NCBI RefSeq assembly: GCF_003194085.1
Contig: NZ_CP023994.1
Location: 1,240,001-1,304,000, forward strand
DNA: 64,000 nucleotides
Source of the DNA: Aurantimicrobium photophilum
GTDB taxonomy: Bacteria > Actinomycetota > Actinomycetes > Actinomycetales > Microbacteriaceae
Direction of reading: 5' to 3'
Shown here: positions 1 through 64,000 of the stretch, one piece after another
How the letters are laid out: each line of letters starts with the position of its first letter
Numbering within the stretch: the stretch's first letter is position 1
Translations under genes and position numbers: made by a program
The notes under the pieces: model-generated
What the model was told of the DNA's origin: nothing
The model's input: the letters and a program-made list of their open reading frames with translations, nothing else
The model's database searches: none

Positions 1-383
1 GTGAACTTCAGAATGAAGAAGATGGGCAGGATGGATGCTGCCACAGGCATGAAGCGAGTGGAAATAAAGAAGAACAGGGAGTCCTGAACCTTCTTGACCG
101 GGCGAATGCTCAGTGCATACGCGGCAGGAATAGCCAGCAACAGCACAATCAGGGTTGACGAAATGCTGGAGGAGAACGAGTTCAACAAGAATGAACCCAT
201 GCCGCGGTCAAAAACAATCTGGAACTGATCCAGCGTGGGTGTAAAGAATAACTTGGGCGGAATAGAGGCCGCGTCGGCTTCTGACTTGAACGCCGTCATG
301 AACATCCACGCAATGGGGAAGAAGAACAGCAGGACCAGAATCCAGGTGATGGTGGTGGTTAGCCCACTCTTGAAACGACGCAT
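1..383 (-). CDS. Carbohydrate ABC transporter permease, MalG-type (partial)
   Basis: Second inner-membrane permease of the sugar/polyol importer; only the N-terminal ~127 residues are here and the gene leaves the window on the left. The reverse strand reads MRRFKSGLTTTITWILVL with an immediate hydrophobic helix, then FPIAWMFMTAFKS, typical of the first transmembrane segment and first periplasmic loop of MalG/SmoG-type permeases. Its ATG overlaps the stop of the upstream permease as ATGA (bases 381-385), so the two permeases are translationally coupled. The EAA loop that contacts the ATPase lies outside the window, as may the ATPase gene. Confidence 0.85.
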   Translation of the reverse strand, partial: MRRFKSGLTTTITWILVLLFFFPIAWMFMTAFKSEADAASIPPKLFFTPTLDQFQIVFDRGMGSFLLNSFSSSISSTLIVLLLAIPAAYALSIRPVKKVQDSLFFFISTRFMPVAASILPIFFILKF

Positions 384-1312
384 CAGCGGTCTCCTCCGTT
401 CATGAATACCTTGAACAAAGTTCGAAGGGCGATAGTGGCAACAAGAATGGTGATGAATACGGTGACAACACCGAAGGCAGCTGCCTGGCCCACATCAAGA
501 CCAATGAATGCTCGTTCATAGAGCAGGTAGGACAGTGTCTTGGTGCCACCAGTTCCCTTGGTCATGATGGCGATGGGGTCAAAGACCTGCAGCAACATGA
601 TCGAGCCCAGCAGAGTAGCAATCTCGATGTATTGACGCATGTGAGGCAAGGTAATCCACTGGAATGTGCGGATAGCACCCGAGCCATCAACAGAAGCAGC
701 TTCAAGGACATCCTTGCTCTGGCTCTGCAGACCTGCCAGCAGGATCAGCATCATGAAGGGGGTGAACTGCCAGGTCAACAACATGATGATGGTGACGGCA
801 GGAAGATCCGTGTTCCATGCCACTGCAGGAAGACCGAGGCTAGTCAACGCGAAGTTGATCATTCCGACGTTGGCATCCAGCATGGACCACTTCCAGATCA
901 GCGCTGCAGCAGCAGGCATGATCAGGAAGGGAGTAATGAGAAGTGTGCGAGCAATAGCTTGACCGGGGAATTTACGGTCAAGAAGAATGGCAAATCCGAG
1001 GCCAAACAACAGGGACAGGACGACAGAAGATCCTGTGATGAGCACTGTTGCTCCGAGGGATGAGAGGAAGTCTGGGCCAGTGAACACAGTCACATAGTTG
1101 GCAAACCAGTTGAAGCCGACCTCGTTGGGGTAGAGCTGGTTCCAGTTGAGCATCGAGAAGTAGATCGTGACCAAGAAGGGAATCTGGGTCAGGACCAAAG
1201 CGAAAATCAGTGCGGGGAGAATCAGCGAGCGTGAAAGTCGTACTTTCTTCTTCTCTGCTGCGCCTACCGGTGGCACTGCTTGTGCGCCTGGCTTCTGAGC
1301 GATGGTCGTCAT
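383..1312 (-). CDS. Carbohydrate ABC transporter permease, MalF/UgpA-type
   Basis: First permease of the importer, 309 aa, a usual length for the family. After a hydrophilic N-terminus with a KKKVR stretch it shows six hydrophobic segments and the binding-protein-dependent transport signature region EAASVDGSGAIRTFQWITLP (around residues 205-225), the EAA loop that docks to the ATP-binding subunit. It lies 87 bp downstream of the binding-protein gene, with an intercistronic hairpin in the gap, and overlaps the next permease. The polyol-type binding protein next to it suggests sorbitol/mannitol-like substrates, but the permease alone does not show specificity. Confidence 0.92.
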   Translation of the reverse strand: MTTIAQKPGAQAVPPVGAAEKKKVRLSRSLILPALIFALVLTQIPFLVTIYFSMLNWNQLYPNEVGFNWFANYVTVFTGPDFLSSLGATVLITGSSVVLSLLFGLGFAILLDRKFPGQAIARTLLITPFLIMPAAAALIWKWSMLDANVGMINFALTSLGLPAVAWNTDLPAVTIIMLLTWQFTPFMMLILLAGLQSQSKDVLEAASVDGSGAIRTFQWITLPHMRQYIEIATLLGSIMLLQVFDPIAIMTKGTGGTKTLSYLLYERAFIGLDVGQAAAFGVVTVFITILVATIALRTLFKVFMNGGDR

Positions 1313-1348
1313 GGTTGTTCTTTCTCGTCGTTGAGGGGGTGGAAACCC

Positions 1349-1376
1349 GGGACCGGTCAGGTGAGTGACCGGCCCC
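1349..1376 (-). terminator. Intercistronic hairpin between binding-protein and permease genes
   Basis: An inverted repeat of 11 nt per arm (1349-1359 and 1366-1376, one A-C mismatch) encloses a 6-nt loop. No T-run follows on the minus strand, so it is more likely an mRNA-stabilising or attenuating structure that keeps binding-protein expression above permease expression than a full terminator. Confidence 0.45.
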
Positions 1377-1399
1377 GAGTTGAGTTGCCTAAGAAGTTA

Positions 1400-2749
1400 T
1401 TACTTCTTGTGGGCGTCTCCAGCCTTCTGAGCGATCTCCTGGCCCTTGTTCAGAGCCTCTTCGACCGAGATGCGGCCCGCGATTGCGTCAGCTACGAGCT
1501 GTGCAACCTGGTTTCCGACATCCTGGAACTCAGGAATGGTTACGTACTGGATACCAACCCATGGCTGTGGGTTAACACCAGGCTGCGATGGGTTCACTGC
1601 GCTCATGACCTCAAGGGTGATGGGTGCGAATGCTGCAGCAGCTTCCTTGTACTCAGGGATTTCGTAGGTTGAGATACGAGCCCCTGGAGGTACGCGGGTC
1701 CAGCCGAGAGTCTTACCAACGAGCTGCTGGTAGTCCTTAGAAGTTGCCCACAGTACGAACTTGTCTGCAGCTTCCTTGTTCTTGGAGGACTCGGGAACTG
1801 CGAGGTTCCACGACCAAAGCCATCCGGACTCAGCGGTCTTGTAGGTAGGAGCGTGAGCGTAACCCATCTTGCCTGCAACCTTAGAGGTCTTAGCGTCCTC
1901 GAGGATCGATGCAGCTACAGATGCGTCGTACCACATAGCGGTCTTACCCTCCTGGAGAAGGTTAAGGCACTCGGTGAACGAGTAGGAAACGGGGTCAGCC
2001 TGACCTGCGCTTGCGAGGAGGTCCTTGTAGAAGGTAACTGCCTCGGTGAACTCAGGAGAGTTAACCTGTGCGTCCCAGTTCATGTCGTACCAAGAACCAC
2101 CGAAGGTCTGAACAACAGTGGTGAGAGGTGCGAACAGGTCACCCCAACCAGGCTTGCCGCGGAGGCAGATACCCGAGTCAGCGATGCCCTGGTCCTTGAC
2201 AGCCTGAGCTGCAGCAGCAACTTCCTGCCAAGTTGGGTTGTTAGAGATGGTAACGCCTGCAGCAGCAAGCATTTCCTTGTTGTACATGAGGATGGAAGAC
2301 TCACCGTAGAAAGGCACTGCGTACTGCTTGCCATCTACAGAAAGTGCTGCACGGACGGGAGGAAGAATGTCCTCGACGTCGTAGGTAGCGTCAGCCTTGA
2401 GCGCAGGAGTGAGGTCCTGCAGCCAGCCGTTTGCGCCCCACTGTGGAACTTCGTAAGCACCAACGGTGACGATGTCGTACTGACCCGCACCGGAAGCGAC
2501 GTCAGCGGTAACAGCGGCACGAAGGTCGCCTTCTTCCATCTGAACGAAGTTGACCTTGATACCTGGGTTGTCAGCTTCGAACTGGCCCTTGAGCTCTTCC
2601 ATGTCCTTCATCTGTGGGTTGCTTACAGTTGCGAGCGTCAGAGTGACGTCCTGCTTAGCTCCACCAGCACCTGAACAGCCTGTGAGTGCGAGTGCCGAGG
2701 TGGCGAGGATCGCGCTCAAAGCAAGTGCACGCTTTTTAGTCAAAAGCAT
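1400..2749 (-). CDS. Extracellular polyol/sugar-binding lipoprotein (SmoE/MtlE-like)
   Basis: Substrate-binding protein of the ABC importer, 449 aa, family 1 type. The N-terminus is a lipoprotein signal peptide with the lipobox LTGC at about residues 22-25, so the mature protein is anchored to the outer face of the membrane. The segment ADVASGAGQYDIVTVGAYEV followed by PQWGANGWLQDL resembles sorbitol/mannitol-binding SmoE-type proteins, which is the basis for the polyol suggestion. An AAAGGAG ribosome site sits 6 nt before the ATG. It is first in the operon and divergent from an AraC regulator, which probably controls it. The exact substrate cannot be read from the sequence. Confidence 0.9.
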   Translation of the reverse strand: MLLTKKRALALSAILATSALALTGCSGAGGAKQDVTLTLATVSNPQMKDMEELKGQFEADNPGIKVNFVQMEEGDLRAAVTADVASGAGQYDIVTVGAYEVPQWGANGWLQDLTPALKADATYDVEDILPPVRAALSVDGKQYAVPFYGESSILMYNKEMLAAAGVTISNNPTWQEVAAAAQAVKDQGIADSGICLRGKPGWGDLFAPLTTVVQTFGGSWYDMNWDAQVNSPEFTEAVTFYKDLLASAGQADPVSYSFTECLNLLQEGKTAMWYDASVAASILEDAKTSKVAGKMGYAHAPTYKTAESGWLWSWNLAVPESSKNKEAADKFVLWATSKDYQQLVGKTLGWTRVPPGARISTYEIPEYKEAAAAFAPITLEVMSAVNPSQPGVNPQPWVGIQYVTIPEFQDVGNQVAQLVADAIAGRISVEEALNKGQEIAQKAGDAHKK

Positions 2750-3099
2750 TGATACTCCTTTGTTGTCGTTGCTATTTACTTACTTGGTGTTCGCCATACC
2801 GACCTGGCTAAGAAAAGTTGCCTTCACCCAGAAAGGGAGAGAGTTTCGGAAGCACATCACACCAAAGAGTTGAAATGAGTGAAGACAAATTTTCCTGAGT
2901 TGAATGTACGAAAGAAACTGCTGAACGCAAACCGAAATCCACCCCCACTGACATGTACTTCTGATACTTTTTTGCCAAAGCGAACTAATGCTTTTTTGCC
3001 ACCCTTTTTGACCCCCTTCGCAGCTCTCTCAACTTCCGCTTGTTTACAGGGGAAAACGGGGGTAGATTGGCCTTTAACGAGATGCCAATGGAGGCCCCC
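2750..3099. promoter_or_regulatory. Divergent promoter region, ABC transporter / AraC regulator
   Basis: A 350-bp non-coding stretch between the divergent binding-protein and AraC-family genes. It is AT-richer than its surroundings and must hold both promoters. The clearest element is an exact 11-bp direct repeat, CTTTTTTGCCA, at 2967-2977 and 2991-3001 (24-bp period). AraC-type activators usually bind direct repeats about two helical turns apart, so this is a candidate operator. No RNA gene or small ORF of note was seen. Confidence 0.4.
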
Positions 3100-4092
3100 T
3101 TGAGTGAGCGTGTTATAAAACCGTTACTTTCTGGAGACACTCGCCCAGCCACAATCGCTGAGGAAATCCTCACCCTTAGCCCCTATCGCGAAGTGATTCC
3201 ACTTCAGCCGAACGAGTCATTCCGCTTCCTTAACCACGACTACCCCAGCGAGATTGCTCGTTGGCAATATCACCCCGAGTTTGAGATCCACCTCATCCGT
3301 GAAGGCACCGGAAGCTTCATCATTGGAGACACCGTTGGTGCCTTCACCGCAGGCCAGGTTTATCTCATGGGATCTGGTCTCCCCCACGACTGGATGAGCG
3401 ATCTAGAGCCTGGACAAGTTATTCGTAACCGTGATGCAGTAATCCAGTTCGAACGTGAATGGCTGGCCAAGTGCTCAGAAACAATCCCTGAAATTGCGGA
3501 CACACGACACTTGCTCCAAGAGTCCAGTCGAGGAATTCTCTTCACAGGCGAGACGGCCGAAAAAGCAGCCATTGAAATCGAAGCAGTAGGCGTGACTGAA
3601 GGAATCGCTCGCATTGCTCATCTGATGAACATTCTTTCCCTGATGGCTAATGCTCCCGCGGATGAAAAAGAACTCATCGCTAACGAGTGGTACACCGAGC
3701 CCAGCAGCCGAGATGAAGCAACTGCTGCCGATACCGGTATTGCCTACATCTTCGAAAACCTCAGATCCAATATCCGCATGTCAGAAGCAGCGCGACTGGC
3801 GGCAATGTCCGAGCCGACATTCTCCAAGTACTTCAGAAAGGTCAGCGGCCTGACCTTTAGCGACATGGTGAAGAAACTGAGGATCGCTCACGCTTGTCGC
3901 CTACTTGAGCAAACAGATAAAGCTGTCTCTGCAATCGCAGAAGACTCTGGCTATACAAACCTGGCGAACTTCAATAAGCAGTTCTTATCTGAAGTGGGCA
4001 TGACGCCTCGTGAATATCGCAACCTCGATGAGGCCGACCGTCCAGGCGCCAAGGTGTTGAGCTTAGGAACGAAGGCTCCTACTTCTTACTAA
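3100..4092 (+). CDS. AraC-family transcriptional regulator
   Basis: DNA-binding regulator, about 330 aa, with an N-terminal cupin-like sensing domain ([18 protein letters not shown], then [12 protein letters not shown]) and a C-terminal pair of AraC helix-turn-helix motifs ([20 protein letters not shown] and [20 protein letters not shown]). It is divergent from the polyol-type ABC operon and probably senses the imported sugar or a product. Start choice: TTG at 3100 has a perfect GGAGG five bases upstream, whereas in-frame ATGs at 3082 and 3088 have no convincing ribosome site; a start at 3082 would add six residues. Confidence 0.85.
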
Positions 4093-5111
4093 GAAGCACG
4101 CTTAGGTCGAAGTTCCTTCGGCAGCGAGAAGATGAGATCTTCTTCTGCCGTCTTCACTTCTTGAATCTCGGTGAATCCACCCGAGGCCAGAACTTCAAGA
4201 ACATCCTGAACGAGTTCTTCCGGAACTGAAGCACCGCTGGTGACTCCGACGGAAGAAACGCCCTCGAACCATTCCTGCTTGATTTCATCTGCGAAGTCCA
4301 CGCGGTAGGAAGCCTTGGCGCCGTATTCGAGGGCAACCTCAACCAGGCGCACAGAGTTCGATGAGTTAGCTGAGCCCACCACGATCACGAGGTCTGATTC
4401 TGCAGCGACCTTCTTGATGGCAACCTGACGGTTCTGGGTGGCATAGCAAATGTCATCACTTGGAGGATCTTGCAGGTTGGGGAAGCGCTCACGCAGCAGG
4501 CGAACGGTCTCCATGGTCTCGTCCACGCTGAGCGTGGTTTGAGACAACCAGACAACCTTGTCGGGGTCTTTGACCTCAATGTGTGGAACGGCGTGGGGAC
4601 CGTCCACGATGGTGACGTGGTCGGGAGCTTCTCCAGCAGTGCCTTCTACTTCTTCGTGACCTTCGTGCCCAATGAGCAAGATTTCAAAGTCGTCACGAGC
4701 AAAGCGCACCGCTTCACGGTGAACCTTAGTCACCAGCGGACAGGTGGCATCAATAGCCTGCATGTTGCGAGCTTCTGCTTCAGCCACCACCGCTGGTGAG
4801 ACGCCGTGAGCGGAGAAGACGAGGTGTGAGCCTTCGGGAACTTCGTCAACTTCGTCGACAAAGATAGCGCCGGCTTCTTCAAGGGTGGTGACCACGTGCT
4901 TGTTGTGAACGATTTCCTTGCGCACGTAAACAGGAGCACCAAAAGTTTCGAGGGCCTTCTCAACGGTGATGACCGCACGGTCAACACCGGCGCAGTAGCC
5001 GCGAGGAGAAGCCAAGAGCACACGCTTGGGCTCGGGGGAAGGAAGTTCCACCAGAGTGATTTTGGGACGGGGGACGCGGGGCATGCCCAGACCAATATTC
5101 GTTGCGCTCAC
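4089..5111 (-). CDS. ispH: 4-hydroxy-3-methylbut-2-enyl diphosphate reductase
   Basis: Last enzyme of the MEP isoprenoid pathway; it reduces HMBPP to IPP and DMAPP using a 4Fe-4S cluster. The three cluster cysteines are in [21 protein letters not shown] and [11 protein letters not shown], and the substrate-contacting SANSSNS motif is present. The GTG at 5111 gives a protein of 340 aa, the usual size, starting just before the conserved GLGMPRVP; the reading frame stays open further upstream, but that part has no family similarity I recognise. It is convergent with the AraC gene (4-nt overlap of the stops) and divergent from xseA. Confidence 0.95.
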
Positions 5112-5172
5112 GTGTTCAAGTGTAGGTGACGAGGGTGAGAGTTTGTCCGGAGTCTCGACTACCGTAGAAGGT

Positions 5173-6396
5173 ATGAGTGAAGAGGCATCGACCCCGGAAG
5201 ATCCGTGGCCCATTGCTGCCCTCACCACCAAGCTCAAGGCCTACCTCGATCGTCTCGGTCTGGTGTGGGTTGAGGGTGAAATTACTCAGTGGGATCAGCG
5301 CTCTTCCGGCATCTTTGGCAAGCTCAAGGACCTCACCGAAGACTCCACCATGGGCTTCACCATTTGGTCCAATGCCCGCACAAAGATGCCCGACGACATC
5401 AAACAAGGCGACCGCGTTATTGCCTTGGTCAAGGTTGACTTCTGGAAAAAGAACGGCAACCTCGGCCTCAACATCCTCGAGCTGCGTCACGTAGGCCTCG
5501 GTGACCTTCTGGAGAAGCTGGAGCGCTTACGCGCACAGCTCGCCAAAGAAGGTCTCTTCGATGCTGACCGTAGGGTTCCACTGCCCTTCTTACCTCAGTG
5601 CATTGGTTTGATTACCGGTCAAGACTCTGATGCCGAGAAGGACGTGCTCAAGAACGCCCACCTGCGCTGGCCACAGGTGGAGTTCAAGGTCATCCACACC
5701 AAGGTGCAAGGCGACCAGACAGTTCCTGAAGTTATTGCCGCTATTCAGAAACTTGATGCAGACCCTGAAGTCGATGTCATCATCGTTGCCCGCGGTGGTG
5801 GAGACTTCCAGAACCTGCTCCCCTTCAGCGATGAGAAGCTCGTCCGTGTAGCTGCTGCCTGCGTCACTCCCCTGGTCAGTGCCATCGGCCATGAGGCCGA
5901 TGCTCCGCTTCTGGATAATGTGGCCGACCTCCGCGCCTCCACTCCTACCGATGCTGCCAAGCGCGTCGTTCCCGACGTGGGTGAAGAATTGGCACGCGTA
6001 GCCGATGCGCGCAGCCGCATTAGCAACCGCGTGACTGCTTTCCTGACCGGAGAACTTGATCGCTTGGAATCCCTGCGTTCACGCCCCGTGTTGGCAGATG
6101 CGGACTGGATCATCTCGACTCGCGCTGAAGAGATCGTGCGCAACGTTCAGCGCGGTTCTGACCTGGTCGACCGCGCCCTGCACAATGCCGCGCAGGAAAC
6201 GCTGTCACTCAAGACTCAACTGCGAGCGCTGTCACCACAGCAGACGCTGGACCGCGGCTACGCCATTGCGGTCTTACCGAATGGCAAGGTAGCTCGCTCC
6301 GCGAAGGATGCACCCGCACAGACTGAATTCGCCCTCACCCTGGCAGAGGGCACTATCGACGCGGTTTCGGCCGGTCCACGGAAGGTAGAATCGTAA
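5173..6396 (+). CDS. xseA: Exodeoxyribonuclease VII large subunit
   Basis: Catalytic and DNA-binding subunit of exonuclease VII, which degrades single-stranded DNA to oligonucleotides. An N-terminal OB-fold ([10 protein letters not shown] about residues 28-37) is followed by the catalytic core with [33 protein letters not shown] and [13 protein letters not shown], and the C-terminal [12 protein letters not shown] motif. The ATG at 5173 gives 407 aa; earlier in-frame starts would run into the ispH promoter. xseB follows two bases after the stop, forming an operon. Confidence 0.95.
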
Positions 6397-6398
6397 CT

Positions 6399-6626
6399 AT
6401 GGCAGCACCAGTAGATGTCTCGAAGCTCAGCTACGAAGACGCACGTAATGAACTTGTTGCTGTTGTTTCTCAGCTGGAGCAGGGAAGCCCCACGCTCGAA
6501 GAGACTCTTGCTCTCTGGGAACGTGGCGAAGCACTTGCCAAGCGCTGCGAGGAGTGGCTCGTTGGCGCCAAGGAGCGCCTCAATGCTGCCCGTGCCGGAC
6601 TAGATTCAGGCGCTGCCGCCGAATGA
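6399..6626 (+). CDS. xseB: Exodeoxyribonuclease VII small subunit
   Basis: Small subunit of exonuclease VII, 75 aa, a normal length. It shows the family pattern LSYEDARNELVAVVSQLEQG and LEETLALWERGEALAKRCEE, two helices that pack as a coil on the XseA C-terminal region. It is two bases behind xseA, and its TGA overlaps the ATG of the next gene (ATGA), so this is one transcription unit. Confidence 0.95.
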   Translation: MAAPVDVSKLSYEDARNELVAVVSQLEQGSPTLEETLALWERGEALAKRCEEWLVGAKERLNAARAGLDSGAAAE

Positions 6627-7258
6627 GCAAAAAGCCCAAGATTGTTGCCGAGCTAGGTCGTCCTGAGACACCAGCGGAAACTGCTGCTCGTAAGGCAGAG
6701 AATTCCAGGCTGTATAAATCTCGCAAGACCATCAACAACCTGGTCTATTCGCTCCTCGTGACTGTGGGATTGGTCGCTGTAATTTATTTCCTAGTCCCCC
6801 GCGCTGATGGTGAGCCCAACTGGCAAGTTGACTATGTTGCCCAGAGTGAAATTGCCTCAAAATCGCTAGGTGAATCCCTCCTCGTTCCTGCAATGCCTGA
6901 ACAGTGGCGAGCTAACGCAGCAGAGCTGCGTAATGCCACCAACGGGCAGGTCACCAGCTGGTATATCGGCTTCATTACTCCGAGCGATAAGTTCATCGCT
7001 TTCAATGAAGCCTTTGATGCCAACGAGACCTGGGTTGCCAACGAACTCAAGGATTACCCCGCCACCGGTACCGTCACGATTGATGGCCAGCAATGGACCG
7101 TCTATGACAATCGGTCCATGAATGATGCCGGAAATGTTGAGTACGCCATGGTGACCACACTGGGACGTTCCACTGTTGTCCTCTATGGCACTGCTGACGA
7201 TGCAGAATTTGAACAACTTGCCACGTCGATCACGGCTGACCTGAGGAGTGAGCAATGA
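6623..7258 (+). CDS. DUF4245 family single-pass membrane protein
   Basis: A 211-aa actinobacterial protein of unknown function. A charged cytoplasmic N-terminus (residues 1-38) is followed by one transmembrane helix (NLVYSLLVTVGLVAVIYFLV) and an extracytoplasmic domain of ~150 residues. DUF4245 genes often sit next to xseAB and fructose-bisphosphatase or fumarase genes in Actinobacteria, and that setting holds here. The ATG at 6623 overlaps the xseB stop, and its own stop overlaps the carbonic anhydrase ATG. An earlier in-frame start lies inside xseB and is unlikely. Confidence 0.85.
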   Translation: MSKKPKIVAELGRPETPAETAARKAENSRLYKSRKTINNLVYSLLVTVGLVAVIYFLVPRADGEPNWQVDYVAQSEIASKSLGESLLVPAMPEQWRANAAELRNATNGQVTSWYIGFITPSDKFIAFNEAFDANETWVANELKDYPATGTVTIDGQQWTVYDNRSMNDAGNVEYAMVTTLGRSTVVLYGTADDAEFEQLATSITADLRSEQ

Positions 7259-7911
7259 CCCGAATAACTCCTGCAAAGGCCTGGGCTGAAATGGCGCGGG
7301 GAAACGAACGTTTCGTTTCCGGCGCCCCTGCTCACCCTCGCCAAGATGTTGACCGCCGTGCCGAGCTCGTGGATGAACAGCGCCCCACTTCGGCGCTCTT
7401 TGGCTGCTCTGACTCTCGCCTTGCAGCGGAAATCATCTTTGATAAGGGCTTGGGCGACCTGTTCGTAGTTCGTAACGCGGGTCAGATCATCTCTGACTCA
7501 GTCGTTGGTTCTCTCGAATACGCCGTGGGTGTTCTCGAAGTTCCCCTCATTGTTGTTCTCGGCCACGACAACTGTGGTGCCGTCAACGGCGCCATCAACA
7601 TGCTGGGTCCTGACTCCACTCCCCTGCCTCCCCACATTGAGGCACTTGTTTCACGTATCGTTCCGGCCATCCGCCGCGTTGCGGGCAAAGCAGGGCTGTT
7701 TGCCCCAGATGGTTCGCTGAACCCGGAACAGGTCGATGCTCTGGCAGTAGGCCGCGAACACCTCCGTGACACCATTGCAGAACTCATGGAAAGCTCTGAG
7801 CTGATTACTCAGGCCATTGCTGAAGGTAATCTCGCCATTGTGGGAGCCAACTACCGTCTAGGTCAGGGTGTCGTACAGCCTGACGTTGTCGTCGGCGACA
7901 TCGGCGTCTAA
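7255..7911 (+). CDS. Beta-class carbonic anhydrase
   Basis: Interconverts CO2 and bicarbonate, 218 aa, cytoplasmic. The zinc ligands are readable: Cys51 with Asp53 and Arg55 (CSDSRL), His104 and Cys107 (GHDNCGA). It is translationally coupled to the DUF4245 gene (ATGA overlap) and is followed 35 bp later by fumC. Housekeeping supply of bicarbonate for carboxylases is the likely role. Confidence 0.93.
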
Positions 7912-7946
7912 GTCTTTTCCCCCTTCACCCACGCAAGGAAGCGCTC

Positions 7947-9341
7947 ATGGCACAGAACAAAGATTTCCGTATCGAGCACGACACCATGGGTGAGGTGCTC
8001 GTTCCCATCAATGCCCTCTATGGCGCACAGACTCAGCGCGCGGTGGAGAACTTTCCCATCTCGGGCACCACTCTTGAGCCCGCTCACATCGCTGCACTCG
8101 CTCAGATCAAGAAGTCAGCGGCACTGGCCAATGCCGAACTGGGCGTTCTGAACCAGAAGATCGCTGACTCTATTGCCTGGGCCGCTGACCAGGTCATTAC
8201 CGGCAACTATGACGACCAGTTCCCCATCGACATCTACCAAACAGGTTCTGGCACCAGTTCCAACATGAACATGAATGAGGTGCTGGCCACCCTCGCCTCG
8301 GGCAAGCTCAAGAAACCCGTTCACCCCAACGACCACGTGAACTGCTCACAGTCTTCTAATGACGTCTTCCCCACCTCTGTTCACGTAGCCGTGACGAGTG
8401 CGCTTCTGAAAGACCTCATTCCTGCCTTGGAATATCTCGCCAAGTCATTGGAGAAGAAGGCCAAGAAGTGGGCCACCGTGGTGAAATCTGGCCGCACACA
8501 CCTGATGGATGCCACTCCTGTGACGCTCGGCCAAGAATTCGGTGGCTATGCAGCCCAGATTCGTCTCGGCATTGAGCGCATCAAGGCTGCATTGCCTCGT
8601 ATTGCCGAAGTCCCCCTGGGCGGCACGGCCGTGGGAACCGGCATCAACACTCCCAAGGGCTTCCCCCAGCTGGTGATCAAGAAGCTGGCCAAAGAAACCA
8701 AGCTTCCCATCACCGAAGCACGTGATCACTTCGAAGCTCAAGCCAACCGCGATGGCCTGGTTGAAGCCTCCGGCGTGCTGCGCACCATCGCGGTGTCACT
8801 GACCAAGATCTGCAACGACATTCGCTGGATGGGCTCCGGTCCCAACACCGGCCTGGCCGAGATTCACATCCCTGACTTGCAGCCTGGTTCCTCCATCATG
8901 CCCGGCAAGGTGAATCCAGTTGTTCCGGAAGCAGTGCTTATGGTCTGCATGAAGGTCATTGGTAATGACTCCACCGTTGTGATGGGTGGGGCATCCGGTT
9001 TGTTCGAGCTCAACGTGGCCATCCCCGTGATGGGGAGTGCTGTTCTCGAGTCGATCCGCCTACTCTCCTCCTCCACACACATCCTGGCTGACAAGACCAT
9101 CAATGGTCTCGAGGCGAACGTGAAGCGCGCTCGTGCAATGGCAGAGTCCAGCCCGTCCATCGTGACGCCACTGAACAAATACATTGGCTACGAAGCCGCG
9201 GCCAAAATTGCCAAGCATGCTGTTGCCACCGGCAAGACCATCCGAGAATCAACCATTGAGTTGGGCTTCGTTGATGGCAAGAAGCTCACCCTCGAACAGC
9301 TCGACAGCGCACTGGATGTGCTGTCAATGACCCACCCCTAA
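7947..9341 (+). CDS. fumC: Fumarate hydratase, class II
   Basis: TCA-cycle enzyme interconverting fumarate and malate, 464 aa, iron-independent class. The superfamily signature [11 protein letters not shown] is present near residue 315, together with [20 protein letters not shown] and [14 protein letters not shown]. It is preceded by GCAAGGAAG about 10 nt before the ATG. An aldo/keto reductase follows after 8 bp, so the unit from xseA onwards may be one long operon. Confidence 0.96.
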
Positions 9342-9349
9342 GGATTCCC

Positions 9350-10336
9350 ATGAAATACACGAAGCTTCGTGACCTCACCGTTTCTCGCATCGGCTTGGGC
9401 TGCATGGGCATGTCCCACCTCTTCACCGGTAAGGATCAGCCCGACGAGGTTCACATTGCCACCATTCACCGCGCACTCGAGCTTGGTGTGACCTTCTTTG
9501 ACACTGCTGAGATCTACGGTCCTTTCAAGAACGAAGTTCTGGTGGGTAAGGCCCTGAAGGCACACCGTGATGAGGTTGTCATCGCCACCAAGTTCGGCAT
9601 GATGACGGGCGAGGGTGAAGAGCGAAAGCTTGGTTTCGACAGCTCCCCCGCCAACATTCGTTATGCCGTTGAGCAGTCGTTAAAGCGTCTCGACATGGAC
9701 TACATCGATCTCTACTACCAGCACCGTATCGATAAGAACGTGCCCATAGAAGACGTCATTGGCACGCTCAAGGAACTCATCGACGAAGGCAAGATTGGCC
9801 ACATCGGCCTCTCCGAGGCTGGCCAAGCCAACATTCGCAAGGCAAATGCCGTCCACCCCATCACAGCGCTGCAGTCGGAGTATTCACTCTGGACCCGCGA
9901 TGGTGAGGATGGAACCCTTGAGCTACTCGCTGAGCTCGGTATTGGCTTTGTGCCCTATTCGCCACTCAGCCGAGGCATGCTCAGCGGCAAGATCACCACA
10001 CTGGACAAGTTCGATGAGGACGACTGGCGCCTGACAAACCCTCGCTTCCAGCCCGAGGCTTTTGAAAAGAACAAAGAGATTCTCGGCGAAGTTACCAGCA
10101 TTGCTGCCGAAGTTGGCTGCACCCCAGCGCAGTTAGCGTTGGCGTGGTTGTTGGCCAAGGGTGCTGACTGGGCACCCATTCCAGGAACTGTGCGCATTAG
10201 CCACCTCGAAGAGGACCTCGCTGCTGTGGACGTGGAGCTCACCACTGAACAGGTTGCACGACTCGACAAGGTGACCCAGCCCGTTGGTGGACACCACAAC
10301 GAGGCACAAATGAAGATGTTGGACCGCGAGGTTTAG
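9350..10336 (+). CDS. Aldo/keto reductase
   Basis: NADPH-dependent aldehyde/ketone reductase, 328 aa, TIM-barrel fold. Motifs: IGLGCMGMSHLF at the N-terminus, the catalytic Asp-Tyr-Lys-His set in FFDTAEIYGPF (Asp, Tyr), VIATKFG (Lys) and DLYYQHRID (His), and the cofactor-binding PIPGTVRISHLEEDL. Similar to the IolS/YakC group acting on small aldehydes. The physiological substrate is unknown. It lies between fumC and a DUF1932 dehydrogenase with only short gaps. Confidence 0.9.
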   Translation: MKYTKLRDLTVSRIGLGCMGMSHLFTGKDQPDEVHIATIHRALELGVTFFDTAEIYGPFKNEVLVGKALKAHRDEVVIATKFGMMTGEGEERKLGFDSSPANIRYAVEQSLKRLDMDYIDLYYQHRIDKNVPIEDVIGTLKELIDEGKIGHIGLSEAGQANIRKANAVHPITALQSEYSLWTRDGEDGTLELLAELGIGFVPYSPLSRGMLSGKITTLDKFDEDDWRLTNPRFQPEAFEKNKEILGEVTSIAAEVGCTPAQLALAWLLAKGADWAPIPGTVRISHLEEDLAAVDVELTTEQVARLDKVTQPVGGHHNEAQMKMLDREV

Positions 10337-10338
10337 TC

Positions 10339-11118
10339 ATGACGCGCATTGCAGTAATTGGAGCCAGCGACGCTGGCTTACGCCTGGGCGTCGCACTTCA
10401 GGCTGCCGGTGCTGAGGTGGTGGGATTTGAATTAGCTCCTGCCGAGTACGTGCCCATTCCTCAGGCAAGCAGCATCACAGAAGCAGCCAGTGCAGATGTG
10501 GTGCTGAATTTCGTTGCTCCACATCTCGCCGAAAAGACAGCACAAGAGTTTGCTCCCCAGCTGCAATCTGGTGCCATCTACGCAGATTTCACCGCGGGAA
10601 CTCCCGAGCTCAAAAAGCGCCTAGCACAGCTGTTTCCTGAGCAAGCGTACGCAGATGCTGCCCTCCCCGCCTCTGGAAATATTGAAGCTTCTGGTTCTGC
10701 CGCTCACGCACTCTTTGTCGCACTGACCAACCTCAAGATTGCTGTAACGGTGATCTCTGATGTTCCTGGCGACGCTGCCGCACGCACTCTGATTCGCACA
10801 CTGCTGAGCAATGGCCTGGCCGAAGTTGTGGCGGATACTCTCTGGGCAGCAGAAAGCCTGGGAATTGAAGAATGGGCGTGGAAAGACATCCAGGCCGAAC
10901 TCACCTCTTTCAATGCAGACGCTGCCCAATCACTCATCGACGACGCTGCCCACAACTTCAAGCGCCACCAGATTGCGATGCAAGATGTGGTCGAGCTGTT
11001 AGCCAGCAGTGGCTATGACAGCACCATGATTGCGCCTATCCAGTTCACCCATGGCCGGATCATGCATGGAAAGAAGATTCCTTATAGCAAGGCGCCCACG
11101 AATAAGTGGAAGAAGTAA
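10339..11118 (+). CDS. NAD(P)-binding dehydrogenase, 6PGDH-like with DUF1932
   Basis: 259-aa protein of the beta-hydroxyacid dehydrogenase type. A Rossmann motif (IAVIGASDAGLRLGVALQAAGAEV, residues 3-26) is followed by an NADP-binding domain and a helical C-terminal region resembling DUF1932. The usual GxGxxG is replaced by GASDAG. Substrate unknown. It starts three bases after the aldo/keto reductase. The intrinsic terminator that followed this gene has been split by the adjacent insertion sequence. Confidence 0.75.
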   Translation: MTRIAVIGASDAGLRLGVALQAAGAEVVGFELAPAEYVPIPQASSITEAASADVVLNFVAPHLAEKTAQEFAPQLQSGAIYADFTAGTPELKKRLAQLFPEQAYADAALPASGNIEASGSAAHALFVALTNLKIAVTVISDVPGDAAARTLIRTLLSNGLAEVVADTLWAAESLGIEEWAWKDIQAELTSFNADAAQSLIDDAAHNFKRHQIAMQDVVELLASSGYDSTMIAPIQFTHGRIMHGKKIPYSKAPTNKWKK

Positions 11119-11131
11119 CCCGGCTTAAGTG

Positions 11132-11146
11132 AAGAATCCCCGCATT
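11132..11146 (+). terminator. Left arm of an intrinsic terminator broken by the IS
   Basis: AAGAATCCCCGCA at 11132-11144 is the exact reverse complement of TGCGGGGATTCTT at 12592-12604, which is followed by TTTG. Removing the insertion sequence and one copy of the ATT duplication restores a perfect 13-bp stem with the loop TTGC and a T-rich tail, placed between the convergent dehydrogenase and ligC genes. See the entry for the right arm. Confidence 0.85.
11144..11146. repeat. Target-site duplication ATT, left copy
   Basis: ATT immediately left of the insertion sequence, matched by ATT at 12587-12589 on its right. A 3-bp duplication is what IS3-family transposition normally makes. Confidence 0.75.
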
Positions 11147-11170
11147 TGAACTGTCCCCCGAAAGTTGGAC
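11147..11170. repeat. IS terminal inverted repeat, orfB side
   Basis: 24 nt starting TGAACTG and ending AAAGTTGGAC; pairs with the repeat at 12563-12586 at 21 of 24 positions. Confidence 0.88.
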
Positions 11171-11180
11171 AGGATAAATA

Positions 11181-12032
11181 CTAGGCGGCTTCTAACTGAA
11201 GGGCATGGTTCCGATATTGCATCGGGGTCATGCCCTTCAGTCGTTCTTGTAGACGATCTCTGTTATACCAATCGATGTATTCCTCAATTTCTTCGATGAG
11301 TTCGTTGACGGTGTTGAATCTTTCACCATGGAACATTTCTGTTTTGAGGTGTCCGAAGAAGTTCTCGATCAGGGCGTTGTCATAACAGTTTGCTTTGCGG
11401 GACATGGATTGGATAGCGCCATGTTCTTCCAACAGTTCACGCCACGAGTGGTGTTGGTAGTGGAATCCTTGATCTGTGTGAACGAGTAGTCCGGCAGCTG
11501 GTTGTTCACGTTCAAACGCGTCTTTCAGGCTCCGTGACGTCAATCCGGTATTCGGTGAGGTTCCTGTTTTGAAGCTCACGATTGCATGATCGAACAGGTC
11601 ATAGATCGCTGAGAGATACACTTTCTGGTTTCCCACCCGGAATTCGCTCACGTCACTGACCCATTTCTGGTTTGGTGCTGTTGCGTCGAATTCTCTGTTG
11701 AGATGGTTCGCTGCGATATGAGAAATCGTGCCTTGATAGGAGTTGTATTTGCGTTTGATGCGCACTTTCGATTTCAGGCCTAACTGTTTCATGAGTTTAT
11801 AAACCAGCTTCTTCCCCACTTGCCAACCATGTTGAGTTAGATGCAGCCAGATTCTGCGATGGCCATATCGTCTCTTTTTTGCGAAGAAGACTGTGACGAT
11901 GACTGCTTTGAGGAAGGCATGCCGGTCAGGCGCATCAAGCCGGGCGAGGTGGTAATAATAGGTCGACCTTGCCATCTGCGCTGCGGCGAGGAGATCGTCA
12001 AGGGCGTGATCGGACTTGAGGGAGGAAATCAC
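11181..12032 (-). CDS. IS3-family transposase OrfB, DDE integrase core
   Basis: Catalytic part of the transposase, 283 aa from a GTG. An HTH_21 region (RRYGHRRIWLHL) precedes the rve core; the catalytic acidic residues are in WVSDVSEF (Asp), LLVHTDQGFHY (Asp) and NALIENFFGHLK (Glu). The frame is -1 relative to orfA and stays open back to the heptamer A-AAA-AAA at 12074-12080, so the working enzyme is most likely an OrfAB fusion made by programmed frameshifting rather than a protein from the weakly preceded GTG. Confidence 0.93.
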   Translation of the reverse strand: MISSLKSDHALDDLLAAAQMARSTYYYHLARLDAPDRHAFLKAVIVTVFFAKKRRYGHRRIWLHLTQHGWQVGKKLVYKLMKQLGLKSKVRIKRKYNSYQGTISHIAANHLNREFDATAPNQKWVSDVSEFRVGNQKVYLSAIYDLFDHAIVSFKTGTSPNTGLTSRSLKDAFEREQPAAGLLVHTDQGFHYQHHSWRELLEEHGAIQSMSRKANCYDNALIENFFGHLKTEMFHGERFNTVNELIEEIEEYIDWYNRDRLQERLKGMTPMQYRNHALQLEAA

Positions 12033-12040
12033 CTGGACCT

Positions 12041-12526
12041 TTAGGCGTGTCCTTGGTTCCTCAAGTCCCGCAATTTTTTTAGATACGCGTTCTCTGCTTC
12101 AAGGCGTTTAACTTGTTGGCGCAGCCGGTCTTCTTCGCTGGAAACTTCCTGGTTTTGAACCGAACCAAAAGGCCTGCCCTTAGGTTTGGGCATCAACGCC
12201 TCATCACCGCCTGCTCGCCATTGACGAGCCCATGCGGTCACAAGCTGAACAGAACTTAACTGAAACTCTGCCGCGAGTTCCATCTTTGTCGCACCGGCAA
12301 GAAAACGTTCGACTACTTCTTTTTTGATTTCAAAAGAGAAAGTACTTTTGGTTTTGCTTTGCATAAGACAAAGCCTGCCATGAAGCATCCACTTGCGATG
12401 GAACTGTTTCGAGGCGTCAACGGAGAAACCTAAACGGTTAGCGGCGGCAACATAACCGAAGCCGGTTTCGAAGAGATCAACGAGCTGTTCTCGTTGAGGT
12501 GTTGTGAGTGAACTATTTGGTTGCAA
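12041..12526 (-). CDS. IS3-family transposase OrfA, helix-turn-helix
   Basis: 161-aa DNA-binding subunit recognising the element's ends. It has two helix-turn-helix units (QREQLVDLFETGFGYVAAAN and ERFLAGATKMELAAEFQLSS) and a leucine-zipper-like C-terminus (EEDRLRQQVKRLEAENAYLK). The start is TTG at 12526, with GGGGAG about 7 nt upstream. The codons CTA AAA AAA TTG near the 3' end contain the frameshift site leading to orfB. Confidence 0.9.
   Translation of the reverse strand: MQPNSSLTTPQREQLVDLFETGFGYVAAANRLGFSVDASKQFHRKWMLHGRLCLMQSKTKSTFSFEIKKEVVERFLAGATKMELAAEFQLSSVQLVTAWARQWRAGGDEALMPKPKGRPFGSVQNQEVSSEEDRLRQQVKRLEAENAYLKKLRDLRNQGHA
12074..12080 (-). other. Programmed -1 frameshift site of the IS
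   Basis: Seven A residues on the minus strand in the phase A-AAA-AAA relative to orfA. Slipping back one base leads into ATT GCG GGA CTT and an uninterrupted frame through orfB. This is the usual IS3-family arrangement for producing OrfAB. Confidence 0.75.
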
Positions 12527-12562
12527 AGAAATACTCCCCAGAAATTGGATACTGATTAATCA

Positions 12563-12586
12563 GTCCAACTTTTGGGGAGCAGTTCA
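12563..12586. repeat. IS terminal inverted repeat, orfA side
   Basis: 24 nt starting GTCCAACTTTTGG and ending AGTTCA; partner of 11147-11170. The orfA ribosome site lies just inside it. Confidence 0.88.
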
Positions 12587-12607
12587 ATTGCTGCGGGGAT
12601 TCTTTTG
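12587..12607 (+). terminator. Right arm of the split terminator (with right ATT duplication)
   Basis: ATT at 12587-12589 is the right target duplication. TGCGGGGATTCTT (12592-12604) followed by TTTG is the right arm and T-tract of the ancestral bidirectional terminator. With the arms now 1.45 kb apart, neither the DUF1932 gene nor the lig operon keeps this hairpin next to its 3' end. Confidence 0.8.
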
Positions 12608-12633
12608 TTGTGCCTGGAAGCGGCAGGTAGTTC

Positions 12634-13584
12634 TTAGTAGTCGAGCTGTTGCTGAAGTGCGTCGAGGACGATGTAGCAAGGAAGGACCTGCGCAACGCTG
12701 GCGTTGGGCTCGCGGCCTTCCTTGATTGCGGCAACGAACTCACGGTCCTGAAGCTCAATACCGTTCATAGAAACATCCACGTTGGAGACGTCAATGACTT
12801 CTTCCTTACCGGTGACCAGGTCGTCATAACGCGCGATGTAAGTTGCGGTGTCACCGATGTAACGGAAGAAGGTTCCCAGGGGTCCATCGTTATTGAACGA
12901 GAGCGAGAGGGTGCAGATCTTGCCAGTTTCGGTGGCGAGCTGGATGGACATGTCCATCGCAATGCCCAGCTCAGGGTGCTTGGGGCCCTGAATGGCGTTT
13001 GCCTTCACGATCTTCTCACCTGTTTGGTACTGGAACAGGTCCACGGTGTGAGCTGCGTGGTGCCAGAGCAGGTGGTCAGTCCACGAGCGTGGCTGTCCGA
13101 GTGCGTTCATGTTGGTGCGACGGAAGAAGTAGGTCTGCACGTCCATCTGCTGAATGTTGAATTCACCCGCAGTGATCTTGTTGTGAACGTACTGGTGGGA
13201 AGGATTAAAGCGGCGAGTGTGACCAGCCATCGCAATCAAGCCGGTTTCCTTCTGCACGTCCACGATGTCCTGAACTCCACGCAGGTTATCTGCCATGGGG
13301 ATTTCCACCATGACGTGCTTTCCTGCACGCAGAGCCTCAATAGTCTGATCATGGTGCATCTGGGTGGGGGTGGCCAAGATGACGCCATCGAGGTCTGGCT
13401 GTGCCAGAAGCTCGGTGTAGCTATCAAAGCCCTTGTCTGCGCCATACTTCTCAGCGATTTCATCCGCCACGTTCTGACGGCTGTGGCCGACGTACTTGAT
13501 GGTGGCATCAGGAATGTTGGCCAGCGCATCGAGGTGCTTCTGGCCGAAGGCACCGAGGCCAACAACAGCAATATTGACGGTCAT
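12634..13584 (-). CDS. ligC: 4-carboxy-2-hydroxymuconate-6-semialdehyde dehydrogenase
   Basis: Gfo/Idh/MocA-family NADP-dependent dehydrogenase, 316 aa, oxidising the ring-cleavage product (as its cyclic hemiacetal) to 2-pyrone-4,6-dicarboxylate. Rossmann motif IAVVGLGAFGQKHLDALANI at residues 5-24, the EIPMADN region and the strongly LigC-like blocks MAGHTRRFNPSHQYVHNKI and RSWTDHLLWHHAAHTVDLF. It is last in the lig operon, two bases after ligB. Its downstream terminator is the one split by the IS, so its transcripts may run into the transposase genes. Confidence 0.93.
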   Translation of the reverse strand: MTVNIAVVGLGAFGQKHLDALANIPDATIKYVGHSRQNVADEIAEKYGADKGFDSYTELLAQPDLDGVILATPTQMHHDQTIEALRAGKHVMVEIPMADNLRGVQDIVDVQKETGLIAMAGHTRRFNPSHQYVHNKITAGEFNIQQMDVQTYFFRRTNMNALGQPRSWTDHLLWHHAAHTVDLFQYQTGEKIVKANAIQGPKHPELGIAMDMSIQLATETGKICTLSLSFNNDGPLGTFFRYIGDTATYIARYDDLVTGKEEVIDVSNVDVSMNGIELQDREFVAAIKEGREPNASVAQVLPCYIVLDALQQQLDY

Positions 13585-13586
13585 GT

Positions 13587-14432
13587 TTAGTCTTCCTTGG
13601 GGGTCAAAATGAGGTGGCCAACTGAGGTGTTGGAGGCGGGAACGTGGTTGAAGCGGTAAACCTCGTTGACCTGGTCACCGAGAGCTCCACGCATGATGAG
13701 CCACATAATGAGCTCCACGCCTTCGGAGCCTGCTTCAATCATGTATTCGAGGTGTGGCTTGTATTGCAGCACTTCAGGCTGATTGATGAGGTCATCCATG
13801 AACTGGATGTCCCAGGGCAGGTTGATGAGTCCTGCACGAGCACCCTGGATCTGGTGGCTCATGCCACCGGTTCCCCAGATCTCAACCTTGAGGTCGCCGT
13901 CGAACTGCTCCACTGCACGCTTAATAGCCTTACCCAGCGCGAGACAACGCTCACCGGAGGGCTGAGGGTTCATCACGACGTTGACGGGCAAAGGAATGAC
14001 CTTGGTGGGCCACTTGTCAGGGGTGCCATACATCAAGGACATGGGCACGGTCAGGCCGTGGTCCACTTCCAAGACGTTAAGCACCGTCATGTCGAAGTCA
14101 TCGGTGATGAGTGAAGCAGCAACGTGTGTTGCCAGCTCCGGAGCACCTTCCACAACAGGAACGGGACGGGGGCCATAGCCCTCGTCGCAGATGGCGTAGC
14201 TATCTGCAATGCCGATCGCGAAGGTGGGCATGATCTCCATACCGAAGTAAGAAGCGTGGTCGTTGTAGACAATGATCGCCACATCAGCAGGGTTGTCTTT
14301 GGCCCACTGCTTGGAGAATTCGTAGCCATCAAACATGGGCTTCCAGTAGGCATCCTGTGTCTTACCGGAGTCCACAGCGTGGCCCACGGCAGGGACGTGA
14401 CTGGTCGCAATACCAGCAACAATCTTCGCCAT
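13587..14432 (-). CDS. ligB: Protocatechuate 4,5-dioxygenase, beta (catalytic) subunit
   Basis: Class III extradiol dioxygenase subunit, 281 aa, holding the catalytic non-haem Fe(II). Predicted metal ligands His12 (ATSHVP), His59 (YNDHAS) and Glu240 (EAGSEGVELIMW), with catalytic His193 (GTGGMSHQ); all four match the known Sphingobium LigB sites with a shift of two for the last three. The ATG overlaps the ligA stop (TAATG), so the subunits are made together. Gallate or 3-O-methylgallate as side substrates cannot be ruled out. Confidence 0.95.
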   Translation of the reverse strand: MAKIVAGIATSHVPAVGHAVDSGKTQDAYWKPMFDGYEFSKQWAKDNPADVAIIVYNDHASYFGMEIMPTFAIGIADSYAICDEGYGPRPVPVVEGAPELATHVAASLITDDFDMTVLNVLEVDHGLTVPMSLMYGTPDKWPTKVIPLPVNVVMNPQPSGERCLALGKAIKRAVEQFDGDLKVEIWGTGGMSHQIQGARAGLINLPWDIQFMDDLINQPEVLQYKPHLEYMIEAGSEGVELIMWLIMRGALGDQVNEVYRFNHVPASNTSVGHLILTPKED

Positions 14433-14830
14433 TATGCTTCGCCTCGTTCCTTCTTCGAGCGCCAGCCTTCGATGTTACGGCCGCCGTTAATCATCATTTC
14501 TTGATACTGCTCTGTGGTCATATCCGTCATGGTGCTCACGGCCTGAACATAAGAGAGCCCTTCCGAAGCAAAGATCTTGGACAGGAAGTAGACGTTGCCG
14601 CCCAGATCCAGCATCTTCTGGAAGTCACGGTCAATGACCGCCTGCTTTTGCTCTTCCGTCATGTCCCATTCGTCGAGGTAGGCACGGTTATCGGCCAAGA
14701 AGCGCTTACGGTTTTCCTCACTGCGCAGGCTCATGCAGAACTGGTTGAGGTGGAAACCTTGACGAGCCAACTCAATGGTGAAGATGGTTGTGCCAGGAAT
14801 GTCCTTGTACTGCTCAAAGTTGGGCTTCAT
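14432..14830 (-). CDS. ligA: Protocatechuate 4,5-dioxygenase, alpha subunit
   Basis: Small all-helical subunit, 132 aa, that closes over the LigB active site. Typical LigA features: GFHLNQFCMSLRSEENRKRF, DMTEEQKQAVIDRDF and KMLDLGGNVYFLSKI. It lies between ligI (2-bp gap) and ligB (1-nt overlap). A shorter relative is encoded at 38878-39231. Confidence 0.95.
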   Translation of the reverse strand: MKPNFEQYKDIPGTTIFTIELARQGFHLNQFCMSLRSEENRKRFLADNRAYLDEWDMTEEQKQAVIDRDFQKMLDLGGNVYFLSKIFASEGLSYVQAVSTMTDMTTEQYQEMMINGGRNIEGWRSKKERGEA

Positions 14831-14832
14831 GA

Positions 14833-15720
14833 TTAGCTCCAGTAGAGGGTGTTGGGGTTGGTGACAAGCAATTTGGTTTGCAGCTCAGGGGTAACTGCAA
14901 TTGAGGGAACATAGTCAACCAAGATGCCGTCATCCGGCATCTCTGTCTTCATGTTGGGGTGTGGCCAGTCGGTGCCCCAGAGAACACGGTCAGGGAACTC
15001 CTCGACGATCTTCTTGGCGAAGGGAACAACATCTGCATACTCGGGTGAACCGCTCTTGGTGAGGCGGTCAGGGCAGCTGACCTTGCACCAGATGTCTTTG
15101 TTGCCACGCATGAAGTCGAGGAACATTTCGAACTCCTCATTATCCACGGGCTTGGTCACATCGGGACGACCCATGTGGTCAATGACGAGTGGAATGTTGA
15201 GTGAGTTGAAGAAGTCCTTCTTCTCCTTCAAGTCCGCAGGCTCGAAGTAGAGGACAACGTGCCAACCGAGAGGGCGGATCTTCTCAATGATTTCGCGGTA
15301 GTAGTCATCAGGCTTGGGATCAACCAAACGCTTGACGTAGTTGAAGCGCACCCCCCGCACACCGAGGTCGTGCATGCGCTGCAGTTCTTCGGCAGTGATG
15401 TCGGGCTTCACGGTGACAACACCGCGGGCTTTGCCGTTGGCACGCTCGAGAACATCCAGCAGTGCTGAGTTATCCGAACCGTGGCAGGTTGCCTGCACAA
15501 CAACGTTCTTTTCAAAGCCAAGGAAGTCACGCAGTGCAAAGAGCTGTTCCCAGCTGGCATCGCAGGGGGTGTATTTGCGCTCAGGAGCGAACGGGAACAC
15601 ATCCCCAGGACCAAAGACGTGACAGTGCGCATCTACGGCACCTTCAGGAACAACAAACTTAGGCTTGCTGGGGTTGGGGTGCCAGTCGAGCCAGTCAGCA
15701 TCCTTCACAAATGCGCTCAC
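14833..15720 (-). CDS. ligI: 2-pyrone-4,6-dicarboxylate lactonase
   Basis: Amidohydrolase-superfamily lactonase, 295 aa, opening 2-pyrone-4,6-dicarboxylate to 4-oxalomesaconate. Motifs: VDAHCHVFGPGDVFPFAPER near the N-terminus, ATCHGSDNSALLD, VIDHMGRPDV and the late VLWGTDWPHPN with the catalytic Asp. The start is GTG in a GTGA overlap with the ligJ stop. Located between ligJ and ligA. Confidence 0.94.
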   Translation of the reverse strand: MSAFVKDADWLDWHPNPSKPKFVVPEGAVDAHCHVFGPGDVFPFAPERKYTPCDASWEQLFALRDFLGFEKNVVVQATCHGSDNSALLDVLERANGKARGVVTVKPDITAEELQRMHDLGVRGVRFNYVKRLVDPKPDDYYREIIEKIRPLGWHVVLYFEPADLKEKKDFFNSLNIPLVIDHMGRPDVTKPVDNEEFEMFLDFMRGNKDIWCKVSCPDRLTKSGSPEYADVVPFAKKIVEEFPDRVLWGTDWPHPNMKTEMPDDGILVDYVPSIAVTPELQTKLLVTNPNTLYWS

Positions 15721-16751
15721 AGTCCACGCTCCTTCAGCTTGGCGTCCAGACGAGGGAAGACGGTGCGGGCGTTCTTGGAGAAGATGTTGGTACGTTCTTC
15801 GTCCGAGATCTTGGCGGCATCGATGTATCGCTTGGTGTCATCGAAGTACTGACCGGTCTGAGGGTCGATGCCACGAACGGCACCGATCATTTCAGAGCCG
15901 AAGAGTACGTTCTTGTTGTCGATGACATCGACCAACAGATCAATACCGGGCTGGTGATACACACAGGTGTCAAAGAACACGTTGTTCATGAGGTGAGTGT
16001 CCACGCTGGGCTGCTTGAGCATGTCAGCCAGACCGCGGTAGCGACCCCAGTGATACGGAACAGCTCCACCACCGTGAGGAATGATGAATCGCAGTGTGGG
16101 GAAGTCGCCGAACAGGTTGCCCTGCAGCAACTGCATGAAGGCAGTGGTGTCCGCGTTCATGTAGTGCGCACCAGTTGCGTGGAAGTTGTGGTTGCAGGAC
16201 GCAGACACGTGAATCATGGCGGGAACGTCGAGTTCGACCATCTTCTCGTAGAGCGGGTACCAGAACTTGTCCGTCAAGGGAACGGTCTGCCACTGACCGC
16301 CGGAGGGGTCAGGGTTGAGGTTCACGCCAATGAAGCCGAGTTCATTGATGCAGCGTTCCATTTCCTTGATGGTCTCGGTCAGATCAGCACCAGGAGACTG
16401 GGGCAGCTGAGCAACACCGACGAAGTCTTCGGGGAACAGGTCAACCACACGCTTGATCAGGTTGTTGCAGGCAACGGTCCATTCGAGGCTGATGCGCTGG
16501 TCACCTTCATGGTGGCCCATCGCAGAAGCACGGGGAGAGAAGATGGTCAGATCCGAGCCGCGCTCCTTGATGAGCTTGAGCTGGTTCTGCTCAATGGTCT
16601 CGCGGATGATCTCGTCGGAGATCTCGGGGTATTCAGGGCTGGGCTGACCTGCTGCATAGGCTGCGAGCTGGTCAATGCGCCACTTGTTGTGTAGCTCAGG
16701 GGCCGTTGTGTAGTGGCCGTGGATATCGATGATCATGCGTTGTTCTCCCAA
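15717..16751 (-). CDS. ligJ: 4-oxalomesaconate hydratase
   Basis: Zinc-dependent amidohydrolase, 344 aa, hydrating 4-oxalomesaconate to 4-carboxy-4-hydroxy-2-oxoadipate. It starts with the metal-binding [16 protein letters not shown] region (residue 6 onwards) and has MIHVSASCNHNF, FIIPHGGGAVPYHWGR and VLFGSEMIGAV. The frame has an ATG at 16751 and an internal ATG at 16736 that gives the more family-like MIIDIHGH start. It overlaps both neighbours, ligU upstream and ligI downstream. Confidence 0.92.
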   Translation of the reverse strand: MGEQRMIIDIHGHYTTAPELHNKWRIDQLAAYAAGQPSPEYPEISDEIIRETIEQNQLKLIKERGSDLTIFSPRASAMGHHEGDQRISLEWTVACNNLIKRVVDLFPEDFVGVAQLPQSPGADLTETIKEMERCINELGFIGVNLNPDPSGGQWQTVPLTDKFWYPLYEKMVELDVPAMIHVSASCNHNFHATGAHYMNADTTAFMQLLQGNLFGDFPTLRFIIPHGGGAVPYHWGRYRGLADMLKQPSVDTHLMNNVFFDTCVYHQPGIDLLVDVIDNKNVLFGSEMIGAVRGIDPQTGQYFDDTKRYIDAAKISDEERTNIFSKNARTVFPRLDAKLKERGL

Positions 16752-17836
16752 GCAGATTCGAGGACATAAATAGAACCCGACATGAGCATGCGGGCGGTGC
16801 GCAGCAGCGCAGACTTTGTCACAACAGGTGTTCCAGTGGAGTTATCAACTTCCATCTGGACGGTGAAGAACCCGGTGGGGTGCTCCACTTCTACCTCGAG
16901 GCTGGAACCGACGGTGTCTAGACCAGCAATCTGGGCAGCAACACTGCCCTCCAGCATGCAGGCAGTGGCAACAGAGACAGCACCCAGCACACCAATGCTT
17001 TCGTGCACACGGTGAGGAATGAAGGTTCGAGTGGAGAGCAAGCCACCGTCTTGCGCAGGGGCGAGCAAGCTCATCTTGGGCACGGTCTTGTTGGTGACGT
17101 CGCCTAAGTTCATGAGCGGACCCACGGCTAAACGAATCTCTTCCACGCGTGCCTTGAGCTCAGTGTTAGCCTCGAGCTCAGCAGGGGTTTCGTAGCCGGT
17201 GATACCGAAGTCAGAGGCATTTAAGCAGACAACGGGCATGCCGTTGTCGATGCAGGTCACCTGCACGCCCAAAACCTCATCCACCACATTGCCGGTGGGG
17301 AGCAGAGTGCCGCAGCTGGAGCCGGCAACATCTTCGAAATTGATGTTGATCGGAGCGTGAGTTCCAGGAACACCGTCAATGCGGGCAGTTCCTGCGTAGT
17401 TCACGACTCCGCCAGGAGTCTCCACAAAGGCCGTTGCCTTGGAGTCAGTGTTCTCCATATAGATCGCAACGGGGGTCACGCCGTCCGCAGCTAAAACGAG
17501 TCCCTTTTCTATAGCAAATGGCCCCACACCAGCCAAGATGTTGCCGCAGTTTTGTTGGTCACTGACTTCAGCGCGGTCGGGCCAGACCTGCAAAAACAGG
17601 TAGTCCACATCGATGCCGTCACGCTCGGACTTGGAAACAACCGCAACCTTGGAGGTCAGCGGGTGCCCACCACCCATGCCGTCAATCTCGCGCACATCAG
17701 GAGAGCCCATAGCGGCAAGGAGGAAAGTGTCCCGGGCAGCGCGATCTGAGGGCAGATCACTTGCGAGGAAGTAGAGGCCCTTTGACGTTCCCCCGCGCAT
17801 AACCACACAGGGAACAGCAACCTGAGAGTTATTCAC
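16733..17836 (-). CDS. ligU: 4-oxalomesaconate tautomerase, PrpF family
   Basis: Cofactor-free isomerase of the PrpF/GalD/LigU group, 367 aa, converting keto and enol forms of 4-oxalomesaconate. Motifs: [15 protein letters not shown] near the start, [14 protein letters not shown] and [17 protein letters not shown] (active-site Cys region). GTG at 17836 with GAGG upstream gives an 8-nt overlap with ligK; the longer open frame inside ligK is not supported. Neighbours leave little doubt about the pathway, but family assignment alone would not separate it from aconitate isomerases. Confidence 0.9.
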
Positions 17837-18512
17837 CCGCGTAGTCCTCGTAGACGAGTCCCTTAGCGGCGAGCTTCTCGCGCATGTTGTAAATGTCAAG
17901 ACCTAGCTCACCAGCAGCGAGGCGCTTGCGCTTGCCTGCTTCCATGGCTTCACGTTCCTGGGCTGCCTTGAGAACCTTTTCGGCGTCTTCACGCTTGACC
18001 AAGCACACACCGTCAATGTCGGCCACGATGACGTCACCGGGGCGAACCAGCTGGTCTGCCATGAGAATCGGCGTCTGCACGTTCGCAATGGTTTCCTTGA
18101 CGGTTCCCTGCGAGCTGATGGTCTTGGACCAGACGGGGAAGCCCATCTCGGTCAGGGTCGCAACGTCGCGCACACCGGCATCAATAACGAGACCTCGAAC
18201 GCCGTGAGCCATCAGGCTCTCGGCGAGGAGGTCACCGAGGTAACCGTCGTCGCAAGGGCTGGTGGGGGTCACAATGAGAATGTCGCCAGGTTGTGCCTGC
18301 TCGACGGCAACGTGAATCATCCAGTTGTCACCGGGCGCAACTTCACAGGTGAGCGCGTTGCCAGCAATCATGGCGGGGAAGATGGGGCGCAGGCGACGGT
18401 TCAGCAAACCAATGCGTCCCTGTGCCTCGTGCACGGTGGCAGATCCGAGAGCGGCGAGGCCGTCCACAATCTCAAGTGGGGTTCGTGGTGTTCCTCGAAC
18501 GACGCGTGCCAT
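17829..18512 (-). CDS. ligK: 4-carboxy-4-hydroxy-2-oxoadipate aldolase
   Basis: RraA-like class II pyruvate aldolase, 227 aa, cleaving CHA to pyruvate and oxaloacetate, the last step of the 4,5-cleavage pathway. Motifs: [39 protein letters not shown] and [18 protein letters not shown] with the metal/substrate region [14 protein letters not shown]. First gene of the lig operon; a GAAGGAG ribosome site precedes the ATG. Confidence 0.93.
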
Positions 18513-18582
18513 GATTCTCCTTCGAATTAACGCAAATATGCCTGATTACAGACAACTGCATTTCATAGGACAAAACCAAGGA
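18513..18582 (-). promoter_or_regulatory. Probable lig operon promoter region
   Basis: Short AT-rich gap upstream of ligK, bounded on the far side by a hairpin that should end the iclR transcript, so the lig operon needs its own promoter here. I see no unambiguous -10/-35 pair. The IclR regulator encoded next door is the likely binder. Confidence 0.4.
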
Positions 18583-18603
18583 GCCTTCCGGATAGTGGAA
18601 GGC
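18583..18603 (-). terminator. Weak intrinsic terminator after the iclR gene
   Basis: GCCTTCC (18583-18589) pairs with GGAAGGC (18597-18603) across a 7-nt loop. On the minus strand it is followed by TCCTTGGTTTTG. It lies 15 bp past the iclR stop and would separate iclR from the lig operon. Confidence 0.5.
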
Positions 18604-18618
18604 CAATCTGAATGAGCT

Positions 18619-19407
18619 TTAGGAGCTTGCTTGCAGGCGAGCAGCATCGCCCAGACCTGCTTCAACCAGCTTCTTCGACAAAGCTGCTCCGGTGACCTGC
18701 ATTACGGGGACAAGTTTGCCTAGATCACGACCATCACTCGGTGCCACGATGCCCAGTGCGGCGATGACATTGCCGCCCTTGCCTCGCAAGGGCACAGCAA
18801 TGGAAACCGCACCCTCCGCAAGCTCTTCTTGGGTCTTGGCAAAGCCCTGCACCTTGATGGTCTTCAGTTGCGTTTCCAGAACACCGGGATCAGTAATGGT
18901 CTGGTCGGTGTAACGATCCAGTGAGTTCAGCACAGCCTTCTGCAGTTCCTGATCACCATGCGCAAGCAGCACCTTGCCCACACCCGTGGCGTGGAGAGCG
19001 AGCCGGGAGCCCGGTTTACTGATGACTTCTAGGGTTCTCGAGCCTGCAATACGCTCCACAATCAAACAGCGCAGGCCATCGAGCACCGCGATCTGCACGG
19101 CATCGTTGTGGAGTTGGTAGACGTCTTCCATATAGGGAAGTGCCACTTCACGCAGGTCTGAGTGAACCGAAGCCAACAGACCTAGACGCCAAATCTTGCT
19201 GCCAATTTCGTAGTCACCATCAGAACCACGAACCAACGCGTTCTGCTTTTCCAACTCGTGCACCAAACGGTGAACGGTGGTCAGCGGTAAATCAGCGCGA
19301 CGAGAGATCGACGCCAGCGATTGCCGTCGATGCTTCACATCAAAGGTGTCCAAGACAGCGAGCGCGCGACCGGTCACGGTGCGGGTCGGAACGCTTTTCT
19401 CGGTCAC
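18619..19407 (-). CDS. IclR-family regulator (probable lig operon regulator)
   Basis: 262 aa. N-terminal winged helix (ALAVLDTFDVKHRRQSLASI then LPLTTVHRLVHELEKQN) and C-terminal IclR effector domain (VERIAGSRTLEVISKPGSRL, HATGVGKVLLAHG). It starts with GTG only nine bases after the hepT stop and ends 106 bp before ligK. By position it should control the protocatechuate 4,5-cleavage operon, probably in response to protocatechuate or a pathway intermediate; that is inference. Confidence 0.88.
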   Translation of the reverse strand: MTEKSVPTRTVTGRALAVLDTFDVKHRRQSLASISRRADLPLTTVHRLVHELEKQNALVRGSDGDYEIGSKIWRLGLLASVHSDLREVALPYMEDVYQLHNDAVQIAVLDGLRCLIVERIAGSRTLEVISKPGSRLALHATGVGKVLLAHGDQELQKAVLNSLDRYTDQTITDPGVLETQLKTIKVQGFAKTQEELAEGAVSIAVPLRGKGGNVIAALGIVAPSDGRDLGKLVPVMQVTGAALSKKLVEAGLGDAARLQASS

Positions 19408-19416
19408 ACTTACAGC

Positions 19417-19749
19417 CTAGGTCGATAATTCGCGTAATGCCTTGCGAAGCTGAAGCTCAAAGTGAGGCACGTCTTCAGCAATGGTTCCCTGCACGAGTTC
19501 AAGATCGAGAAGTGAATATCCATGAGAAATTCTGTTTCTCATGGACTTCATATGGCGCCAGTCATCACTGAAATATGTATCCCGGAGCACAGTGCTTGTT
19601 TGAGAAATCGTCTCCAACGCAGCAGCAAGTCTCATATTCACAGCATCAGAGACCGTCGGATCTTCAAAAGGCCCCTTGGTCAGGTGGTACTTCAACATTT
19701 CCAAATGATTAAGTGCGTCTCGGACTAACTCCTCATCGGTCCTACTCAC
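19417..19749 (-). CDS. HepT-like HEPN-domain toxin (DUF86)
   Basis: 110-aa HEPN ribonuclease-type toxin of the HepT/MntA (type VII) toxin-antitoxin class. The active RX4HXY motif is readable in MRNRISHGYS (about residues 70-79); in this family the antitoxin inactivates the toxin by AMPylating that Tyr. It starts with GTG in a GTGA overlap with the antitoxin gene. The next gene downstream, only nine bases away, is the lig-linked iclR gene, so the pair may co-transcribe with it. Confidence 0.85.
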   Translation of the reverse strand: MSRTDEELVRDALNHLEMLKYHLTKGPFEDPTVSDAVNMRLAAALETISQTSTVLRDTYFSDDWRHMKSMRNRISHGYSLLDLELVQGTIAEDVPHFELQLRKALRELST

Positions 19750-20231
19750 AGAGGGACTGCTTCCCCCAGCACACGATCACGAAGAAATGGCCTGAGGCTT
19801 TTCTCTCCAACAACATCTACATCGACTCCCAACAATTCGCCGAGTGCGAATTCCAGGCGAACGATACCCATAAGGGTGACACCCTTGTCGAAAGTTACTA
19901 ACAGGTCAATATCTGAGCCTTCATGCTCTTTGCCCGTCACAACGCTTCCGAAGACCTTCAGGTCCCGAGCACCATGAGATTTCGCAATCTTGATGACCTC
20001 GCTGCGGTGCTTACGAAGCTTCTTTCCCAATGGGGTCTTTCCCTGGAAACGCACCAACCTTGAAACCTCAGGCTGGCTCCTGCCCACGGCAGCAGCGATG
20101 TCCCGCTGGCTGAGGCCTGCCTTGATTCCCGCGCGGACGGCATCTACCAAAATCTTCCGAGACCTGGCATAGAGCAAGTCAGCAGCGCGGGCTTCAGCCT
20201 GCAGCTGCTCAAAAGAAGAAATGGTGGACAT
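19746..20231 (-). CDS. MntA-like nucleotidyltransferase antitoxin with N-terminal HTH
   Basis: 161 aa. The C-terminal part is a minimal nucleotidyltransferase with an exact GSX10DXD motif (FGSVVTGKEHEGSDIDLLV). The N-terminal ~70 residues carry a helix-turn-helix (LSQRDIAAAVGRSQPEVSRL) that single-domain MntA proteins lack and that could give autoregulation. ATG at 20231 is preferred over a TTG at 20258; no ribosome site precedes it, while TAGCAT ends 7 nt upstream, consistent with a leaderless transcript. It should AMPylate and silence the adjacent HepT toxin. Confidence 0.85.
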   Translation of the reverse strand: MSTISSFEQLQAEARAADLLYARSRKILVDAVRAGIKAGLSQRDIAAAVGRSQPEVSRLVRFQGKTPLGKKLRKHRSEVIKIAKSHGARDLKVFGSVVTGKEHEGSDIDLLVTFDKGVTLMGIVRLEFALGELLGVDVDVVGEKSLRPFLRDRVLGEAVPL

Positions 20232-20296
20232 ATAGTAAATGCTATCAGTTATACACAATCACTGACAGGGCAGTATTCACAAGAAACTTGACCGGT

Positions 20297-21058
20297 TTAG
20301 TGACCGTCGAGTTCCGCCGCGATCGACGCGGCAGCATCCGTCAACGTGGATACCAAACGGTTCACATCAAGCCTGTTCAAGTGCACAATCACTCCAACAG
20401 CTGCCACGCACTTGCCATTACGCATGATGGGAACAGCGATAGAGCCGCTTCCTCGGGTCATCTCCTGGCGTGTGATGGAATACCCGTTCTTGCGCACCTC
20501 AGCGAGATCCTTCCGCAGCGCATCTGGCTGCGTGATGGATTGCGGAGTGGGCCTGGGCAGAGGTTGTGACAAGTACTGCTCGATGGCTTTCTCGGATTGA
20601 TACGCCAGCAACACCTTTCCCACACCCGTGGTGTGGAGGGGAAGGTGGCCACCCGCACGGCTGATGGTGGGGATGCTGCGCTCCCCCACGAGACGGTCAA
20701 CGTAGAGCGCTTGACCACGGTCCAGAACAGCCAGAGTCACGTTCTCTCCGGTCTCTTCATAGAGACGAGCAAGGGTAGGCAGAGCACTTTCGCGCAGACG
20801 CTCACTCAAAGGAGCGTGCTGTGCAATGGTCCAGAGCTTTGTGCCCACGCGGAACTTACGGTCACTGCCCTTACTGAGAAACCCTCCCTCTTCGAGTGTT
20901 CCCACGATGCGGTGGCAGGTAGACATGGGGAGCTTGGTGAGCTGAGCGAGCTGGGTCAGCGTGAGTGCGCTGTGCTTTTCGTCGAAACAGCCGAGGATCT
21001 CCATGGCGCGCTCCAGCAATGCAGTTGGTGCGCCGCTTTCTACCCGTGCTGGGCTCAT
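20297..21058 (-). CDS. IclR-family regulator divergent from pobA (PobR-like)
   Basis: 253 aa. Winged helix at the N-terminus (AMEILGCFDEKHSALTLTQL, LPMSTCHRIVGTLEEGG) and IclR effector domain with YVDRLVGERSIPTISRAGGH and LHTTGVGKVLLAYQ. ATG at 21058 has GGAG seven bases upstream; a GTG four codons earlier is less likely. It is divergent from pobA with a 106-bp shared promoter, the classic layout for an IclR-type 4-hydroxybenzoate-responsive activator. The effector is inferred, not shown. Confidence 0.88.
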   Translation of the reverse strand: MSPARVESGAPTALLERAMEILGCFDEKHSALTLTQLAQLTKLPMSTCHRIVGTLEEGGFLSKGSDRKFRVGTKLWTIAQHAPLSERLRESALPTLARLYEETGENVTLAVLDRGQALYVDRLVGERSIPTISRAGGHLPLHTTGVGKVLLAYQSEKAIEQYLSQPLPRPTPQSITQPDALRKDLAEVRKNGYSITRQEMTRGSGSIAVPIMRNGKCVAAVGVIVHLNRLDVNRLVSTLTDAAASIAAELDGH

Positions 21059-21072
21059 GATTGGCTCCACTC

Positions 21073-21096
21073 TGAAACTTCCATCTCATGAAACTT
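21073..21096. promoter_or_regulatory. Direct repeat TGAAACTT in the pobR-pobA intergenic region
   Basis: TGAAACTT occurs at 21073-21080 and 21089-21096, a 16-bp period, close to the regulator gene's start. Candidate site for the IclR-type regulator. Confidence 0.3.
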
Positions 21097-21164
21097 TAGT
21101 CTTGTTGCCCCCTTCCGCATAAGCCTGAATAGTCCTAGACGTTCCCCACTACAGCAAAGGTTCA

Positions 21165-22358
21165 ATGATGACCATCTCCATTCGCACCCAGGTCGGCATC
21201 CTCGGCGCCGGCCCTGCAGGTCTGCAGCTCGCCCACCTTCTCCAGCGCGCAGGCATCGACTCCGTCGTGATCGACGGCCGTAGCCGCGAAGACATTGAAG
21301 GCACCGTCAAGGCCGGCATCCTCGAAGCTCCAGCAGTAGAGGTCCTCGTGGACACTGACGTTGTCACTCGTGACTACGTCGAGACCATGCGTCACGACGG
21401 TATCGAGTTCCACTTCGATGGCCACGCCCACCGCTTCGACTTCCCCGCGCTCACCGGCAAGGGCGTCTACCTTTACCCCCAGCACGAAGTGCTCAAGGAC
21501 CAGATCAAGGCCCGCGTTGCTGCGGGTGTAACTCCCCTTTTCGAGCACCTCGCCGACAAGGTCGTGGACGGCTCCAACGGTCCCATGATTGTGGGCAAGA
21601 ACGCTCAGGGCGAGGCCTTCGAGATCTCCGCTGACTTCGTCATTGGTGCCGACGGTTCGATGAGCATCGCTCGCGAATACGTCACTGGCAACAAGTTCAG
21701 TGGCATGGCCCGTGAATACCCCTTCGGCTGGTACGGAATCCTCGTGGAAGCACCACCCAGCTCTGAAGAGCTCATCTACAGCCGCTCTGAAGAAGGCTTC
21801 GTGCTCATCTCCACCCGTGACGAGCACATCCAGCGCATGTACTTCCAGTGCGACCCCAACATGGACGTCAATGCCGTTACTGACGAGCAGATCTGGGACA
21901 AGCTCCAGGCTGGAGTCTCCACCCATGAACTGAAGCGCGGCCCTATCTTCCGCAAGGACGTGCTCAAATTCCGCAGCTACGTCCACGACAGCCTGCGCAA
22001 GAACAAAGTCTTCCTCATGGGTGACGCTGCACACACCGTTCCCCCCACCGGAGCAAAGGGCCTGAATCTTGCTTTCAGCGATGTGCTGTGGCTGAACCGT
22101 GCACTGCGCGAGTACTACCGCTCTGGCTCTGAGCAGTTCTTGGACAGCTACCAGGAAGACGCACTCAAGCGCATCTGGAAGGCCACCAACTACTCCTACA
22201 TGATGACCACCATGCTGCACATCGCACCAGATGCAACCGACTTCGACAAGAAGCGCCAGGTTGCTGACCTCTACTCACACACCGAGTCGCTAGCTGGTCA
22301 GACCTATATCGCTGAAGGTTATGTCGGCTGGGACTACAGCGCAGACGACTGGCGCTAA
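21165..22358 (+). CDS. pobA: 4-hydroxybenzoate 3-monooxygenase
   Basis: FAD-dependent aromatic hydroxylase, 397 aa, converting 4-hydroxybenzoate to protocatechuate with NAD(P)H and O2. FAD motif VGILGAGPAGLQLAHLLQRA at residues 9-28, the VIGADGSMSIAR (DG motif), and FLMGDAAHTVPPTGAKGLNL binding the FAD ribityl chain. AAAGG precedes the double ATG at 21165/21168. It feeds the Lig pathway and would receive 4-hydroxybenzoate from the cre cluster. Confidence 0.95.
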   Translation: MMTISIRTQVGILGAGPAGLQLAHLLQRAGIDSVVIDGRSREDIEGTVKAGILEAPAVEVLVDTDVVTRDYVETMRHDGIEFHFDGHAHRFDFPALTGKGVYLYPQHEVLKDQIKARVAAGVTPLFEHLADKVVDGSNGPMIVGKNAQGEAFEISADFVIGADGSMSIAREYVTGNKFSGMAREYPFGWYGILVEAPPSSEELIYSRSEEGFVLISTRDEHIQRMYFQCDPNMDVNAVTDEQIWDKLQAGVSTHELKRGPIFRKDVLKFRSYVHDSLRKNKVFLMGDAAHTVPPTGAKGLNLAFSDVLWLNRALREYYRSGSEQFLDSYQEDALKRIWKATNYSYMMTTMLHIAPDATDFDKKRQVADLYSHTESLAGQTYIAEGYVGWDYSADDWR

Positions 22359-22374
22359 CCAGCACTCAACCAAG

Positions 22375-22406
22375 AAGAGCCTCCAACCCAGCAGTTGGAG
22401 GCTCTT
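22375..22406. terminator. Bidirectional terminator between pobA and aldehyde dehydrogenase
   Basis: A perfect 13-bp stem, AAGAGCCTCCAAC (22375-22387) with GTTGGAGGCTCTT (22394-22406), 6-nt loop, then CTTTTTTG on the plus strand. It serves convergent pobA and the dehydrogenase gene ending at 22422. Confidence 0.9.
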
Positions 22407-22421
22407 CTTTTTGTTGACTCT

Positions 22422-23879
22422 TTAGAACGGGTAGGGAGCAATCTCACTTCTGACAGTGAGCCATTGCAGTTCGGTGAAGGCTTCGATATTTGCCTCAGCA
22501 CCACCGAAACGTGAACCGTTACCGGAGTTACCCACACCGCCGAAGGGGATATTGGGCTCATCGGCGACGGTCTGTTCGTTGATGTGAACCAGACCTGTCG
22601 GAACAGAGTCCGCGATCTCCATCGCGATACCCACATCACCCAAGATGCTCAAAGACAGGCCGTATTCCGTGTCGGAGACTAGATCGATGGCTTCTTTGGT
22701 GGTGGAGTACTTGAACACGCTGGCGACGGGGCCAAAGATTTCCTCGCTATACGCGGGCATATCTTTGGTCACGCCTGTGAGCACAGTGGGCTTGTAGAAC
22801 AAGTCCTGGTGAGTACCACCGGCAACCAGAGTTGCGCCAGCATTGACCGTGGCCTTCACGAGGGAGTCCATACGTTCGAGCTGCTTGTGGTCAATGACGG
22901 GTCCAAGTGCAACCTGCTCGGTGTGGGGGTTACCCACGGGAAGGTGCTGCGCCTTGCCCGCAAGAATCTCTACGAATTCGTCATACAGAGACTCGTGCAC
23001 AACGATGCGACCAGTCGACATACAAATCTGACCTTGGTGCAGAAATGATCCAAAGGCAGCAGCACTTGCTGCCTTGGCAACATCTGCACCAGGCAGAACG
23101 ATGATCGAGTTCTTTCCGCCGAGTTCGAGGTGAACGCGCTTGAGGTTGGCCGAAGCGAGTTCGCCCACCTTGCGGCCGGCAGCTGTGGAACCGGTGAAGG
23201 ACACCACCCGAACGTCCGGAGCCTCAACGACAGCGACGCCCACATCAGCGGCACCAGGAATGACCTGGAGCAGACCCTTGGGAAGTCCTGCTTCTTCGAA
23301 GACACGAGCAATCACGTGTCCGCCGGTAATGGGTGTGCGGGGGTCTGGCTTGAGCACGACAGCATTACCCAAAGCAAGTGCTGGTGCCACGGAACGAATG
23401 GAGAGAATTAGCGGAAAGTTGAAGGGCGAGATCACACTGACTACACCGGCAGGGCGGCGGCGAGAGATGCTCCAGTGGTCGTTGTTTGAGGGGTGAACGG
23501 AGCCCATGGTGTGGGAAGGAAGTGCGGATGCTTCGTAGCAAATTCCTTGTGCCATATGGGTTTCTAGACCAGCCTTGGGTGGGATAGCGCCTGTTTCGCG
23601 CATGATCCACTGACCAATTTCGGCCTCATGTTCGTGCCAGAGGTCTCCAGCTTTGCGCAAGATGGCAGCACGTTCTTCAGGCTTGGTTGCAGCCCAGGCA
23701 ACCTGCGCCTTGGCAGCATCTTTGGCAGCACGGTGAGCGTCCTGCACAGAGGCGAGTCCTACAGAAGTCAGTACTTGTCCTGTGGCTGGCTCAAAGACGT
23801 CGAGGTTGCCGCCGCCGGCTGCAACCCAGTCACCATTGAAGATTTTTCCAGCCCAGGTAGTGGGGTCCAAAAAGTTCAT
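22422..23879 (-). CDS. Aryl-aldehyde dehydrogenase (vanillin/benzaldehyde type)
   Basis: NAD(P)-dependent aldehyde dehydrogenase, 485 aa, closest in pattern to benzaldehyde/vanillin dehydrogenases. Key blocks: VISPFNFPLILSIRSVAPAL, VVSFTGSTAAGRKVGELA, HLELGGKNS (general-base Glu) and HQGQICMST (catalytic Cys), and the C-terminal NIPFGGVGNSGNGSRFGG. It would oxidise vanillin or related aldehydes to acids that VanAB or PobA then process. Its upstream region has repeats shared in part with the padR-vanA region, suggesting PadR control. Confidence 0.88.
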   Translation of the reverse strand: MNFLDPTTWAGKIFNGDWVAAGGGNLDVFEPATGQVLTSVGLASVQDAHRAAKDAAKAQVAWAATKPEERAAILRKAGDLWHEHEAEIGQWIMRETGAIPPKAGLETHMAQGICYEASALPSHTMGSVHPSNNDHWSISRRRPAGVVSVISPFNFPLILSIRSVAPALALGNAVVLKPDPRTPITGGHVIARVFEEAGLPKGLLQVIPGAADVGVAVVEAPDVRVVSFTGSTAAGRKVGELASANLKRVHLELGGKNSIIVLPGADVAKAASAAAFGSFLHQGQICMSTGRIVVHESLYDEFVEILAGKAQHLPVGNPHTEQVALGPVIDHKQLERMDSLVKATVNAGATLVAGGTHQDLFYKPTVLTGVTKDMPAYSEEIFGPVASVFKYSTTKEAIDLVSDTEYGLSLSILGDVGIAMEIADSVPTGLVHINEQTVADEPNIPFGGVGNSGNGSRFGGAEANIEAFTELQWLTVRSEIAPYPF

Positions 23880-23891
23880 TACTACTCCTCA

Positions 23892-23936
23892 TTGATCAGT
23901 AATTAGTTGATTAGTAAATAACTGAGTCGTCAGTTA
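23892..23936 (-). promoter_or_regulatory. Operator-like repeats upstream of the aryl-aldehyde dehydrogenase
   Basis: TTGATCAGTAA (23892-23902) and TTGATTAGTAA (23907-23917) form a direct repeat with a 15-bp period, followed by a perfect palindrome TAACTGA-N4-TCAGTTA (23919-23936). The TAACT/AGTTA half-site also occurs in the padR-vanA gap. Confidence 0.5.
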
Positions 23937-23958
23937 CGGGTTTTCAGCAGGTCTTGTC

Positions 23959-24543
23959 TCACGCAGTTTCGAATGAGTCCAAGAGTTCGAGTCCACGGTC
24001 AGCCCAGAGAATTTCCTGTTCAGCGCGCGCGATGAGACCTTCATAGGTGTAGCGCTTGAACGCCACGACCTTTTGATGGTCTTTCGGTGATGAAATCTCG
24101 AGACGCTTGACCAGCAGTGGGTTGGTCAAGGTGTTGATTTCAATAAGTCGAGAAGTCCAGTCTTGGAGCAGTGCGGTGAAGTGCGCCTTGTGTTCGTTGA
24201 GAATGACACGAGCATTTTCTGGCTCTGCCCATTCGAGGTAAGCGGCCTTGAGGTGTGCAGGATCGCGCTCGAGGAAATAACCAATAGGTTCGTTCATCCA
24301 GAGACGGAATGCTTCGCGGCCCTCATCTGAGATGGCGTATTGGCGTTTGCGTCCGCGTGGACCCCAGGGAACATCACTGCCTTCGAGGAGGCCTTCGGCT
24401 TCCATCTTGCGTAGCTCGGGATATATCTGAGAGTCAGGTGCGTTCCACACGTGGGCAACGGACTGCTGGAAAAGCTTAGAAAGGTCGTAGCCCGTCATGG
24501 GCTCAACCGTGAGGACAGCAAGGAGTGCGTATCGAAGACTCAT
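23959..24543 (-). CDS. PadR-family transcriptional repressor
   Basis: 194 aa. N-terminal winged helix with the family opening MSLRYALLAVLTVEPMTGYD, then QIYPELRKMEAEGLLEGSDV and GRKRQYAISDEGREAFRLWM; C-terminal coiled-coil dimerisation region (PadR C-term, Vir-type). ATG at 24543 has AAAGGAG before it; the open frame extends upstream but without a ribosome site. It lies between the aryl-aldehyde dehydrogenase and vanA and is divergent from the latter. PadR/VanR-type repressors of this kind release DNA on binding phenolic acids, here probably vanillate or a related acid. Confidence 0.9.
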   Translation of the reverse strand: MSLRYALLAVLTVEPMTGYDLSKLFQQSVAHVWNAPDSQIYPELRKMEAEGLLEGSDVPWGPRGRKRQYAISDEGREAFRLWMNEPIGYFLERDPAHLKAAYLEWAEPENARVILNEHKAHFTALLQDWTSRLIEINTLTNPLLVKRLEISSPKDHQKVVAFKRYTYEGLIARAEQEILWADRGLELLDSFETA

Positions 24544-24569
24544 CTCAACTCCTTTGCCTGAAATCTTGT

Positions 24570-24626
24570 AACTAACTATAGACATATGTATTGTGTCTTT
24601 AACACTATCTATGGTGATAGTTAGTT
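24570..24626. promoter_or_regulatory. PadR-type operator in the padR-vanA intergenic region
   Basis: An exact inverted repeat AACTAACTAT (24570-24579) and ATAGTTAGTT (24617-24626) spans the divergent promoters, with an inner CTATC-N6-GATAG. The right arm ends just before the vanA ribosome site GAGGAG, so a bound repressor would block vanA. Confidence 0.55.
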
Positions 24627-24642
24627 TCAAAGAGGAGACATG

Positions 24643-25755
24643 ATGGTTGCTCAGAACTTAGGCAGCACAACAACGACCAAGATTACGAACTACCCGCTCA
24701 ACGCGTGGTACGTCGCTGCATGGGATTACGAGGTCACTCGCAACCCGATGTCTCGCACAATCGCAGACCGTCCCTTGGCTCTCTATCGCACGGAAGATGG
24801 CAAGCCCGTCGCCTTGGCGGATGCCTGCTGGCACCGCCTCGCCCCCCTGTCTATGGGTAAAGCGGTTGGAAAAGATGGCATCCAGTGCCCTTATCACGGC
24901 ATCGTGTTCAACTCTGCGGGCCGCTGCATCTCCATGCCTGCGCAGGAAACCGTGAACCCCAGCGCCACCGTCCCCTCGTTCCCCGCCGTTCAACGCCACC
25001 GTTACGTCTGGGTCTGGCTCGGTGACCCCACCCTCGCCGACCCCGACACCATTCCCAATATGTTCCAGATGGATCACCCTGAGTGGACCGGCGATGGTCG
25101 TACCATCCATGCTGACTGCAACTACCAGCTCATCGTGGACAACCTGATGGACCTCACCCACGAAGAGTTCGTGCACGGCTCTAGCATCGGCCAGGCCGAG
25201 CTGAGTGAATCAGATTTCACCACCACTCACGATGACACCTCCGTCACCGTGACCCGGTGGATGAAGGGCATCTACCCACCTCCCTTCTGGAAGAAGAACC
25301 TGCACGATGTCTTCCCCGGCTATGAGGGTAAGGTCGACCGCTGGCAGATCATTCGTTTCGAAGCTCCCGGCACCATCTGCATTGACGTCGGAGTGGCCAA
25401 GGCAGACACCGGCGCCCCCGAGGGTGACCGCAGCCAGGGCGTGAATGCGTTCGTCATGAACACCATCTCCCCCGAGTCCGCCAAGACCAGTCACTACTTC
25501 TGGTCCATCCAGCGCAACTACCGCCTGGACAGCCAAACCATCACCACGCAGATGCGTGAAGGTGTGCACGGCGTATTCGGAGAAGACGAAGTCATGCTTC
25601 GAGCTCAGCAGAAAGCCATTGACGCCAACCCTGACTACGAGTTTTACAACATCAACATCGATGCCGGCGGCATGTGGGTTCGTCGCCTGCTCGAGCGTCA
25701 ACTTCTTGCTGAAGGACGCTTGGGAACCAAGCAAGAAGAAGGTTGGACCGAGTAA
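24643..25755 (+). CDS. vanA: Vanillate O-demethylase oxygenase subunit
   Basis: Rieske-type non-haem iron oxygenase, 370 aa, demethylating vanillate to protocatechuate and formaldehyde. N-terminal Rieske 2Fe-2S ligands in ADACWHRLAPLS and IQCPYHGIVF, catalytic-iron histidines in NLMDLTHEEFVHGSS. Two ATGs overlap the start (24640 and 24643); the second is better spaced from GAGGAG. vanB follows after two bases. It could act on other methoxy-benzoates such as syringate or veratrate. Confidence 0.92.
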   Translation: MVAQNLGSTTTTKITNYPLNAWYVAAWDYEVTRNPMSRTIADRPLALYRTEDGKPVALADACWHRLAPLSMGKAVGKDGIQCPYHGIVFNSAGRCISMPAQETVNPSATVPSFPAVQRHRYVWVWLGDPTLADPDTIPNMFQMDHPEWTGDGRTIHADCNYQLIVDNLMDLTHEEFVHGSSIGQAELSESDFTTTHDDTSVTVTRWMKGIYPPPFWKKNLHDVFPGYEGKVDRWQIIRFEAPGTICIDVGVAKADTGAPEGDRSQGVNAFVMNTISPESAKTSHYFWSIQRNYRLDSQTITTQMREGVHGVFGEDEVMLRAQQKAIDANPDYEFYNINIDAGGMWVRRLLERQLLAEGRLGTKQEEGWTE

Positions 25756-25757
25756 CA

Positions 25758-26762
25758 ATGGCAGCAACCAATATCGAAGTCTGGCAGCAGGGCGAAATCA
25801 TTGAGATTTCCCAGGCCGCCAACGACATCAAGAAGATTGTTATTCGCCAGTCAAAGCCGGCAAAGGCTGACCCTGGATCCCACATTGACCTCATGGTGAA
25901 GGCAAACGGAGAAATGGTTCGCCGTTCCTACTCCGTGGTCTCGCAGAGCGAGGACCTTAAGGACCTCACTCTGGGTGTGTTCTTGGTTCCTAACTCTCGC
26001 GGTGGCTCTATCGCGGTGCATGAGCTGAACGTGGGCGACCAGCTGGACATCACTCAGCCACTGCAGAACTTCCCCCTGCGTGTAGGTGCAGAGCGCTATG
26101 TGCTCATCGCCGGTGGCATTGGCGTCACCGCCATCATGGCGATGGCGGCTGTGCTCAAGCGCATTGGTGCCAACTACACGCTGATGTATGCAGCACGCAG
26201 TAGAGATGCCATGGCATTCCGTGAGGAGCTTGAAGCTCTCCACGGCGAGAACCTGCAGATCTTCTTTGATGAAGACAAGAACTTCATTCAGATTCCTGAA
26301 CTCATCGCATCCCTGGATGACAACACCGAGCTCTATATCTGTGGCCCTATTCGCTTGATGGATGCTGTGCGTCGCACCTGGCTCGACAGCGAGCTTGAAA
26401 ACACCAACCTCCGCTTTGAAACCTTTGGTGCCAGCGGCTGGTATGACCCAGAGGAATTCATCGTTCGCATACCTGCGAAGAATGTTGAAGTTCTCGTCAA
26501 TAAGCAGCACTCCATGCTGGAAGCCCTCGAAGCCGCTGGCGTGGACATGCTTTCTGATTGCCGTAAGGGCGAGTGTGGGCTGTGTGAAGTTCGCGTACTG
26601 AACCTCAAGGGCCGTGTTGACCACCGTGACGTGTTCTATAGCGAACGCCAGAAGGAAGAGAACGAGAAGATCTCGTGCTGCGTCTCCCGTATCGTGACCT
26701 CAGAATCTGGTCTGGCAGCGGATGCGTCTGGTCCAGCTTTGGTCGAGATTGTCACCACATAA
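25758..26762 (+). CDS. vanB: Vanillate O-demethylase reductase subunit
   Basis: Electron-transfer partner of VanA, 334 aa, class IA phthalate-dioxygenase-reductase type. Order of domains: flavin-binding barrel (RRSYSVVSQSEDL about residues 53-65), NAD-binding domain (LIAGGIGVTAIMAMAAVL; YICGPIRLMDAV) and a C-terminal plant-type 2Fe-2S domain with CRKGECGLC and a later Cys in KISCCVSRI. Convergent with the marR gene with only six bases between stops and no terminator visible. Confidence 0.93.
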   Translation: MAATNIEVWQQGEIIEISQAANDIKKIVIRQSKPAKADPGSHIDLMVKANGEMVRRSYSVVSQSEDLKDLTLGVFLVPNSRGGSIAVHELNVGDQLDITQPLQNFPLRVGAERYVLIAGGIGVTAIMAMAAVLKRIGANYTLMYAARSRDAMAFREELEALHGENLQIFFDEDKNFIQIPELIASLDDNTELYICGPIRLMDAVRRTWLDSELENTNLRFETFGASGWYDPEEFIVRIPAKNVEVLVNKQHSMLEALEAAGVDMLSDCRKGECGLCEVRVLNLKGRVDHRDVFYSERQKEENEKISCCVSRIVTSESGLAADASGPALVEIVTT

Positions 26763-26768
26763 AGAGGT

Positions 26769-27332
26769 CTAGTCCTCGAGTGGTGAAATCACGACCGAAG
26801 TGGGTGAGAGATCCGGGATCTCTAACATCATTTTGGTCAAAAGCTTGCGCAGCTGTGCCTGTTCACGCGGGCTCAGTCTGCTCAAAATAATGTCTTCACC
26901 CGAGAGGGAGATGGGCATCATCTTGTCATGCATCTGAGCCCCCTCAGGGGTGAGATAAAGGTGTCGTGAACCACGAGGTCCATCACTGACGGCAATGAGC
27001 TTGCGATCAATAAGGGTGTTGACCGCCTTGGAAACCACAGCCTTATTCATGGCCAAGAACTCTGACACGTCTGTTGCACTACTGCCAGGCGTATTGGCCA
27101 ATGCAGATATAACACGCCAGTCATTGGTACCTAGGTTGAACTCTTGGCGCATCAACATTGATTCTCGCCACACCAGTGCATTAGAGAGAAGAGCAAGAAG
27201 CCGAGGAGTGAACGCGTCACTATCGATCAACTGAGACAACGGCTCAGTAATTATTTCTTGCTTGCCGATATGAGGAACGCTGGAACCAGAGGCAACCGTA
27301 ATTGCCTTGACGGTTCTTTTCGAAGCTGTCAT
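26769..27332 (-). CDS. MarR-family transcriptional regulator
   Basis: 187 aa with an extended N-terminus of about 35 residues before the winged-helix core (LGTNDWRVISALANTPGSSA, VSEFLAMNKAVVSKAVNTLI, wing DGPRGSRHLYLTPEG). Same strand as the upstream aldehyde dehydrogenase, 100 bp apart. It could regulate that gene and the divergent sugar operon, or vanAB. No direct evidence distinguishes these. Confidence 0.88.
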   Translation of the reverse strand: MTASKRTVKAITVASGSSVPHIGKQEIITEPLSQLIDSDAFTPRLLALLSNALVWRESMLMRQEFNLGTNDWRVISALANTPGSSATDVSEFLAMNKAVVSKAVNTLIDRKLIAVSDGPRGSRHLYLTPEGAQMHDKMMPISLSGEDIILSRLSPREQAQLRKLLTKMMLEIPDLSPTSVVISPLED

Positions 27333-27379
27333 TTCCCCAACCAGATTGTTCTGTGCTGAAAACAGTTAGTCAACATCGA

Positions 27380-27414
27380 CCAACGAACCCAAAGTTTAAC
27401 AGTGGATTCGTTGG
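27380..27414 (-). terminator. Hairpin after the aldehyde dehydrogenase gene
   Basis: CCAACGAA (27380-27387) pairs with TTCGTTGG (27407-27414) across a 19-nt loop. No strong T-run follows on the minus strand, so it may be an attenuator or an operator for marR rather than a true terminator. Confidence 0.35.
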
Positions 27415-27432
27415 CCGAGGTTGAGTGAAACA

Positions 27433-28917
27433 CTAGTGAGCCTGAGCGGCTAGCGCCTCTGCATCGATGGTTGCGATAGAGCGGGTGTCTTGGAATGCAC
27501 GGATACCTTCGATGCCTTGTTCGCGGCCAAAGCCCGAATTCTTCATACCTCCGAATGGTGCGCGAAGGTCAAGGCGGGTTGCACCGTGGTCGTTGATCCA
27601 GACATAACCACACTGCAGCTTGGAACCAACACGGTTCGCAGCAACAGGGTCAGCAGTCCACACTGAACCAGCCAGACCAGCCCAGGTGTCATTTGCAGCG
27701 GCAATAGCTTCTGCTTCGGTGCTAAAGGGAATCAGCGGAATAACGGGACCGAACTGTTCTTCAACGACGACTCCCAAGGAGGGATCAGGGTTGATAACAA
27801 GTGCGGGGCGGACAAAGTTTCCTGCAGCTAGTTCACCGGTAGGCAGTTCACCAAACTCGCGTACATCTGCTCCAGCATCCTTAGCTTCACGGATGAGTTT
27901 CTCGACGAAAGCCTTTTGACTTGGTGCGTGGAGAGGTCCCATGGTGGTGTCAGGATCAAGACCGTAACCAAGCTTGACCTTCTCGAGACGAGCGGTCAGA
28001 CCTTCGACAACCTCATCCATTCGAGATTCGTGAACGTAAATACGCTTTGCGTTCATGCAGATCTGACCAGTGGTGTCGAAAATGGCACCGTAGAGGCGGT
28101 CGAGGTGAGTGTCATCGATGATGGCGTCTTCCAGGAAGATAGCCGCATCGTTTCCACCGAGCTCCAGGGTGACGCGAGTCAGCGCCTTGGAAGCCATAGA
28201 CATGATGCGCTTTCCACCGCCGACGCTACCGGTGAAGCAGACCTTGGCAATGTCTTCGCTCTCGATGAGAGCAGCCATGTCTTCGTCCTTACCGGTGACG
28301 ACGTTAAGGACACCAGCTGGCAACTTGGCAGCGATGCGTTCAATCACGCGAGTGGTTGCCAAAGGTGCAGTCAGTGGTGGCTTCACAATGACGGTGTTAC
28401 CTGCGAGCAGTGCGTGAGGCAATGCAGCACCGAGGATGGCGATGGGCCAGTTGAACGGAACGATGATGGTGACCACACCGAGGGGCTGGTGCTGAACCTC
28501 TGTGGAGACGGGGATGCCAGGTGCGACAGGAAGTGTCTTTCCGGAATCTACCTGGTCAGCTATCATGAGTGCCAGGTTCCAGCGGATTTCGAAGACGAGA
28601 GAGTCAATCCAACCCTCGAAACGGACCTTGCCGTTTTCGCGAGAGAGAACTGCGGCATCGTCATCACGTGCTTCAGCTATTCCCTGAATTGCTTCAGACA
28701 TGAGATCTGCACGCTCAACAGCCGACATGGAAGACCATGAAGGGAATGCGTTCTTTGCTACGGAAATTGCGTAGTCAACGTTTTGCTTCGTAGCTGCGGC
28801 TGCATAGCCCACAACTTCGCCGCGCTTGGCGGGGTCTGCAATTTCAAGGTGTTCCACGGTGTCGCGCGATGCGCCTCCGATGAACAACCCCGTACGGATG
28901 ATGTCCTTATCGCCCAT
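27433..28917 (-). CDS. Aldehyde dehydrogenase linked to the sugar operon
   Basis: NAD(P)-dependent aldehyde dehydrogenase, 494 aa. Blocks: VTIIVPFNWPIAILGAALPH, KVCFTGSVGGGKRIMSM, TLELGGNDAAIFL (general-base Glu) and DTTGQICMNAKRIYV (catalytic Cys), and the C-terminal RAPFGGMKNSGFGREQG. Start ATG at 28917 is preferred over TTG at 28923. It is divergent from the split-transketolase operon and shares its three-operator promoter region, so it probably oxidises an aldehyde formed in that pathway, such as glycolaldehyde or a short sugar aldehyde. Confidence 0.88.
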   Translation of the reverse strand: MGDKDIIRTGLFIGGASRDTVEHLEIADPAKRGEVVGYAAAATKQNVDYAISVAKNAFPSWSSMSAVERADLMSEAIQGIAEARDDDAAVLSRENGKVRFEGWIDSLVFEIRWNLALMIADQVDSGKTLPVAPGIPVSTEVQHQPLGVVTIIVPFNWPIAILGAALPHALLAGNTVIVKPPLTAPLATTRVIERIAAKLPAGVLNVVTGKDEDMAALIESEDIAKVCFTGSVGGGKRIMSMASKALTRVTLELGGNDAAIFLEDAIIDDTHLDRLYGAIFDTTGQICMNAKRIYVHESRMDEVVEGLTARLEKVKLGYGLDPDTTMGPLHAPSQKAFVEKLIREAKDAGADVREFGELPTGELAAGNFVRPALVINPDPSLGVVVEEQFGPVIPLIPFSTEAEAIAAANDTWAGLAGSVWTADPVAANRVGSKLQCGYVWINDHGATRLDLRAPFGGMKNSGFGREQGIEGIRAFQDTRSIATIDAEALAAQAH

Positions 28918-29000
28918 TATCAAAGCACCTCTCTGTGTCCTGAATCGTGTGTGCCAACTGTCTTAGTTTGCATCTGTTGTGACAGCCTAAAGTAAAACCG

Positions 29001-29089
29001 GTTTACTTGTAAACAAGTTTTCATAACATTATGTTTACAAGTAAACAACAAAATGATAACGTTCTTGAAAATCTTGTTTATGTGTAAAC
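29001..29089. promoter_or_regulatory. Three copies of a GTTTAC-N2-GTAAAC palindromic operator
   Basis: GTTTACTTGTAAAC at 29001-29014, GTTTACAAGTAAAC at 29033-29046 and GTTTATGTGTAAAC at 29076-29089. The first two are perfect palindromes apart from the central two bases; the third has one half-site change. Centres are 32 and 43 bp apart, about three and four helical turns, so the sites face the same side of DNA. The region drives both the aldehyde dehydrogenase and the transketolase operon. The cognate regulator is not identified. Confidence 0.75.
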
Positions 29090-29200
29090 AGGATTCGTGT
29101 TACTGTCATCACATCAACCCAGTTAGATGGAGTTGATTCACCGAAACTTTGATCTCTAAACAGAGATCACCAACCAGGGTCATCAACGAGGAGGCACCTG

Positions 29201-30079
29201 ATGAGTACATCAATTTCACTCAGCAGCGAACCAAAGCACACGGTCGCTGAGCTCGAGGACCTGGCGTACGAGCTTCGCGAGAAGCTTCTTTACCTTTGCG
29301 GAACATACGAAGGCGCAGTCCACATTGGTGGTGATTTGTCCCTTGCTGACATGCTCACCGCGCTGTACCACTACGGCCTGAATGTAGACCCCAATGACAT
29401 CTCTAACCCCAACCGAGACCGTTTCATCTTGAGTAAGGGCCACGCCGCAGTGTGCATGTATATCAGCATGGCAATGCGTGGCTTCTTTGACTTCGAAGAC
29501 ATTGTCGCCACATACGGACAGCTTGGTAGCGCCTACGGCATGCACCCATGCAAGGTTCAGCTTCGCGGCGTTGAGGCTTCAACCGGATCTCTGGGTCATG
29601 GCCTCCCCATTGCTGTAGGTATGGCTAAGAGCGCTCGTCAGAAGGGAGAGAAGCACCGCGTCTTCTGCGTCCTCGGTGACGGCGAGACGGGTGAAGGTTC
29701 CGTCTGGGAAGCAGCCATGGCGGCTCGGAGCAGTCAGCTCGGGAACCTCGTTGCTTTCGTGGACCGTAACCACCAACTCATGACTAGCTTCAGCGAAGAT
29801 CGAGTTGTTCTCGAGCCATACCTGGGCAAGTGGGCATCCTTTGGCTGGAATGTCGTTTCGGTAGACGGCCACAACATGCAGGACCTAGTCAACATCATTG
29901 ATAACCTGCCTAGCTCTGACAGCACGCGTCCCACCGTCGTAATCTGCGAAACCATTAAGGGTAAGGGCGTCGACTTCATGGAGCGCAACATCGCCTGGCA
30001 CGCTGGCTCGTTAGGCGCAGCTGATTTAGAACGAGCGATGGCCGCTCTCGAGTCCACACGTAAGGTGGTGTCGGCATAA
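29201..30079 (+). CDS. Transketolase-like, N-terminal (thiamine-diphosphate) subunit
   Basis: 292 aa, equivalent to the N-terminal third of transketolase. The ThDP-binding GDG...N motif is in VLGDGETGEGSVWEAAMAA ... FVDRNH; the active-site HAAV loop is in LSKGHAAVCMYISMAM and STGSLGHGLP is conserved. GAGGAGG lies about 10 nt before the ATG. The C-terminal half is a separate gene overlapping by one base (TAATG). Split transketolases in sugar operons often act on unusual ketose (phosphate) substrates rather than in the pentose phosphate pathway. Confidence 0.9.
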   Translation: MSTSISLSSEPKHTVAELEDLAYELREKLLYLCGTYEGAVHIGGDLSLADMLTALYHYGLNVDPNDISNPNRDRFILSKGHAAVCMYISMAMRGFFDFEDIVATYGQLGSAYGMHPCKVQLRGVEASTGSLGHGLPIAVGMAKSARQKGEKHRVFCVLGDGETGEGSVWEAAMAARSSQLGNLVAFVDRNHQLMTSFSEDRVVLEPYLGKWASFGWNVVSVDGHNMQDLVNIIDNLPSSDSTRPTVVICETIKGKGVDFMERNIAWHAGSLGAADLERAMAALESTRKVVSA

Positions 30080-31041
30080 TGCCCGTTACATTTACATTCG
30101 GCGAATGGCTTTCAGCCCGTTCAGTTATTGGGTCTACTCTTGCTGAGCTCGGTGGCGAATACAACAACCTCTGGACTATCACTCCAGAAATCGGAGCTAC
30201 CCTCGGTGAGTTCCGTTCCCTTTACCCAGACCGCTTCATCGATGTCGGTATCGCGGAGCAAGTCAGCATTGGTGTTGCTGCAGGTCTGGCATACGAAGGA
30301 AACATTCCGGTTGTCTCCGGAATGTTGCCCTTCCTGAGTATGCGTGCGTTGGAGCAAATTCGCTCCGACGTCTGTTACCCCAACCTCCCCGTGAAGATCA
30401 TTGGTACTCACGGTGGTTTGGTTGGTAATGGTGGATCCACTCACTACGCCGTTGAGGACCTCGCACTGATGTGTGCGCTCACCAACATGACAGTGACCTC
30501 GATCGCTGACCCTCTGATGGCTGGTGACATTCTTCGCCAGTCCATGAAGATGTCTGGCCCGATCTACATCCGCTTGGGTGTCGGTAAGTCCGACATGGTT
30601 CTCTACGAACCCGGTCAGCACGACATCCAAATCGGTAAGGGCATTGTTGCTCGCGATGGCTACGACGCCACCATCTTTACCCACGGCACCACCGTTGCTC
30701 AGGCACTGGAAGCCGCTGAAACCCTTGGCGCACTGGGTCACTCCATCCGCGTCGTCGACATGTTCACCCTCAAGCCCATTGACGCAGACCTCATTGAGCG
30801 CTGCGCAAAGGAAACAGGCGGACGCTTCGTTGTTCTCGAGGATCACCTGGCATATGGCGGTCTGGCATCGCGCATTGCTGATGTCCTCGTCGACCGCAGC
30901 ATCAATCTCACTGCCTTCGAGCGCCTGGGTATCCCCCAGGTTTACGCCGGATTCGGTGGCGATGAAGAGCTTCGCGATAAATACGGTTACGGCCTCACTT
31001 CAACTATCAGCGCAATCATGCGAGTGTTAGCTACTAAGTAG
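30079..31041 (+). CDS. Transketolase-like, C-terminal subunit
   Basis: 320 aa, pyrimidine-binding and C-terminal domains of transketolase. The cofactor-activating Glu is in FIDVGIAEQVSIGVAAGLAY; GTHGGLVGNGGSTHYAVEDL and the C-terminal VDMFTLKPIDADLI are conserved. It works with the overlapping N-terminal subunit gene. Housekeeping transketolase is normally a single chain, so this pair is probably catabolic. Confidence 0.9.
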   Translation: MPVTFTFGEWLSARSVIGSTLAELGGEYNNLWTITPEIGATLGEFRSLYPDRFIDVGIAEQVSIGVAAGLAYEGNIPVVSGMLPFLSMRALEQIRSDVCYPNLPVKIIGTHGGLVGNGGSTHYAVEDLALMCALTNMTVTSIADPLMAGDILRQSMKMSGPIYIRLGVGKSDMVLYEPGQHDIQIGKGIVARDGYDATIFTHGTTVAQALEAAETLGALGHSIRVVDMFTLKPIDADLIERCAKETGGRFVVLEDHLAYGGLASRIADVLVDRSINLTAFERLGIPQVYAGFGGDEELRDKYGYGLTSTISAIMRVLATK

Positions 31042-31080
31042 TTCGCACCCAAACAATCACTCATTCAACGGAGAATTTTG

Positions 31081-32151
31081 ATGAAGACAGTAGCGGTCAC
31101 CAAGATCGGGAGCCTGCGGGACACCAACGAGGAAACTCGTGGCGTCATCGGGGTTGTCGATTTCCCTGAACAGCCCCTCGGCCCTGAGGATGTTCGCGTT
31201 CGGGTCGCCTACGCTGCTATCTGTGGTTCAGACCCTCACCTGGCTGAAGGCTTCTTCGGGACTGACGTCCCCATTGGCCTCGGACATGAGATCTCAGGCG
31301 TCATCGAAGCACTCGGCGAGCGCGCTACCCGCACTGGCCTCAAGGTGGGAGACCGCGTAGCCGGTAACTTCCTTCGTTTCTGCGGAACCTGCGGCCCCTG
31401 CCGCGATGGTCAGCAGCAGTTCTGTGAATTCATTCAGGATTACAACCGTCCCGGCATGGCCGAGACGGTGACCTGGCACGAATCACAGGTCTACAAGCTC
31501 CCTGACAACGTCAGCCTGCTCAAGGGCTGCTTGCTCGAGCCCACCTCAGTTGCAGTGCGTATTGCCGATAAGACCAACATCCGTGTTGGTGACCGTGTAG
31601 CCATCTGTGGCGGTGGCCCCATCGGTCAACTCGCTCTTCAAATGATGAAGATGAATGGTGCTACTTCTCTAACACTCATTGAGCCCATCGCAGAACGCCG
31701 TGAGATGGCTCTGCGTCACGGTGCAGATTTTGTCATCGACCCCATCACTGAGAACCAGGGTGAGCGCACCAAAGAGATCACCGGTGGTCGTGGATACGAC
31801 ATCGTCATTGACGCGTCCGGTTCTCCTCGTGCAGTCCAGGGTCTTCTGGACATTGCTGCCAAGGGCGGAACGGTTATCTACGGGGCTATGTATCCTCATG
31901 ACTTCGAGATGCCCCTGAACCTTTCGGACTATCTCTACCTTAAGGAGCTCACCCTCACAGGTGTCTTCATCTCTCCTTACACTTTCCCTCGTGCTCTGCA
32001 GATTCTTCCTCACCTGAATCTTGATGAGCTCACACAGTCTGTTATCGATCTGGAAAATGCTGCGGATGCGTTCGAAGTCCACATCAGCGGCAAGTTTCCC
32101 AAGGTTGTTATCCGGTGTAATGATCTCGACGACAACGGAGGTAACTCATGA
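31081..32151 (+). CDS. Zinc-dependent medium-chain alcohol/polyol dehydrogenase
   Basis: 356 aa, MDR superfamily. Catalytic-zinc ligands in AICGSDPH and GLGHEISG; structural-zinc cysteines in CGTCGPCRDGQQQFC; Rossmann motif VAICGGGPIGQLALQMMKM. GGAG lies seven bases before ATG 31081. Similar enzymes act on sorbitol, threonine, idonate or other sugar alcohols and acids. In this operon it probably oxidises an imported polyol or sugar to a ketose for the transketolase pair. Its stop overlaps the ABC ATPase start (ATGA). Confidence 0.88.
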   Translation: MKTVAVTKIGSLRDTNEETRGVIGVVDFPEQPLGPEDVRVRVAYAAICGSDPHLAEGFFGTDVPIGLGHEISGVIEALGERATRTGLKVGDRVAGNFLRFCGTCGPCRDGQQQFCEFIQDYNRPGMAETVTWHESQVYKLPDNVSLLKGCLLEPTSVAVRIADKTNIRVGDRVAICGGGPIGQLALQMMKMNGATSLTLIEPIAERREMALRHGADFVIDPITENQGERTKEITGGRGYDIVIDASGSPRAVQGLLDIAAKGGTVIYGAMYPHDFEMPLNLSDYLYLKELTLTGVFISPYTFPRALQILPHLNLDELTQSVIDLENAADAFEVHISGKFPKVVIRCNDLDDNGGNS

Positions 32152-33674
32152 ATGCGGTAACTACCTCCGAAAAGATGGAAGCACCTTACGCAATTGAGGC
32201 GCACAACATTTTCAAACACTTTGACGGCGTGCACGCCCTGAGTGGGGTCAATCTATCGGTCAAGACCGGTGAAATCCACGCACTCTTGGGCGAAAACGGT
32301 GCGGGTAAGTCCACATTGGTCAAGGTCATCACCGGTATTTATGCCCCAGATTCTGGTGAAATCCGACGCAATGGTGACCCTGTTGAATTCAGTAGTGTTC
32401 GCATGGCTAATGCGGCAGGAATTGTGGCTCTCTACCAGGAGCTCTCCATCATCCCCTCAATTAGCGTTGCCGAAAATATCTTGTTGGGCGAGCAAACCCC
32501 CAGCAAGGCAGGCTTCGTCCAATGGTCCGCACTTCGAAAGAGAGCACAGGAGCAACTTGACCGCCTGAACCAAAAGATTCCCCTCAACAAGCTCGCTGGG
32601 GAGCTCTCTCCGGTGCAGCAGACGATGGTCGCCTTTGCTCGCGCGCTGGCAACTGATGCTCGTGTGCTCATTTTGGATGAGCCCACCGCATCGTTGACGG
32701 ACACCGAAATCAGAGATCTCTTTGCCGTGCTCCGCAAGTTGCGCGACCAGGGTGTGGCCATTATTTATGTCTCACACCGCCTGGAAGAAGTCTTCGAGCT
32801 GTGTGACCGCCTCACCATCATGCGTAACGGCGAGACAATCATTTCGAAAAACGTTTCTGACTCCAACATTGACGAAGTCATCTCCACCATGGTGGGTCGT
32901 GACGCGGGCGAGCTGTACCCTGAACGCGGCACGGCAACAACAGAAATTGCGCTCACTGTTGAGGGTGTCAATGGTCGGCGAGTCAAAGACATCAGCTTTT
33001 CTGCCCACAAGGGTGAAGTTCTCGGAATTGGCGGTCTTGCCGGATCAGGTCGTAGCGAGTTGCTCCGCATCCTTGCTGGCGCGCAAAAGCACACGTCCGG
33101 AGTCGTCACAATTGGTGATGTTGAACTTCCCGGCTCACCTGGAGTGAACCGTGCACTCGATGCTGGAATCGCGTTGGTACCAGAAGAACGCCGCAGTCAG
33201 GGCGTGATTTTGAGCGCATCCATTCGTGACAACATTGCGCTTGCCAATATCCCTGCCGTGAGCTCGTTAGGCCTCGTTTCGGGAAACAAGATCACCTCTC
33301 TAACCGAGAACGGGATCAAAAACCTGCAGATCAAGGCACGCAATCAACGTCAAACAGTTGGCCAGCTGTCGGGCGGAAACCAACAAAAGGTCGTTCTGGC
33401 CAAGATGTTGGCCCGGAAGCCCAAGGTTCTGCTGATGGATGAGCCCACCCGAGGTATTGATGTGGGAACAAAGGCAGAAATCTATCGCCTTATCCGCGAG
33501 CTTGCTGCCGGTGGCACAACCATCATCGCAGTGAGTTCAGAGTTACCTGAACTCATCGGGATGAGCGACCGAATTCTCATCATGCACGAAGGCCATATTT
33601 CAGGCGAGGTCCAAGCTGACATCGCGAACGACGAACTTCTTCTGTCCTACTGCTACGGAAAGGCAACAAAATAA
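32148..33674 (+). CDS. Ribose-type sugar ABC transporter, double ATPase
   Basis: 508 aa, two fused ATPase domains like RbsA/MglA. First domain: Walker A GENGAGKSTLVKVI, Walker B VLILDEPTASLTD. Second domain: degenerate Walker A GLAGSGRSELLRIL, full signature LSGGNQQKVVLAKML and VLLMDEPTRGIDVGTK. This asymmetry is usual for the family. It powers import with the permease and binding protein encoded next. Confidence 0.93.
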   Translation: MNAVTTSEKMEAPYAIEAHNIFKHFDGVHALSGVNLSVKTGEIHALLGENGAGKSTLVKVITGIYAPDSGEIRRNGDPVEFSSVRMANAAGIVALYQELSIIPSISVAENILLGEQTPSKAGFVQWSALRKRAQEQLDRLNQKIPLNKLAGELSPVQQTMVAFARALATDARVLILDEPTASLTDTEIRDLFAVLRKLRDQGVAIIYVSHRLEEVFELCDRLTIMRNGETIISKNVSDSNIDEVISTMVGRDAGELYPERGTATTEIALTVEGVNGRRVKDISFSAHKGEVLGIGGLAGSGRSELLRILAGAQKHTSGVVTIGDVELPGSPGVNRALDAGIALVPEERRSQGVILSASIRDNIALANIPAVSSLGLVSGNKITSLTENGIKNLQIKARNQRQTVGQLSGGNQQKVVLAKMLARKPKVLLMDEPTRGIDVGTKAEIYRLIRELAAGGTTIIAVSSELPELIGMSDRILIMHEGHISGEVQADIANDELLLSYCYGKATK

Positions 33675-34642
33675 TGACGAAAACCAGTACCGGACGTATT
33701 ACTGGAACCGCAATCGGTAGGACTCTTCTCCAGGGCGGAACAGTTATTGCACTGATTGTCCTTATTGGATTCTTCTTTGCTATGAGGCCTGACATCTTCC
33801 TCACCTTTGTCAACGTGAAGAACATTATGTATCAGGTGTCCATCCTGGCCATCATTGCCGGCGCTCAAACAATTGTGATGGTTTTGGGCGACTTCGACCT
33901 ATCTGTTGGGGCAACTTCTACACTTGCCGGTGCTGTCGCTGGCGCGCTCATGATTGGGGGCACACCAGTCCCTGTTGCCATAGCAGCAGCACTAGTAGTT
34001 GGTTTGATTGTCGGCCTCATCAATGGTGTCCTCATTGCCTATCTCAACCTGTCTGCGTTCGTTGCAACACTGGCCACCATGACCTCGGTCATCGGTGTGG
34101 CATTCATCGTGACTGAAGGAACCACACTCTTCAACTTCCCTGCAGAATTCAACGAACTAGGACAGGGAAAGATTTTCAATGTTCCCCTTCCTGTCTACTT
34201 CGCGATTGTGGTTTCCGTGCTGATTTGGGCCCTGCTGAAATTCACCACAATTGGTCGAAGCTGGCACGCCATTGGTGGAAACGTAGAAGTTTCACGTCTT
34301 TCTGGCGTCAAGGTTCGTCGTGCTCGACTCATGGCATTCACCATCGCAGGTGTCGTTGCCGCATTTGGCGGTGTGCTGCTTGCAGCCCGACTTGGCAGTG
34401 CCAGCGCAGTACAAGGTAGCGACAACACGCTTCTATCTGTTGCCGCCGTCTTCCTAGGCATGACCGTCATCAAGTCAGGTATGTCAAACCTCGGAGGCAC
34501 CATGGTCGGCGTGGGAATCATCGGCGTGATGAGCAATGGACTCAACATCCTGGGCGTCAATGCCTACGTTCAGCAGGTGGTCACCGGCGTGATCATCATT
34601 CTGGCAGTGACACTGTCAGGCCTCAAGACTCGTGAGAGATAG
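33674..34642 (+). CDS. Ribose-type sugar ABC transporter, permease
   Basis: 322 aa, RbsC-like with 8-10 hydrophobic segments. Typical motifs: MVLGDFDLSVGATSTLAGAV and NGVLIAYLNLSAFVATLATM, and GRSWHAIGGNVEVSRLSGVK near residue 195. One-base overlap (TAATG) with the ATPase gene. It forms the channel of the importer. Confidence 0.93.
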   Translation: MTKTSTGRITGTAIGRTLLQGGTVIALIVLIGFFFAMRPDIFLTFVNVKNIMYQVSILAIIAGAQTIVMVLGDFDLSVGATSTLAGAVAGALMIGGTPVPVAIAAALVVGLIVGLINGVLIAYLNLSAFVATLATMTSVIGVAFIVTEGTTLFNFPAEFNELGQGKIFNVPLPVYFAIVVSVLIWALLKFTTIGRSWHAIGGNVEVSRLSGVKVRRARLMAFTIAGVVAAFGGVLLAARLGSASAVQGSDNTLLSVAAVFLGMTVIKSGMSNLGGTMVGVGIIGVMSNGLNILGVNAYVQQVVTGVIIILAVTLSGLKTRER

Positions 34643-34729
34643 CTCGCTATTTCTCACGTGAAACCTGGGTTGGCTCAAGCCTTCTCGGTAACCCTAGAAA
34701 CAATCGCAATCACAACAAAGGAGTATGTA

Positions 34730-35707
34730 ATGCGTAACAAGTTCAAGTTACTGGTCGCAATGGCTGCTGTCGCAGCACTTGCTTTGACCGGTTGCGCCGC
34801 ATCAGGCGGTGGCGAAGCCGAAGACAAGCCTTTCAAGGTTATTGCCTTCACCTCCGGAAACCAGACACCTGTTGGTGCTTGGTGGGTCAAGGCAGTTACT
34901 GCCAAGGCTGAAGAGCTTGGTTGGGAACTCACCATGATTCAAGGTGACTTCGACTTCCAGAAGATGAACCCAGCTGTTGAAAGTGCAATTGCACAGGGTG
35001 CAGACGCAATTTTTGATGGTTACACCGACTACGCATCCATCAGCTCAATTACTGCTGCCGCTGCTGACGCTGGAATCCCCATCTTCGCAATGGACAGTGG
35101 TGTTGAACCTACCGATGCATTTGCAATCAACGTCACCACTGACCAGCAGGGCATCGTGGACAGCACCGTCGAAGCGCTCTCTACTCAGCTCGGTGGCCTC
35201 AAGGGCAAGAACATCATGGTTATCGGTCACGACCCACACGCTGGTATTCGTGAGCGTTCCGGACTTGCATTCGACGCTTTCAAGGCAGCTGGAGCAAACC
35301 TTGCTGGTGGCGAAATCCAGCAGGTACAGTCTCCTGCAACCGGTCGCACCGAGGCACTTGCACTCGTAGCTGACTACCTGGCAGCAAACCCTAACGGCCT
35401 GGACGCTGTTTGGGTTGGTTGGGATGACGCAGCACTGGGTGCATCCAAGGCCATCACCGAGGCAGGTTCTTCCGCCAAGGTAACTGGTGTTGACGCAACC
35501 AGCGAAGCTATTGCTGAAATCCAGGCTGAGGGCGCATTCCTCGCAACCATCGAACAGCCTTGGCCTTCGATCTTGGAAACCGTTATCGGCTACATGCTCG
35601 AATTCCAGAAGACCGGATCTCTGCCATCCTCGAACTTCGAGACCGTGGGTACCACCCTGGTTGACAAGGTCAACGCAGCAAAGATCACCCCTTCGGACAA
35701 GCTGTAA
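34730..35707 (+). CDS. Ribose-type sugar-binding lipoprotein
   Basis: 325 aa, type I periplasmic-binding fold. Lipoprotein signal with lipobox ALTGCAA near residue 20. The body shows GDFDFQKMNPAVESAIAQGA, DGYTDYASISSIT and the hinge segment AVWVGWDDAALGASKAI. AAAGGAG precedes ATG 34730 by seven bases; the longer open frame lacks a signal peptide. A strong hairpin follows the gene. Specificity within the ribose/xylose/apiose/polyol range cannot be told from sequence alone. Confidence 0.92.
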   Translation: MRNKFKLLVAMAAVAALALTGCAASGGGEAEDKPFKVIAFTSGNQTPVGAWWVKAVTAKAEELGWELTMIQGDFDFQKMNPAVESAIAQGADAIFDGYTDYASISSITAAAADAGIPIFAMDSGVEPTDAFAINVTTDQQGIVDSTVEALSTQLGGLKGKNIMVIGHDPHAGIRERSGLAFDAFKAAGANLAGGEIQQVQSPATGRTEALALVADYLAANPNGLDAVWVGWDDAALGASKAITEAGSSAKVTGVDATSEAIAEIQAEGAFLATIEQPWPSILETVIGYMLEFQKTGSLPSSNFETVGTTLVDKVNAAKITPSDKL

Positions 35708-35720
35708 AGCTCATCCACTA

Positions 35721-35755
35721 GCAGTGGGGGCGGGACAGTCCCCCGCCCCCACTGC
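35721..35755 (+). terminator. Strong intercistronic hairpin after the sugar-binding protein gene
   Basis: GCAGTGGGGGCGGG (35721-35734) pairs exactly with CCCGCCCCCACTGC (35742-35755), 14 bp, 7-nt loop. No T-run follows, so it probably protects the upstream mRNA 3' end or causes partial termination, which would raise binding-protein levels relative to the SDR and isomerase. Confidence 0.65.
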
Positions 35756-35804
35756 ACCCCTCACCAACTCCTCACCAACCACCATTTCTTAGAAAGTTCA
35801 ACTC

Positions 35805-36587
35805 ATGCGTTTAGAAGGCAAAGTCGCCATTATTACTGGTGGAGCTAGCGGTATCGGTCTCGCGACCGTCAAAAAGTTTGTGCGCGAAGGCGCAAAGGTT
35901 CTCATTGCCGACATCAACCTCGCTCAGGCTGAGGCAGCTGTTGCAGAAATCGACGCCCTGGGCTTCCCCGGCGCGACCGCAGCTGGTCAGGTCAATGTCT
36001 CTATCTATAAAGAGGTCGAAGCAGTCGTGGCACTCGCCGTGAAGACATTCGGCAAGCTCGACATCATCTTCAACAACGCCGGTATTGCTGGCGGTAAGCC
36101 ACTGCTGGATCACGACCCCGAGGTCGACTACATGCCCATGATCCGCGTTGACCAGGACGGTGTCTACTACGGCATCCTGGCTGCAGGTCGTCAGTTCCGT
36201 GACCAGGGCACCGGTGGTGTCATCATCAGCACCTCCTCGATCTATGGCGAGCAGGCAGCAGAGCTGGCCTTCTCCTACAGCGCAGCAAAAGCAGCGGTCA
36301 TTTCGTTCACTCGTTCAGCAGCATACGAACTGGCTGAGTATGGTGTCCGTGCCGTCGCCATCACTCCTGGCCGTGTGGGAACACCGATCATCAACCAGTT
36401 CAGTGACGAGCTCAAGACTCTGTTCGCATCTGAGCAGATGCGCAACAAGCTCACCCTGCCTGAAGAAATTGCAGACACCGTCGCCTTCTTGGCATCGGAT
36501 GAAGCCAATGCCATCAACGGAACTGTTGTTCACGTTGATGATGGCTACTCCGCTTTCAAGCAGCGCTTCGACCTGCCCTCGTTCTAG
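35805..36587 (+). CDS. SDR-family oxidoreductase (sugar operon)
   Basis: 260 aa classical short-chain dehydrogenase. NAD(P) motif ITGGASGIGLATVKKF (TGxxxGxG), NNAG in IIFNNAGIAGG, catalytic Ser in IISTSSIYGE and YxxxK in FSYSAAKAAVI. An Asp (VLIADINLA) after beta-strand 2 favours NAD over NADP. It lies in the sugar operon between the transporter and the isomerase and probably oxidises or reduces a sugar or polyol intermediate. Confidence 0.9.
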   Translation: MRLEGKVAIITGGASGIGLATVKKFVREGAKVLIADINLAQAEAAVAEIDALGFPGATAAGQVNVSIYKEVEAVVALAVKTFGKLDIIFNNAGIAGGKPLLDHDPEVDYMPMIRVDQDGVYYGILAAGRQFRDQGTGGVIISTSSIYGEQAAELAFSYSAAKAAVISFTRSAAYELAEYGVRAVAITPGRVGTPIINQFSDELKTLFASEQMRNKLTLPEEIADTVAFLASDEANAINGTVVHVDDGYSAFKQRFDLPSF

Positions 36588-36606
36588 TAGAGCCAAGGAG
36601 AGCCTC

Positions 36607-37479
36607 ATGACTTCCGCGAACCCCGTGGCATGCCTGATCAATGTCCTCATTGGTGATGCATCACCTGAGGCTCTCCCCAGCTCCCTCGATTCCCTCAAAA
36701 ACCTGGGCTACACCCACGTGGTGTTAGGCCCCATGGATCCTGCAACTCCTGACGCACCCGCCATCAAGCAACTCTTTGCTGAGCGTGGCCTCTCGCCCAT
36801 CACCATCTTCGGTGGACAGTCTCCCGAGACGTCTGTGGGCTCAGAAGACGCTGATGTTCGCGCGGCTGGCCTGGCAGCCATGAAGGCCACGGTGGATCTC
36901 ACGGTTGCCTTGGGCGGAACCCAAATGAACGGAGTTCCCTACGGAGTATTTGGTAAGCCAGATGCGCCAGCACCTTCCGGGTACTTTGCCCGCGCCGCCC
37001 GCGAAGTGGGCAAGGCTGCCGAATACGCTCATGATCGTGGCGTGACCATGACCTTCGAGGTCCTCAACCGTTACGAAACGTCTCTGATCAACACTGCAGT
37101 TCAGGCCATGGACTTCGCCGAGCTCAGCGAATCAGAACACCTCAAGATTCACCTCGACACCTTCCACATGTCCGTTGAAGAAGCAGACATGTTTGCGGCC
37201 ATTACGCACGCCCTTCCTCGCTTGGGATACCTCGAGTTAGGCCAGTCAGGACGTGGAAAACTCAGCACAGGTGTTGTTGATCCTGTTGCTGTCGTTTCTC
37301 ACGCGCTCAAATCCGGCTACACAGGACCTATTGGCGTGGAAGCCTTTACGCGCACAATTCTTCCCGGATTTGTGAGCGATGCTCTGGCTATCTGGCGTGA
37401 GCCCTACACCTCTGGCCTCTCCCTAGTCACGGAGGCGGCTGAGCTCATTGAGCAAGGTGTGCACGCCAGCAAGAACTAA
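36607..37479 (+). CDS. Sugar isomerase/epimerase, AP-endonuclease-2-like TIM barrel
   Basis: 290 aa, same superfamily as hydroxypyruvate isomerase, tagatose epimerase and IolE. Metal-site segments: MTFEVLNRYETSLINT (Glu), IHLDTFHMSVEEADM (Asp, His), YLELGQSGRGKLSTG and GPIGVEAFTRTIL (Glu). Starts at ATG 36607 with AAGGAG; the same frame stays open upstream inside the SDR gene, which is chance. It is the last gene of the sugar operon. It could isomerise the imported sugar or an erythrulose-type product. Confidence 0.87.
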   Translation: MTSANPVACLINVLIGDASPEALPSSLDSLKNLGYTHVVLGPMDPATPDAPAIKQLFAERGLSPITIFGGQSPETSVGSEDADVRAAGLAAMKATVDLTVALGGTQMNGVPYGVFGKPDAPAPSGYFARAAREVGKAAEYAHDRGVTMTFEVLNRYETSLINTAVQAMDFAELSESEHLKIHLDTFHMSVEEADMFAAITHALPRLGYLELGQSGRGKLSTGVVDPVAVVSHALKSGYTGPIGVEAFTRTILPGFVSDALAIWREPYTSGLSLVTEAAELIEQGVHASKN

Positions 37480-37550
37480 AGATTCAACCGCACCACATGA
37501 CTTACTTTCCCTCCACTAATGACCACTGAGACCGAAGATACGAGACGACA

Positions 37551-38579
37551 ATGAAGATCGGAATTCTTACCTCTGGGGGCGACTGCCCCGGATTGAATGC
37601 CGTCATTCGTGGCATCGTACTCAAAGGCTCAGAGGCTTATGGGTTCGACTTTGTCGGCTTCAAGCACGGCTGGCGCGGTGTCGTGGAGGGTAGCTTCATT
37701 CCTCTCGCAGAGGAACACGTGCGCTTCCTCGCTAACCAGGGTGGAACAATCCTGGGTTCCTCTCGCACCAACCCCTATGAGGGACCTTTTGGTGGCCCTG
37801 AGAACATCAAGCGCATGATGCTCAAGCACGGCATTGACGCCATCATCGCCATTGGCGGTGAGGGAACTCTTACTGCTGCACGTCGCCTCTCCGAAGAGGG
37901 AATCAACATCGTGGGGGTGCCCAAGACAATCGACAATGACATTCAGGAAACGGATTACTCATTCGGCTTCACCACAGCCGTGGAGATTGCCACCGATGCC
38001 TTGGACCGTATTCGCACCACTGCAGAATCACACGACCGCTGCATCATCGTGGAAGTCATGGGACGCTATGCAGGGTGGATCGCCCTCCACGCCGGCATGG
38101 CAGCCGGAGCAAATGCCATCTTGATCCCTGAGCACCCGGTCAGCTTGGGACAGATTGCCGAATGGGCACTCGAAGTCCGCGACCGTGGCAGTGCACCTGT
38201 ATTTGTCGTCTCTGAAGGCTTCACCCTCGAAGAGATGGATGAAGCCCACTCTCACAAGGGCCTGGACCCCTTCAACCGTCCCCTCCTGGGCGGCATTGCA
38301 GACATTCTTGCTCCCCAAATCGAAGCATTGACCGGGATTGAAACCCGTGCCGTGTCCTTAGGTCACGTTCAACGCGGTGGTGTTCCCAGCGCCTATGACC
38401 GTGTCCTGGCCACGCGCCTCGGCATTGCTGCCGTTGATGCCGCCCATGACGAACAGTGGGGTTCCACCGTCGTTCTCAAGGGAACAGACATTGAAACCGT
38501 GAGCTTGTCCTCGGCAACCCAGGAACCCAAGTCTGTCCCCGAATATCGTTACTACGAAGCCGCTGCCCTCTTTGGGTAA
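37551..38579 (+). CDS. pfkA: 6-phosphofructokinase, ATP-type
   Basis: 342 aa. Phosphorylates fructose 6-phosphate to fructose 1,6-bisphosphate. Motifs: GILTSGGDCPGLNAVIRG, the nucleotide-site GGEGT and VPKTIDNDIQETD with the catalytic Asp. Gly rather than Asp after the Glu in GGEGT points to ATP, while the Lys of PKTIDND is typical of the actinobacterial group that includes both ATP and PPi enzymes. It sits 71 bp after the sugar operon and 23 bp before the second ring-cleavage module, an odd place for a glycolytic gene. Confidence 0.9.
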   Translation: MKIGILTSGGDCPGLNAVIRGIVLKGSEAYGFDFVGFKHGWRGVVEGSFIPLAEEHVRFLANQGGTILGSSRTNPYEGPFGGPENIKRMMLKHGIDAIIAIGGEGTLTAARRLSEEGINIVGVPKTIDNDIQETDYSFGFTTAVEIATDALDRIRTTAESHDRCIIVEVMGRYAGWIALHAGMAAGANAILIPEHPVSLGQIAEWALEVRDRGSAPVFVVSEGFTLEEMDEAHSHKGLDPFNRPLLGGIADILAPQIEALTGIETRAVSLGHVQRGGVPSAYDRVLATRLGIAAVDAAHDEQWGSTVVLKGTDIETVSLSSATQEPKSVPEYRYYEAAALFG

Positions 38580-38602
38580 TCCCCCACACACAGGAGATCA
38601 CA

Positions 38603-38878
38603 ATGGAATTCCTCGTCAGATTTGAAATCAACCAGCCCGAATCCATGACCGCTGACGAGCGCGAGCGCCTGCGCGGAATCGAACGCGCACGCGCGATGGA
38701 ACTGCGCGAGCAGGGCATCCTCAAGCGCCTGTGGCGGGTACCTGGTCGCCGCGCAGTGGTGGGGCTGTGGGAAGCACCTGATGCCACTGCCCTGCATGAT
38801 GCCCTGGCTTCATTGCCCATGTTCCCCTGGATGGATGTGGACGTGGAAGCCCTCGCCACCCATCCTCAGGAGATGTGA
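38603..38878 (+). CDS. Muconolactone isomerase-like protein
   Basis: 91 aa ferredoxin-like fold of the CatC/muconolactone delta-isomerase family (MEFLVRFEINQPESM, RARAMELREQGILKRLWRVP, LFPWMDVDVEALATHP-type ending). AGGAG precedes the ATG. True muconolactone isomerases act in the ortho-cleavage beta-ketoadipate pathway, which is not present here, so this copy probably handles another lactone or is a structural relative. It overlaps the next gene, a LigA-like subunit (TGATG). Confidence 0.85.
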   Translation: MEFLVRFEINQPESMTADERERLRGIERARAMELREQGILKRLWRVPGRRAVVGLWEAPDATALHDALASLPMFPWMDVDVEALATHPQEM

Positions 38879-39231
38879 TGTCAAGTAAACCTGTTGTTGA
38901 AGGAACCTACGTTTTCGGCATTGAAGACAACCGTCGCGGTTATGCCCTGAACAAACTATGTTCCACATTCACCTCTGCCGAGAACCGTCAGCTCTTTCAA
39001 GATGATGAAGCCGGCTATTGCGACAAGTTTGATCTCACTCCTGAACAGCGCACGGCCATTCTGGAGCGTGACTGGGTGAAGATGCTTGACCTCGGTGGAT
39101 CCATTTTCTACATCTTCAAACTGGCACAACTAGATAAGAAGTCTGTCCAGTATCTGGGCGGGATCTTCACCGGCATGAGCACCGAAGAGTTCATTGCTGA
39201 GCTCAAAGCAGGAGGTCGACACTTTGGCTGA
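38878..39231 (+). CDS. LigA-like extradiol dioxygenase alpha subunit, second copy
   Basis: 117 aa, clearly related to LigA (GYALNKLCSTFTSAENRQLF, DLTPEQRTAILERDW, KMLDLGGSIFYIFKL) but shorter and diverged from the protocatechuate enzyme's subunit at 14432-14830. ATG 38878 has AGGAG five bases ahead; a GTG one codon earlier is less likely. It pairs with the LigB-like gene that follows with an 8-base overlap. Natural ring substrate unknown. Confidence 0.87.
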   Translation: MSSKPVVEGTYVFGIEDNRRGYALNKLCSTFTSAENRQLFQDDEAGYCDKFDLTPEQRTAILERDWVKMLDLGGSIFYIFKLAQLDKKSVQYLGGIFTGMSTEEFIAELKAGGRHFG

Positions 39232-40078
39232 GATTATCTGGGGCCTGGCCACCAGCCACGTTCCCTCCATTGGCGCCGCCATGGACAACGCAAAGACCCA
39301 CGACGACTACTGGAGCCCCCTCTTTGACGGCTACCAGCCCGCTCGTGATTGGATGGCGCACCACACCCCTGACGTTGTGTTGATTGTTTATAACGACCAC
39401 GCCAACGCCATCGACCTGGATTTGATGCCCACTTTCGCGATTGGCACCGCATCCCACTTCCCCGTCGCAGACGAAGGATGGGGACCTCGCCCCGTTCCAC
39501 CAGTTTTAGGACACCCTGACTTAGCCACCCACTTAGTGGAGTCGTTGATTGATGAAGAATTTGATATCACTGTGGCCAACCAACTCCAAGTGGATCACGG
39601 CTTGACCGTACCTTTATCTGTCTACACACCTGAGCCAGGAGATGCGTGGCCCTGTCCCGTCATTCCGGTTTTGGTGAACGTACTGCAATACCCGCAGCCG
39701 ACCGCCAAGCGCTGCTACGCCCTCGGCCAGGCCATTGGTCGAGCCATTCAGTCCTACCCCGACAACATTAAGGTCGCTATCTTCGGCACTGGTGGCATGT
39801 CTCATCAGCTCTCTGGTGAACGCGCCGGGTTGATTAATGAAACTTTCGACCGGATGTTCTTGGAGAAGATTCAAACTGACCCCCAAGCCCTAACCCAGAT
39901 TTCACGTGAGGAATATATCCGTGAAGCAGGCTCCGAAGGCATTGAATTGATTATGTGGCTCGTCATGCGCGGTGCCATGAATTCCAGCATTACTCGTATT
40001 ACGGAGACCTACCACGTCCCTGCATCTAATACCGCAGCAGCGTTAGCCCTGTTTGAGAACTCGGAGAGCCCCTCATGA
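39224..40078 (+). CDS. LigB-like extradiol dioxygenase beta subunit, second copy
   Basis: 284 aa class III extradiol dioxygenase. The predicted iron ligands and catalytic His are kept: TSHVPSIG, YNDHANAI, GTGGMSHQLSG and EAGSEGIELIMW. TTG at 39224 has AGGAGG eight bases upstream and gives the family start LAEIIWGLATSHVP; an earlier ATG has no support. It is not a simple duplicate of LigB, since many substrate-loop positions differ. Together with its LigA-like partner it should cleave a catecholic acid other than, or besides, protocatechuate. Confidence 0.88.
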   Translation: MAEIIWGLATSHVPSIGAAMDNAKTHDDYWSPLFDGYQPARDWMAHHTPDVVLIVYNDHANAIDLDLMPTFAIGTASHFPVADEGWGPRPVPPVLGHPDLATHLVESLIDEEFDITVANQLQVDHGLTVPLSVYTPEPGDAWPCPVIPVLVNVLQYPQPTAKRCYALGQAIGRAIQSYPDNIKVAIFGTGGMSHQLSGERAGLINETFDRMFLEKIQTDPQALTQISREEYIREAGSEGIELIMWLVMRGAMNSSITRITETYHVPASNTAAALALFENSESPS

Positions 40079-40785
40079 CCACATTTGTCCTCGTTCACGG
40101 CGCATGGCACGGCGGCTGGTGCTGGGGTCGCGTAGCCCCCCAGCTACGTGCCGCAGGCCACACTGTCTTCACCCCGTCCCTCACCGGTCTCAGTGACCGC
40201 GCCCACCTCATTTCACCTTCGGTGAACCTGAGCACCCACGTTGAGGACATCGTGCGCATGCTCGACGCTGAGGACCTCACAGATGTGGTTCTCGTCGGCC
40301 ACAGCTACGCCGGCATGGTGATTAGTGGCGTTGCAGAGCAACGCCCAGAACGCCTACGCCTGCGCGTTCACCTCGACGGCTTCCTGCCCGAAAACGGCGA
40401 AGCAGCCATCGACATCCTCCCTGATGTCCCTGCTTCCCACTACCGAGAAGCAGTCAAGGGTCCCGGCTTCGGTTGGATGATCCCACCACGTTCACTCGAG
40501 AAGCTTGGCGTGACCGACCAGGCTGACATTGACTGGCTCACCCCACGCCTGACGCCACAGCCCTTTGGCACTTACTGGGAGAACATTGTGCTCACTGAGG
40601 CCTCAGAGTCAGTTGCCGGCGTCTATATCGAGTGCGTGGACTGGATGCGTGTCTTCACGCGCTTTGCGGAGCGTGCAGCTGCCAAGGGCTGGCCCACTTA
40701 TGAGTTGGCCACCTGCCATGAGGCTATGGTCACTGCACCCAAGGAACTCCTCGAGATGCTCCTTGAGATTGACGCTAGGCACTGA
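40075..40785 (+). CDS. Alpha/beta hydrolase, hydroxynitrile lyase/esterase-like
   Basis: 236 aa. Oxyanion segment LVHGAWHGGWCWGRV, nucleophile elbow GHSYAG (about residue 78), Asp around residue 190 and His in TCHEAMVTAP. This pattern resembles plant hydroxynitrile lyase/methylesterase-like and bacterial salicylate-ester esterases. It overlaps the LigB-like gene (ATGA), so it likely hydrolyses an ester, lactone or C-C bond in the same pathway. Confidence 0.85.
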   Translation: MTTFVLVHGAWHGGWCWGRVAPQLRAAGHTVFTPSLTGLSDRAHLISPSVNLSTHVEDIVRMLDAEDLTDVVLVGHSYAGMVISGVAEQRPERLRLRVHLDGFLPENGEAAIDILPDVPASHYREAVKGPGFGWMIPPRSLEKLGVTDQADIDWLTPRLTPQPFGTYWENIVLTEASESVAGVYIECVDWMRVFTRFAERAAAKGWPTYELATCHEAMVTAPKELLEMLLEIDARH

Positions 40786-40798
40786 GTACGAGCGCTAC

Positions 40799-40843
40799 AA
40801 ACTTCGAGGCCCCCAGACCAGCAGGATGGGGGTTTCGAACTTT
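40799..40843. terminator. Bidirectional terminator between hydrolase and creC
   Basis: 16-nt arms at 40799-40814 and 40828-40843 (core CCCCC/GGGGG and TTCGA/TCGAA, two G-U pairs, one mismatch) lie between two convergent genes. Confidence 0.65.
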
Positions 40844-40851
40844 AAGTGTTT

Positions 40852-42309
40852 CTAGCGCTTGCGGTGAATGGACTTCATGCGCGTGTATGCACCAATGGCC
40901 TCAGGGCCATATTCCATACCGATGCCGGAGTCTTTCCAGCCACCAAATGGGGCAGCCAGGTTAGAACCATAGAAGTTGATACCAACCGAACCTGACTCAA
41001 TACGACGAGCCAATTCAGCACCATGGTTGGGATCTTCCGTGAAGATCGAGCCACCTAAACCAAAGGGAGAATCATTGGCAATGTTGACGGCGTCGTTTTC
41101 ATCCTCAAAAGGAATGACCACGAGGACAGGGCCAAATATCTCTTCCCGTGCCACACGCATCTGGTTGTTCACATCAGCAAAGACAGTGGGCTTGTTGTAG
41201 TAACCACGGGTAATACCCTCTGGCATTCCCGATCCACCCACAGCAACACGTGCGCCTTCTTCTTGACCAATACGGATGTAGTCGGCAACAGTGGCGGCCT
41301 GCTTCTTCGATGCAGAGGGACCGTAAACCGTTGCAGGGTCGAAGGGGTCACCGATAACGGTGTTGCCCACCACGGTCGCAACAGCATCGACAACATCGTT
41401 GTAGATGGAGCGAGGAGCCAAGATGCGAGTGGAGTTGTAGCAGGTCTGTCCCGTGTTGCGCAAGCAGGTGCGGTTGAGCATCGAGGCAAAGTAGTCCAGG
41501 TTGGCATCCGGAAGCACGATGCTTGCGGACTTTCCACCAAGCTCAAGGGTGACAGGGCGTAAGAGGCGTCCGCACTGCTCAGCGAGAAGGCGTCCCACAC
41601 CAGTGGAACCGGTGAAAGCAACCTTGGCCACGAGTGGGTGCTCCACTAGTGCGCCGACGACATCGCGGCCACAGGTGATGAGGTTGAGAACACCTTCAGG
41701 AATTCCAGCAGCCTGTGCTGATTCCATCAGAATGCGCAGATCCAGTGGAGTCTCCGAGGCAGGCTTGATCACGACGGTGCAGCCAGCGATGAGTGCTGGA
41801 GCGAGCTTGACCATGACAAGTGCAACAGGGAAGTTCCAGGGCGCAATGAGTGCTGCCACACCACGAGGCTGGCGAACCACCTCAGTGAACTGGTCTTCCA
41901 CGCCAGGGAAAGGACGCTGGTCGATCTGGTCGACGTAGTCGGCAAGGCCTGCGTAGTAGCGCAGAAGCTTGCCCGCGTGACCGGCAGCCTGACGGGTTTC
42001 GGTGATACCGGTACCGTTTTCGCTGGTGATGATCATCGCCAGACGCTCTGCGCGGGCTTCAAACTCTTCGGCCAGGCGAATCATCATGGCAGCACGAGCT
42101 GGTGCCCCGATGTCACTCCAGCCGGTGCCGCGGAATGCGCGCGAGGCCGCCTGAACGGCAGCGTCAATGTCCTCAACGTTAGAGGCGGGGACAGCTCCCC
42201 AAATTTCTTCGGTGGAAGGATCAACAATCTCGATCTTTTTGTCGGAGCGAGACTTTACCCAGTCACCGTTGATGAAGTTATCGTCGTGGTATTCCTCGAG
42301 CGTGGTCAT
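40852..42309 (-). CDS. creC: Aldehyde dehydrogenase of the alkylphenol cluster (CreC-like)
   Basis: 485 aa NAD(P)-dependent aldehyde dehydrogenase. Blocks: ALIAPWNFPVALVMVKLAPA, KVAFTGSTGVGRLLAEQ, TLELGGKSASIVL (Glu), NTGQTCYNSTRIL (Cys) and APFGGWKDSGIGMEYG. ATG 42309 has AAGGAC before it. By synteny with the cre genes of Corynebacterium glutamicum it should oxidise 4-hydroxybenzaldehyde to 4-hydroxybenzoate. It is the last gene of the minus-strand cluster. Confidence 0.85.
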   Translation of the reverse strand: MTTLEEYHDDNFINGDWVKSRSDKKIEIVDPSTEEIWGAVPASNVEDIDAAVQAASRAFRGTGWSDIGAPARAAMMIRLAEEFEARAERLAMIITSENGTGITETRQAAGHAGKLLRYYAGLADYVDQIDQRPFPGVEDQFTEVVRQPRGVAALIAPWNFPVALVMVKLAPALIAGCTVVIKPASETPLDLRILMESAQAAGIPEGVLNLITCGRDVVGALVEHPLVAKVAFTGSTGVGRLLAEQCGRLLRPVTLELGGKSASIVLPDANLDYFASMLNRTCLRNTGQTCYNSTRILAPRSIYNDVVDAVATVVGNTVIGDPFDPATVYGPSASKKQAATVADYIRIGQEEGARVAVGGSGMPEGITRGYYNKPTVFADVNNQMRVAREEIFGPVLVVIPFEDENDAVNIANDSPFGLGGSIFTEDPNHGAELARRIESGSVGINFYGSNLAAPFGGWKDSGIGMEYGPEAIGAYTRMKSIHRKR

Positions 42310-42316
42310 GATGTCC

Positions 42317-42979
42317 TTACTGAATGACGTCGAGCTTGAGCAGTTCAATAGAGCGGGCAAGCTCTACTTCTGCAATGGCACGTGCTTCGGGGGTGATTAG
42401 CTGGCCATAGATGGTGTCCTCTAAGCGCAGGCGAATCTCTTGAGGAGTCTTGCCAAACCAGAGAGCCGAGAAGGCCATACCGGTGGGCTGGAAGCGCCAC
42501 AGGCGATCAGCATCACGCATGATGGCATCTTCGATGCCGTCATGATTGGGGTCAGTGTCGTGACCGTCAATGATCTTGCAGACAGCTTCGACAACTTCTT
42601 CGCTATATCCGAGTGGAGGCAAGACCTCGCGGGCAATGTTGCATCCTTCAATTTCATGCAGAACACGAACGTCTGACTGCATCGCGTTTTCGCTCCGGAA
42701 ACCCTCGGAGATGATGCGGTCTTCGTCAACGCGAGCCCAGCCAGTGTCGTGGAGAAGGATTGCCAGACGTGTCACGAGTGAATCTGCCTCGGGGTGGTGA
42801 TCCAGCAGCAACTCGGCAAAGTTGAAGGACAGCGGCAAGTGAATGTCGTTAGCGCGGGTGCGCAGGTAGGGGCGAACGGCCACCCAGACGGCGTCGAGGT
42901 TTTCCCATTCGCCACGTGGGCTTGCTCCGTTAGCCAGAGTGGGGATGTCACCGAGGACATGCGTGTATTCCATAGTCAT
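42317..42979 (-). CDS. creD: HD-domain phosphohydrolase (CreD-like)
   Basis: 220 aa. HD-superfamily metal ligands: His in NDIHLPLSF, the HD pair in LAILLHDTGWARV, a further His in IIDGHDTDPNH and Asp in IMRDADRLWRF. In C. glutamicum CreD removes the phosphate from oxidised aryl phosphates after the P450 step. It sits between creC and creE, as expected from gene order. A second HD protein with similar motifs is encoded at 45357-46070. The ATG at 42979 lacks a strong ribosome site; a start two codons later is possible. Confidence 0.82.
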   Translation of the reverse strand: MTMEYTHVLGDIPTLANGASPRGEWENLDAVWVAVRPYLRTRANDIHLPLSFNFAELLLDHHPEADSLVTRLAILLHDTGWARVDEDRIISEGFRSENAMQSDVRVLHEIEGCNIAREVLPPLGYSEEVVEAVCKIIDGHDTDPNHDGIEDAIMRDADRLWRFQPTGMAFSALWFGKTPQEIRLRLEDTIYGQLITPEARAIAEVELARSIELLKLDVIQ

Positions 42980-42986
42980 TTTTCTT

Positions 42987-44231
42987 TTACGCTTCCCCGC
43001 CCGTAATGAGCGTTTTGAGAGGAATGGAGGAGTCTGCTGCCGCATCAGCAGGGATGTTTGCCCCTGCATTGAGTGCGCGGCGAACGGCCATGTAATCACT
43101 GACGTCGTTGACAGCGTCGATGGCCAACAGGGAACCGTTCTTGTAATAGAGAACGGAGAACTTGTCCGCGGCCTGATCACCACGAATCACGGTCTGGTCA
43201 TATCCGGAGGAGAGCCCAGCAATTTGGAGCTTCAAATCTGCTTGGTCTGACCAGAACCACGGAACAGCACGATATGCCTCGCGCTGACCCATCAGAGTCT
43301 TGGCGGCAATCTTGGCTTGGTCCACTGCGTTCTGCACTGATTCCAAACGAACAGTGCCTTCGTGGCCCAGCGGGTGAGGCAAAATCACGGCGTCACCGGC
43401 AGCCACCACGTTGGGGTTGGAGGTCTCGGCATATTCGTTCACCACGATGACGCCGTCTTCCATCTCGAGAGCGAGCTGGTCAGCGAGTTCACCGCGAGCG
43501 GTCACGCCGATACCCACCATGACGATGTCAGCAGGAACGACAGAACCATCAGCCAGCTGAACACCTGTGACTTTGCCGGCATCTCCAATGAGGTGTGAAA
43601 CCTGAGCGTTGAGGTGAACGGTAGTGCCACGCTTTTCGTGAGCTGCCTTGTAAAAGTCGCTAACAATGGGTGACACTGCACGGCCCATCAGGCGAGTGCC
43701 GGACTGCAAGACGGTAACGTTCTTGCCCGCTTTTTGTGCGACAGCAGCTACTTCAAGACCAATGAAGCCACCGCCAAGAACGACGACATTGTTGATGGAA
43801 TCCCAGCGCTGCTTGAGCTCTTTGGCATCGTCGAGGTGGCGCATGTAGAGCACACCATCTAGATCTGCACCATCAACCTTGAGCTTGCGAGGATCTGCAC
43901 CCGGAGTCAAAGCGAGCCTGTCGAACTCGTATGTTTTGCCCGAGCTACCCTTAGCAATTCCGCCGCCAGGACCAAACTCCACGTGCACAATCTGTTCACC
44001 GGTGACCACGCCAATGTTGTTTTCAACATAGAAGTGTTCGTTGCGGAACTCCAAAGATTCTTCATCCATCTCGCCGGCAAGATATGCCTTCGATAGTGGT
44101 GGGCGCTGGTAGGGAGCATATGCTTCCTCACCCACAATGGTGACATCACCGACATAGCCTTCGTCGCGCAGCGACGAGGCTATTTGCATGCCGGCTTGTC
44201 CGGCACCGATGATGAGAATCTTTTCCTTCAT
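42987..44231 (-). CDS. creE: Ferredoxin reductase for the P450 (CreE-like)
   Basis: 414 aa FAD-dependent pyridine-nucleotide oxidoreductase of the putidaredoxin-reductase type. FAD motif ILIIGAGQAGMQIASSLRDE (residues 4-23), NAD motif VVLGGGFIGLEVAAVA, and second FAD motif NVVAAGDAVILPH. ATG 44231 begins MKEKILIIG. It passes electrons from NADH to the adjacent 2Fe-2S ferredoxin for CreJ. Confidence 0.9.
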   Translation of the reverse strand: MKEKILIIGAGQAGMQIASSLRDEGYVGDVTIVGEEAYAPYQRPPLSKAYLAGEMDEESLEFRNEHFYVENNIGVVTGEQIVHVEFGPGGGIAKGSSGKTYEFDRLALTPGADPRKLKVDGADLDGVLYMRHLDDAKELKQRWDSINNVVVLGGGFIGLEVAAVAQKAGKNVTVLQSGTRLMGRAVSPIVSDFYKAAHEKRGTTVHLNAQVSHLIGDAGKVTGVQLADGSVVPADIVMVGIGVTARGELADQLALEMEDGVIVVNEYAETSNPNVVAAGDAVILPHPLGHEGTVRLESVQNAVDQAKIAAKTLMGQREAYRAVPWFWSDQADLKLQIAGLSSGYDQTVIRGDQAADKFSVLYYKNGSLLAIDAVNDVSDYMAVRRALNAGANIPADAAADSSIPLKTLITGGEA

Positions 44232-44236
44232 GATGA

Positions 44237-44557
44237 CTACTGCTTGGGAGCGATTCGAACCTTGAGGCCGTCGAGCTCTGCACACATCTTGATCTGGCAG
44301 GACAGGCGAGAAACGGGGAGACGCTCGGACTCAGCACCGTCGAGCATGTCATCTTCGAGGTCAGAAACTTCGCCGGCAGCACCAACGAAAGCCTCATCAA
44401 CATAGACGTGGCAGGTTGCGCAGGAGCATGCTCCACCACATTCAGCAACGATGCCCTTGACGCCGTTCTTCACAGCGATTTCCATGACGGAATCACCGTC
44501 ACGAGCTTCGAGGGTGGTCTCAGTTCCGTCGGGGGAAATGTAAGTTACGTTCGGCAT
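44237..44557 (-). CDS. creF: 2Fe-2S ferredoxin, adrenodoxin type (CreF-like)
   Basis: 106 aa. Cluster ligands Cys40, Cys46, Cys49 (CGGACSCATC) and Cys87 (RLSCQI), the spacing of vertebrate-type/putidaredoxin-like ferredoxins. GAGAG precedes the ATG. It shuttles electrons from the reductase encoded directly downstream to the cytochrome P450 of the cluster. Confidence 0.93.
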   Translation of the reverse strand: MPNVTYISPDGTETTLEARDGDSVMEIAVKNGVKGIVAECGGACSCATCHVYVDEAFVGAAGEVSDLEDDMLDGAESERLPVSRLSCQIKMCAELDGLKVRIAPKQ

Positions 44558-44595
44558 GTGTCTCTCCTGTTTTATGTTTCTGTCTCTGAAAAGTT

Positions 44596-45357
44596 TTAGA
44601 TGAATTGCTTGCCGCCATCGACCACGAGGGTCTGGCCGGTGATGTAACCGGACTGTTCGCCGGCAAGGAAAATAGCGGTTCCCACGATGTCTTCGGGCTG
44701 GCTGGCACGCTTGATAGCACCGCGGTCCACGCCATAGGTCTCGGCGTCTTCCATCAGGCTCAAGCTGGCTTCAGTCAGGGTAAATCCTGGAGCAATGGCA
44801 TTGACGGTGACGCCCTGTGGGCCCACTTCACGAGCCATCACACGGGTCATGCCGATCACGGCGCCCTTGGACGCGACGTAGTGCATCCACAGTGGCGAAC
44901 CGCTGAAGACAGTTGCGGAGGCAATGTTCACAATGCGACCACCAGGCTGAGCCATCTTGGGATAAACCGAGGCTGAACACAGCCACGCGCCCTTGACGTT
45001 CACGTTCATGACGCGATCCCATTCTGCAGGGTCAATCTCGGTGAAGGGCTTGCGGGTCAGCGTTGCATAGATGGCTGCGTTGTTGATGAGCACATCAATA
45101 CGTCCAAACGCATCCAGAGCAGCTTGGGCCAGAGCATCCGTGGATTCTTTGCTGGTGACATCGACCTTAACGGCAATGGCTTTCGCACCAGATGCATTCA
45201 GCATCGAGGCGGTTTCTTCCACGCCTGCCTGGTCAATATCGGCCACAACGAGCTGGGCGCCTTCGGCAGCGAACCCCTGAGCAAAGGCACGACCTAAGCC
45301 ACCGGCTGCGCCGGTGACAATGACAACTTTGCCGTCAAACTGTGGTGAAGCACCCAT
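44596..45357 (-). CDS. creG: SDR alcohol dehydrogenase (CreG-like)
   Basis: 253 aa classical SDR. VIVTGAAGGLGRAFAQGFAA (NAD motif), VVADIDQAG (Asp favours NAD), VLINNAAIYAT, Ser in VNIASATVFSG, and MHYVASKGAVIGM (YxxxK). The ATG at 45357 overlaps the stop of the upstream HD gene (TAATG). By synteny it oxidises 4-hydroxybenzyl alcohol to 4-hydroxybenzaldehyde. Confidence 0.87.
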   Translation of the reverse strand: MGASPQFDGKVVIVTGAAGGLGRAFAQGFAAEGAQLVVADIDQAGVEETASMLNASGAKAIAVKVDVTSKESTDALAQAALDAFGRIDVLINNAAIYATLTRKPFTEIDPAEWDRVMNVNVKGAWLCSASVYPKMAQPGGRIVNIASATVFSGSPLWMHYVASKGAVIGMTRVMAREVGPQGVTVNAIAPGFTLTEASLSLMEDAETYGVDRGAIKRASQPEDIVGTAIFLAGEQSGYITGQTLVVDGGKQFI

Positions 45358-46070
45358 TAGGCGACATCCTCTCGGGTGTAAGTGTGAGCAATTTCTTCGC
45401 TGAAATCCATGCATGCCGTAGTCACAAGTACTCGGGACATGGCCTTTGCTTGGTCAGTGAAAAGTTCGTTATACGCGCGGTAGGCACACAACCGCAGGGA
45501 TTGTTCAGCATCAATGCCAAACCAGTCCATCACGACGCGACGGCCGTGAGGAGTGACGCGCCAGACCTTGTCTGAGTCCTTAACCAGGGCGTCATTGGTG
45601 TTGATGGTGACCAGACGAGTGTCGTGGCCATCAATGATGTCCACGATCTGCACGATGTCTTCTTCAGGAACACCGACCTGCTCGAGGATTTCCCGCGCAA
45701 TGCGTGCACCCTCTTTTTCGTGCTGAATGATCAAGTGGCGCAGAGAGTCATCTGCTCCGGGAGCAATGGCTTCCAGCGCTAAACGCTCATCGACCGTGGA
45801 CCAACCCGTGTCGTGGAGAAGTATTGCGGGAAGCACGATGTTTTCATCAGCTTCAGGAATCTGGGAGAGCAGTGCTTGTGCGATCGAATACGCATAGAGG
45901 CTGTGCGCATCGTTATCGCGGGTGCGAAGGAAATCCTTCGCAAGGGACCAAATCGCCCCATCCCGCTCGTTCAGTTCAATCATCCCGGGGACTCGCGATG
46001 CGTCCGGAATCTTTCCGGTGACATCGCGGCCCAGGTGATTGACAACTGGTGAGTGGGATGGGGTCGACAT
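45357..46070 (-). CDS. Second HD-domain phosphohydrolase-like protein in the cre cluster
   Basis: 237 aa, clearly paralogous to the CreD-like protein (shared RDNDAHSLYAYSIAQALL/ILLHDTGWSTVDERL pattern, VDIIDGHDTRLV and a late Asp in VKDSDKVWRV). All HD metal ligands appear intact, so it is probably active. AAGGA precedes the ATG at 46070. It lies between creH and creG and is translationally coupled to creG; the Corynebacterium cluster, as I recall it, has only one HD gene. A different phosphoester substrate is a likely explanation. Confidence 0.85.
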   Translation of the reverse strand: MSTPSHSPVVNHLGRDVTGKIPDASRVPGMIELNERDGAIWSLAKDFLRTRDNDAHSLYAYSIAQALLSQIPEADENIVLPAILLHDTGWSTVDERLALEAIAPGADDSLRHLIIQHEKEGARIAREILEQVGVPEEDIVQIVDIIDGHDTRLVTINTNDALVKDSDKVWRVTPHGRRVVMDWFGIDAEQSLRLCAYRAYNELFTDQAKAMSRVLVTTACMDFSEEIAHTYTREDVA

Positions 46071-46095
46071 GGTTTATTCCTTAGTGGCTGCTTAC

Positions 46096-47943
46096 TTAGC
46101 CAATGATTTCGACGGTACCGTTCGAGCCATCGACTCGAAGCTTCATACCGGTCTTGATCTTGGTGGAAGCAGACCCGGTACCGGTGACGGCGGGAAGGCC
46201 GTACTCACGGCAAACGATAGCCGCGTGGCTCATCATTCCACCGATGTCGGTCACCGTTGCGCTGATCTTGCCGAAGACAGGTCCCCAGCTAGGTGCGGTC
46301 ACAGGAGCAACAAGGATTTCACCTTGCTGGAGCTGGTCGAGCTCCTCTGGTCCCATGATGACGCGTGCCTTACCCTCAACAACACCGGGGGATGCTGCCA
46401 TACCCTTGAGCTGGTTGGGGTCGCCCTCGTCGCCGCCAAGCCACTGCTGAACCTGCTCGGTGGTGATACCCCAGAGCATGATGGTGAATGGCTCGTTGAT
46501 CTCTGCGGGAGGCTCGTTGAATGCAGGCTCGGGGCGTGCAGTCATCAGGGCGTCCACGATCTTGCGACGACGCTCGATCTCCTGTGGCCAGTAGGTAGGT
46601 GCGATGCAGTCAGCGCCAACACCCCAACCGGTTGCGAGGTCGAAGAGTACGGGACGTACTTCGTCGCGGGTCAGGTAGAGCATGTCATCTGGCTCAGTCC
46701 AGAAGCCGTAGCTGTGGAGCAAACGAGACAGCTGACGAACCTTGCGCCAGAAGACGCCCATGGTCCAGTGCTCAATGTAGAAGTTGTGGTCTTCTACGTA
46801 GGGGTACACGGTGCGTGCAAGACCGAGCTTGCCGTTGAAAGTCTCGAGGGCTTCGCCGTCGAGAAGTTCAGCGTATTCACCGGTGATACGGTCGCGCTCT
46901 GCAATGAGTGCATCCTTGGGGCGGTGAAGCTGCTCGCCCTTGGCTGCGCGGACAACGTAGTCCTGGATGTAACCCATAGGCAGATCGAGGTTGTCACGCC
47001 AGTAGACGTCAGAACCGTAGAAACCGTTACCGCTGGTGTAGTTGAACCAAGGCTCCTGAGCCTTCTCCCATGCAGCAATCCACTTCTTGCCGTCTGCAGA
47101 GCCTGCGAGTTCAGCAAGGGTTCCTGCTGCGTCGAGGTTCATAGCGAAGACAGCGGTGAGGTTGTGCTTCACAGCGAGGTCAGCGAGGTCCTTGAGCTCG
47201 TCATCGGGACGGAAGAGAACCGAGTCCACACCCATCACCATCTTGGCGATAGCCAAGTCAGGGATGCCGGGGAAGGATTCCTTGCAGAAGCCGAAGAAGT
47301 CGAGGTACGCGACGTATCCCAGGTTCAGGAACTCGAAGTGGTGCTCCCAGTTCTTGTATGCCAGCTGAATCAGACGGTCGTAGTCAGCCATCATCTTGGC
47401 GGTGGGGTCAATACCAGCACCGCTGGTGATGACCTCGATGTCAACCATGTCTGGGAGAGCTTCGAAGTTGATAGCGTCCATCTCTTCGATGGTTGCAAGA
47501 ACCTTCTTCTTCCAGTTCTCCAGGAGGGAATCCCAGTTCTGGAAGTAGAAACCAGCGCGCTCCATGAAGTGAGGGACGCGGTCGCCGATGAGCTCAGGTG
47601 CAACAGCAACAGGGCTCATGTAGCAGAAGCCGTTGTGGATGCGGAACTCAATACCGTTTGCGGGAGGAATGATGTAGTGGCGAGTGTTGTACGCACCGAG
47701 GCAGCGAACGGCGAACTCGACACCGACGGTCTCGAATGGCTTGAACACGTTGGGCCAGTGCTGCGAGTCGCAGAACCAGAACTTGGAGTTTTCCTTGTCC
47801 TTCAGGTTGTCCTGGAAGACGAGGTTGTATGGGTAGAGGTCTTGCCAACCTTCAGCACCCTTGGGTGCTGGCAGGTCATAAGGCGAGACGAAGCTCTTGC
47901 GAGCGGCGCTTGGCGTCATTGCTTTTGCCTTCTTTCCGAACAT
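46096..47943 (-). CDS. creH: Aryl phosphate synthase, phosphohistidine subunit (CreH-like)
   Basis: 615 aa, related to the central part of PEP synthase and to the large subunit of phenylphosphate synthase. The phosphocarrier His573 is near the C-terminus in DIGGMMSHAAIVCREYGLPA; the PEP-binding TIM barrel of PEP synthase is absent. With the ATP-binding subunit encoded upstream it should transfer phosphate from ATP to an alkylphenol (4-methylbenzyl phosphate synthase, CreHI). AAAGG precedes the ATG. Which of the letters H and I names which subunit is from memory of the Corynebacterium system. Confidence 0.85.
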   Translation of the reverse strand: MFGKKAKAMTPSAARKSFVSPYDLPAPKGAEGWQDLYPYNLVFQDNLKDKENSKFWFCDSQHWPNVFKPFETVGVEFAVRCLGAYNTRHYIIPPANGIEFRIHNGFCYMSPVAVAPELIGDRVPHFMERAGFYFQNWDSLLENWKKKVLATIEEMDAINFEALPDMVDIEVITSGAGIDPTAKMMADYDRLIQLAYKNWEHHFEFLNLGYVAYLDFFGFCKESFPGIPDLAIAKMVMGVDSVLFRPDDELKDLADLAVKHNLTAVFAMNLDAAGTLAELAGSADGKKWIAAWEKAQEPWFNYTSGNGFYGSDVYWRDNLDLPMGYIQDYVVRAAKGEQLHRPKDALIAERDRITGEYAELLDGEALETFNGKLGLARTVYPYVEDHNFYIEHWTMGVFWRKVRQLSRLLHSYGFWTEPDDMLYLTRDEVRPVLFDLATGWGVGADCIAPTYWPQEIERRRKIVDALMTARPEPAFNEPPAEINEPFTIMLWGITTEQVQQWLGGDEGDPNQLKGMAASPGVVEGKARVIMGPEELDQLQQGEILVAPVTAPSWGPVFGKISATVTDIGGMMSHAAIVCREYGLPAVTGTGSASTKIKTGMKLRVDGSNGTVEIIG

Positions 47944-48024
47944 GGGGTGGTGCCTTTCTCATCGTCGAGATTGGTGGAACAGGGGGTGGATCTGTGGTGC
48001 AGGTGGTGCCTTGTTGGTGAGGCT

Positions 48025-49095
48025 TTACTTGCGGTCTCCGATTTGAGCCATCAGCGACTTCGTGATCGCTTCAATACCGGAACCGGTGGAAGTGATTTTC
48101 ACTTCCTGCTTCTTCTGTGACCACACCGTTTCGGGGCGGCTTTGCAGAAGGAGAACGTTGGAACCTGCAGGCAAGTCGGCGTCGATGGCCCACTCGATGT
48201 CCTGAACTGTTCCGTAGTGCTTGTGAGCCGCCTTAGCCAAAGTGGCAACCTGGATGAGTTCTTCATCGCTCAGGCTGGGGCTGTTGCGGCGCTCTGCCTC
48301 AACTTCCTTGCGGATCACGGTGCCGTGTCCGGAAGGAACGAGTTCTTCGTGCTTGTCCGAGATGATGCGGTTGATGATGTGCATCATGACTTTGTCGATC
48401 AGGAAGTTATCTGGAGTGACTTCACCGGAGACAACCATCTCGCCGAGACCCCAGCTGGAGTCGACCACGATCTTGGACTTGTCACCGTTGCTGGGGTCGA
48501 TGGTCATCGCGACACCGGAGGTGCGGGAGTTGACCATCTTCTGCACAGCAACTGCCATGGACAGGCCCTCATCGGAGATGTTGTTCGCCATGCGGTAGGT
48601 GATGGCACGTGCGGTGTAGAGCGAAGCCCAGCACTCACGGATCTTCTGCATCACTGCTTCCTGGCCAATGATCCACAGGTAGGTGTCCTGCTGTCCAGCG
48701 AAGCTGGCGTCAGGAAGATCTTCAGCGGTTGCACTCGAGCGCACAGCTACAGGCACTTCCCCGCCACAGAGTTCCATCAGGGTGTTGTAGGCGGCGATGC
48801 TCTCGTCGCGGACATCAGCAGGAACTTCCTGAGTCATGATGAGCTCGCGGATGTGTGCTGCACGAGTGTCTACGTCCACAACATCGTTGGGGTCAAGACC
48901 CGCCAAGTGCTTCACGATGTGATCGCGCAGAGTGGTCTGGTTCATCACGGCGTCGAATGCATCGGTGGTTACGGCGAATCCGGGAGGGACTGGCATACCG
49001 GCGCTGGTCATGATGGCCAGGCTGGTGCACTTGCCACCTAGACGGTCGTGCTCGGGGGTTTCGGTGCTGTCAAAAGCGAAGGTGTACTTACCCAT
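48025..49095 (-). CDS. creI: Aryl phosphate synthase, ATP-binding subunit (CreI-like)
   Basis: 356 aa, PPDK/PEP-synthase N-terminal ATP-grasp domain as a separate protein. Typical segments: LGGKCTSLAIMTSAGMPVPP at residue 19 onward, VAVRSSATAEDLPDASFAGQ, AVAVQKMVNSRTSGVAMTID and SWGLGEMVVSGEVTPD, with a C-terminal QSRPETVW. It phosphorylates the His of the CreH-like subunit using ATP. The pair resembles a split dikinase and lies between creH and the P450 gene. Confidence 0.87.
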   Translation of the reverse strand: MGKYTFAFDSTETPEHDRLGGKCTSLAIMTSAGMPVPPGFAVTTDAFDAVMNQTTLRDHIVKHLAGLDPNDVVDVDTRAAHIRELIMTQEVPADVRDESIAAYNTLMELCGGEVPVAVRSSATAEDLPDASFAGQQDTYLWIIGQEAVMQKIRECWASLYTARAITYRMANNISDEGLSMAVAVQKMVNSRTSGVAMTIDPSNGDKSKIVVDSSWGLGEMVVSGEVTPDNFLIDKVMMHIINRIISDKHEELVPSGHGTVIRKEVEAERRNSPSLSDEELIQVATLAKAAHKHYGTVQDIEWAIDADLPAGSNVLLLQSRPETVWSQKKQEVKITSTGSGIEAITKSLMAQIGDRK

Positions 49096-49104
49096 GGTTT
49101 TCCC

Positions 49105-50331
49105 TTACTTGGTCCATTCAACGGGCACCGACGTGGGCACACGGAAGGAGAGGTTTTCAATGAAGTTGATATCTGCTCCTGGCATCAGGCGCAGCGTGGG
49201 GATTTTCTTAGTGATCTCTTCCAGAGCAACCTTGCCCTGCAGTTTCGCAAGGAGGTTTCCGAGGCAGAAGTGGATGCCGTAACCGAAAGACATGTGGTTA
49301 CGGGCATTTTCGCGGCCGATGTCGAATACATCGGGGTTCTCGAACACGCTGGCATCGCGGTTTGCCGAGCCCATGAGCAGAAGAACACCAGATCCTTCAG
49401 GAATCTTGACTCCGGCGATTTCTGCATCGCGGGTTGCCTTGCGACGCCAAGCCACAATGCTTCCTGCCATGCGCAGCACCTCGTCAATGGCGCCTGGAAT
49501 CTTCTCGGGGTCTTCCACGAGAGCTTGGTAGGTCTCAGGGTTCGACAGTAACATGCGCAGTGAGTTTGAAATCAAGGTGGTGGTGGTTTCGTGGCCAGCG
49601 AAGAGCATCGAGTACAGCAGTGATGCAATTTCGTGGTCAGAGATGTCGTTGCCCTCAGCCTGAAGCTTCAACAGGTCTGCAGCGAGGTTGTCTTGTCCGG
49701 GGTTTGCCTTGTTGCTGGCCACAACTTCCTGGCAGAAGTTCCAATACTCAACGAGGTTGTGTGCGTGAGGAATCTGTTCTTCATCGGTGAGCTCTGCCCA
49801 CGTCATTAAGGCACGGCTAGCCGACCACTTCTTGATTTCGGGAATGCGAGAAATGGGAACACCAAACAAGGTCAGGATGGTGATGGTGGGCAGGTCGTTG
49901 GCGATGTCGCTGAGAATGTCTCCGGGTTCTCCCGCGGCGAGCATCTTGTCAATCATGATGTCGACGTTTTCGCGGATGGCGGGCTCAAGGACCTTGTAAC
50001 GGCGAGGAGTGAATGCCTTGGATGCAACAGTGCGCAGGCGCGTGTGCTCTGGCGGAACGCGAGCGGAGAGTCCTGAGTAGGCGGTGAAGCCGCCTTCTTC
50101 CATGATCTTCTTGGCAGGAGCGCCCATGGGGCGAACGGGAGCCTGAGCGTTCTCGGAAGAGAAAGACTCCCAGTCTTCGAAGGTGGCCTTCACGTCGTCA
50201 TATCGAGAGACGACGTAGTAGCCAATGCGCTCATCAAACATCACAGGCTCTTCGCGGCGAAGCTCAGCGTAAGCAGGGAAAGGATCCTTCATGTTGAAAG
50301 GTTCGTATCCGTGGTGAGTTGTTGCACTCAT
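49105..50331 (-). CDS. creJ: Cytochrome P450 (CreJ-like alkylphenol hydroxylase)
   Basis: 408 aa class I bacterial P450. Haem-thiolate Cys356 in SFGYGIHFCLGN, ExxR in DEVLRMAG, I-helix oxygen-binding motif LFAGHETTT. GGAGG lies about eight bases before the ATG. In the cre pathway it oxidises the methyl carbon of the aryl phosphate, using the CreE reductase and CreF ferredoxin of this cluster. It is the first gene of the cluster, 9 bp before creI. Other alkylphenols could be substrates. Confidence 0.9.
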   Translation of the reverse strand: MSATTHHGYEPFNMKDPFPAYAELRREEPVMFDERIGYYVVSRYDDVKATFEDWESFSSENAQAPVRPMGAPAKKIMEEGGFTAYSGLSARVPPEHTRLRTVASKAFTPRRYKVLEPAIRENVDIMIDKMLAAGEPGDILSDIANDLPTITILTLFGVPISRIPEIKKWSASRALMTWAELTDEEQIPHAHNLVEYWNFCQEVVASNKANPGQDNLAADLLKLQAEGNDISDHEIASLLYSMLFAGHETTTTLISNSLRMLLSNPETYQALVEDPEKIPGAIDEVLRMAGSIVAWRRKATRDAEIAGVKIPEGSGVLLLMGSANRDASVFENPDVFDIGRENARNHMSFGYGIHFCLGNLLAKLQGKVALEEITKKIPTLRLMPGADINFIENLSFRVPTSVPVEWTK

Positions 50332-50475
50332 GTGCGTTCCTCCTTGAACGTGCGTATCTTCATAGTCGACCCGTTAGAGGTAAACACCTAGAGAGTTTTC
50401 TCACTCAGTGAGAATCGGGGTCAAAGTTAATTCTTTCTCCCCGAAAAGACGGGGAAGTTACGCGAGCTTTCCCGC

Positions 50476-51252
50476 TCAGCGAATGGCGCGTCCAGACATC
50501 GAAGCCTGGATGCTTTCGACGGTTCCACGCAGCAAAGGCATCAAACGACGGACCTCACCGATCTTGCCCTTATCTAGCACCATGCCGACTGCAGCAATCG
50601 TTTGCCCCTCGACCACAACAGGCAACGCGAGTGAGAACTGCCCCACACGCATCTGTTCGATAGTGATGGAGTAGCCCGTGCGCTGTACTTCCCCTACCTC
50701 AGCACGAAGAACTTCTGGATCCACGACGGTCTTCGCCGTGGGGGCTTCAAGCTCTCGTTCGAAGTAGGCCTCAATGAACCATTCAGGCTGGGCTGCCAGC
50801 AGCACACGGCCGACGGCCGTGGCATGCAGGGGCAAGCGCCCGCCCACACGTGAAATCAGTGGCACTTTCTTGGAACCATAAATCTTGTCGGTGTAGAGGG
50901 TTTGCGTCCCCTCCCGCACTGCCATGTGTACGTTCTCGTGCGTGAGATCGAACAAGTCCTGCAAGAACGGGTGTGCACGGTCGCGCAAACGGCGCCCAGC
51001 CAACTGCCCTAGCTCCCAGATCCGCATTCCCACTTGATATTTGCCGTCGGGAGTCTTATCGAGGCCGCCCCACTCTTCCAGTTCGTGGACAAGACGATAG
51101 GTCGTGGACAGCGGCAAACCTGAGCGTTGAGAGATACGGGCCACAGACAAAGCACCTGGCGAGTTCTCGAAAGCAGATAACACCGAAAGGGCACGTGAGG
51201 TGACGCTGCTGTTGTCAGCAGATGCACTTTGCGCTTTCGCCACAGTCACCAC
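50476..51252 (-). CDS. IclR-family regulator of the cre cluster (CreR-like)
   Basis: Up to 258 aa. Winged helix (ALSVLSAFENSPGALSVARI, LPLSTTYRLVHELEEWG) and effector domain (LYTDKIYGSKKVPLISRVGG, LHATAVGRVLLAAQ). Three GTG codons compete as start (51252, 51249, 51243); AGGTGG fits the last best. It is the same strand as, and 144 bp upstream of, the P450 gene, so it probably governs the cre operon. Confidence 0.85.
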   Translation of the reverse strand: MVTVAKAQSASADNSSVTSRALSVLSAFENSPGALSVARISQRSGLPLSTTYRLVHELEEWGGLDKTPDGKYQVGMRIWELGQLAGRRLRDRAHPFLQDLFDLTHENVHMAVREGTQTLYTDKIYGSKKVPLISRVGGRLPLHATAVGRVLLAAQPEWFIEAYFERELEAPTAKTVVDPEVLRAEVGEVQRTGYSITIEQMRVGQFSLALPVVVEGQTIAAVGMVLDKGKIGEVRRLMPLLRGTVESIQASMSGRAIR

Positions 51253-51276
51253 CTTGAGGAGTTTATGTAAGAGATG

Positions 51277-52263
51277 TTACTCGCCAGAGTGTGGAACACT
51301 TTCGGCCACATGGGCATGCGGCTTCTTCTTGGGCCAGGCAGCCCACGCAGCTGCCACGAACGCCAAACTGGCACCAATCAAGATCATCACGCCCGTGACT
51401 TGGGCGCTGGGGAAAAAGAAGTCCAAGATGACGGCCATCAGAAGTTGCCCGGCAATAGAACCCAGCCCCATCAACAACACACCAATTTCGCGCACCACAA
51501 CAGCAGTAATGCCAATGAAGACCACACCGATGGCGCCACCGAGATAGAAGTAGGGCTGGGTCGGCAAAGCAGCAGGCAGTCCTACTGAGAACGAGTGGAA
51601 TGCCGTGGCAATCAACAGCACACCAGTTCCCACCATGAAGTTGAGGAAGGTGGAGGTCAGAGGCGTGCCCGCGATGACGGTCATTCGACCGTTCGCGGCG
51701 TCCTGCCAGGCGACCAGAACACCACAGATAAGAGGCAAGAGCAAAGGAAGAAGAGCAGAGGCGGCAGTGGAGTGCCCCACCAAGGACAGCGCCACGGCAG
51801 CAATACCCAGCACAGCACCACCCACACGGTTGAAGCTCAAGGGCTTCTTGCCCGCAGGTCCAATTCCCCACAGATCTAAGAACAGGCCACCCATCGAGAG
51901 CCCTGCCACGAAGGCCACCGTGTAGAGGGCGACACCGGTCAAGCCCACAACCAGCGTCTGCGAGAGCACGTAGGCGGCACCTGCGGTGCCAGCCAAAGTG
52001 AACCAGGGTGTGATTCCGCCAGAACGAATAGCAACCATGAGCTGGCGCCAGCCTTGCTGGCCCTTCTTGTTGAAGGAAATGATCACCAGCAAGATCAGGA
52101 AGCCCGAACCAAAGCTGATCACACCAGAGAGGAAAGCGTCGTGAATCTCCTGAGCAAAGGCACCGTTGATTCGCGCCTGGCTCGTGCGCAGAATGCCTGC
52201 CAGAACGGCAAGAGCAATCGCCACCCACGCAGCCATCAACGGCTTATGCGTGTGGTGAGTCAT
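51277..52263 (-). CDS. DMT-superfamily transporter, YdcZ/DUF606-like
   Basis: 328 aa with about ten hydrophobic helices in two repeats (AWVAIALAVLAGILRTSQAR; FLNFMVGTGVLLIATAFHS) and a His-rich tail. Drug/metabolite transporter family; substrate unknown. Position next to the cre regulator raises the possibility of aromatic uptake or efflux, but this is only context. A same-strand ORF in another frame across this gene is spurious. Confidence 0.83.
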   Translation of the reverse strand: MTHHTHKPLMAAWVAIALAVLAGILRTSQARINGAFAQEIHDAFLSGVISFGSGFLILLVIISFNKKGQQGWRQLMVAIRSGGITPWFTLAGTAGAAYVLSQTLVVGLTGVALYTVAFVAGLSMGGLFLDLWGIGPAGKKPLSFNRVGGAVLGIAAVALSLVGHSTAASALLPLLLPLICGVLVAWQDAANGRMTVIAGTPLTSTFLNFMVGTGVLLIATAFHSFSVGLPAALPTQPYFYLGGAIGVVFIGITAVVVREIGVLLMGLGSIAGQLLMAVILDFFFPSAQVTGVMILIGASLAFVAAAWAAWPKKKPHAHVAESVPHSGE

Positions 52264-52300
52264 ATCTCTAGGGTAGGCGGTAACTGTTGCTTGTTAACGA

Positions 52301-52332
52301 AAGTGACCCCGGCCGTTAGGCCAGGGTCACTT
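52301..52332. terminator. Hairpin between the DUF4190-like and DMT genes
   Basis: AAGTGACCCCGGCC (52301-52314) pairs with GGCCAGGGTCACTT (52319-52332), one mismatch, loop GTTA. On the minus strand it is followed by TCGTTAAC, only weakly T-rich. Confidence 0.65.
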
Positions 52333-52347
52333 CGTCTTTGAGGAGAT

Positions 52348-52875
52348 CTAGTTCGTTGTTGCAGAAGCAGAAGGGAGGTCCGACGGTGCGGGCATCATGT
52401 GTCCACCCTGCATGCCATCAATGTCACCTTCGAGTCCGCGCATCATGTCATCCATGTCACCGGGCATCTGCATTCCGCCCTGACCAGGCATGACATGAAC
52501 CTGCACGGGACCGCCTTCGAAGCCATCGTGACCACGGTCAAAACCGCCGAATACTGCGCCGGCAAGTGCGATCCAGAGACCAAACAGGAATATTCCGATA
52601 ACTGCGAATGCGGCGCTCACACCAACAGCAATCTTGGCAAGAACGTTGTTCTTGCTTGCCTTGTTGGACCATACCCATGCGATGATACCCAGCGCTAGAG
52701 CAGGGACGGGGAGGAAGAAAGCAAGAACCAGAGCGACGATACCGAGGGTCTGACCTGGGTAGGTTGCGTGAGCTACTTCAGCAGGCTTTGCTGCTTCAGT
52801 CTTGGGCGCTGTAGCTGCTTCGGAAGCCTTGGGCTCGTCAGCAGGATCAAAAGTTGCGGGGGTGGACTTAGCCAT
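52348..52875 (-). CDS. Small membrane protein, DUF4190-like
   Basis: 175 aa. An Ala/Pro/Glu-rich cytoplasmic N-terminus (1-38) leads to two transmembrane helices (GIVALVLAFFLPVPALALGI and IAVGVSAAFAVIGIFLFGLW), then a Gly/Met-rich tail (GGMQMPGDMDDMMRGLEGD). The layout matches the DUF4190 kind of actinobacterial membrane protein; the Met-rich tail might bind metal, which is speculation. The second of two adjacent ATGs is better spaced from GGAG. Confidence 0.7.
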   Translation of the reverse strand: MAKSTPATFDPADEPKASEAATAPKTEAAKPAEVAHATYPGQTLGIVALVLAFFLPVPALALGIIAWVWSNKASKNNVLAKIAVGVSAAFAVIGIFLFGLWIALAGAVFGGFDRGHDGFEGGPVQVHVMPGQGGMQMPGDMDDMMRGLEGDIDGMQGGHMMPAPSDLPSASATTN

Positions 52876-52964
52876 CATGTTCTCCAGTAGGGGATGTTGT
52901 GTATTCACCGTATCTAGGGTTCTTATGAGCCAGCTGTGAGAAATATAAGAGCTAGCCTAGAGAA

Positions 52965-53198
52965 ATGGCTCACCCTCCCCAGCAAGTTTTCATCCACATG
53001 CGTGCATTCATCACGTGGCTAACTATTTTTCCCCTGGTAGCACTTGGCCTGACATTCCTCATGCCAGCTCTGGGGAATATGCACCCCATACTCAAGGCAC
53101 TGATTTTGACGTTGATTGTGGTTCCCCTTGCGGTTTACCTCATCGTCCCCAGACTCCTGGGACTCTATGTGAAGCTCACCAGAAAGAAGAGCACGTAA
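52965..53198 (+). CDS. Small two-helix membrane protein of unknown function
   Basis: 77 aa. Two hydrophobic segments (WLTIFPLVALGLTFLMPAL and ALILTLIVVPLAVYLIVPRL) with a basic C-terminal tail (KLTRKKST). It is flanked by genes on the opposite strand and is monocistronic. I do not recognise a named family; similar short proteins occur widely in Actinobacteria. Confidence 0.65.
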   Translation: MAHPPQQVFIHMRAFITWLTIFPLVALGLTFLMPALGNMHPILKALILTLIVVPLAVYLIVPRLLGLYVKLTRKKST

Positions 53199-53204
53199 AA
53201 CTGG

Positions 53205-54020
53205 CTAGGAAGGGTTGATGCCGAAGGCGACAGCCAACTTCTCAATCTTCTCTGCACGACCCAAACGAGGCAGGTCACTGCCGTCACGAACCACGCGACC
53301 GCGTGCTTCGAAGTCGGCCAAGAAAGTGCGCGCCCAGGCAACGTCAGACTGAGTGGGGCTAATGGCTTCGTTGATGACCGGGATCTGGTCGTGGTGAAGA
53401 CATAGTTTTCCGGTCATGCCCAGAGCTACTGCATGTTCAGACTTTTCGCGAAGAATTCCATAGCTGGTACCAACCGTTGGCCCATCAATGGGGCCAGGAA
53501 TATTACCAATACGGCTGGCCACAACCAGGCGTGAGCGTGGATATGCCATCGCAATATCTTCCACGCTGGTGCCGGTGTCGCGGCGGTAGTCGCCGCTTCC
53601 AAAGGCGAGGCGGAAAGCACCGCGAGCGCACGCAATCTCTCGTGCTTCTTCAATACCCAGCGCTGACTCCACGAGTGCCAACACGCGAGTCCTGCCACCG
53701 AGACGGTCAAAAGTTTCGGTTACGTGAGATCCGTCTTCGGTCTTGGCGAGCATCACACCCAGAAGTCCTGGAATATCTCTGAGCTGGTCAATGTCATCTG
53801 ACCAGAAGTCCGAGGAGCGGTCATTGATGCGAACCCATGCTTGTTTGGTTTCTAGCCACTTGGCGACCTCGTCACGAGCGGCGCTCTTCTGCGAGGGGTC
53901 AACGGCATCCTCAATGTCGAGGACAATCTGATCTGCTTTTGTTGCAGCGGCGGCATCGAATTCTTCAGAGTGCGAACCGTTGACAAGCAGCCAGGAGCGG
54001 GAAATTTCTGCGGAAACCAT
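53205..54020 (-). CDS. HpcH/HpaI-type aldolase / CitE-like lyase
   Basis: 271 aa CitE-like TIM barrel. Motifs: SWLLVNGSHSEEFDAAAATK (start), IVLDIEDAVDPSQKSAARDE (metal-binding region), VRINDRSSDFWSDD, LALVESALGIEEA (Glu) and AFGSGDYRRDTG (Asp). Stand-alone CitE-like proteins act on malyl-, citramalyl- or related CoA esters. No CoA-transferase is nearby, so the substrate is unknown. Confidence 0.85.
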   Translation of the reverse strand: MVSAEISRSWLLVNGSHSEEFDAAAATKADQIVLDIEDAVDPSQKSAARDEVAKWLETKQAWVRINDRSSDFWSDDIDQLRDIPGLLGVMLAKTEDGSHVTETFDRLGGRTRVLALVESALGIEEAREIACARGAFRLAFGSGDYRRDTGTSVEDIAMAYPRSRLVVASRIGNIPGPIDGPTVGTSYGILREKSEHAVALGMTGKLCLHHDQIPVINEAISPTQSDVAWARTFLADFEARGRVVRDGSDLPRLGRAEKIEKLAVAFGINPS

Positions 54021-54093
54021 TCCTTCACCTTATTAGGTATCGAGGCAATGCTCTCACTGTGTGGGCAATGCCTTGTTTCGCTGTGAGATATGC

Positions 54094-54876
54094 CTAGCTG
54101 TCTAGGAAAGTGACCAGTGTCTTGGCCACTTCAAGTGGTGCTTCCACCACAGCAATGTGAGAAGCACCAGGAATGACAACTTGGCGTGCTCCAGGAACTG
54201 TCTCTGAAATGATGGCGCCTGCTGCAGGCGGTGATCCGGGGTCGATTTCTCCCGAAATCACCAGCACCGGAACGGTGATGTTTGCCATGAAGGGGCGGGC
54301 GTCGTAGTTTCCCAGTGCTTCACAGGTCTTGATGTAACTGGAGTCATCGGTGGCAACAACCATATCCAGCGTCTTCTTCACCGCTGCAGGGTCTTTGGCG
54401 ATGAACTCGTCAGAGAACCAGCGGGCTGGAATGGCAGGAACTAGCGAAGCCGTTCCTGCTGCGCTCACCTGAGCAATACGTTCTGCCCAGCCTTCGGGTC
54501 CGCCCATATAGGGAGCCGAACACACCACGACGGAGTGTTTGATGCGGGTGGGGTATTTGTAAGCGATCTCGAGCGCAATAGCTCCGCTGACGGATACACC
54601 GGCATAGTCAAAGGATTCAACGCCGAGCTCATCTGCCTTTGCGACGAGAGCATCCGCGATCTCTTCAAGGGTGTAGGAGTCGGTGGGCACAGGTGACTGT
54701 CCGTGACCGGGCATATCGAAGCGAATCACTGAATACTTCGCTGCCAGGGTGGGCAACGCCAAGTCCCAGAGGTGCGTGTCTGTGCCGAGAGCATTGCCGA
54801 GAAACAGAACATTGTCTGCGCCCGTGAGCTCGGCAACAGGCTTCTCAGAAACAAAGAAAAGTTCAGGAACAGTCAT
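54094..54876 (-). CDS. Alpha/beta hydrolase, 3-oxoadipate enol-lactonase-like
   Basis: 260 aa. Nucleophile elbow GVSVSGA (about residue 95), catalytic Asp in VISGEIDPGSPP and His in IPGASHIAVVE, the PcaD pattern; RFDMPGHGQSPVPTDSYTLE is also PcaD-like. No other beta-ketoadipate pathway genes lie in the window, so it may serve another lactone. It is 73 bp from the CitE-like gene on the same strand. Confidence 0.8.
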   Translation of the reverse strand: MTVPELFFVSEKPVAELTGADNVLFLGNALGTDTHLWDLALPTLAAKYSVIRFDMPGHGQSPVPTDSYTLEEIADALVAKADELGVESFDYAGVSVSGAIALEIAYKYPTRIKHSVVVCSAPYMGGPEGWAERIAQVSAAGTASLVPAIPARWFSDEFIAKDPAAVKKTLDMVVATDDSSYIKTCEALGNYDARPFMANITVPVLVISGEIDPGSPPAAGAIISETVPGARQVVIPGASHIAVVEAPLEVAKTLVTFLDS

Positions 54877-54889
54877 GAGCTCACTTTAT

Positions 54890-55393
54890 CTAGTTGAACA
54901 AGCCTGCAACCAAGACCATTGCTGCCCAGAACCCCAACAACATGAAGGGGCCAAAGGGAATTCTCGTCTGCCTCGTCACAGCCCAAGCTTGCTTGAGTGG
55001 GAGGTCAGATCGCCTGGTGAAGGTGATAATCAGCACCACGAGTGAGGCCACGCCCCCGGCAAGAAAAGCCAGCACTGGCGAGAGGATGGCTGCCGGAACA
55101 CTGATCAATCCAGCAGCACCGCCCAAGAGCCCTGCCAGCTTCACATCCCCCATGCCCATTCCCCCGCCATAGCTCAGCAGCAGCATGAAGGTGAAATAAC
55201 CTGCAGCGGCAATAGCAGGAAGCATGGGGTATTCACCCGTGGTCATCCACACGCCAATCCAGGCAATGGCAAGAGCGATATAGCCCGGCATCACCCAGAC
55301 GTTGGGGAGTTTGTGGGTTTTCCAGTCAATGCGCACCAGCGGAATCGTCACCACTGCGAGGTAGGCGAGGGGGATGATCTGCCAGAGCGTCAT
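54890..55393 (-). CDS. Prepilin peptidase, type IV (A24 family)
   Basis: 167 aa membrane aspartic peptidase without the N-terminal methylase domain. Catalytic aspartates in RIDWKTHKLPN (first) and GMGMGDVKLAGLLGG (GxGD motif). About six helices. It would process Flp/Tad or type IV pilins; no pilin gene is in the window. Confidence 0.85.
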   Translation of the reverse strand: MTLWQIIPLAYLAVVTIPLVRIDWKTHKLPNVWVMPGYIALAIAWIGVWMTTGEYPMLPAIAAAGYFTFMLLLSYGGGMGMGDVKLAGLLGGAAGLISVPAAILSPVLAFLAGGVASLVVLIITFTRRSDLPLKQAWAVTRQTRIPFGPFMLLGFWAAMVLVAGLFN

Positions 55394-55410
55394 GCCCAGA
55401 CACTAATGCA

Positions 55411-55437
55411 GAAAGCCCTCGCTTGGCGAGGGCTTTC
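55411..55437 (-). terminator. Intrinsic terminator after phoH
   Basis: GAAAGCCCTCGC (55411-55422) and GCGAGGGCTTTC (55426-55437) form a perfect 12-bp stem with a 3-nt loop, between the phoH stop and the prepilin peptidase start. Confidence 0.8.
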
Positions 55438-55495
55438 CACAGTCCGCGGGTGAGCCAACGAAGAGTGTTCTCCTCCCCGGCTATTCGCGTGGCGT

Positions 55496-56857
55496 CTAAA
55501 GGACTTCCTGGCGCTCCAGGAGGTCGGTGACGAGCGCCGCAATTGCGGAGCGCTCGGAACGGGTCAAGGTGATGTGGCCAAAGAGGGGCTGACCCTTGAG
55601 GCTTTCAATCACGCTGGCAATACCGTCGTGGCGACCAACCCGGAGGTTATCTCGCTGGGCGACATCGTGAGTCAAAATCACGCGGGAGTTCTGACCAATA
55701 CGGCTAAGCACGGTGAGCAGAACGTTGCGCTCGAGGGACTGCGCCTCATCCACGATGACAAAGGCATCGTGGAGTGATCGACCACGGATGTGGGTCAGAG
55801 GCAAGACCTCGAGGATGCCACGGTCCACGACCTCGTTCAAGACGTTGTCGGAGACAAGAGCACCGAGGGTGTCAAAGATGGCCTGACCCCAGGGGTTCAT
55901 CTTCTCGTCCTTGTCACCGGGGAGGTAACCGAGCTCTTGGCCACCTACGGCGTAGAGGGGACGGAAGACAATGATCTTCTTGTGCTGCTGACGCTCGAGC
56001 ACGGCTTCCAAACCAGCACACAGTGCCAGTGCCGACTTTCCGGTGCCAGCGGAGCCACCCATCGAGATAATTCCCATGCTGGGGTCGAGGAGCATGTCGA
56101 TAGCCAGGCGCTGTTCTGCCGAGCGACCGTGCAGACCAAAGAGGTCGCGGTCACCGCGAACAAGGGTGATCTCACCCTTGTCGATGACGCGACCGAGGGC
56201 AGAACCGCGGTCAGAGTGAATGACCAACCCGGTGTTGATGGGGGTGTCTTTGACCTGTGAGGATCGCAGGATTTCCTCTTCATAGAGGATGGCCATGTCA
56301 TCAGCACTGAGAGAAATCTCTTCCATGCCGGTCCAGCCGCTGTCCACGGCCAGCTCTGCACGGTATTCCTCCGCACTCATGCCGATAGAGGAAGCCTTGA
56401 CGCGCATGGGGAGGTCTTTGGAGACCACGGTGACGTTGAGGCCATCGTTAGCGAGGTTCATGGCCACGGCCAAGATGCGGCTGTCGTTATCTCCCAGCTG
56501 GAGACCAGACGGCAGCACGGCCTGGTTGGAGTGGTTCAGCTCCACCCGGAGCGAACCGCCATCACCGATGGGGATGGGGAAGTCGAGACGTTCGTTCTTG
56601 ATACGCAGGTCGTCGAGAATGCGCAGCGCCTGTCGAGCGAAGTAACCAATCTCAGGATCATGGCGTTTCTTCTCGAGCTCACTAATCACCACCACCGGGA
56701 TGACCACCGCATGCTCCGCGAAGCGGAAGAGTGCCTGGGGGTCAGACAACAAAACCGAGGTATCTATGACATAGACACGCTCGGTTGTGGATGAGGAAGT
56801 GGACTTCTGGCGCTGACCGGATTGACCAATCTTAGCGCCACTACTTTGTGGGCTCAT
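55496..56857 (-). CDS. phoH: PIN-PhoH fusion ATPase (PhoH2 type)
   Basis: 453 aa. An N-terminal PIN domain ([18 protein letters not shown], with acidic residues in [11 protein letters not shown] and [11 protein letters not shown]) is fused to a C-terminal PhoH ATPase with Walker [13 protein letters not shown] and Walker [12 protein letters not shown]. Such proteins are proposed RNases coupled to an RNA helicase activity, related to VapC toxins. No separate antitoxin is visible. The acidic metal-binding residues look intact. Confidence 0.9.
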
Positions 56858-56947
56858 GTGATGAAACTAAGACTGCGGTGACACACTTTGAGTGCGACAC
56901 GCCCTGAGTTCATCTAAGTGTCATCTGAGGGAAACTCAGAGTGAGTC

Positions 56948-57724
56948 TTAGCCGCCGAAGCGGCGCTCACGACGTGAGTAATCACGCATGGCGCGCAGGA
57001 AGTCGACCTCGCGCAGGTCGGGGTAAAGCGCCTCCACGAAGTAGAACTCGGAGTGGGCGCTCTGCCACAGCATGAAGTCAGACAGGCGCTGTTCGCCGGA
57101 GGTGCGGATCACCAGGTCAGGGTCTGGCAGCCCGCCGGTGTAGAGGTGATCACTAATGAGTTCGGGGGTGAGCTTCTCGGCGAGCTGGTCCAGGCTGCCG
57201 CCATGACTCTGGTGTTCGGAGATGATGCTGCGCACGGCGTCCGCAATCTCGGCACGGCCGCCGTAACCAATGGCCAGGTTCACGTGCAGGCCGGTGTTGT
57301 TCTTGGTGCGCTCTTCTGCAGCGAGCAGAGTGTCCAGAAGATCCTTGGGTAGAACGTCGTCCTTACCCACATGGTTGATCTTCCAGTTGCGGAAGTGAGA
57401 CAGGCCTTCAGCCAGTTCGCCAATGATGGCGTAAAGCTCGGTGAGCTCTTTGGGATCACGACCAGTGAGGTTGTCGGTAGAGAGCAGGTAGAGGGTGACC
57501 ATGCCGATGCCAATGTCATCGCACCAGACCAAAAACTCTGGAACCTTTTGTGCACCAGCACGGTGACCATGGGAAGGGTTATCTAAGAAACGCTCCCGTG
57601 CCCACCGTCGGTTGCCATCGACAATCATTCCAATGTGGTGCGGAAGATTGTCTTGGTTGAGCCCCCGACGCAGACGCTTTTGGTACAGGCCGTAGAGCAG
57701 ACCCGTCTTTGTTGCGCGCGACAT
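56948..57724 (-). CDS. uppS: Isoprenyl transferase (cis-prenyl, UppS-like)
   Basis: 258 aa. Builds cis-polyprenyl diphosphate for cell-wall lipid carrier. The active-site block HHIGMIVDGNRRWARE carries the catalytic Asp; LSTDNLTGRDPKELTELYAI and TSGEQRLSDFMLWQSAHSEF are the other conserved regions. ATG 57724 with AGGGAC upstream is preferred over an open frame reaching 57796. Actinobacteria usually have two cis-prenyltransferases (decaprenyl and Z-farnesyl), and I cannot tell which this is. Confidence 0.92.
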   Translation of the reverse strand: MSRATKTGLLYGLYQKRLRRGLNQDNLPHHIGMIVDGNRRWARERFLDNPSHGHRAGAQKVPEFLVWCDDIGIGMVTLYLLSTDNLTGRDPKELTELYAIIGELAEGLSHFRNWKINHVGKDDVLPKDLLDTLLAAEERTKNNTGLHVNLAIGYGGRAEIADAVRSIISEHQSHGGSLDQLAEKLTPELISDHLYTGGLPDPDLVIRTSGEQRLSDFMLWQSAHSEFYFVEALYPDLREVDFLRAMRDYSRRERRFGG

Positions 57725-57801
57725 CACGTCCCTAACGTTAGCCGAAGCAGCTTCAGAGAACGAGGTGCCCATCCGAGGAAGGGCAGAACAATGCATTCTT
57801 G

Positions 57802-57850
57802 TTATGTAGTTTTAGTGGATATAAACTTACATAAGACACACACTATGTAA
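57802..57850. promoter_or_regulatory. TTATGTA/TACATAA half-sites upstream of fic
   Basis: TTATGTA (57802-57808) and TACATAA (57828-57834) form an inverted repeat and TATGTAA recurs at 57844-57850, just before the fic ribosome site AAGGA. Candidate operator, perhaps bound by the winged-helix domain of the Fic protein itself. Confidence 0.45.
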
Positions 57851-57860
57851 GGAACCTGCC

Positions 57861-59096
57861 GTGCCCCACACGCATGAAATTCCCCCGCACGGGCATGACG
57901 TGGTGCCATGGAAGCAGTCCGGGCGTTCTGGAACACGTGAAGACCGAACTCTCTCCGAGGTCACAGTGAGCCTGCCTCCTGAGATAGCCAACCTCGACGT
58001 GATGCTGCCACCAGACGTCATCGCAATGGCTGAACAGGCACTTATTCAGATTGTCCGAACCGATGCCGAGTTCGGCTCGGGACTCAAGGTACTCAACAGT
58101 TTTCTCATCAGAACGGAAAGCGTGGCCTCGTCCAAGCTCGAATACATCGAGGCCAGCTCTGTCGATTACGCCCGAGCCATAGCCGGAAGCAAAGCGAATC
58201 CCAGCGCGTTGTCCATGATTGCGGCGAGCGCGGCACTGACTCGTCTTGTGGACGATGTGAGCCAGACACGGCGTATCTCTCTAGCCAGCATCCTTGCCGC
58301 GCATCACGACCTGATGAAAGAAGATTCACTCGACGGCCCCTATGCCGGGAAGTGGCGGGAAGTGCAGAACTGGATCAACGGCAGCGATCACTCTCCTCGC
58401 AATGCCGACTACGTTCCACCTCCCGCTCACACTGTTGAGTCCTACATGGCCGATCTCGAGGCTTTCGCCAATCGTGACGATGTCCCCGTGCTCGTGCAGG
58501 CGGCACTCGTTCATGCCCAGTTTGAGTCCATTCATCCGTTCACAGATGGCAATGGCCGCATCGGTAGAGCTCTCATCAATGTGGTTCTGCGCCGTCGCGG
58601 GATCACTCTGCACTCCGTTGTGCCCATTGCCAGCGCCCTCACCGCAAGGCGCGATGACTACTTTGCTGCGCTGAATCATTTCCACGACGGGCTTATTTCT
58701 CCCCTGGTTACGCTGTTTGCCCAGGGGTGCAACACGGCATCCCTCGAAGCAGCAGAAACCGCACGCAGGCTCATTCACCTTCCTGTGCAGTGGCATGGTC
58801 TTTCCCGCAATCGAGTGGGTAGCACGGCACTAGAGATCATTGATGTTCTCCTGGAACATCCGACGCTGAATGTGGAGACAACCCAACGTCTCACTGCAAC
58901 CTCCCACGTGAGCGCCAATGCGGCACTCGAGAAACTCACGCGTGATGGAATCCTCCAAGAAATCACTGGACGCAGTCGTGACCGGGTGTGGGCTTCCCCC
59001 GACGTATTAGCAGAACTCGATGACCTGGATTTCCGTATAGCCCAGGCTTCTACGCCCAGCTTCGTCACATTCAACGGGCGTAGGCTCGAATCATGA
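57861..59096 (+). CDS. Fic-family AMPylase with C-terminal winged helix
   Basis: 411 aa. Catalytic motif HPFTDGNGRIGR (about residues 225-236) with the preceding flap region; an N-terminal SSKLEY matches the SxxxE part of the inhibitory-helix motif, so autoinhibition is likely. The C-terminus (TALEIIDVLLEHPTLNVETT and SANAALEKLTRDGI) is a winged-helix DNA-binding domain. GTG start at 57861 with AAGGA eight bases upstream. Target of AMPylation unknown; a role as stand-alone toxin or regulator is possible. Confidence 0.9.
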   Translation: MPHTHEIPPHGHDVVPWKQSGRSGTREDRTLSEVTVSLPPEIANLDVMLPPDVIAMAEQALIQIVRTDAEFGSGLKVLNSFLIRTESVASSKLEYIEASSVDYARAIAGSKANPSALSMIAASAALTRLVDDVSQTRRISLASILAAHHDLMKEDSLDGPYAGKWREVQNWINGSDHSPRNADYVPPPAHTVESYMADLEAFANRDDVPVLVQAALVHAQFESIHPFTDGNGRIGRALINVVLRRRGITLHSVVPIASALTARRDDYFAALNHFHDGLISPLVTLFAQGCNTASLEAAETARRLIHLPVQWHGLSRNRVGSTALEIIDVLLEHPTLNVETTQRLTATSHVSANAALEKLTRDGILQEITGRSRDRVWASPDVLAELDDLDFRIAQASTPSFVTFNGRRLES

Positions 59097-59779
59097 GCTT
59101 GCCGCTAATCGAAGATGCCGAGTCTTTCCCTCACGTCGAGGTGAAGCCCACGTGGCGTGGCTGGATCCACACCGGCACCTTCCCCCTGGCAATCGCTGCC
59201 GGCATTGTCTTGATTGTGTTGGCAGATGGTCCGGCAGCAAAGTGGAGCTCCGCGGTGTTCATGACTACCTCGTTGTTGCTCTTTGGTATCTCAGCGCTCT
59301 ATCACCGCTTCAACTGGAGCCCAAAGACCAAGGTCATGCTCAAGCGTTTTGACCACGCCAACATTTTCCTGCTCATTGCAGGTACTTACACCCCTCTCGC
59401 AGTGCTGGCACTGCCACCAAGTAAAGGTGTTCTACTTCTTGTGCTGGTGTGGATTGGTGCCACCTTGGGCATCGCATTCCGCGTGTTCTGGGTTCACGCA
59501 CCGCGCTGGCTTTACGTCGCTCTTTACATCCTGCTCGGCTGGGCCGCCATGATGTACATCGTGGACTTGTTCCAAGCGAACGTGGCCATGATGATCCTTG
59601 TCGTCGTTGGTGGCCTTGCCTACACCGCCGGCGCTGTGATCTATGGGCTCAAGAAGCCCAACCCCATTCCGGGCGTCTTTGGCTTCCATGAGATCTTCCA
59701 CACCCTCACGGTTGTGGCCTTTATGTGCCACTGGACGGCAATCTTGCTGATTGCTCTCCACCCCGCCTATAACGCTTAG
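59093..59779 (+). CDS. PAQR/hemolysin III family membrane protein
   Basis: 228 aa, seven transmembrane helices. Conserved polar motifs of the family: SALYHRFNW, FDHANIFLLIAGTYTPLAV and FGFHEIFHTLTVVAFMCHW, carrying the putative zinc histidines. ATGA overlap with fic. Its stop overlaps the convergent TipAS gene stop by four bases. Function in bacteria is not settled. Confidence 0.88.
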   Translation: MSLPLIEDAESFPHVEVKPTWRGWIHTGTFPLAIAAGIVLIVLADGPAAKWSSAVFMTTSLLLFGISALYHRFNWSPKTKVMLKRFDHANIFLLIAGTYTPLAVLALPPSKGVLLLVLVWIGATLGIAFRVFWVHAPRWLYVALYILLGWAAMMYIVDLFQANVAMMILVVVGGLAYTAGAVIYGLKKPNPIPGVFGFHEIFHTLTVVAFMCHWTAILLIALHPAYNA

Positions 59780-60114
59780 AGGTTGTTGTCGGCCCAGATC
59801 ACAATGGCGTCGTAGTGATACTTTCCTAGACCTTCGGCAATACCTTCATAGGAATCCCGATAGGGCGAGGGCATGAGATAACTCAGGGCTAGGTTCTTGT
59901 ATGCCTCACGAGTGGGCTTCCAAAACTGTGTGGTGAATTCGTAATGCTGACGCACAGCTTCCTGGACTGCCTCGGCACTGGCGGGTAAACCTTCATTCAG
60001 ACCAGCTACAAACTGCTGCGTGATCGCATCAAATGCTGCGGTGAACTGCTCGTTCTGCTCTTTCGAGTAGTCGTTGCTGTATTGCTCGGAATACATTCCA
60101 AATTGATTGGACAT
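59776..60114 (-). CDS. Stand-alone TipAS-domain protein
   Basis: 112 aa. Resembles the C-terminal antibiotic-recognition domain of TipA (MYSEQYSNDYSKEQNEQFTA, AVRQHYEFTTQFWKPTREAY, LGKYHYDAIVIWADN) but has no MerR DNA-binding domain. Such short forms bind thiopeptide-like drugs or act as heme/tetrapyrrole-type binders; here the ligand is unknown. ATG 60114 chosen because upstream sequence belongs to the next gene. Confidence 0.75.
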   Translation of the reverse strand: MSNQFGMYSEQYSNDYSKEQNEQFTAAFDAITQQFVAGLNEGLPASAEAVQEAVRQHYEFTTQFWKPTREAYKNLALSYLMPSPYRDSYEGIAEGLGKYHYDAIVIWADNNL

Positions 60115-60118
60115 GCTG

Positions 60119-60457
60119 CTACTTCTCTGAAGCCGAACCTTCGGCCGCTTCTTCAGCGTCCAACTTGGCCTGAATATCCGCACGCATGTTTACCTTGCGC
60201 ATCCGGCGAACCATGTCTAGGAGCAAGAGCAAGGTCAGGCCAGCAACCAGGATGGTGGCAAAGAAACCAACAGGACCAGGTGAGACCAGCTGTGGATCAA
60301 TGGTTTCTTTTGCAAAAAGCACGGTTCCTCCGAGGGGTTTGTAGCCAATAGCCTTGATATAGAGCGTACCGCCGAAAAGCTGTGAGCTTGCCGTCACCAA
60401 GGAGTCCGATGAGCACCGAGAACACACTCGCTGACCGTTATGGTCGACCAGCGACAC
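60119..60457 (-). CDS. Small membrane protein, zinc-ribbon-like N-terminus
   Basis: Up to 112 aa. VCSRCSSDSLV near the start looks like half of a zinc ribbon (CxxC), followed by one transmembrane helix (GFFATILVAGLTLLLLLDMV) and a charged tail. From the GTG at 60457 it overlaps the start of the opposite-strand DUF4307 gene by 49 bases; a start at GTG 60397 would remove the overlap but also the CxxC. The start is uncertain. No family recognised. Confidence 0.55.
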   Translation of the reverse strand: MSLVDHNGQRVCSRCSSDSLVTASSQLFGGTLYIKAIGYKPLGGTVLFAKETIDPQLVSPGPVGFFATILVAGLTLLLLLDMVRRMRKVNMRADIQAKLDAEEAAEGSASEK

Positions 60458-60816
60458 CTCGGGGACCCATCCGGCGCAATCTCGGTGTGATCATTACCTC
60501 CGCAGTAATTATCATCGCGCTGACGCTTTGGGCCATCAGCACAGATGCCTTGGGATTTGGCCCCCAAGCCGAAGCTCGTGACCTCGGTTACAAAAACCTC
60601 ACTGACACCAGCGTGACAGTGGAATTCGAACTCACGGCAACTCCTGGACATGAAGTGGCCTGCGCCATCCAAGCCAAGAACACCGCTTTCGCCATTGTGG
60701 GCTGGAAGGTATTTGTCTATCCCCCTTCCAGTCAGCGAATTCGCGACTTTTCAGAGACCATCACCACCAGCCAGCCAGCCACCACGGGTTTGGTCTACCG
60801 TTGTTGGCTCACCTAG
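60409..60816 (+). CDS. DUF4307 family membrane protein
   Basis: 135 aa, one transmembrane helix (GVIITSAVIIIALTLWAIST) then an extracytoplasmic beta-rich domain (VTVEFELTATPGHEVACAIQ, VYRCWLT ending). AAGGAG four bases before the ATG. DUF4307 genes are common next to greA and ilvA in Actinobacteria, as here. Function unknown. Confidence 0.85.
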   Translation: MSTENTLADRYGRPATPRGPIRRNLGVIITSAVIIIALTLWAISTDALGFGPQAEARDLGYKNLTDTSVTVEFELTATPGHEVACAIQAKNTAFAIVGWKVFVYPPSSQRIRDFSETITTSQPATTGLVYRCWLT

Positions 60817-60826
60817 GCTGAAAAGT

Positions 60827-61318
60827 ATGGCTAGCGAAGAAATCAAAGAAACATGGCTCACCCAAGAGGCGTATGACCGCCTCAAGGGAGAACTCGACAC
60901 CCTGTCCACGACGGGTCGTGAAGAGATTGCCAAGCGCATTGAAGCAGCCCGCGAAGAGGGTGACCTCAAAGAGAACGGCGGCTACCACGCTGCCAAGGAC
61001 GAGCAGGGCAAGATCGAGGCTCGTATTCGCACCCTGACTGCACTGCTCAAGGACGTCAAGGTGGGCGAAGCTCCCGAAAGCTCTGGCGTTGTGGAGACCG
61101 GAACGGTCATCACCGCAACCATTGCCGGTGAAGAATCTGTCTTCCTGCTTGGTAACCGCGAGATTGCCGCTGGCACCGACTACACCGTTTATAGCGAAAG
61201 CAGCCCCATGGGCGCTGCGATCCTCGGCCTCAAGGTCGGCGAGAAGACTGTCTTCACTGCTCCCAACGGCAAAGACATTGCGGTTGAGGTCATCAACGTA
61301 GCCACCTTCACCGGCTAA
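60827..61318 (+). CDS. greA: Transcription elongation factor GreA
   Basis: 163 aa. An N-terminal coiled coil with the acidic tip residues in AREEGDLKENGGYHAAKDEQ and a C-terminal FKBP-like domain (ILGLKVGEKTVFTAPNGKDI). It rescues backtracked RNA polymerase by stimulating transcript cleavage. Followed by a strong bidirectional terminator. Confidence 0.95.
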   Translation: MASEEIKETWLTQEAYDRLKGELDTLSTTGREEIAKRIEAAREEGDLKENGGYHAAKDEQGKIEARIRTLTALLKDVKVGEAPESSGVVETGTVITATIAGEESVFLLGNREIAAGTDYTVYSESSPMGAAILGLKVGEKTVFTAPNGKDIAVEVINVATFTG

Positions 61319-61332
61319 CAAAGAACTCCAGC

Positions 61333-61363
61333 AATAAAGCCTCCCCGATGGGGAGGCTTTATT
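61333..61363. terminator. Bidirectional terminator between greA and ilvA
   Basis: AATAAAGCCTCCCC (61333-61346) and GGGGAGGCTTTATT (61350-61363), 14-bp perfect stem with loop GAT, between convergent genes. Confidence 0.92.
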
Positions 61364-61372
61364 CGTTAAGAC

Positions 61373-62617
61373 TTAGATGTCGTCGCTGATGCGGACTTTG
61401 TAGCCCTCATCGCGCAGGGCCTTGACGACCTGTTTGCGGTGTTCCTTGCCACGGGTTTCGATGTGGAGTTCGAGTTCGACTTCACTGATCTGCAAACCAC
61501 GTCCGTGACGGGTGTGCAGTACCTCAACCACGTTGGCGTTCTGTTCGGACACAATCTCTGCCGTGCGGGCCAGCTGACCGGGACGGTCAGGAAGCATGAC
61601 GCGGAGTTTGAGATAACGCTCGGAAGCAGCAAGACCATGACCCACGATGCGCTGCAGTAGAAGAGGGTCGATGTTTCCACCCGAGAGGATGGCAACGGTC
61701 TTTCCGCTCTTCTTGATCTTCTTCGCCATGATGGCGGCAACACCGACAGCACCTGCTGGCTCGACAACGAGCTTTGCTCGTTCGAGCAGCATGACCAAAG
61801 CACGGGCAGTGTCATCATCCGAGACGGTGACGACCTCATCCACGGTGTCCTTGATGATGTCGAAGTTCAGGGTTCCCGGACGAGCAACAGCAATACCGTC
61901 ACAGATGGTGGGCTGAACCTCGACATTGACGGGCTCACCTGCTGCCAGAGAGGGAGGATAGGCCGCAGCGTTCTCTGCCTGCACACCAATGATGCGCACG
62001 GTGCGACCCAGAGTCGCAGCCTTCTGCTTCACTGCAGAGGCAACACCGGAGATGAGGCCGCCGCCACCGATAGGAACAATGATGGTGTCCACGTCGGGGA
62101 CTTCGTCCAAGATTTCCAGGCCCAGAGTTCCCTGACCGGTGATGACGTGCTCGTGGTCGAAGGGCGCAATAAAGATGGCGCCGGTTTCTGCCGCACGCTC
62201 CTTGGCAGCCTTGAGCGACTCATTGAAGATGTTTCCAGCCAGAACAACCTCAGCACCGTATTCACGGGTTGCTTCGAGCTTGGGCAGGGCAACACCGAGA
62301 GGCATGAAGATGGTGGCTTTGATTCCTAGTTCACGGGCAGCGAGGGCCACACCCTGTGCATGGTTGCCAGCAGATGCTGCGATGACACCTTTGGCACGCT
62401 CGTCGGGGGTGAGCTGAGACAGACGGTTATAGGCGCCTCGGAGCTTGTAGCTTCCGGTGCGCTGCAGGTTTTCACACTTGAGAAAGACTTCGGAGCCCAG
62501 CAGGCTACTGAGGTAGCGAGAGGTTTCCATCGGAGTGGACTGTGCCACCTTGGCCACGGTGGCGCGGGCGGCCTCAAACTCGTCCAGAGTGGGGCCAGCA
62601 ACGTGCTTCGAGGTCAT
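61373..62617 (-). CDS. ilvA: Threonine ammonia-lyase, biosynthetic with ACT domain
   Basis: 414 aa PLP enzyme converting threonine to 2-oxobutyrate for isoleucine synthesis. PLP-lysine in QRTGSYKLRGAYNR, phosphate-binding glycine loop IIVPIGGGGLISG, and a C-terminal ACT-type region (LRVMLPDRPGQLARTAEIVS) for feedback control. ATG 62617 has no ribosome site; TAAGAT ends six bases upstream, as in a leaderless transcript. Ends opposite greA. Confidence 0.93.
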   Translation of the reverse strand: MTSKHVAGPTLDEFEAARATVAKVAQSTPMETSRYLSSLLGSEVFLKCENLQRTGSYKLRGAYNRLSQLTPDERAKGVIAASAGNHAQGVALAARELGIKATIFMPLGVALPKLEATREYGAEVVLAGNIFNESLKAAKERAAETGAIFIAPFDHEHVITGQGTLGLEILDEVPDVDTIIVPIGGGGLISGVASAVKQKAATLGRTVRIIGVQAENAAAYPPSLAAGEPVNVEVQPTICDGIAVARPGTLNFDIIKDTVDEVVTVSDDDTARALVMLLERAKLVVEPAGAVGVAAIMAKKIKKSGKTVAILSGGNIDPLLLQRIVGHGLAASERYLKLRVMLPDRPGQLARTAEIVSEQNANVVEVLHTRHGRGLQISEVELELHIETRGKEHRKQVVKALRDEGYKVRISDDI

Positions 62618-62629
62618 AACCAAATCTTA
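62618..62629 (-). promoter_or_regulatory. Leaderless-type -10 element of ilvA
   Basis: On the minus strand TAAGAT is followed by TTGGTT and the ilvA ATG. A TANNNT hexamer 6-7 nt before the start codon is the usual mark of leaderless actinobacterial genes. Confidence 0.5.
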
Positions 62630-62634
62630 GGGCA

Positions 62635-63522
62635 CTAGAACTTTCCACCCATTTCGTGGAGACGCTCGATGCGCTCCGCGATGGGTGGGTGGGTTGAGAG
62701 CATGCGCTCTGCTAGACTTGGCTTTTCTGGGTCTGCAATCCACATGTGTGCCATGCTCGAGCTCTGCTTTTGCATGGGGCGACCATAGGCACCCAGCTTC
62801 TGCAGGGCACTAGCTAAAGCCTCGGGGTGACGGGTGGTGAGTGCTCCCGTGGCATCTGCGAGGTATTCACGCTGGCGGGAAATGGCTAATTGCACCATGG
62901 TGGCCACCAGCGGGGCAATGATCATGGCAACCAGGCCAAAGATCATCACGACCGGGTTACCTCCCCCACCGTTGTCGTCTCGGCGGTTGCCGGCAAAGAA
63001 CGACATCCGAACGAGCATGTCGGCCAGGAAGCCGACGGCGACAACAAGCCCAAACACAATCATGGAGACGCGGATGTCATAGTTGCGCACGTGACCAAGC
63101 TCATGAGCCATGATGCCCTCGAGCTCAGCGTCATCCATCAGATCAAGCAAGCCCGATGTGGCCGCAACTGAGGCATGCTGGGGGTCACGGCCCGTGGCAA
63201 AAGCATTGGGGGCTTGGTCGTTGATGATGTAAACCTTGGGCATGGGAGTTCCTGTGGCAATGCAGAGGTTCTCCACAATGCGGAACAACCGCGGGTTGTC
63301 TGCCTTCTGAATCTCGATGGCTCCTGCCATCGAGAGCGCCTGTGAACTAGCGAGGTAGTACTGGAAGAAGGCATAGGCGGCAGCAATCACCACTGTGAAA
63401 ATGGCGATATTGATATCGCCATACATATAGGCAGCGAACCACCCCAAACCGCCAATGATCACGAGGAACACCAACATGATGAAGATGGTGTTGCGCTTAT
63501 TCGCGGCGATTGCGGAATACAT
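62635..63522 (-). CDS. htpX: Membrane zinc metalloprotease HtpX
   Basis: 295 aa M48 protease for membrane-protein quality control. Two N-terminal helices, zinc motif HELGH in IMAHELGHVRNYD with the third ligand Glu in QREYLADATGALTTRHPEAL, and two further helices in between (IVFGLVVAVGFLADMLVRMS). Follows lemA on the same strand with a 26-bp gap, the usual LemA-HtpX pairing. Confidence 0.94.
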   Translation of the reverse strand: MYSAIAANKRNTIFIMLVFLVIIGGLGWFAAYMYGDINIAIFTVVIAAAYAFFQYYLASSQALSMAGAIEIQKADNPRLFRIVENLCIATGTPMPKVYIINDQAPNAFATGRDPQHASVAATSGLLDLMDDAELEGIMAHELGHVRNYDIRVSMIVFGLVVAVGFLADMLVRMSFFAGNRRDDNGGGGNPVVMIFGLVAMIIAPLVATMVQLAISRQREYLADATGALTTRHPEALASALQKLGAYGRPMQKQSSSMAHMWIADPEKPSLAERMLSTHPPIAERIERLHEMGGKF

Positions 63523-63548
63523 AGAGCTCTAGCTCTCAGGAGTTCTGA

Positions 63549-64000
63549 TTAGAACTGAATACGTGGAGGCTCGGCGATAGCTGCAGCATCTGCAACATCG
63601 AAGAAGTCGCGCTTGTCGAACTTCAGCTTGTTTGCCCACATGTTGTTGGGGAAGGTGAGGATCTTGGTGTTGAACTCACGAACGCCACCGTTGTAGAAAC
63701 GGCGTGCTGCCTGAATCTTGTCTTCGGTGTCGACAAGCTCACCTTGGAGCTGGAGAAAGTTCTCACTGGCGTGCAGCTGGGGGTAGGCCTCTGCAACAGC
63801 GAAGATGCTCTTCAGAGCTGCCTGCATGTGGCCTTCAGCTTCTGCCGCAGCAGCTGGGGTGCTGGCCGAGAGTGACTCTGCACGTGCTTTGGTGACGGCT
63901 TCGAAGACGCCCTTTTCGTGGGCGGCATAACCCTTGACTGTTTCAATCAGGTTGGGAATCAAGTCTGCTCGGCGCTTGAGCTGTACCGTGATGTCGCTCC
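63549..64000 (-). CDS. lemA: LemA family protein (partial)
   Basis: The reading frame runs to the right edge of the window (DITVQLKRRADLIPNLIETV at the edge), so the N-terminal membrane anchor is missing. Visible parts are the LemA helical core (VKGYAAHEKGVFEAVTKARA, LQGELVDTEDKIQAARRFYN, FPNNMWANKLKF). LemA is a membrane-anchored coiled-coil protein of unclear function, commonly co-transcribed with htpX. Confidence 0.92.
   Translation of the reverse strand, partial: SDITVQLKRRADLIPNLIETVKGYAAHEKGVFEAVTKARAESLSASTPAAAAEAEGHMQAALKSIFAVAEAYPQLHASENFLQLQGELVDTEDKIQAARRFYNGGVREFNTKILTFPNNMWANKLKFDKRDFFDVADAAAIAEPPRIQF

Follow-up and report, generated by a model that had tools for sequence, protein, structure and literature searches.

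Within the window (a 64,000-nt stretch of the Aurantimicrobium photophilum genome), a four-gene module, MI-LigA2-LigB2-ABH (38603-40785), probably encodes the middle section of a linear pathway that degrades the lignin acid syringate via 3-O-methylgallate (3MGA). The host is a tiny freshwater bacterium of the Aurantimicrobium-type Microbacteriaceae. In the proposed pathway, VanAB (24640-26762) would remove one methyl group from syringate to give 3MGA, and LigA2B2 would open its ring to yield the methyl ester CHMOD. ABH, a putative Ser-His-Asp methylesterase, would convert CHMOD to 4-carboxy-2-hydroxymuconate (CHMA) and methanol ahead of cyclisation to the pyrone PDC. MI would turn CHMA, or one CHMOD/CHMA isomer, into 4-oxalomesaconate (OMA) by a proton shift (or double-bond rotation), and the enzymes of LigU, LigJ, and LigK type encoded in the lig operon nearby would lead on to pyruvate and oxaloacetate. 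What we infer is the substrate, the step order, and the role of MI.

Gene identities and overlaps, as well as catalytic residue conservation, clade structure, linkage, and co-occurrence, were computed, and the gene calls are given in Table 1. The consecutive genes of the module overlap stop-to-start, with the junctions TGATG (MI/LigA2), TTGGCTGA (LigA2/LigB2), and ATGA (LigB2/ABH). The original prediction of a start-to-stop overlapping unit held for these four genes, but not for its start at 37551, which is that of a phosphofructokinase gene. The latter gene stops 23 bp upstream of MI without overlap and is a member of an upstream sugar operon, downstream of which the module sits; it was rejected as part of the module because it does not adjoin the module outside the host genus. 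As predicted, the module is a second LigA/LigB-like unit separate from the protocatechuate lig operon (12634-18512), which is 25 kb apart. VanAB is located 12 kb from the module, outside its operon. In a promoter and terminator scan, sites were no commoner than in shuffled sequence.

Table 1. Genes of the module and of related functions in the window.
Gene product	Position	Strand	Supporting match
6-Phosphofructokinase, outside module	37551..38579	+	PF00365, E 2.4e-99
MI, proposed CHMA (or CHMOD) isomerase/tautomerase	38603..38878	+	PF02426, E 4.5e-32
LigA2, alpha subunit of proposed 3-O-methylgallate dioxygenase	38878..39231 (ATG); alternative GTG 38875	+	PF07746, 4e-32
LigB2, catalytic beta subunit of proposed 3-O-methylgallate dioxygenase	39224..40078, TTG start	+	PF02900, 9e-76
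ABH, proposed CHMOD methylesterase	40075..40785	+	Abhydrolase_6 PF12697, 4.5e-18
VanA, Rieske O-demethylase oxygenase, proposed syringate/vanillate demethylase	24640..25755	+	PF19112 VanA_C
VanB, reductase partner	25743..26762	+	Fer2, NAD-binding, FAD-binding domains
LigB1, protocatechuate 4,5-dioxygenase	13587..14432	-	NF009903 448 bits
LigA1, partner of LigB1	14432-14830	-	TIGR02792 173 bits, above cut-off; Tyr at position 103
LigI-type protein	14833-15720		
LigJ-type amidohydrolase, shared lower-pathway hydratase	15717..16751	-	PF04909
4-Oxalomesaconate tautomerase (LigU/GalD type), shared lower pathway	16733..17899	-	NF033377 525 bits, cut-off 440
CHA aldolase (LigK/GalC type), shared lower pathway	17829..18512	-	TIGR02798 309.7 bits, cut-off 304.5

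LigA2B2 is a LigAB-type class III extradiol dioxygenase whose LigA and LigB domains are carried by separate subunits and whose iron ligands are His/His/Glu, and it scored 408 bits with NF009903 (cut-off 317). All metal ligands of LigB were predicted to be kept; indeed, His12, His59, and Glu241 of LigB2, as well as the acid/base residues His125 and His194, were invariant in alignment A3 and aligned with His12/His59/Glu239 and His124/His192 of DesB, respectively. SYK-6 LigAB (PDB 1b4u) shares the family, Fe ligands, and acid/base residues (beta subunit match, E 3.5e-108), but differs in clade, in its alpha-subunit Phe103, and in having protocatechuate-operon partners that the module lacks. Phe103 of SYK-6 LigA is the residue controlling C5-substituted substrates. 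LigA2 has Val at this position, not the aromatic residue (Phe/Tyr) taken as a mark of protocatechuate 4,5-dioxygenases, and the module orthologues have Val, Met, or Leu (Met in most). LigA2 scored 95.1 bits with the protocatechuate 4,5-dioxygenase alpha equivalog TIGR02792, below the cut-off of 108.6, and the LigB2 clade (31 members, support 100/99) was distinct from LigB1 and SYK-6 LigB. Based on residue 103, the clade, and gene linkage, LigA2B2 is proposed to be a 3MGA dioxygenase. The substrate list of the original prediction already included 3MGA.

SYK-6 LigAB is active with Val or Leu at position 103, and changes there boost activity on both 3MGA and gallate (PMC10094722); the effect on 3MGA supports the 3MGA assignment, and that on gallate counts against it and favours a gallate route. 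VanAB would then strip both methyl groups, LigA2B2 would convert gallate to CHMA, MI would tautomerise CHMA with its job unchanged, and ABH would free gallate or its methyl ester from plant esters. The VanAB of Streptomyces NL15-2K yields some gallate from syringate (cited in PMC9867520), whereas that of R. ruber halts at 3MGA (PMC9867520). The position corresponding to LigA-103 is occupied by Glu in gallate-specific DesB (PMC3962378), unlike the Val/Met/Leu found here, and the module enzyme departs from the DesB/GalA type in its unfused subunits and in its score with NF009904 (323 bits, cut-off 412). Moreover, a gallate route requires no post-cleavage esterase, yet ABH is fixed beside MI and LigAB. 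Hence, the use of gallate appears unlikely.

The structure model of ABH (pLDDT 96.8) matched SABP2-like esterases in Foldseek (E 1e-18 to 1e-16), namely SABP2, MES16, and polyneuridine aldehyde esterase. Members of the SABP2/MES family commonly hydrolyse methyl esters. ABH shares the fold and the Ser-His pair with these enzymes but is ~25% identical to them, has its probable acid after strand 6, and is bacterial and operon-bound. Its catalytic Ser77 and His215 and the probable acid Asp101 were kept in all 27 module alignment rows. As an alpha/beta hydrolase with Ser/His/acid residues that is linked to O-demethylase and LigAB, ABH has the sequence features of the MgaC/DesC role, and its structure model leads us to propose that it is a CHMOD methylesterase. 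Counting against this explanation, SABP2-like folds also cover hydroxynitrile lyases and methylketone synthases. Enol-lactonase and haloalkane dehalogenase functions were rejected on the basis of model scores and fold; ABH scored 20.5 bits with the PcaD model TIGR02427, for which the cut-off is 255.9. A search of viral contigs returned weak, unrelated hydrolases only.

MI and ABH were originally predicted to be foreign to the protocatechuate 4,5-pathway, which agrees with these results, and to belong to a route in which the cleavage product lactonises and is then opened or hydrolysed. In such a route, the product would cyclise to a lactone such as PDC, MI would shift a double bond, and ABH would open the lactone, in the manner of CatC and PcaD in the 3-oxoadipate pathway. 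MI is of the CatC family, ABH is an alpha/beta hydrolase, and CHMOD cyclises non-enzymatically to PDC (PMC8091115). LigI (PDC hydrolase) was found near none of the 41 module loci, and therefore ABH could in principle take its job; the same absence also speaks against a lactonise-then-open sequence. However, ABH resembles methylesterases and not PcaD, a pyrone has no evident shift for MI, and the host genome already encodes a LigI-type protein. In Pseudomonas sp. NGC7, the analogous hydrolase MgaC prevents the lactonisation of CHMOD to PDC, and deletion of mgaC causes PDC build-up (PMC12314914). The lactonising route is thus the less likely one, and we regard it as quite improbable.

MI belongs to the muconolactone isomerase superfamily, having PF02426, a ferredoxin-like fold, and a Glu27 that is invariant among relatives. 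Its best Foldseek matches were ClcF 3zo7 and 1mli. The fold (TM ~0.9) and Glu27 of CatC/ClcF are kept; however, MI is ~37% identical to them, scored 87.5 bits with the CatC equivalog TIGR03221 (cut-off 130.6), and is partnered by LigAB and an esterase, not by catechol enzymes. The identification of MI as CatC of the catechol pathway was rejected because MI fails the equivalog model and has different partners, and the genome encodes no other MIase. MI matched PF02426 alone and has no SnoaL-like (NTF2) domain, so it is not of the MgaD type. We lean towards the view that a PF02426 enzyme with an open-chain substrate (CHMA/CHMOD) is the standard actinobacterial finish of 3MGA cleavage, and that PF02426 and the SnoaL-like MgaD of Pseudomonas were recruited independently for one syringate step.

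The loci of relatives were mapped by tblastn with known queries. ABH-MI proved to be a gene pair conserved across Actinomycetes, with a distinct LigAB clade encoded close by; the phosphofructokinase gene adjoined the module only within the genus. An O-demethylase (DesA/LigM-like folate enzyme or VanA type) was present within ~10 kb at 23 of 41 module loci versus 0 of 47 control loci, and the two linked types, DesA/LigM-like and VanAB, are mutually unrelated. The CHA aldolase was linked at 21 of the 41 loci and LigJ/PIG-L hydratase homologues at 25; the LigJ-type protein of the host is ~60-70% identical to genes labelled LigJ in relatives. At the order level, LigB occurred in all nine MI-clade genomes versus 14 of 386 others. 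Among eight genomes of the genus, VanAB and the module were confined to the same two, and LigB1 was present in all. No folate O-demethylase was found beside the module in the host genome, and both of its GCV_T proteins are encoded beyond the window. Several observations on gene linkage count against the 3MGA pathway: in the window, VanAB is separate from the module, which follows a sugar operon; more than one-third of the 41 loci have no close LigB2 adjoining MI; and Demequina relatives have LigB of the protocatechuate type only.

In Rhodococcus opacus, the run comprises aminomethyltransferase, MTHFR, PurU, FolD, LigA, LigB, ABH, and MI; the best model for the aminomethyltransferase was the NCBI syringate O-demethylase (566 bits, below the cut-off of 800). 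At three Blastococcus loci, a P450 and a reductase adjoin the module, as might be expected if another methoxylated catechol were cleaved (e.g., 3-methoxycatechol from syringol) and MI and ABH processed its methyl ester, since cleavage beside the methoxy group of any 3-methoxycatechol gives such an ester. However, the linked folate demethylase scores best as syringate O-demethylase, the same three loci also carry an enzyme of that type, and the linked aldolase, tautomerase, and hydratase are enzymes of carboxylated intermediates, which makes this substrate highly improbable.

The 3MGA pathway proposed here is similar to that of mgaABCD in Pseudomonas sp. NGC7 (PMC12314914). Both have a two-subunit LigAB-like dioxygenase, an alpha/beta hydrolase, a small isomerase, and a tie to VanAB, the layout matches vanA1B1-mgaAB-mgaC-mgaD, and the linear order 3MGA, CHMOD, CHMA, and OMA, in which a PDC hydrolase is unneeded, would be common to both. 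The differences are the isomerase (PF02426 versus SnoaL-like MgaD), the gene order, the host phylum, and the folate-dependent demethylase used by many module relatives. DesC and DesD of Novosphingobium aromaticivorans are likewise predicted to convert CHMOD to OMA by ester hydrolysis and isomerisation (PMC8091115), although sphingomonads rely on branched routes that involve LigI, and on demethylases of the DesA/LigM type. In these comparisons, MgaC, MgaD, DesC, and DesD were set against ABH and MI by description.

In summary, the route is not new as once suggested, because the pathway type is already known; its enzyme make-up is new. The searchable literature yielded no Actinomycetes gene set downstream of demethylation and no description of this enzyme set, which is most likely a widespread actinobacterial version of the known pathway type. 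Syringyl units make up a large share of hardwood lignin. Syringate degradation genes have been identified in sphingomonads and, as of 2025, in one Pseudomonas. For Streptomyces, Rhodococcus, Arthrobacter, and many others, the module provides a concrete candidate set of genes, and it gives specific predicted functions to uncharacterised proteins. On this reading, deletion of ABH in such strains would lead to a build-up of PDC, a plastic monomer, from syringate.

The identity and linkage of the four module genes, encoding a muconolactone-isomerase-family protein (MI), the second LigAB-type dioxygenase (LigA2 and LigB2) and an alpha/beta hydrolase (ABH), are shown by the sequence analysis. The genes overlap as predicted, as seen from their coordinates and from the DNA at the joints (in order, TGATG, TTGGCTGA, and ATGA), and lie apart from the protocatechuate lig operon. 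The original prediction placed the module start at 37551, which was incorrect; this position belongs to 6-phosphofructokinase, the last gene of the upstream sugar operon, ending 23 bp before the module. The LigB metal ligands, described as kept, were located in LigB2 as His12, His59, and Glu241, and His125 and His194 are also retained.

Coordinates of features in the window and of related loci in other genomes
Feature	Position	Strand	Content or note
MI	38603-38878		muconolactone isomerase family
LigA2	38878 (more likely) or 38875 to 39231		ATG start
LigB2	39224-40078		TTG start
ABH	40075-40785		alpha/beta hydrolase
Sugar operon	29201-38579	plus	split transketolase, Zn-alcohol dehydrogenase, ribose-type ABC transporter, SDR, TIM-barrel protein, phosphofructokinase
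lig operon	12634-18512	opposite to module	LigC-like, LigB1, LigA1, LigI-like, LigJ-like, oxalomesaconate tautomerase, CHA aldolase
Transposase	11181-12032	minus	integrase core, HTH_21
cre-like cluster	40852-50331	minus	aldehyde dehydrogenase, two HD-domain proteins, ferredoxin reductase, ferredoxin, SDR, PEP-utilising protein, PPDK-N protein, P450
IclR regulator	50476-51252		beyond the cre-like cluster
Microbacteriaceae MAG (L060)	3398-4368		MI-ABH pair
Nonomuraea longispora (L065)	7186-10690		third LigAB type
Phytoactinopolyspora (L071)	2737-11053		third LigAB type
Xanthobacteraceae MAG (L129)	3593-6950		LigI-ABH-LigA-LigB-LigC operon

The host genome is a single contig of 1.75 Mb. The transposase adjoins the lig operon and may be a sign of past mobility. 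The minus-strand cluster at 40852-50331 looks like the cre cluster (p-cresol, phosphorylated alkylphenol) of Corynebacterium glutamicum; with the query set used, no copy was found at the corresponding place in Aurantimicrobium minutum MWH-Tana7 (L059).

In Pseudomonas sp. NGC7, syringate is converted via 3-O-methylgallate, its methyl ester ring-cleavage product (CHMOD), and 4-carboxy-2-hydroxymuconate (CHMA) to oxalomesaconate by VanA1B1, MgaAB, MgaC (an alpha/beta hydrolase), and MgaD (SnoaL-like), and PDC, the pyrone from CHMOD cyclisation, accumulates without MgaC (PMC12314914). In Novosphingobium, 3-O-methylgallate also gives CHMOD, which cyclises to PDC non-enzymatically, and DesC and DesD are proposed to act on CHMOD (PMC8091115). 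The module has a cast equivalent to that of NGC7, except that its isomerase belongs to the muconolactone isomerase family. From this likeness we infer the substrates and step order: LigA2B2 would be a 3-O-methylgallate dioxygenase, ABH a CHMOD methylesterase, and MI a CHMA tautomerase or else a CHMOD/CHMA geometric isomerase.

The predicted fold of ABH was confident (pLDDT 96.8), and its top matches were a Paenibacillus SABP2-like esterase, tobacco SABP2 (methyl salicylate esterase), MES16, and polyneuridine aldehyde esterase. Hydroxynitrile lyases and methylketone synthase were likewise near neighbours. Ser77, His215, and Asp101 were present in all module rows of the alignment; the site following strand 7 was not invariant among them. 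MI has a ClcF/CatC-like fold (TM ~0.9) and retains Glu27, the residue that is replaced by Ala in the 3zo7 structure of ClcF with bound substrate, and its score was under the CatC equivalog cut-off.

Specificity in SYK-6 LigAB depends on alpha-subunit Phe103, whose replacement by Val, Leu, Thr, or His keeps activity, some changes raising turnover of gallate and 3-O-methylgallate (PMC10094722); in DesB, which is specific for gallate, Glu377 occupies the equivalent position (PMC3962378). This residue is Tyr in LigA1 and Val in LigA2, and Met in nearly all module orthologues (Leu in one). In the LigB tree, LigB2 fell within a 31-member clade (support 100/99) whose members come from genomes with the ABH-MI pair; LigB1 and SYK-6 LigB lay outside this clade.

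The nearest named relative of ABH (94% identity) is in A. minutum MWH-Tana7, which is syntenic with the window from transketolase through ABH. An ABH-alignment scan of 84,980 species genomes and whole-genome searches found loci in Streptomyces, Nonomuraea, Lentzea, Prauserella, Saccharomonospora, Arthrobacter, Klenkia, Blastococcus, Modestobacter, Micromonospora, Planosporangium, Demequina, Pseudonocardia, and others, with ABH and MI usually <150 bp apart and LigA2/LigB2 homologues in most. The LigB2 homologue of Pseudonocardia sp. CNS-139 (L160) gave two matches whose query ranges overlap (1-185 and 183-280) and is thus frameshifted or misassembled. In the Microbacteriaceae MAG, the MI-ABH pair lies without LigAB between two aldehyde dehydrogenases and VanAB, in surroundings 61-83% identical to window cluster 22422-28923; the only LigB found there is protocatechuate-like and may serve both substrates. 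The third LigAB type (~50% identity) has Ile at the LigA-103 position, is accompanied by ABH and a folate demethylase, and is probably another substrate variant. The ABH-like hydrolase (44%) of the Xanthobacteraceae MAG is perhaps a proteobacterial CHMOD esterase.

Module loci were compared over ~10 kb with 47 control loci that lack MI and carry remoter relatives of ABH. A DesA/LigM-kind folate-dependent aminomethyltransferase or VanA-type Rieske oxygenase occurred in 23/41 module loci versus 0/47 controls (p = 2e-10). Because loci share ancestry and most controls belong to other phyla, p-values for this comparison overstate independence; that two demethylase types of unrelated origin recur carries more weight. 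CHA aldolase was likewise found in 21/41 versus 0/47, and LigJ-type or PIG-L-type hydratase homologues in 25/41 versus 0/47, some LigJ matches being weak (23-26%). GalB hydratase belongs to the PIG-L proteins. The PDC hydrolase LigI was within this distance in none of the 41. The gene linkage was clearest on Rhodococcus opacus DSM 44186 plasmid pRop44186_a, with the run aminomethyltransferase, methylenetetrahydrofolate reductase, purU, folD, LigA, LigB, ABH, MI. This aminomethyltransferase scored 566 bits against the NCBI syringate O-demethylase model (cut-off 800) and 520 against the vanillate/3-O-methylgallate O-demethylase model (cut-off 580); being below both, it is DesA-like rather than a confirmed DesA.

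The full-text literature searched, with most subscription journals outside it, named no muconolactone-isomerase-family protein in syringate/3-O-methylgallate breakdown and no Actinomycetes gene set for the post-demethylation steps, a silence that is weak evidence of absence. Among ~395 genomes of the order (host's own excluded), LigB was present in all nine with close MI versus 14/386 others, and MI in 4/4 with LigB2 at at least 69% identity. Within the genus, LigB1-like LigB occurred in 8/8 genomes and VanAB in only 2/8, the same two that carry LigB2 and close MI (p = 0.036). Since vanillate requires just VanAB and LigAB1, the extra module is consistent with use of a further methoxylated acid, syringate.
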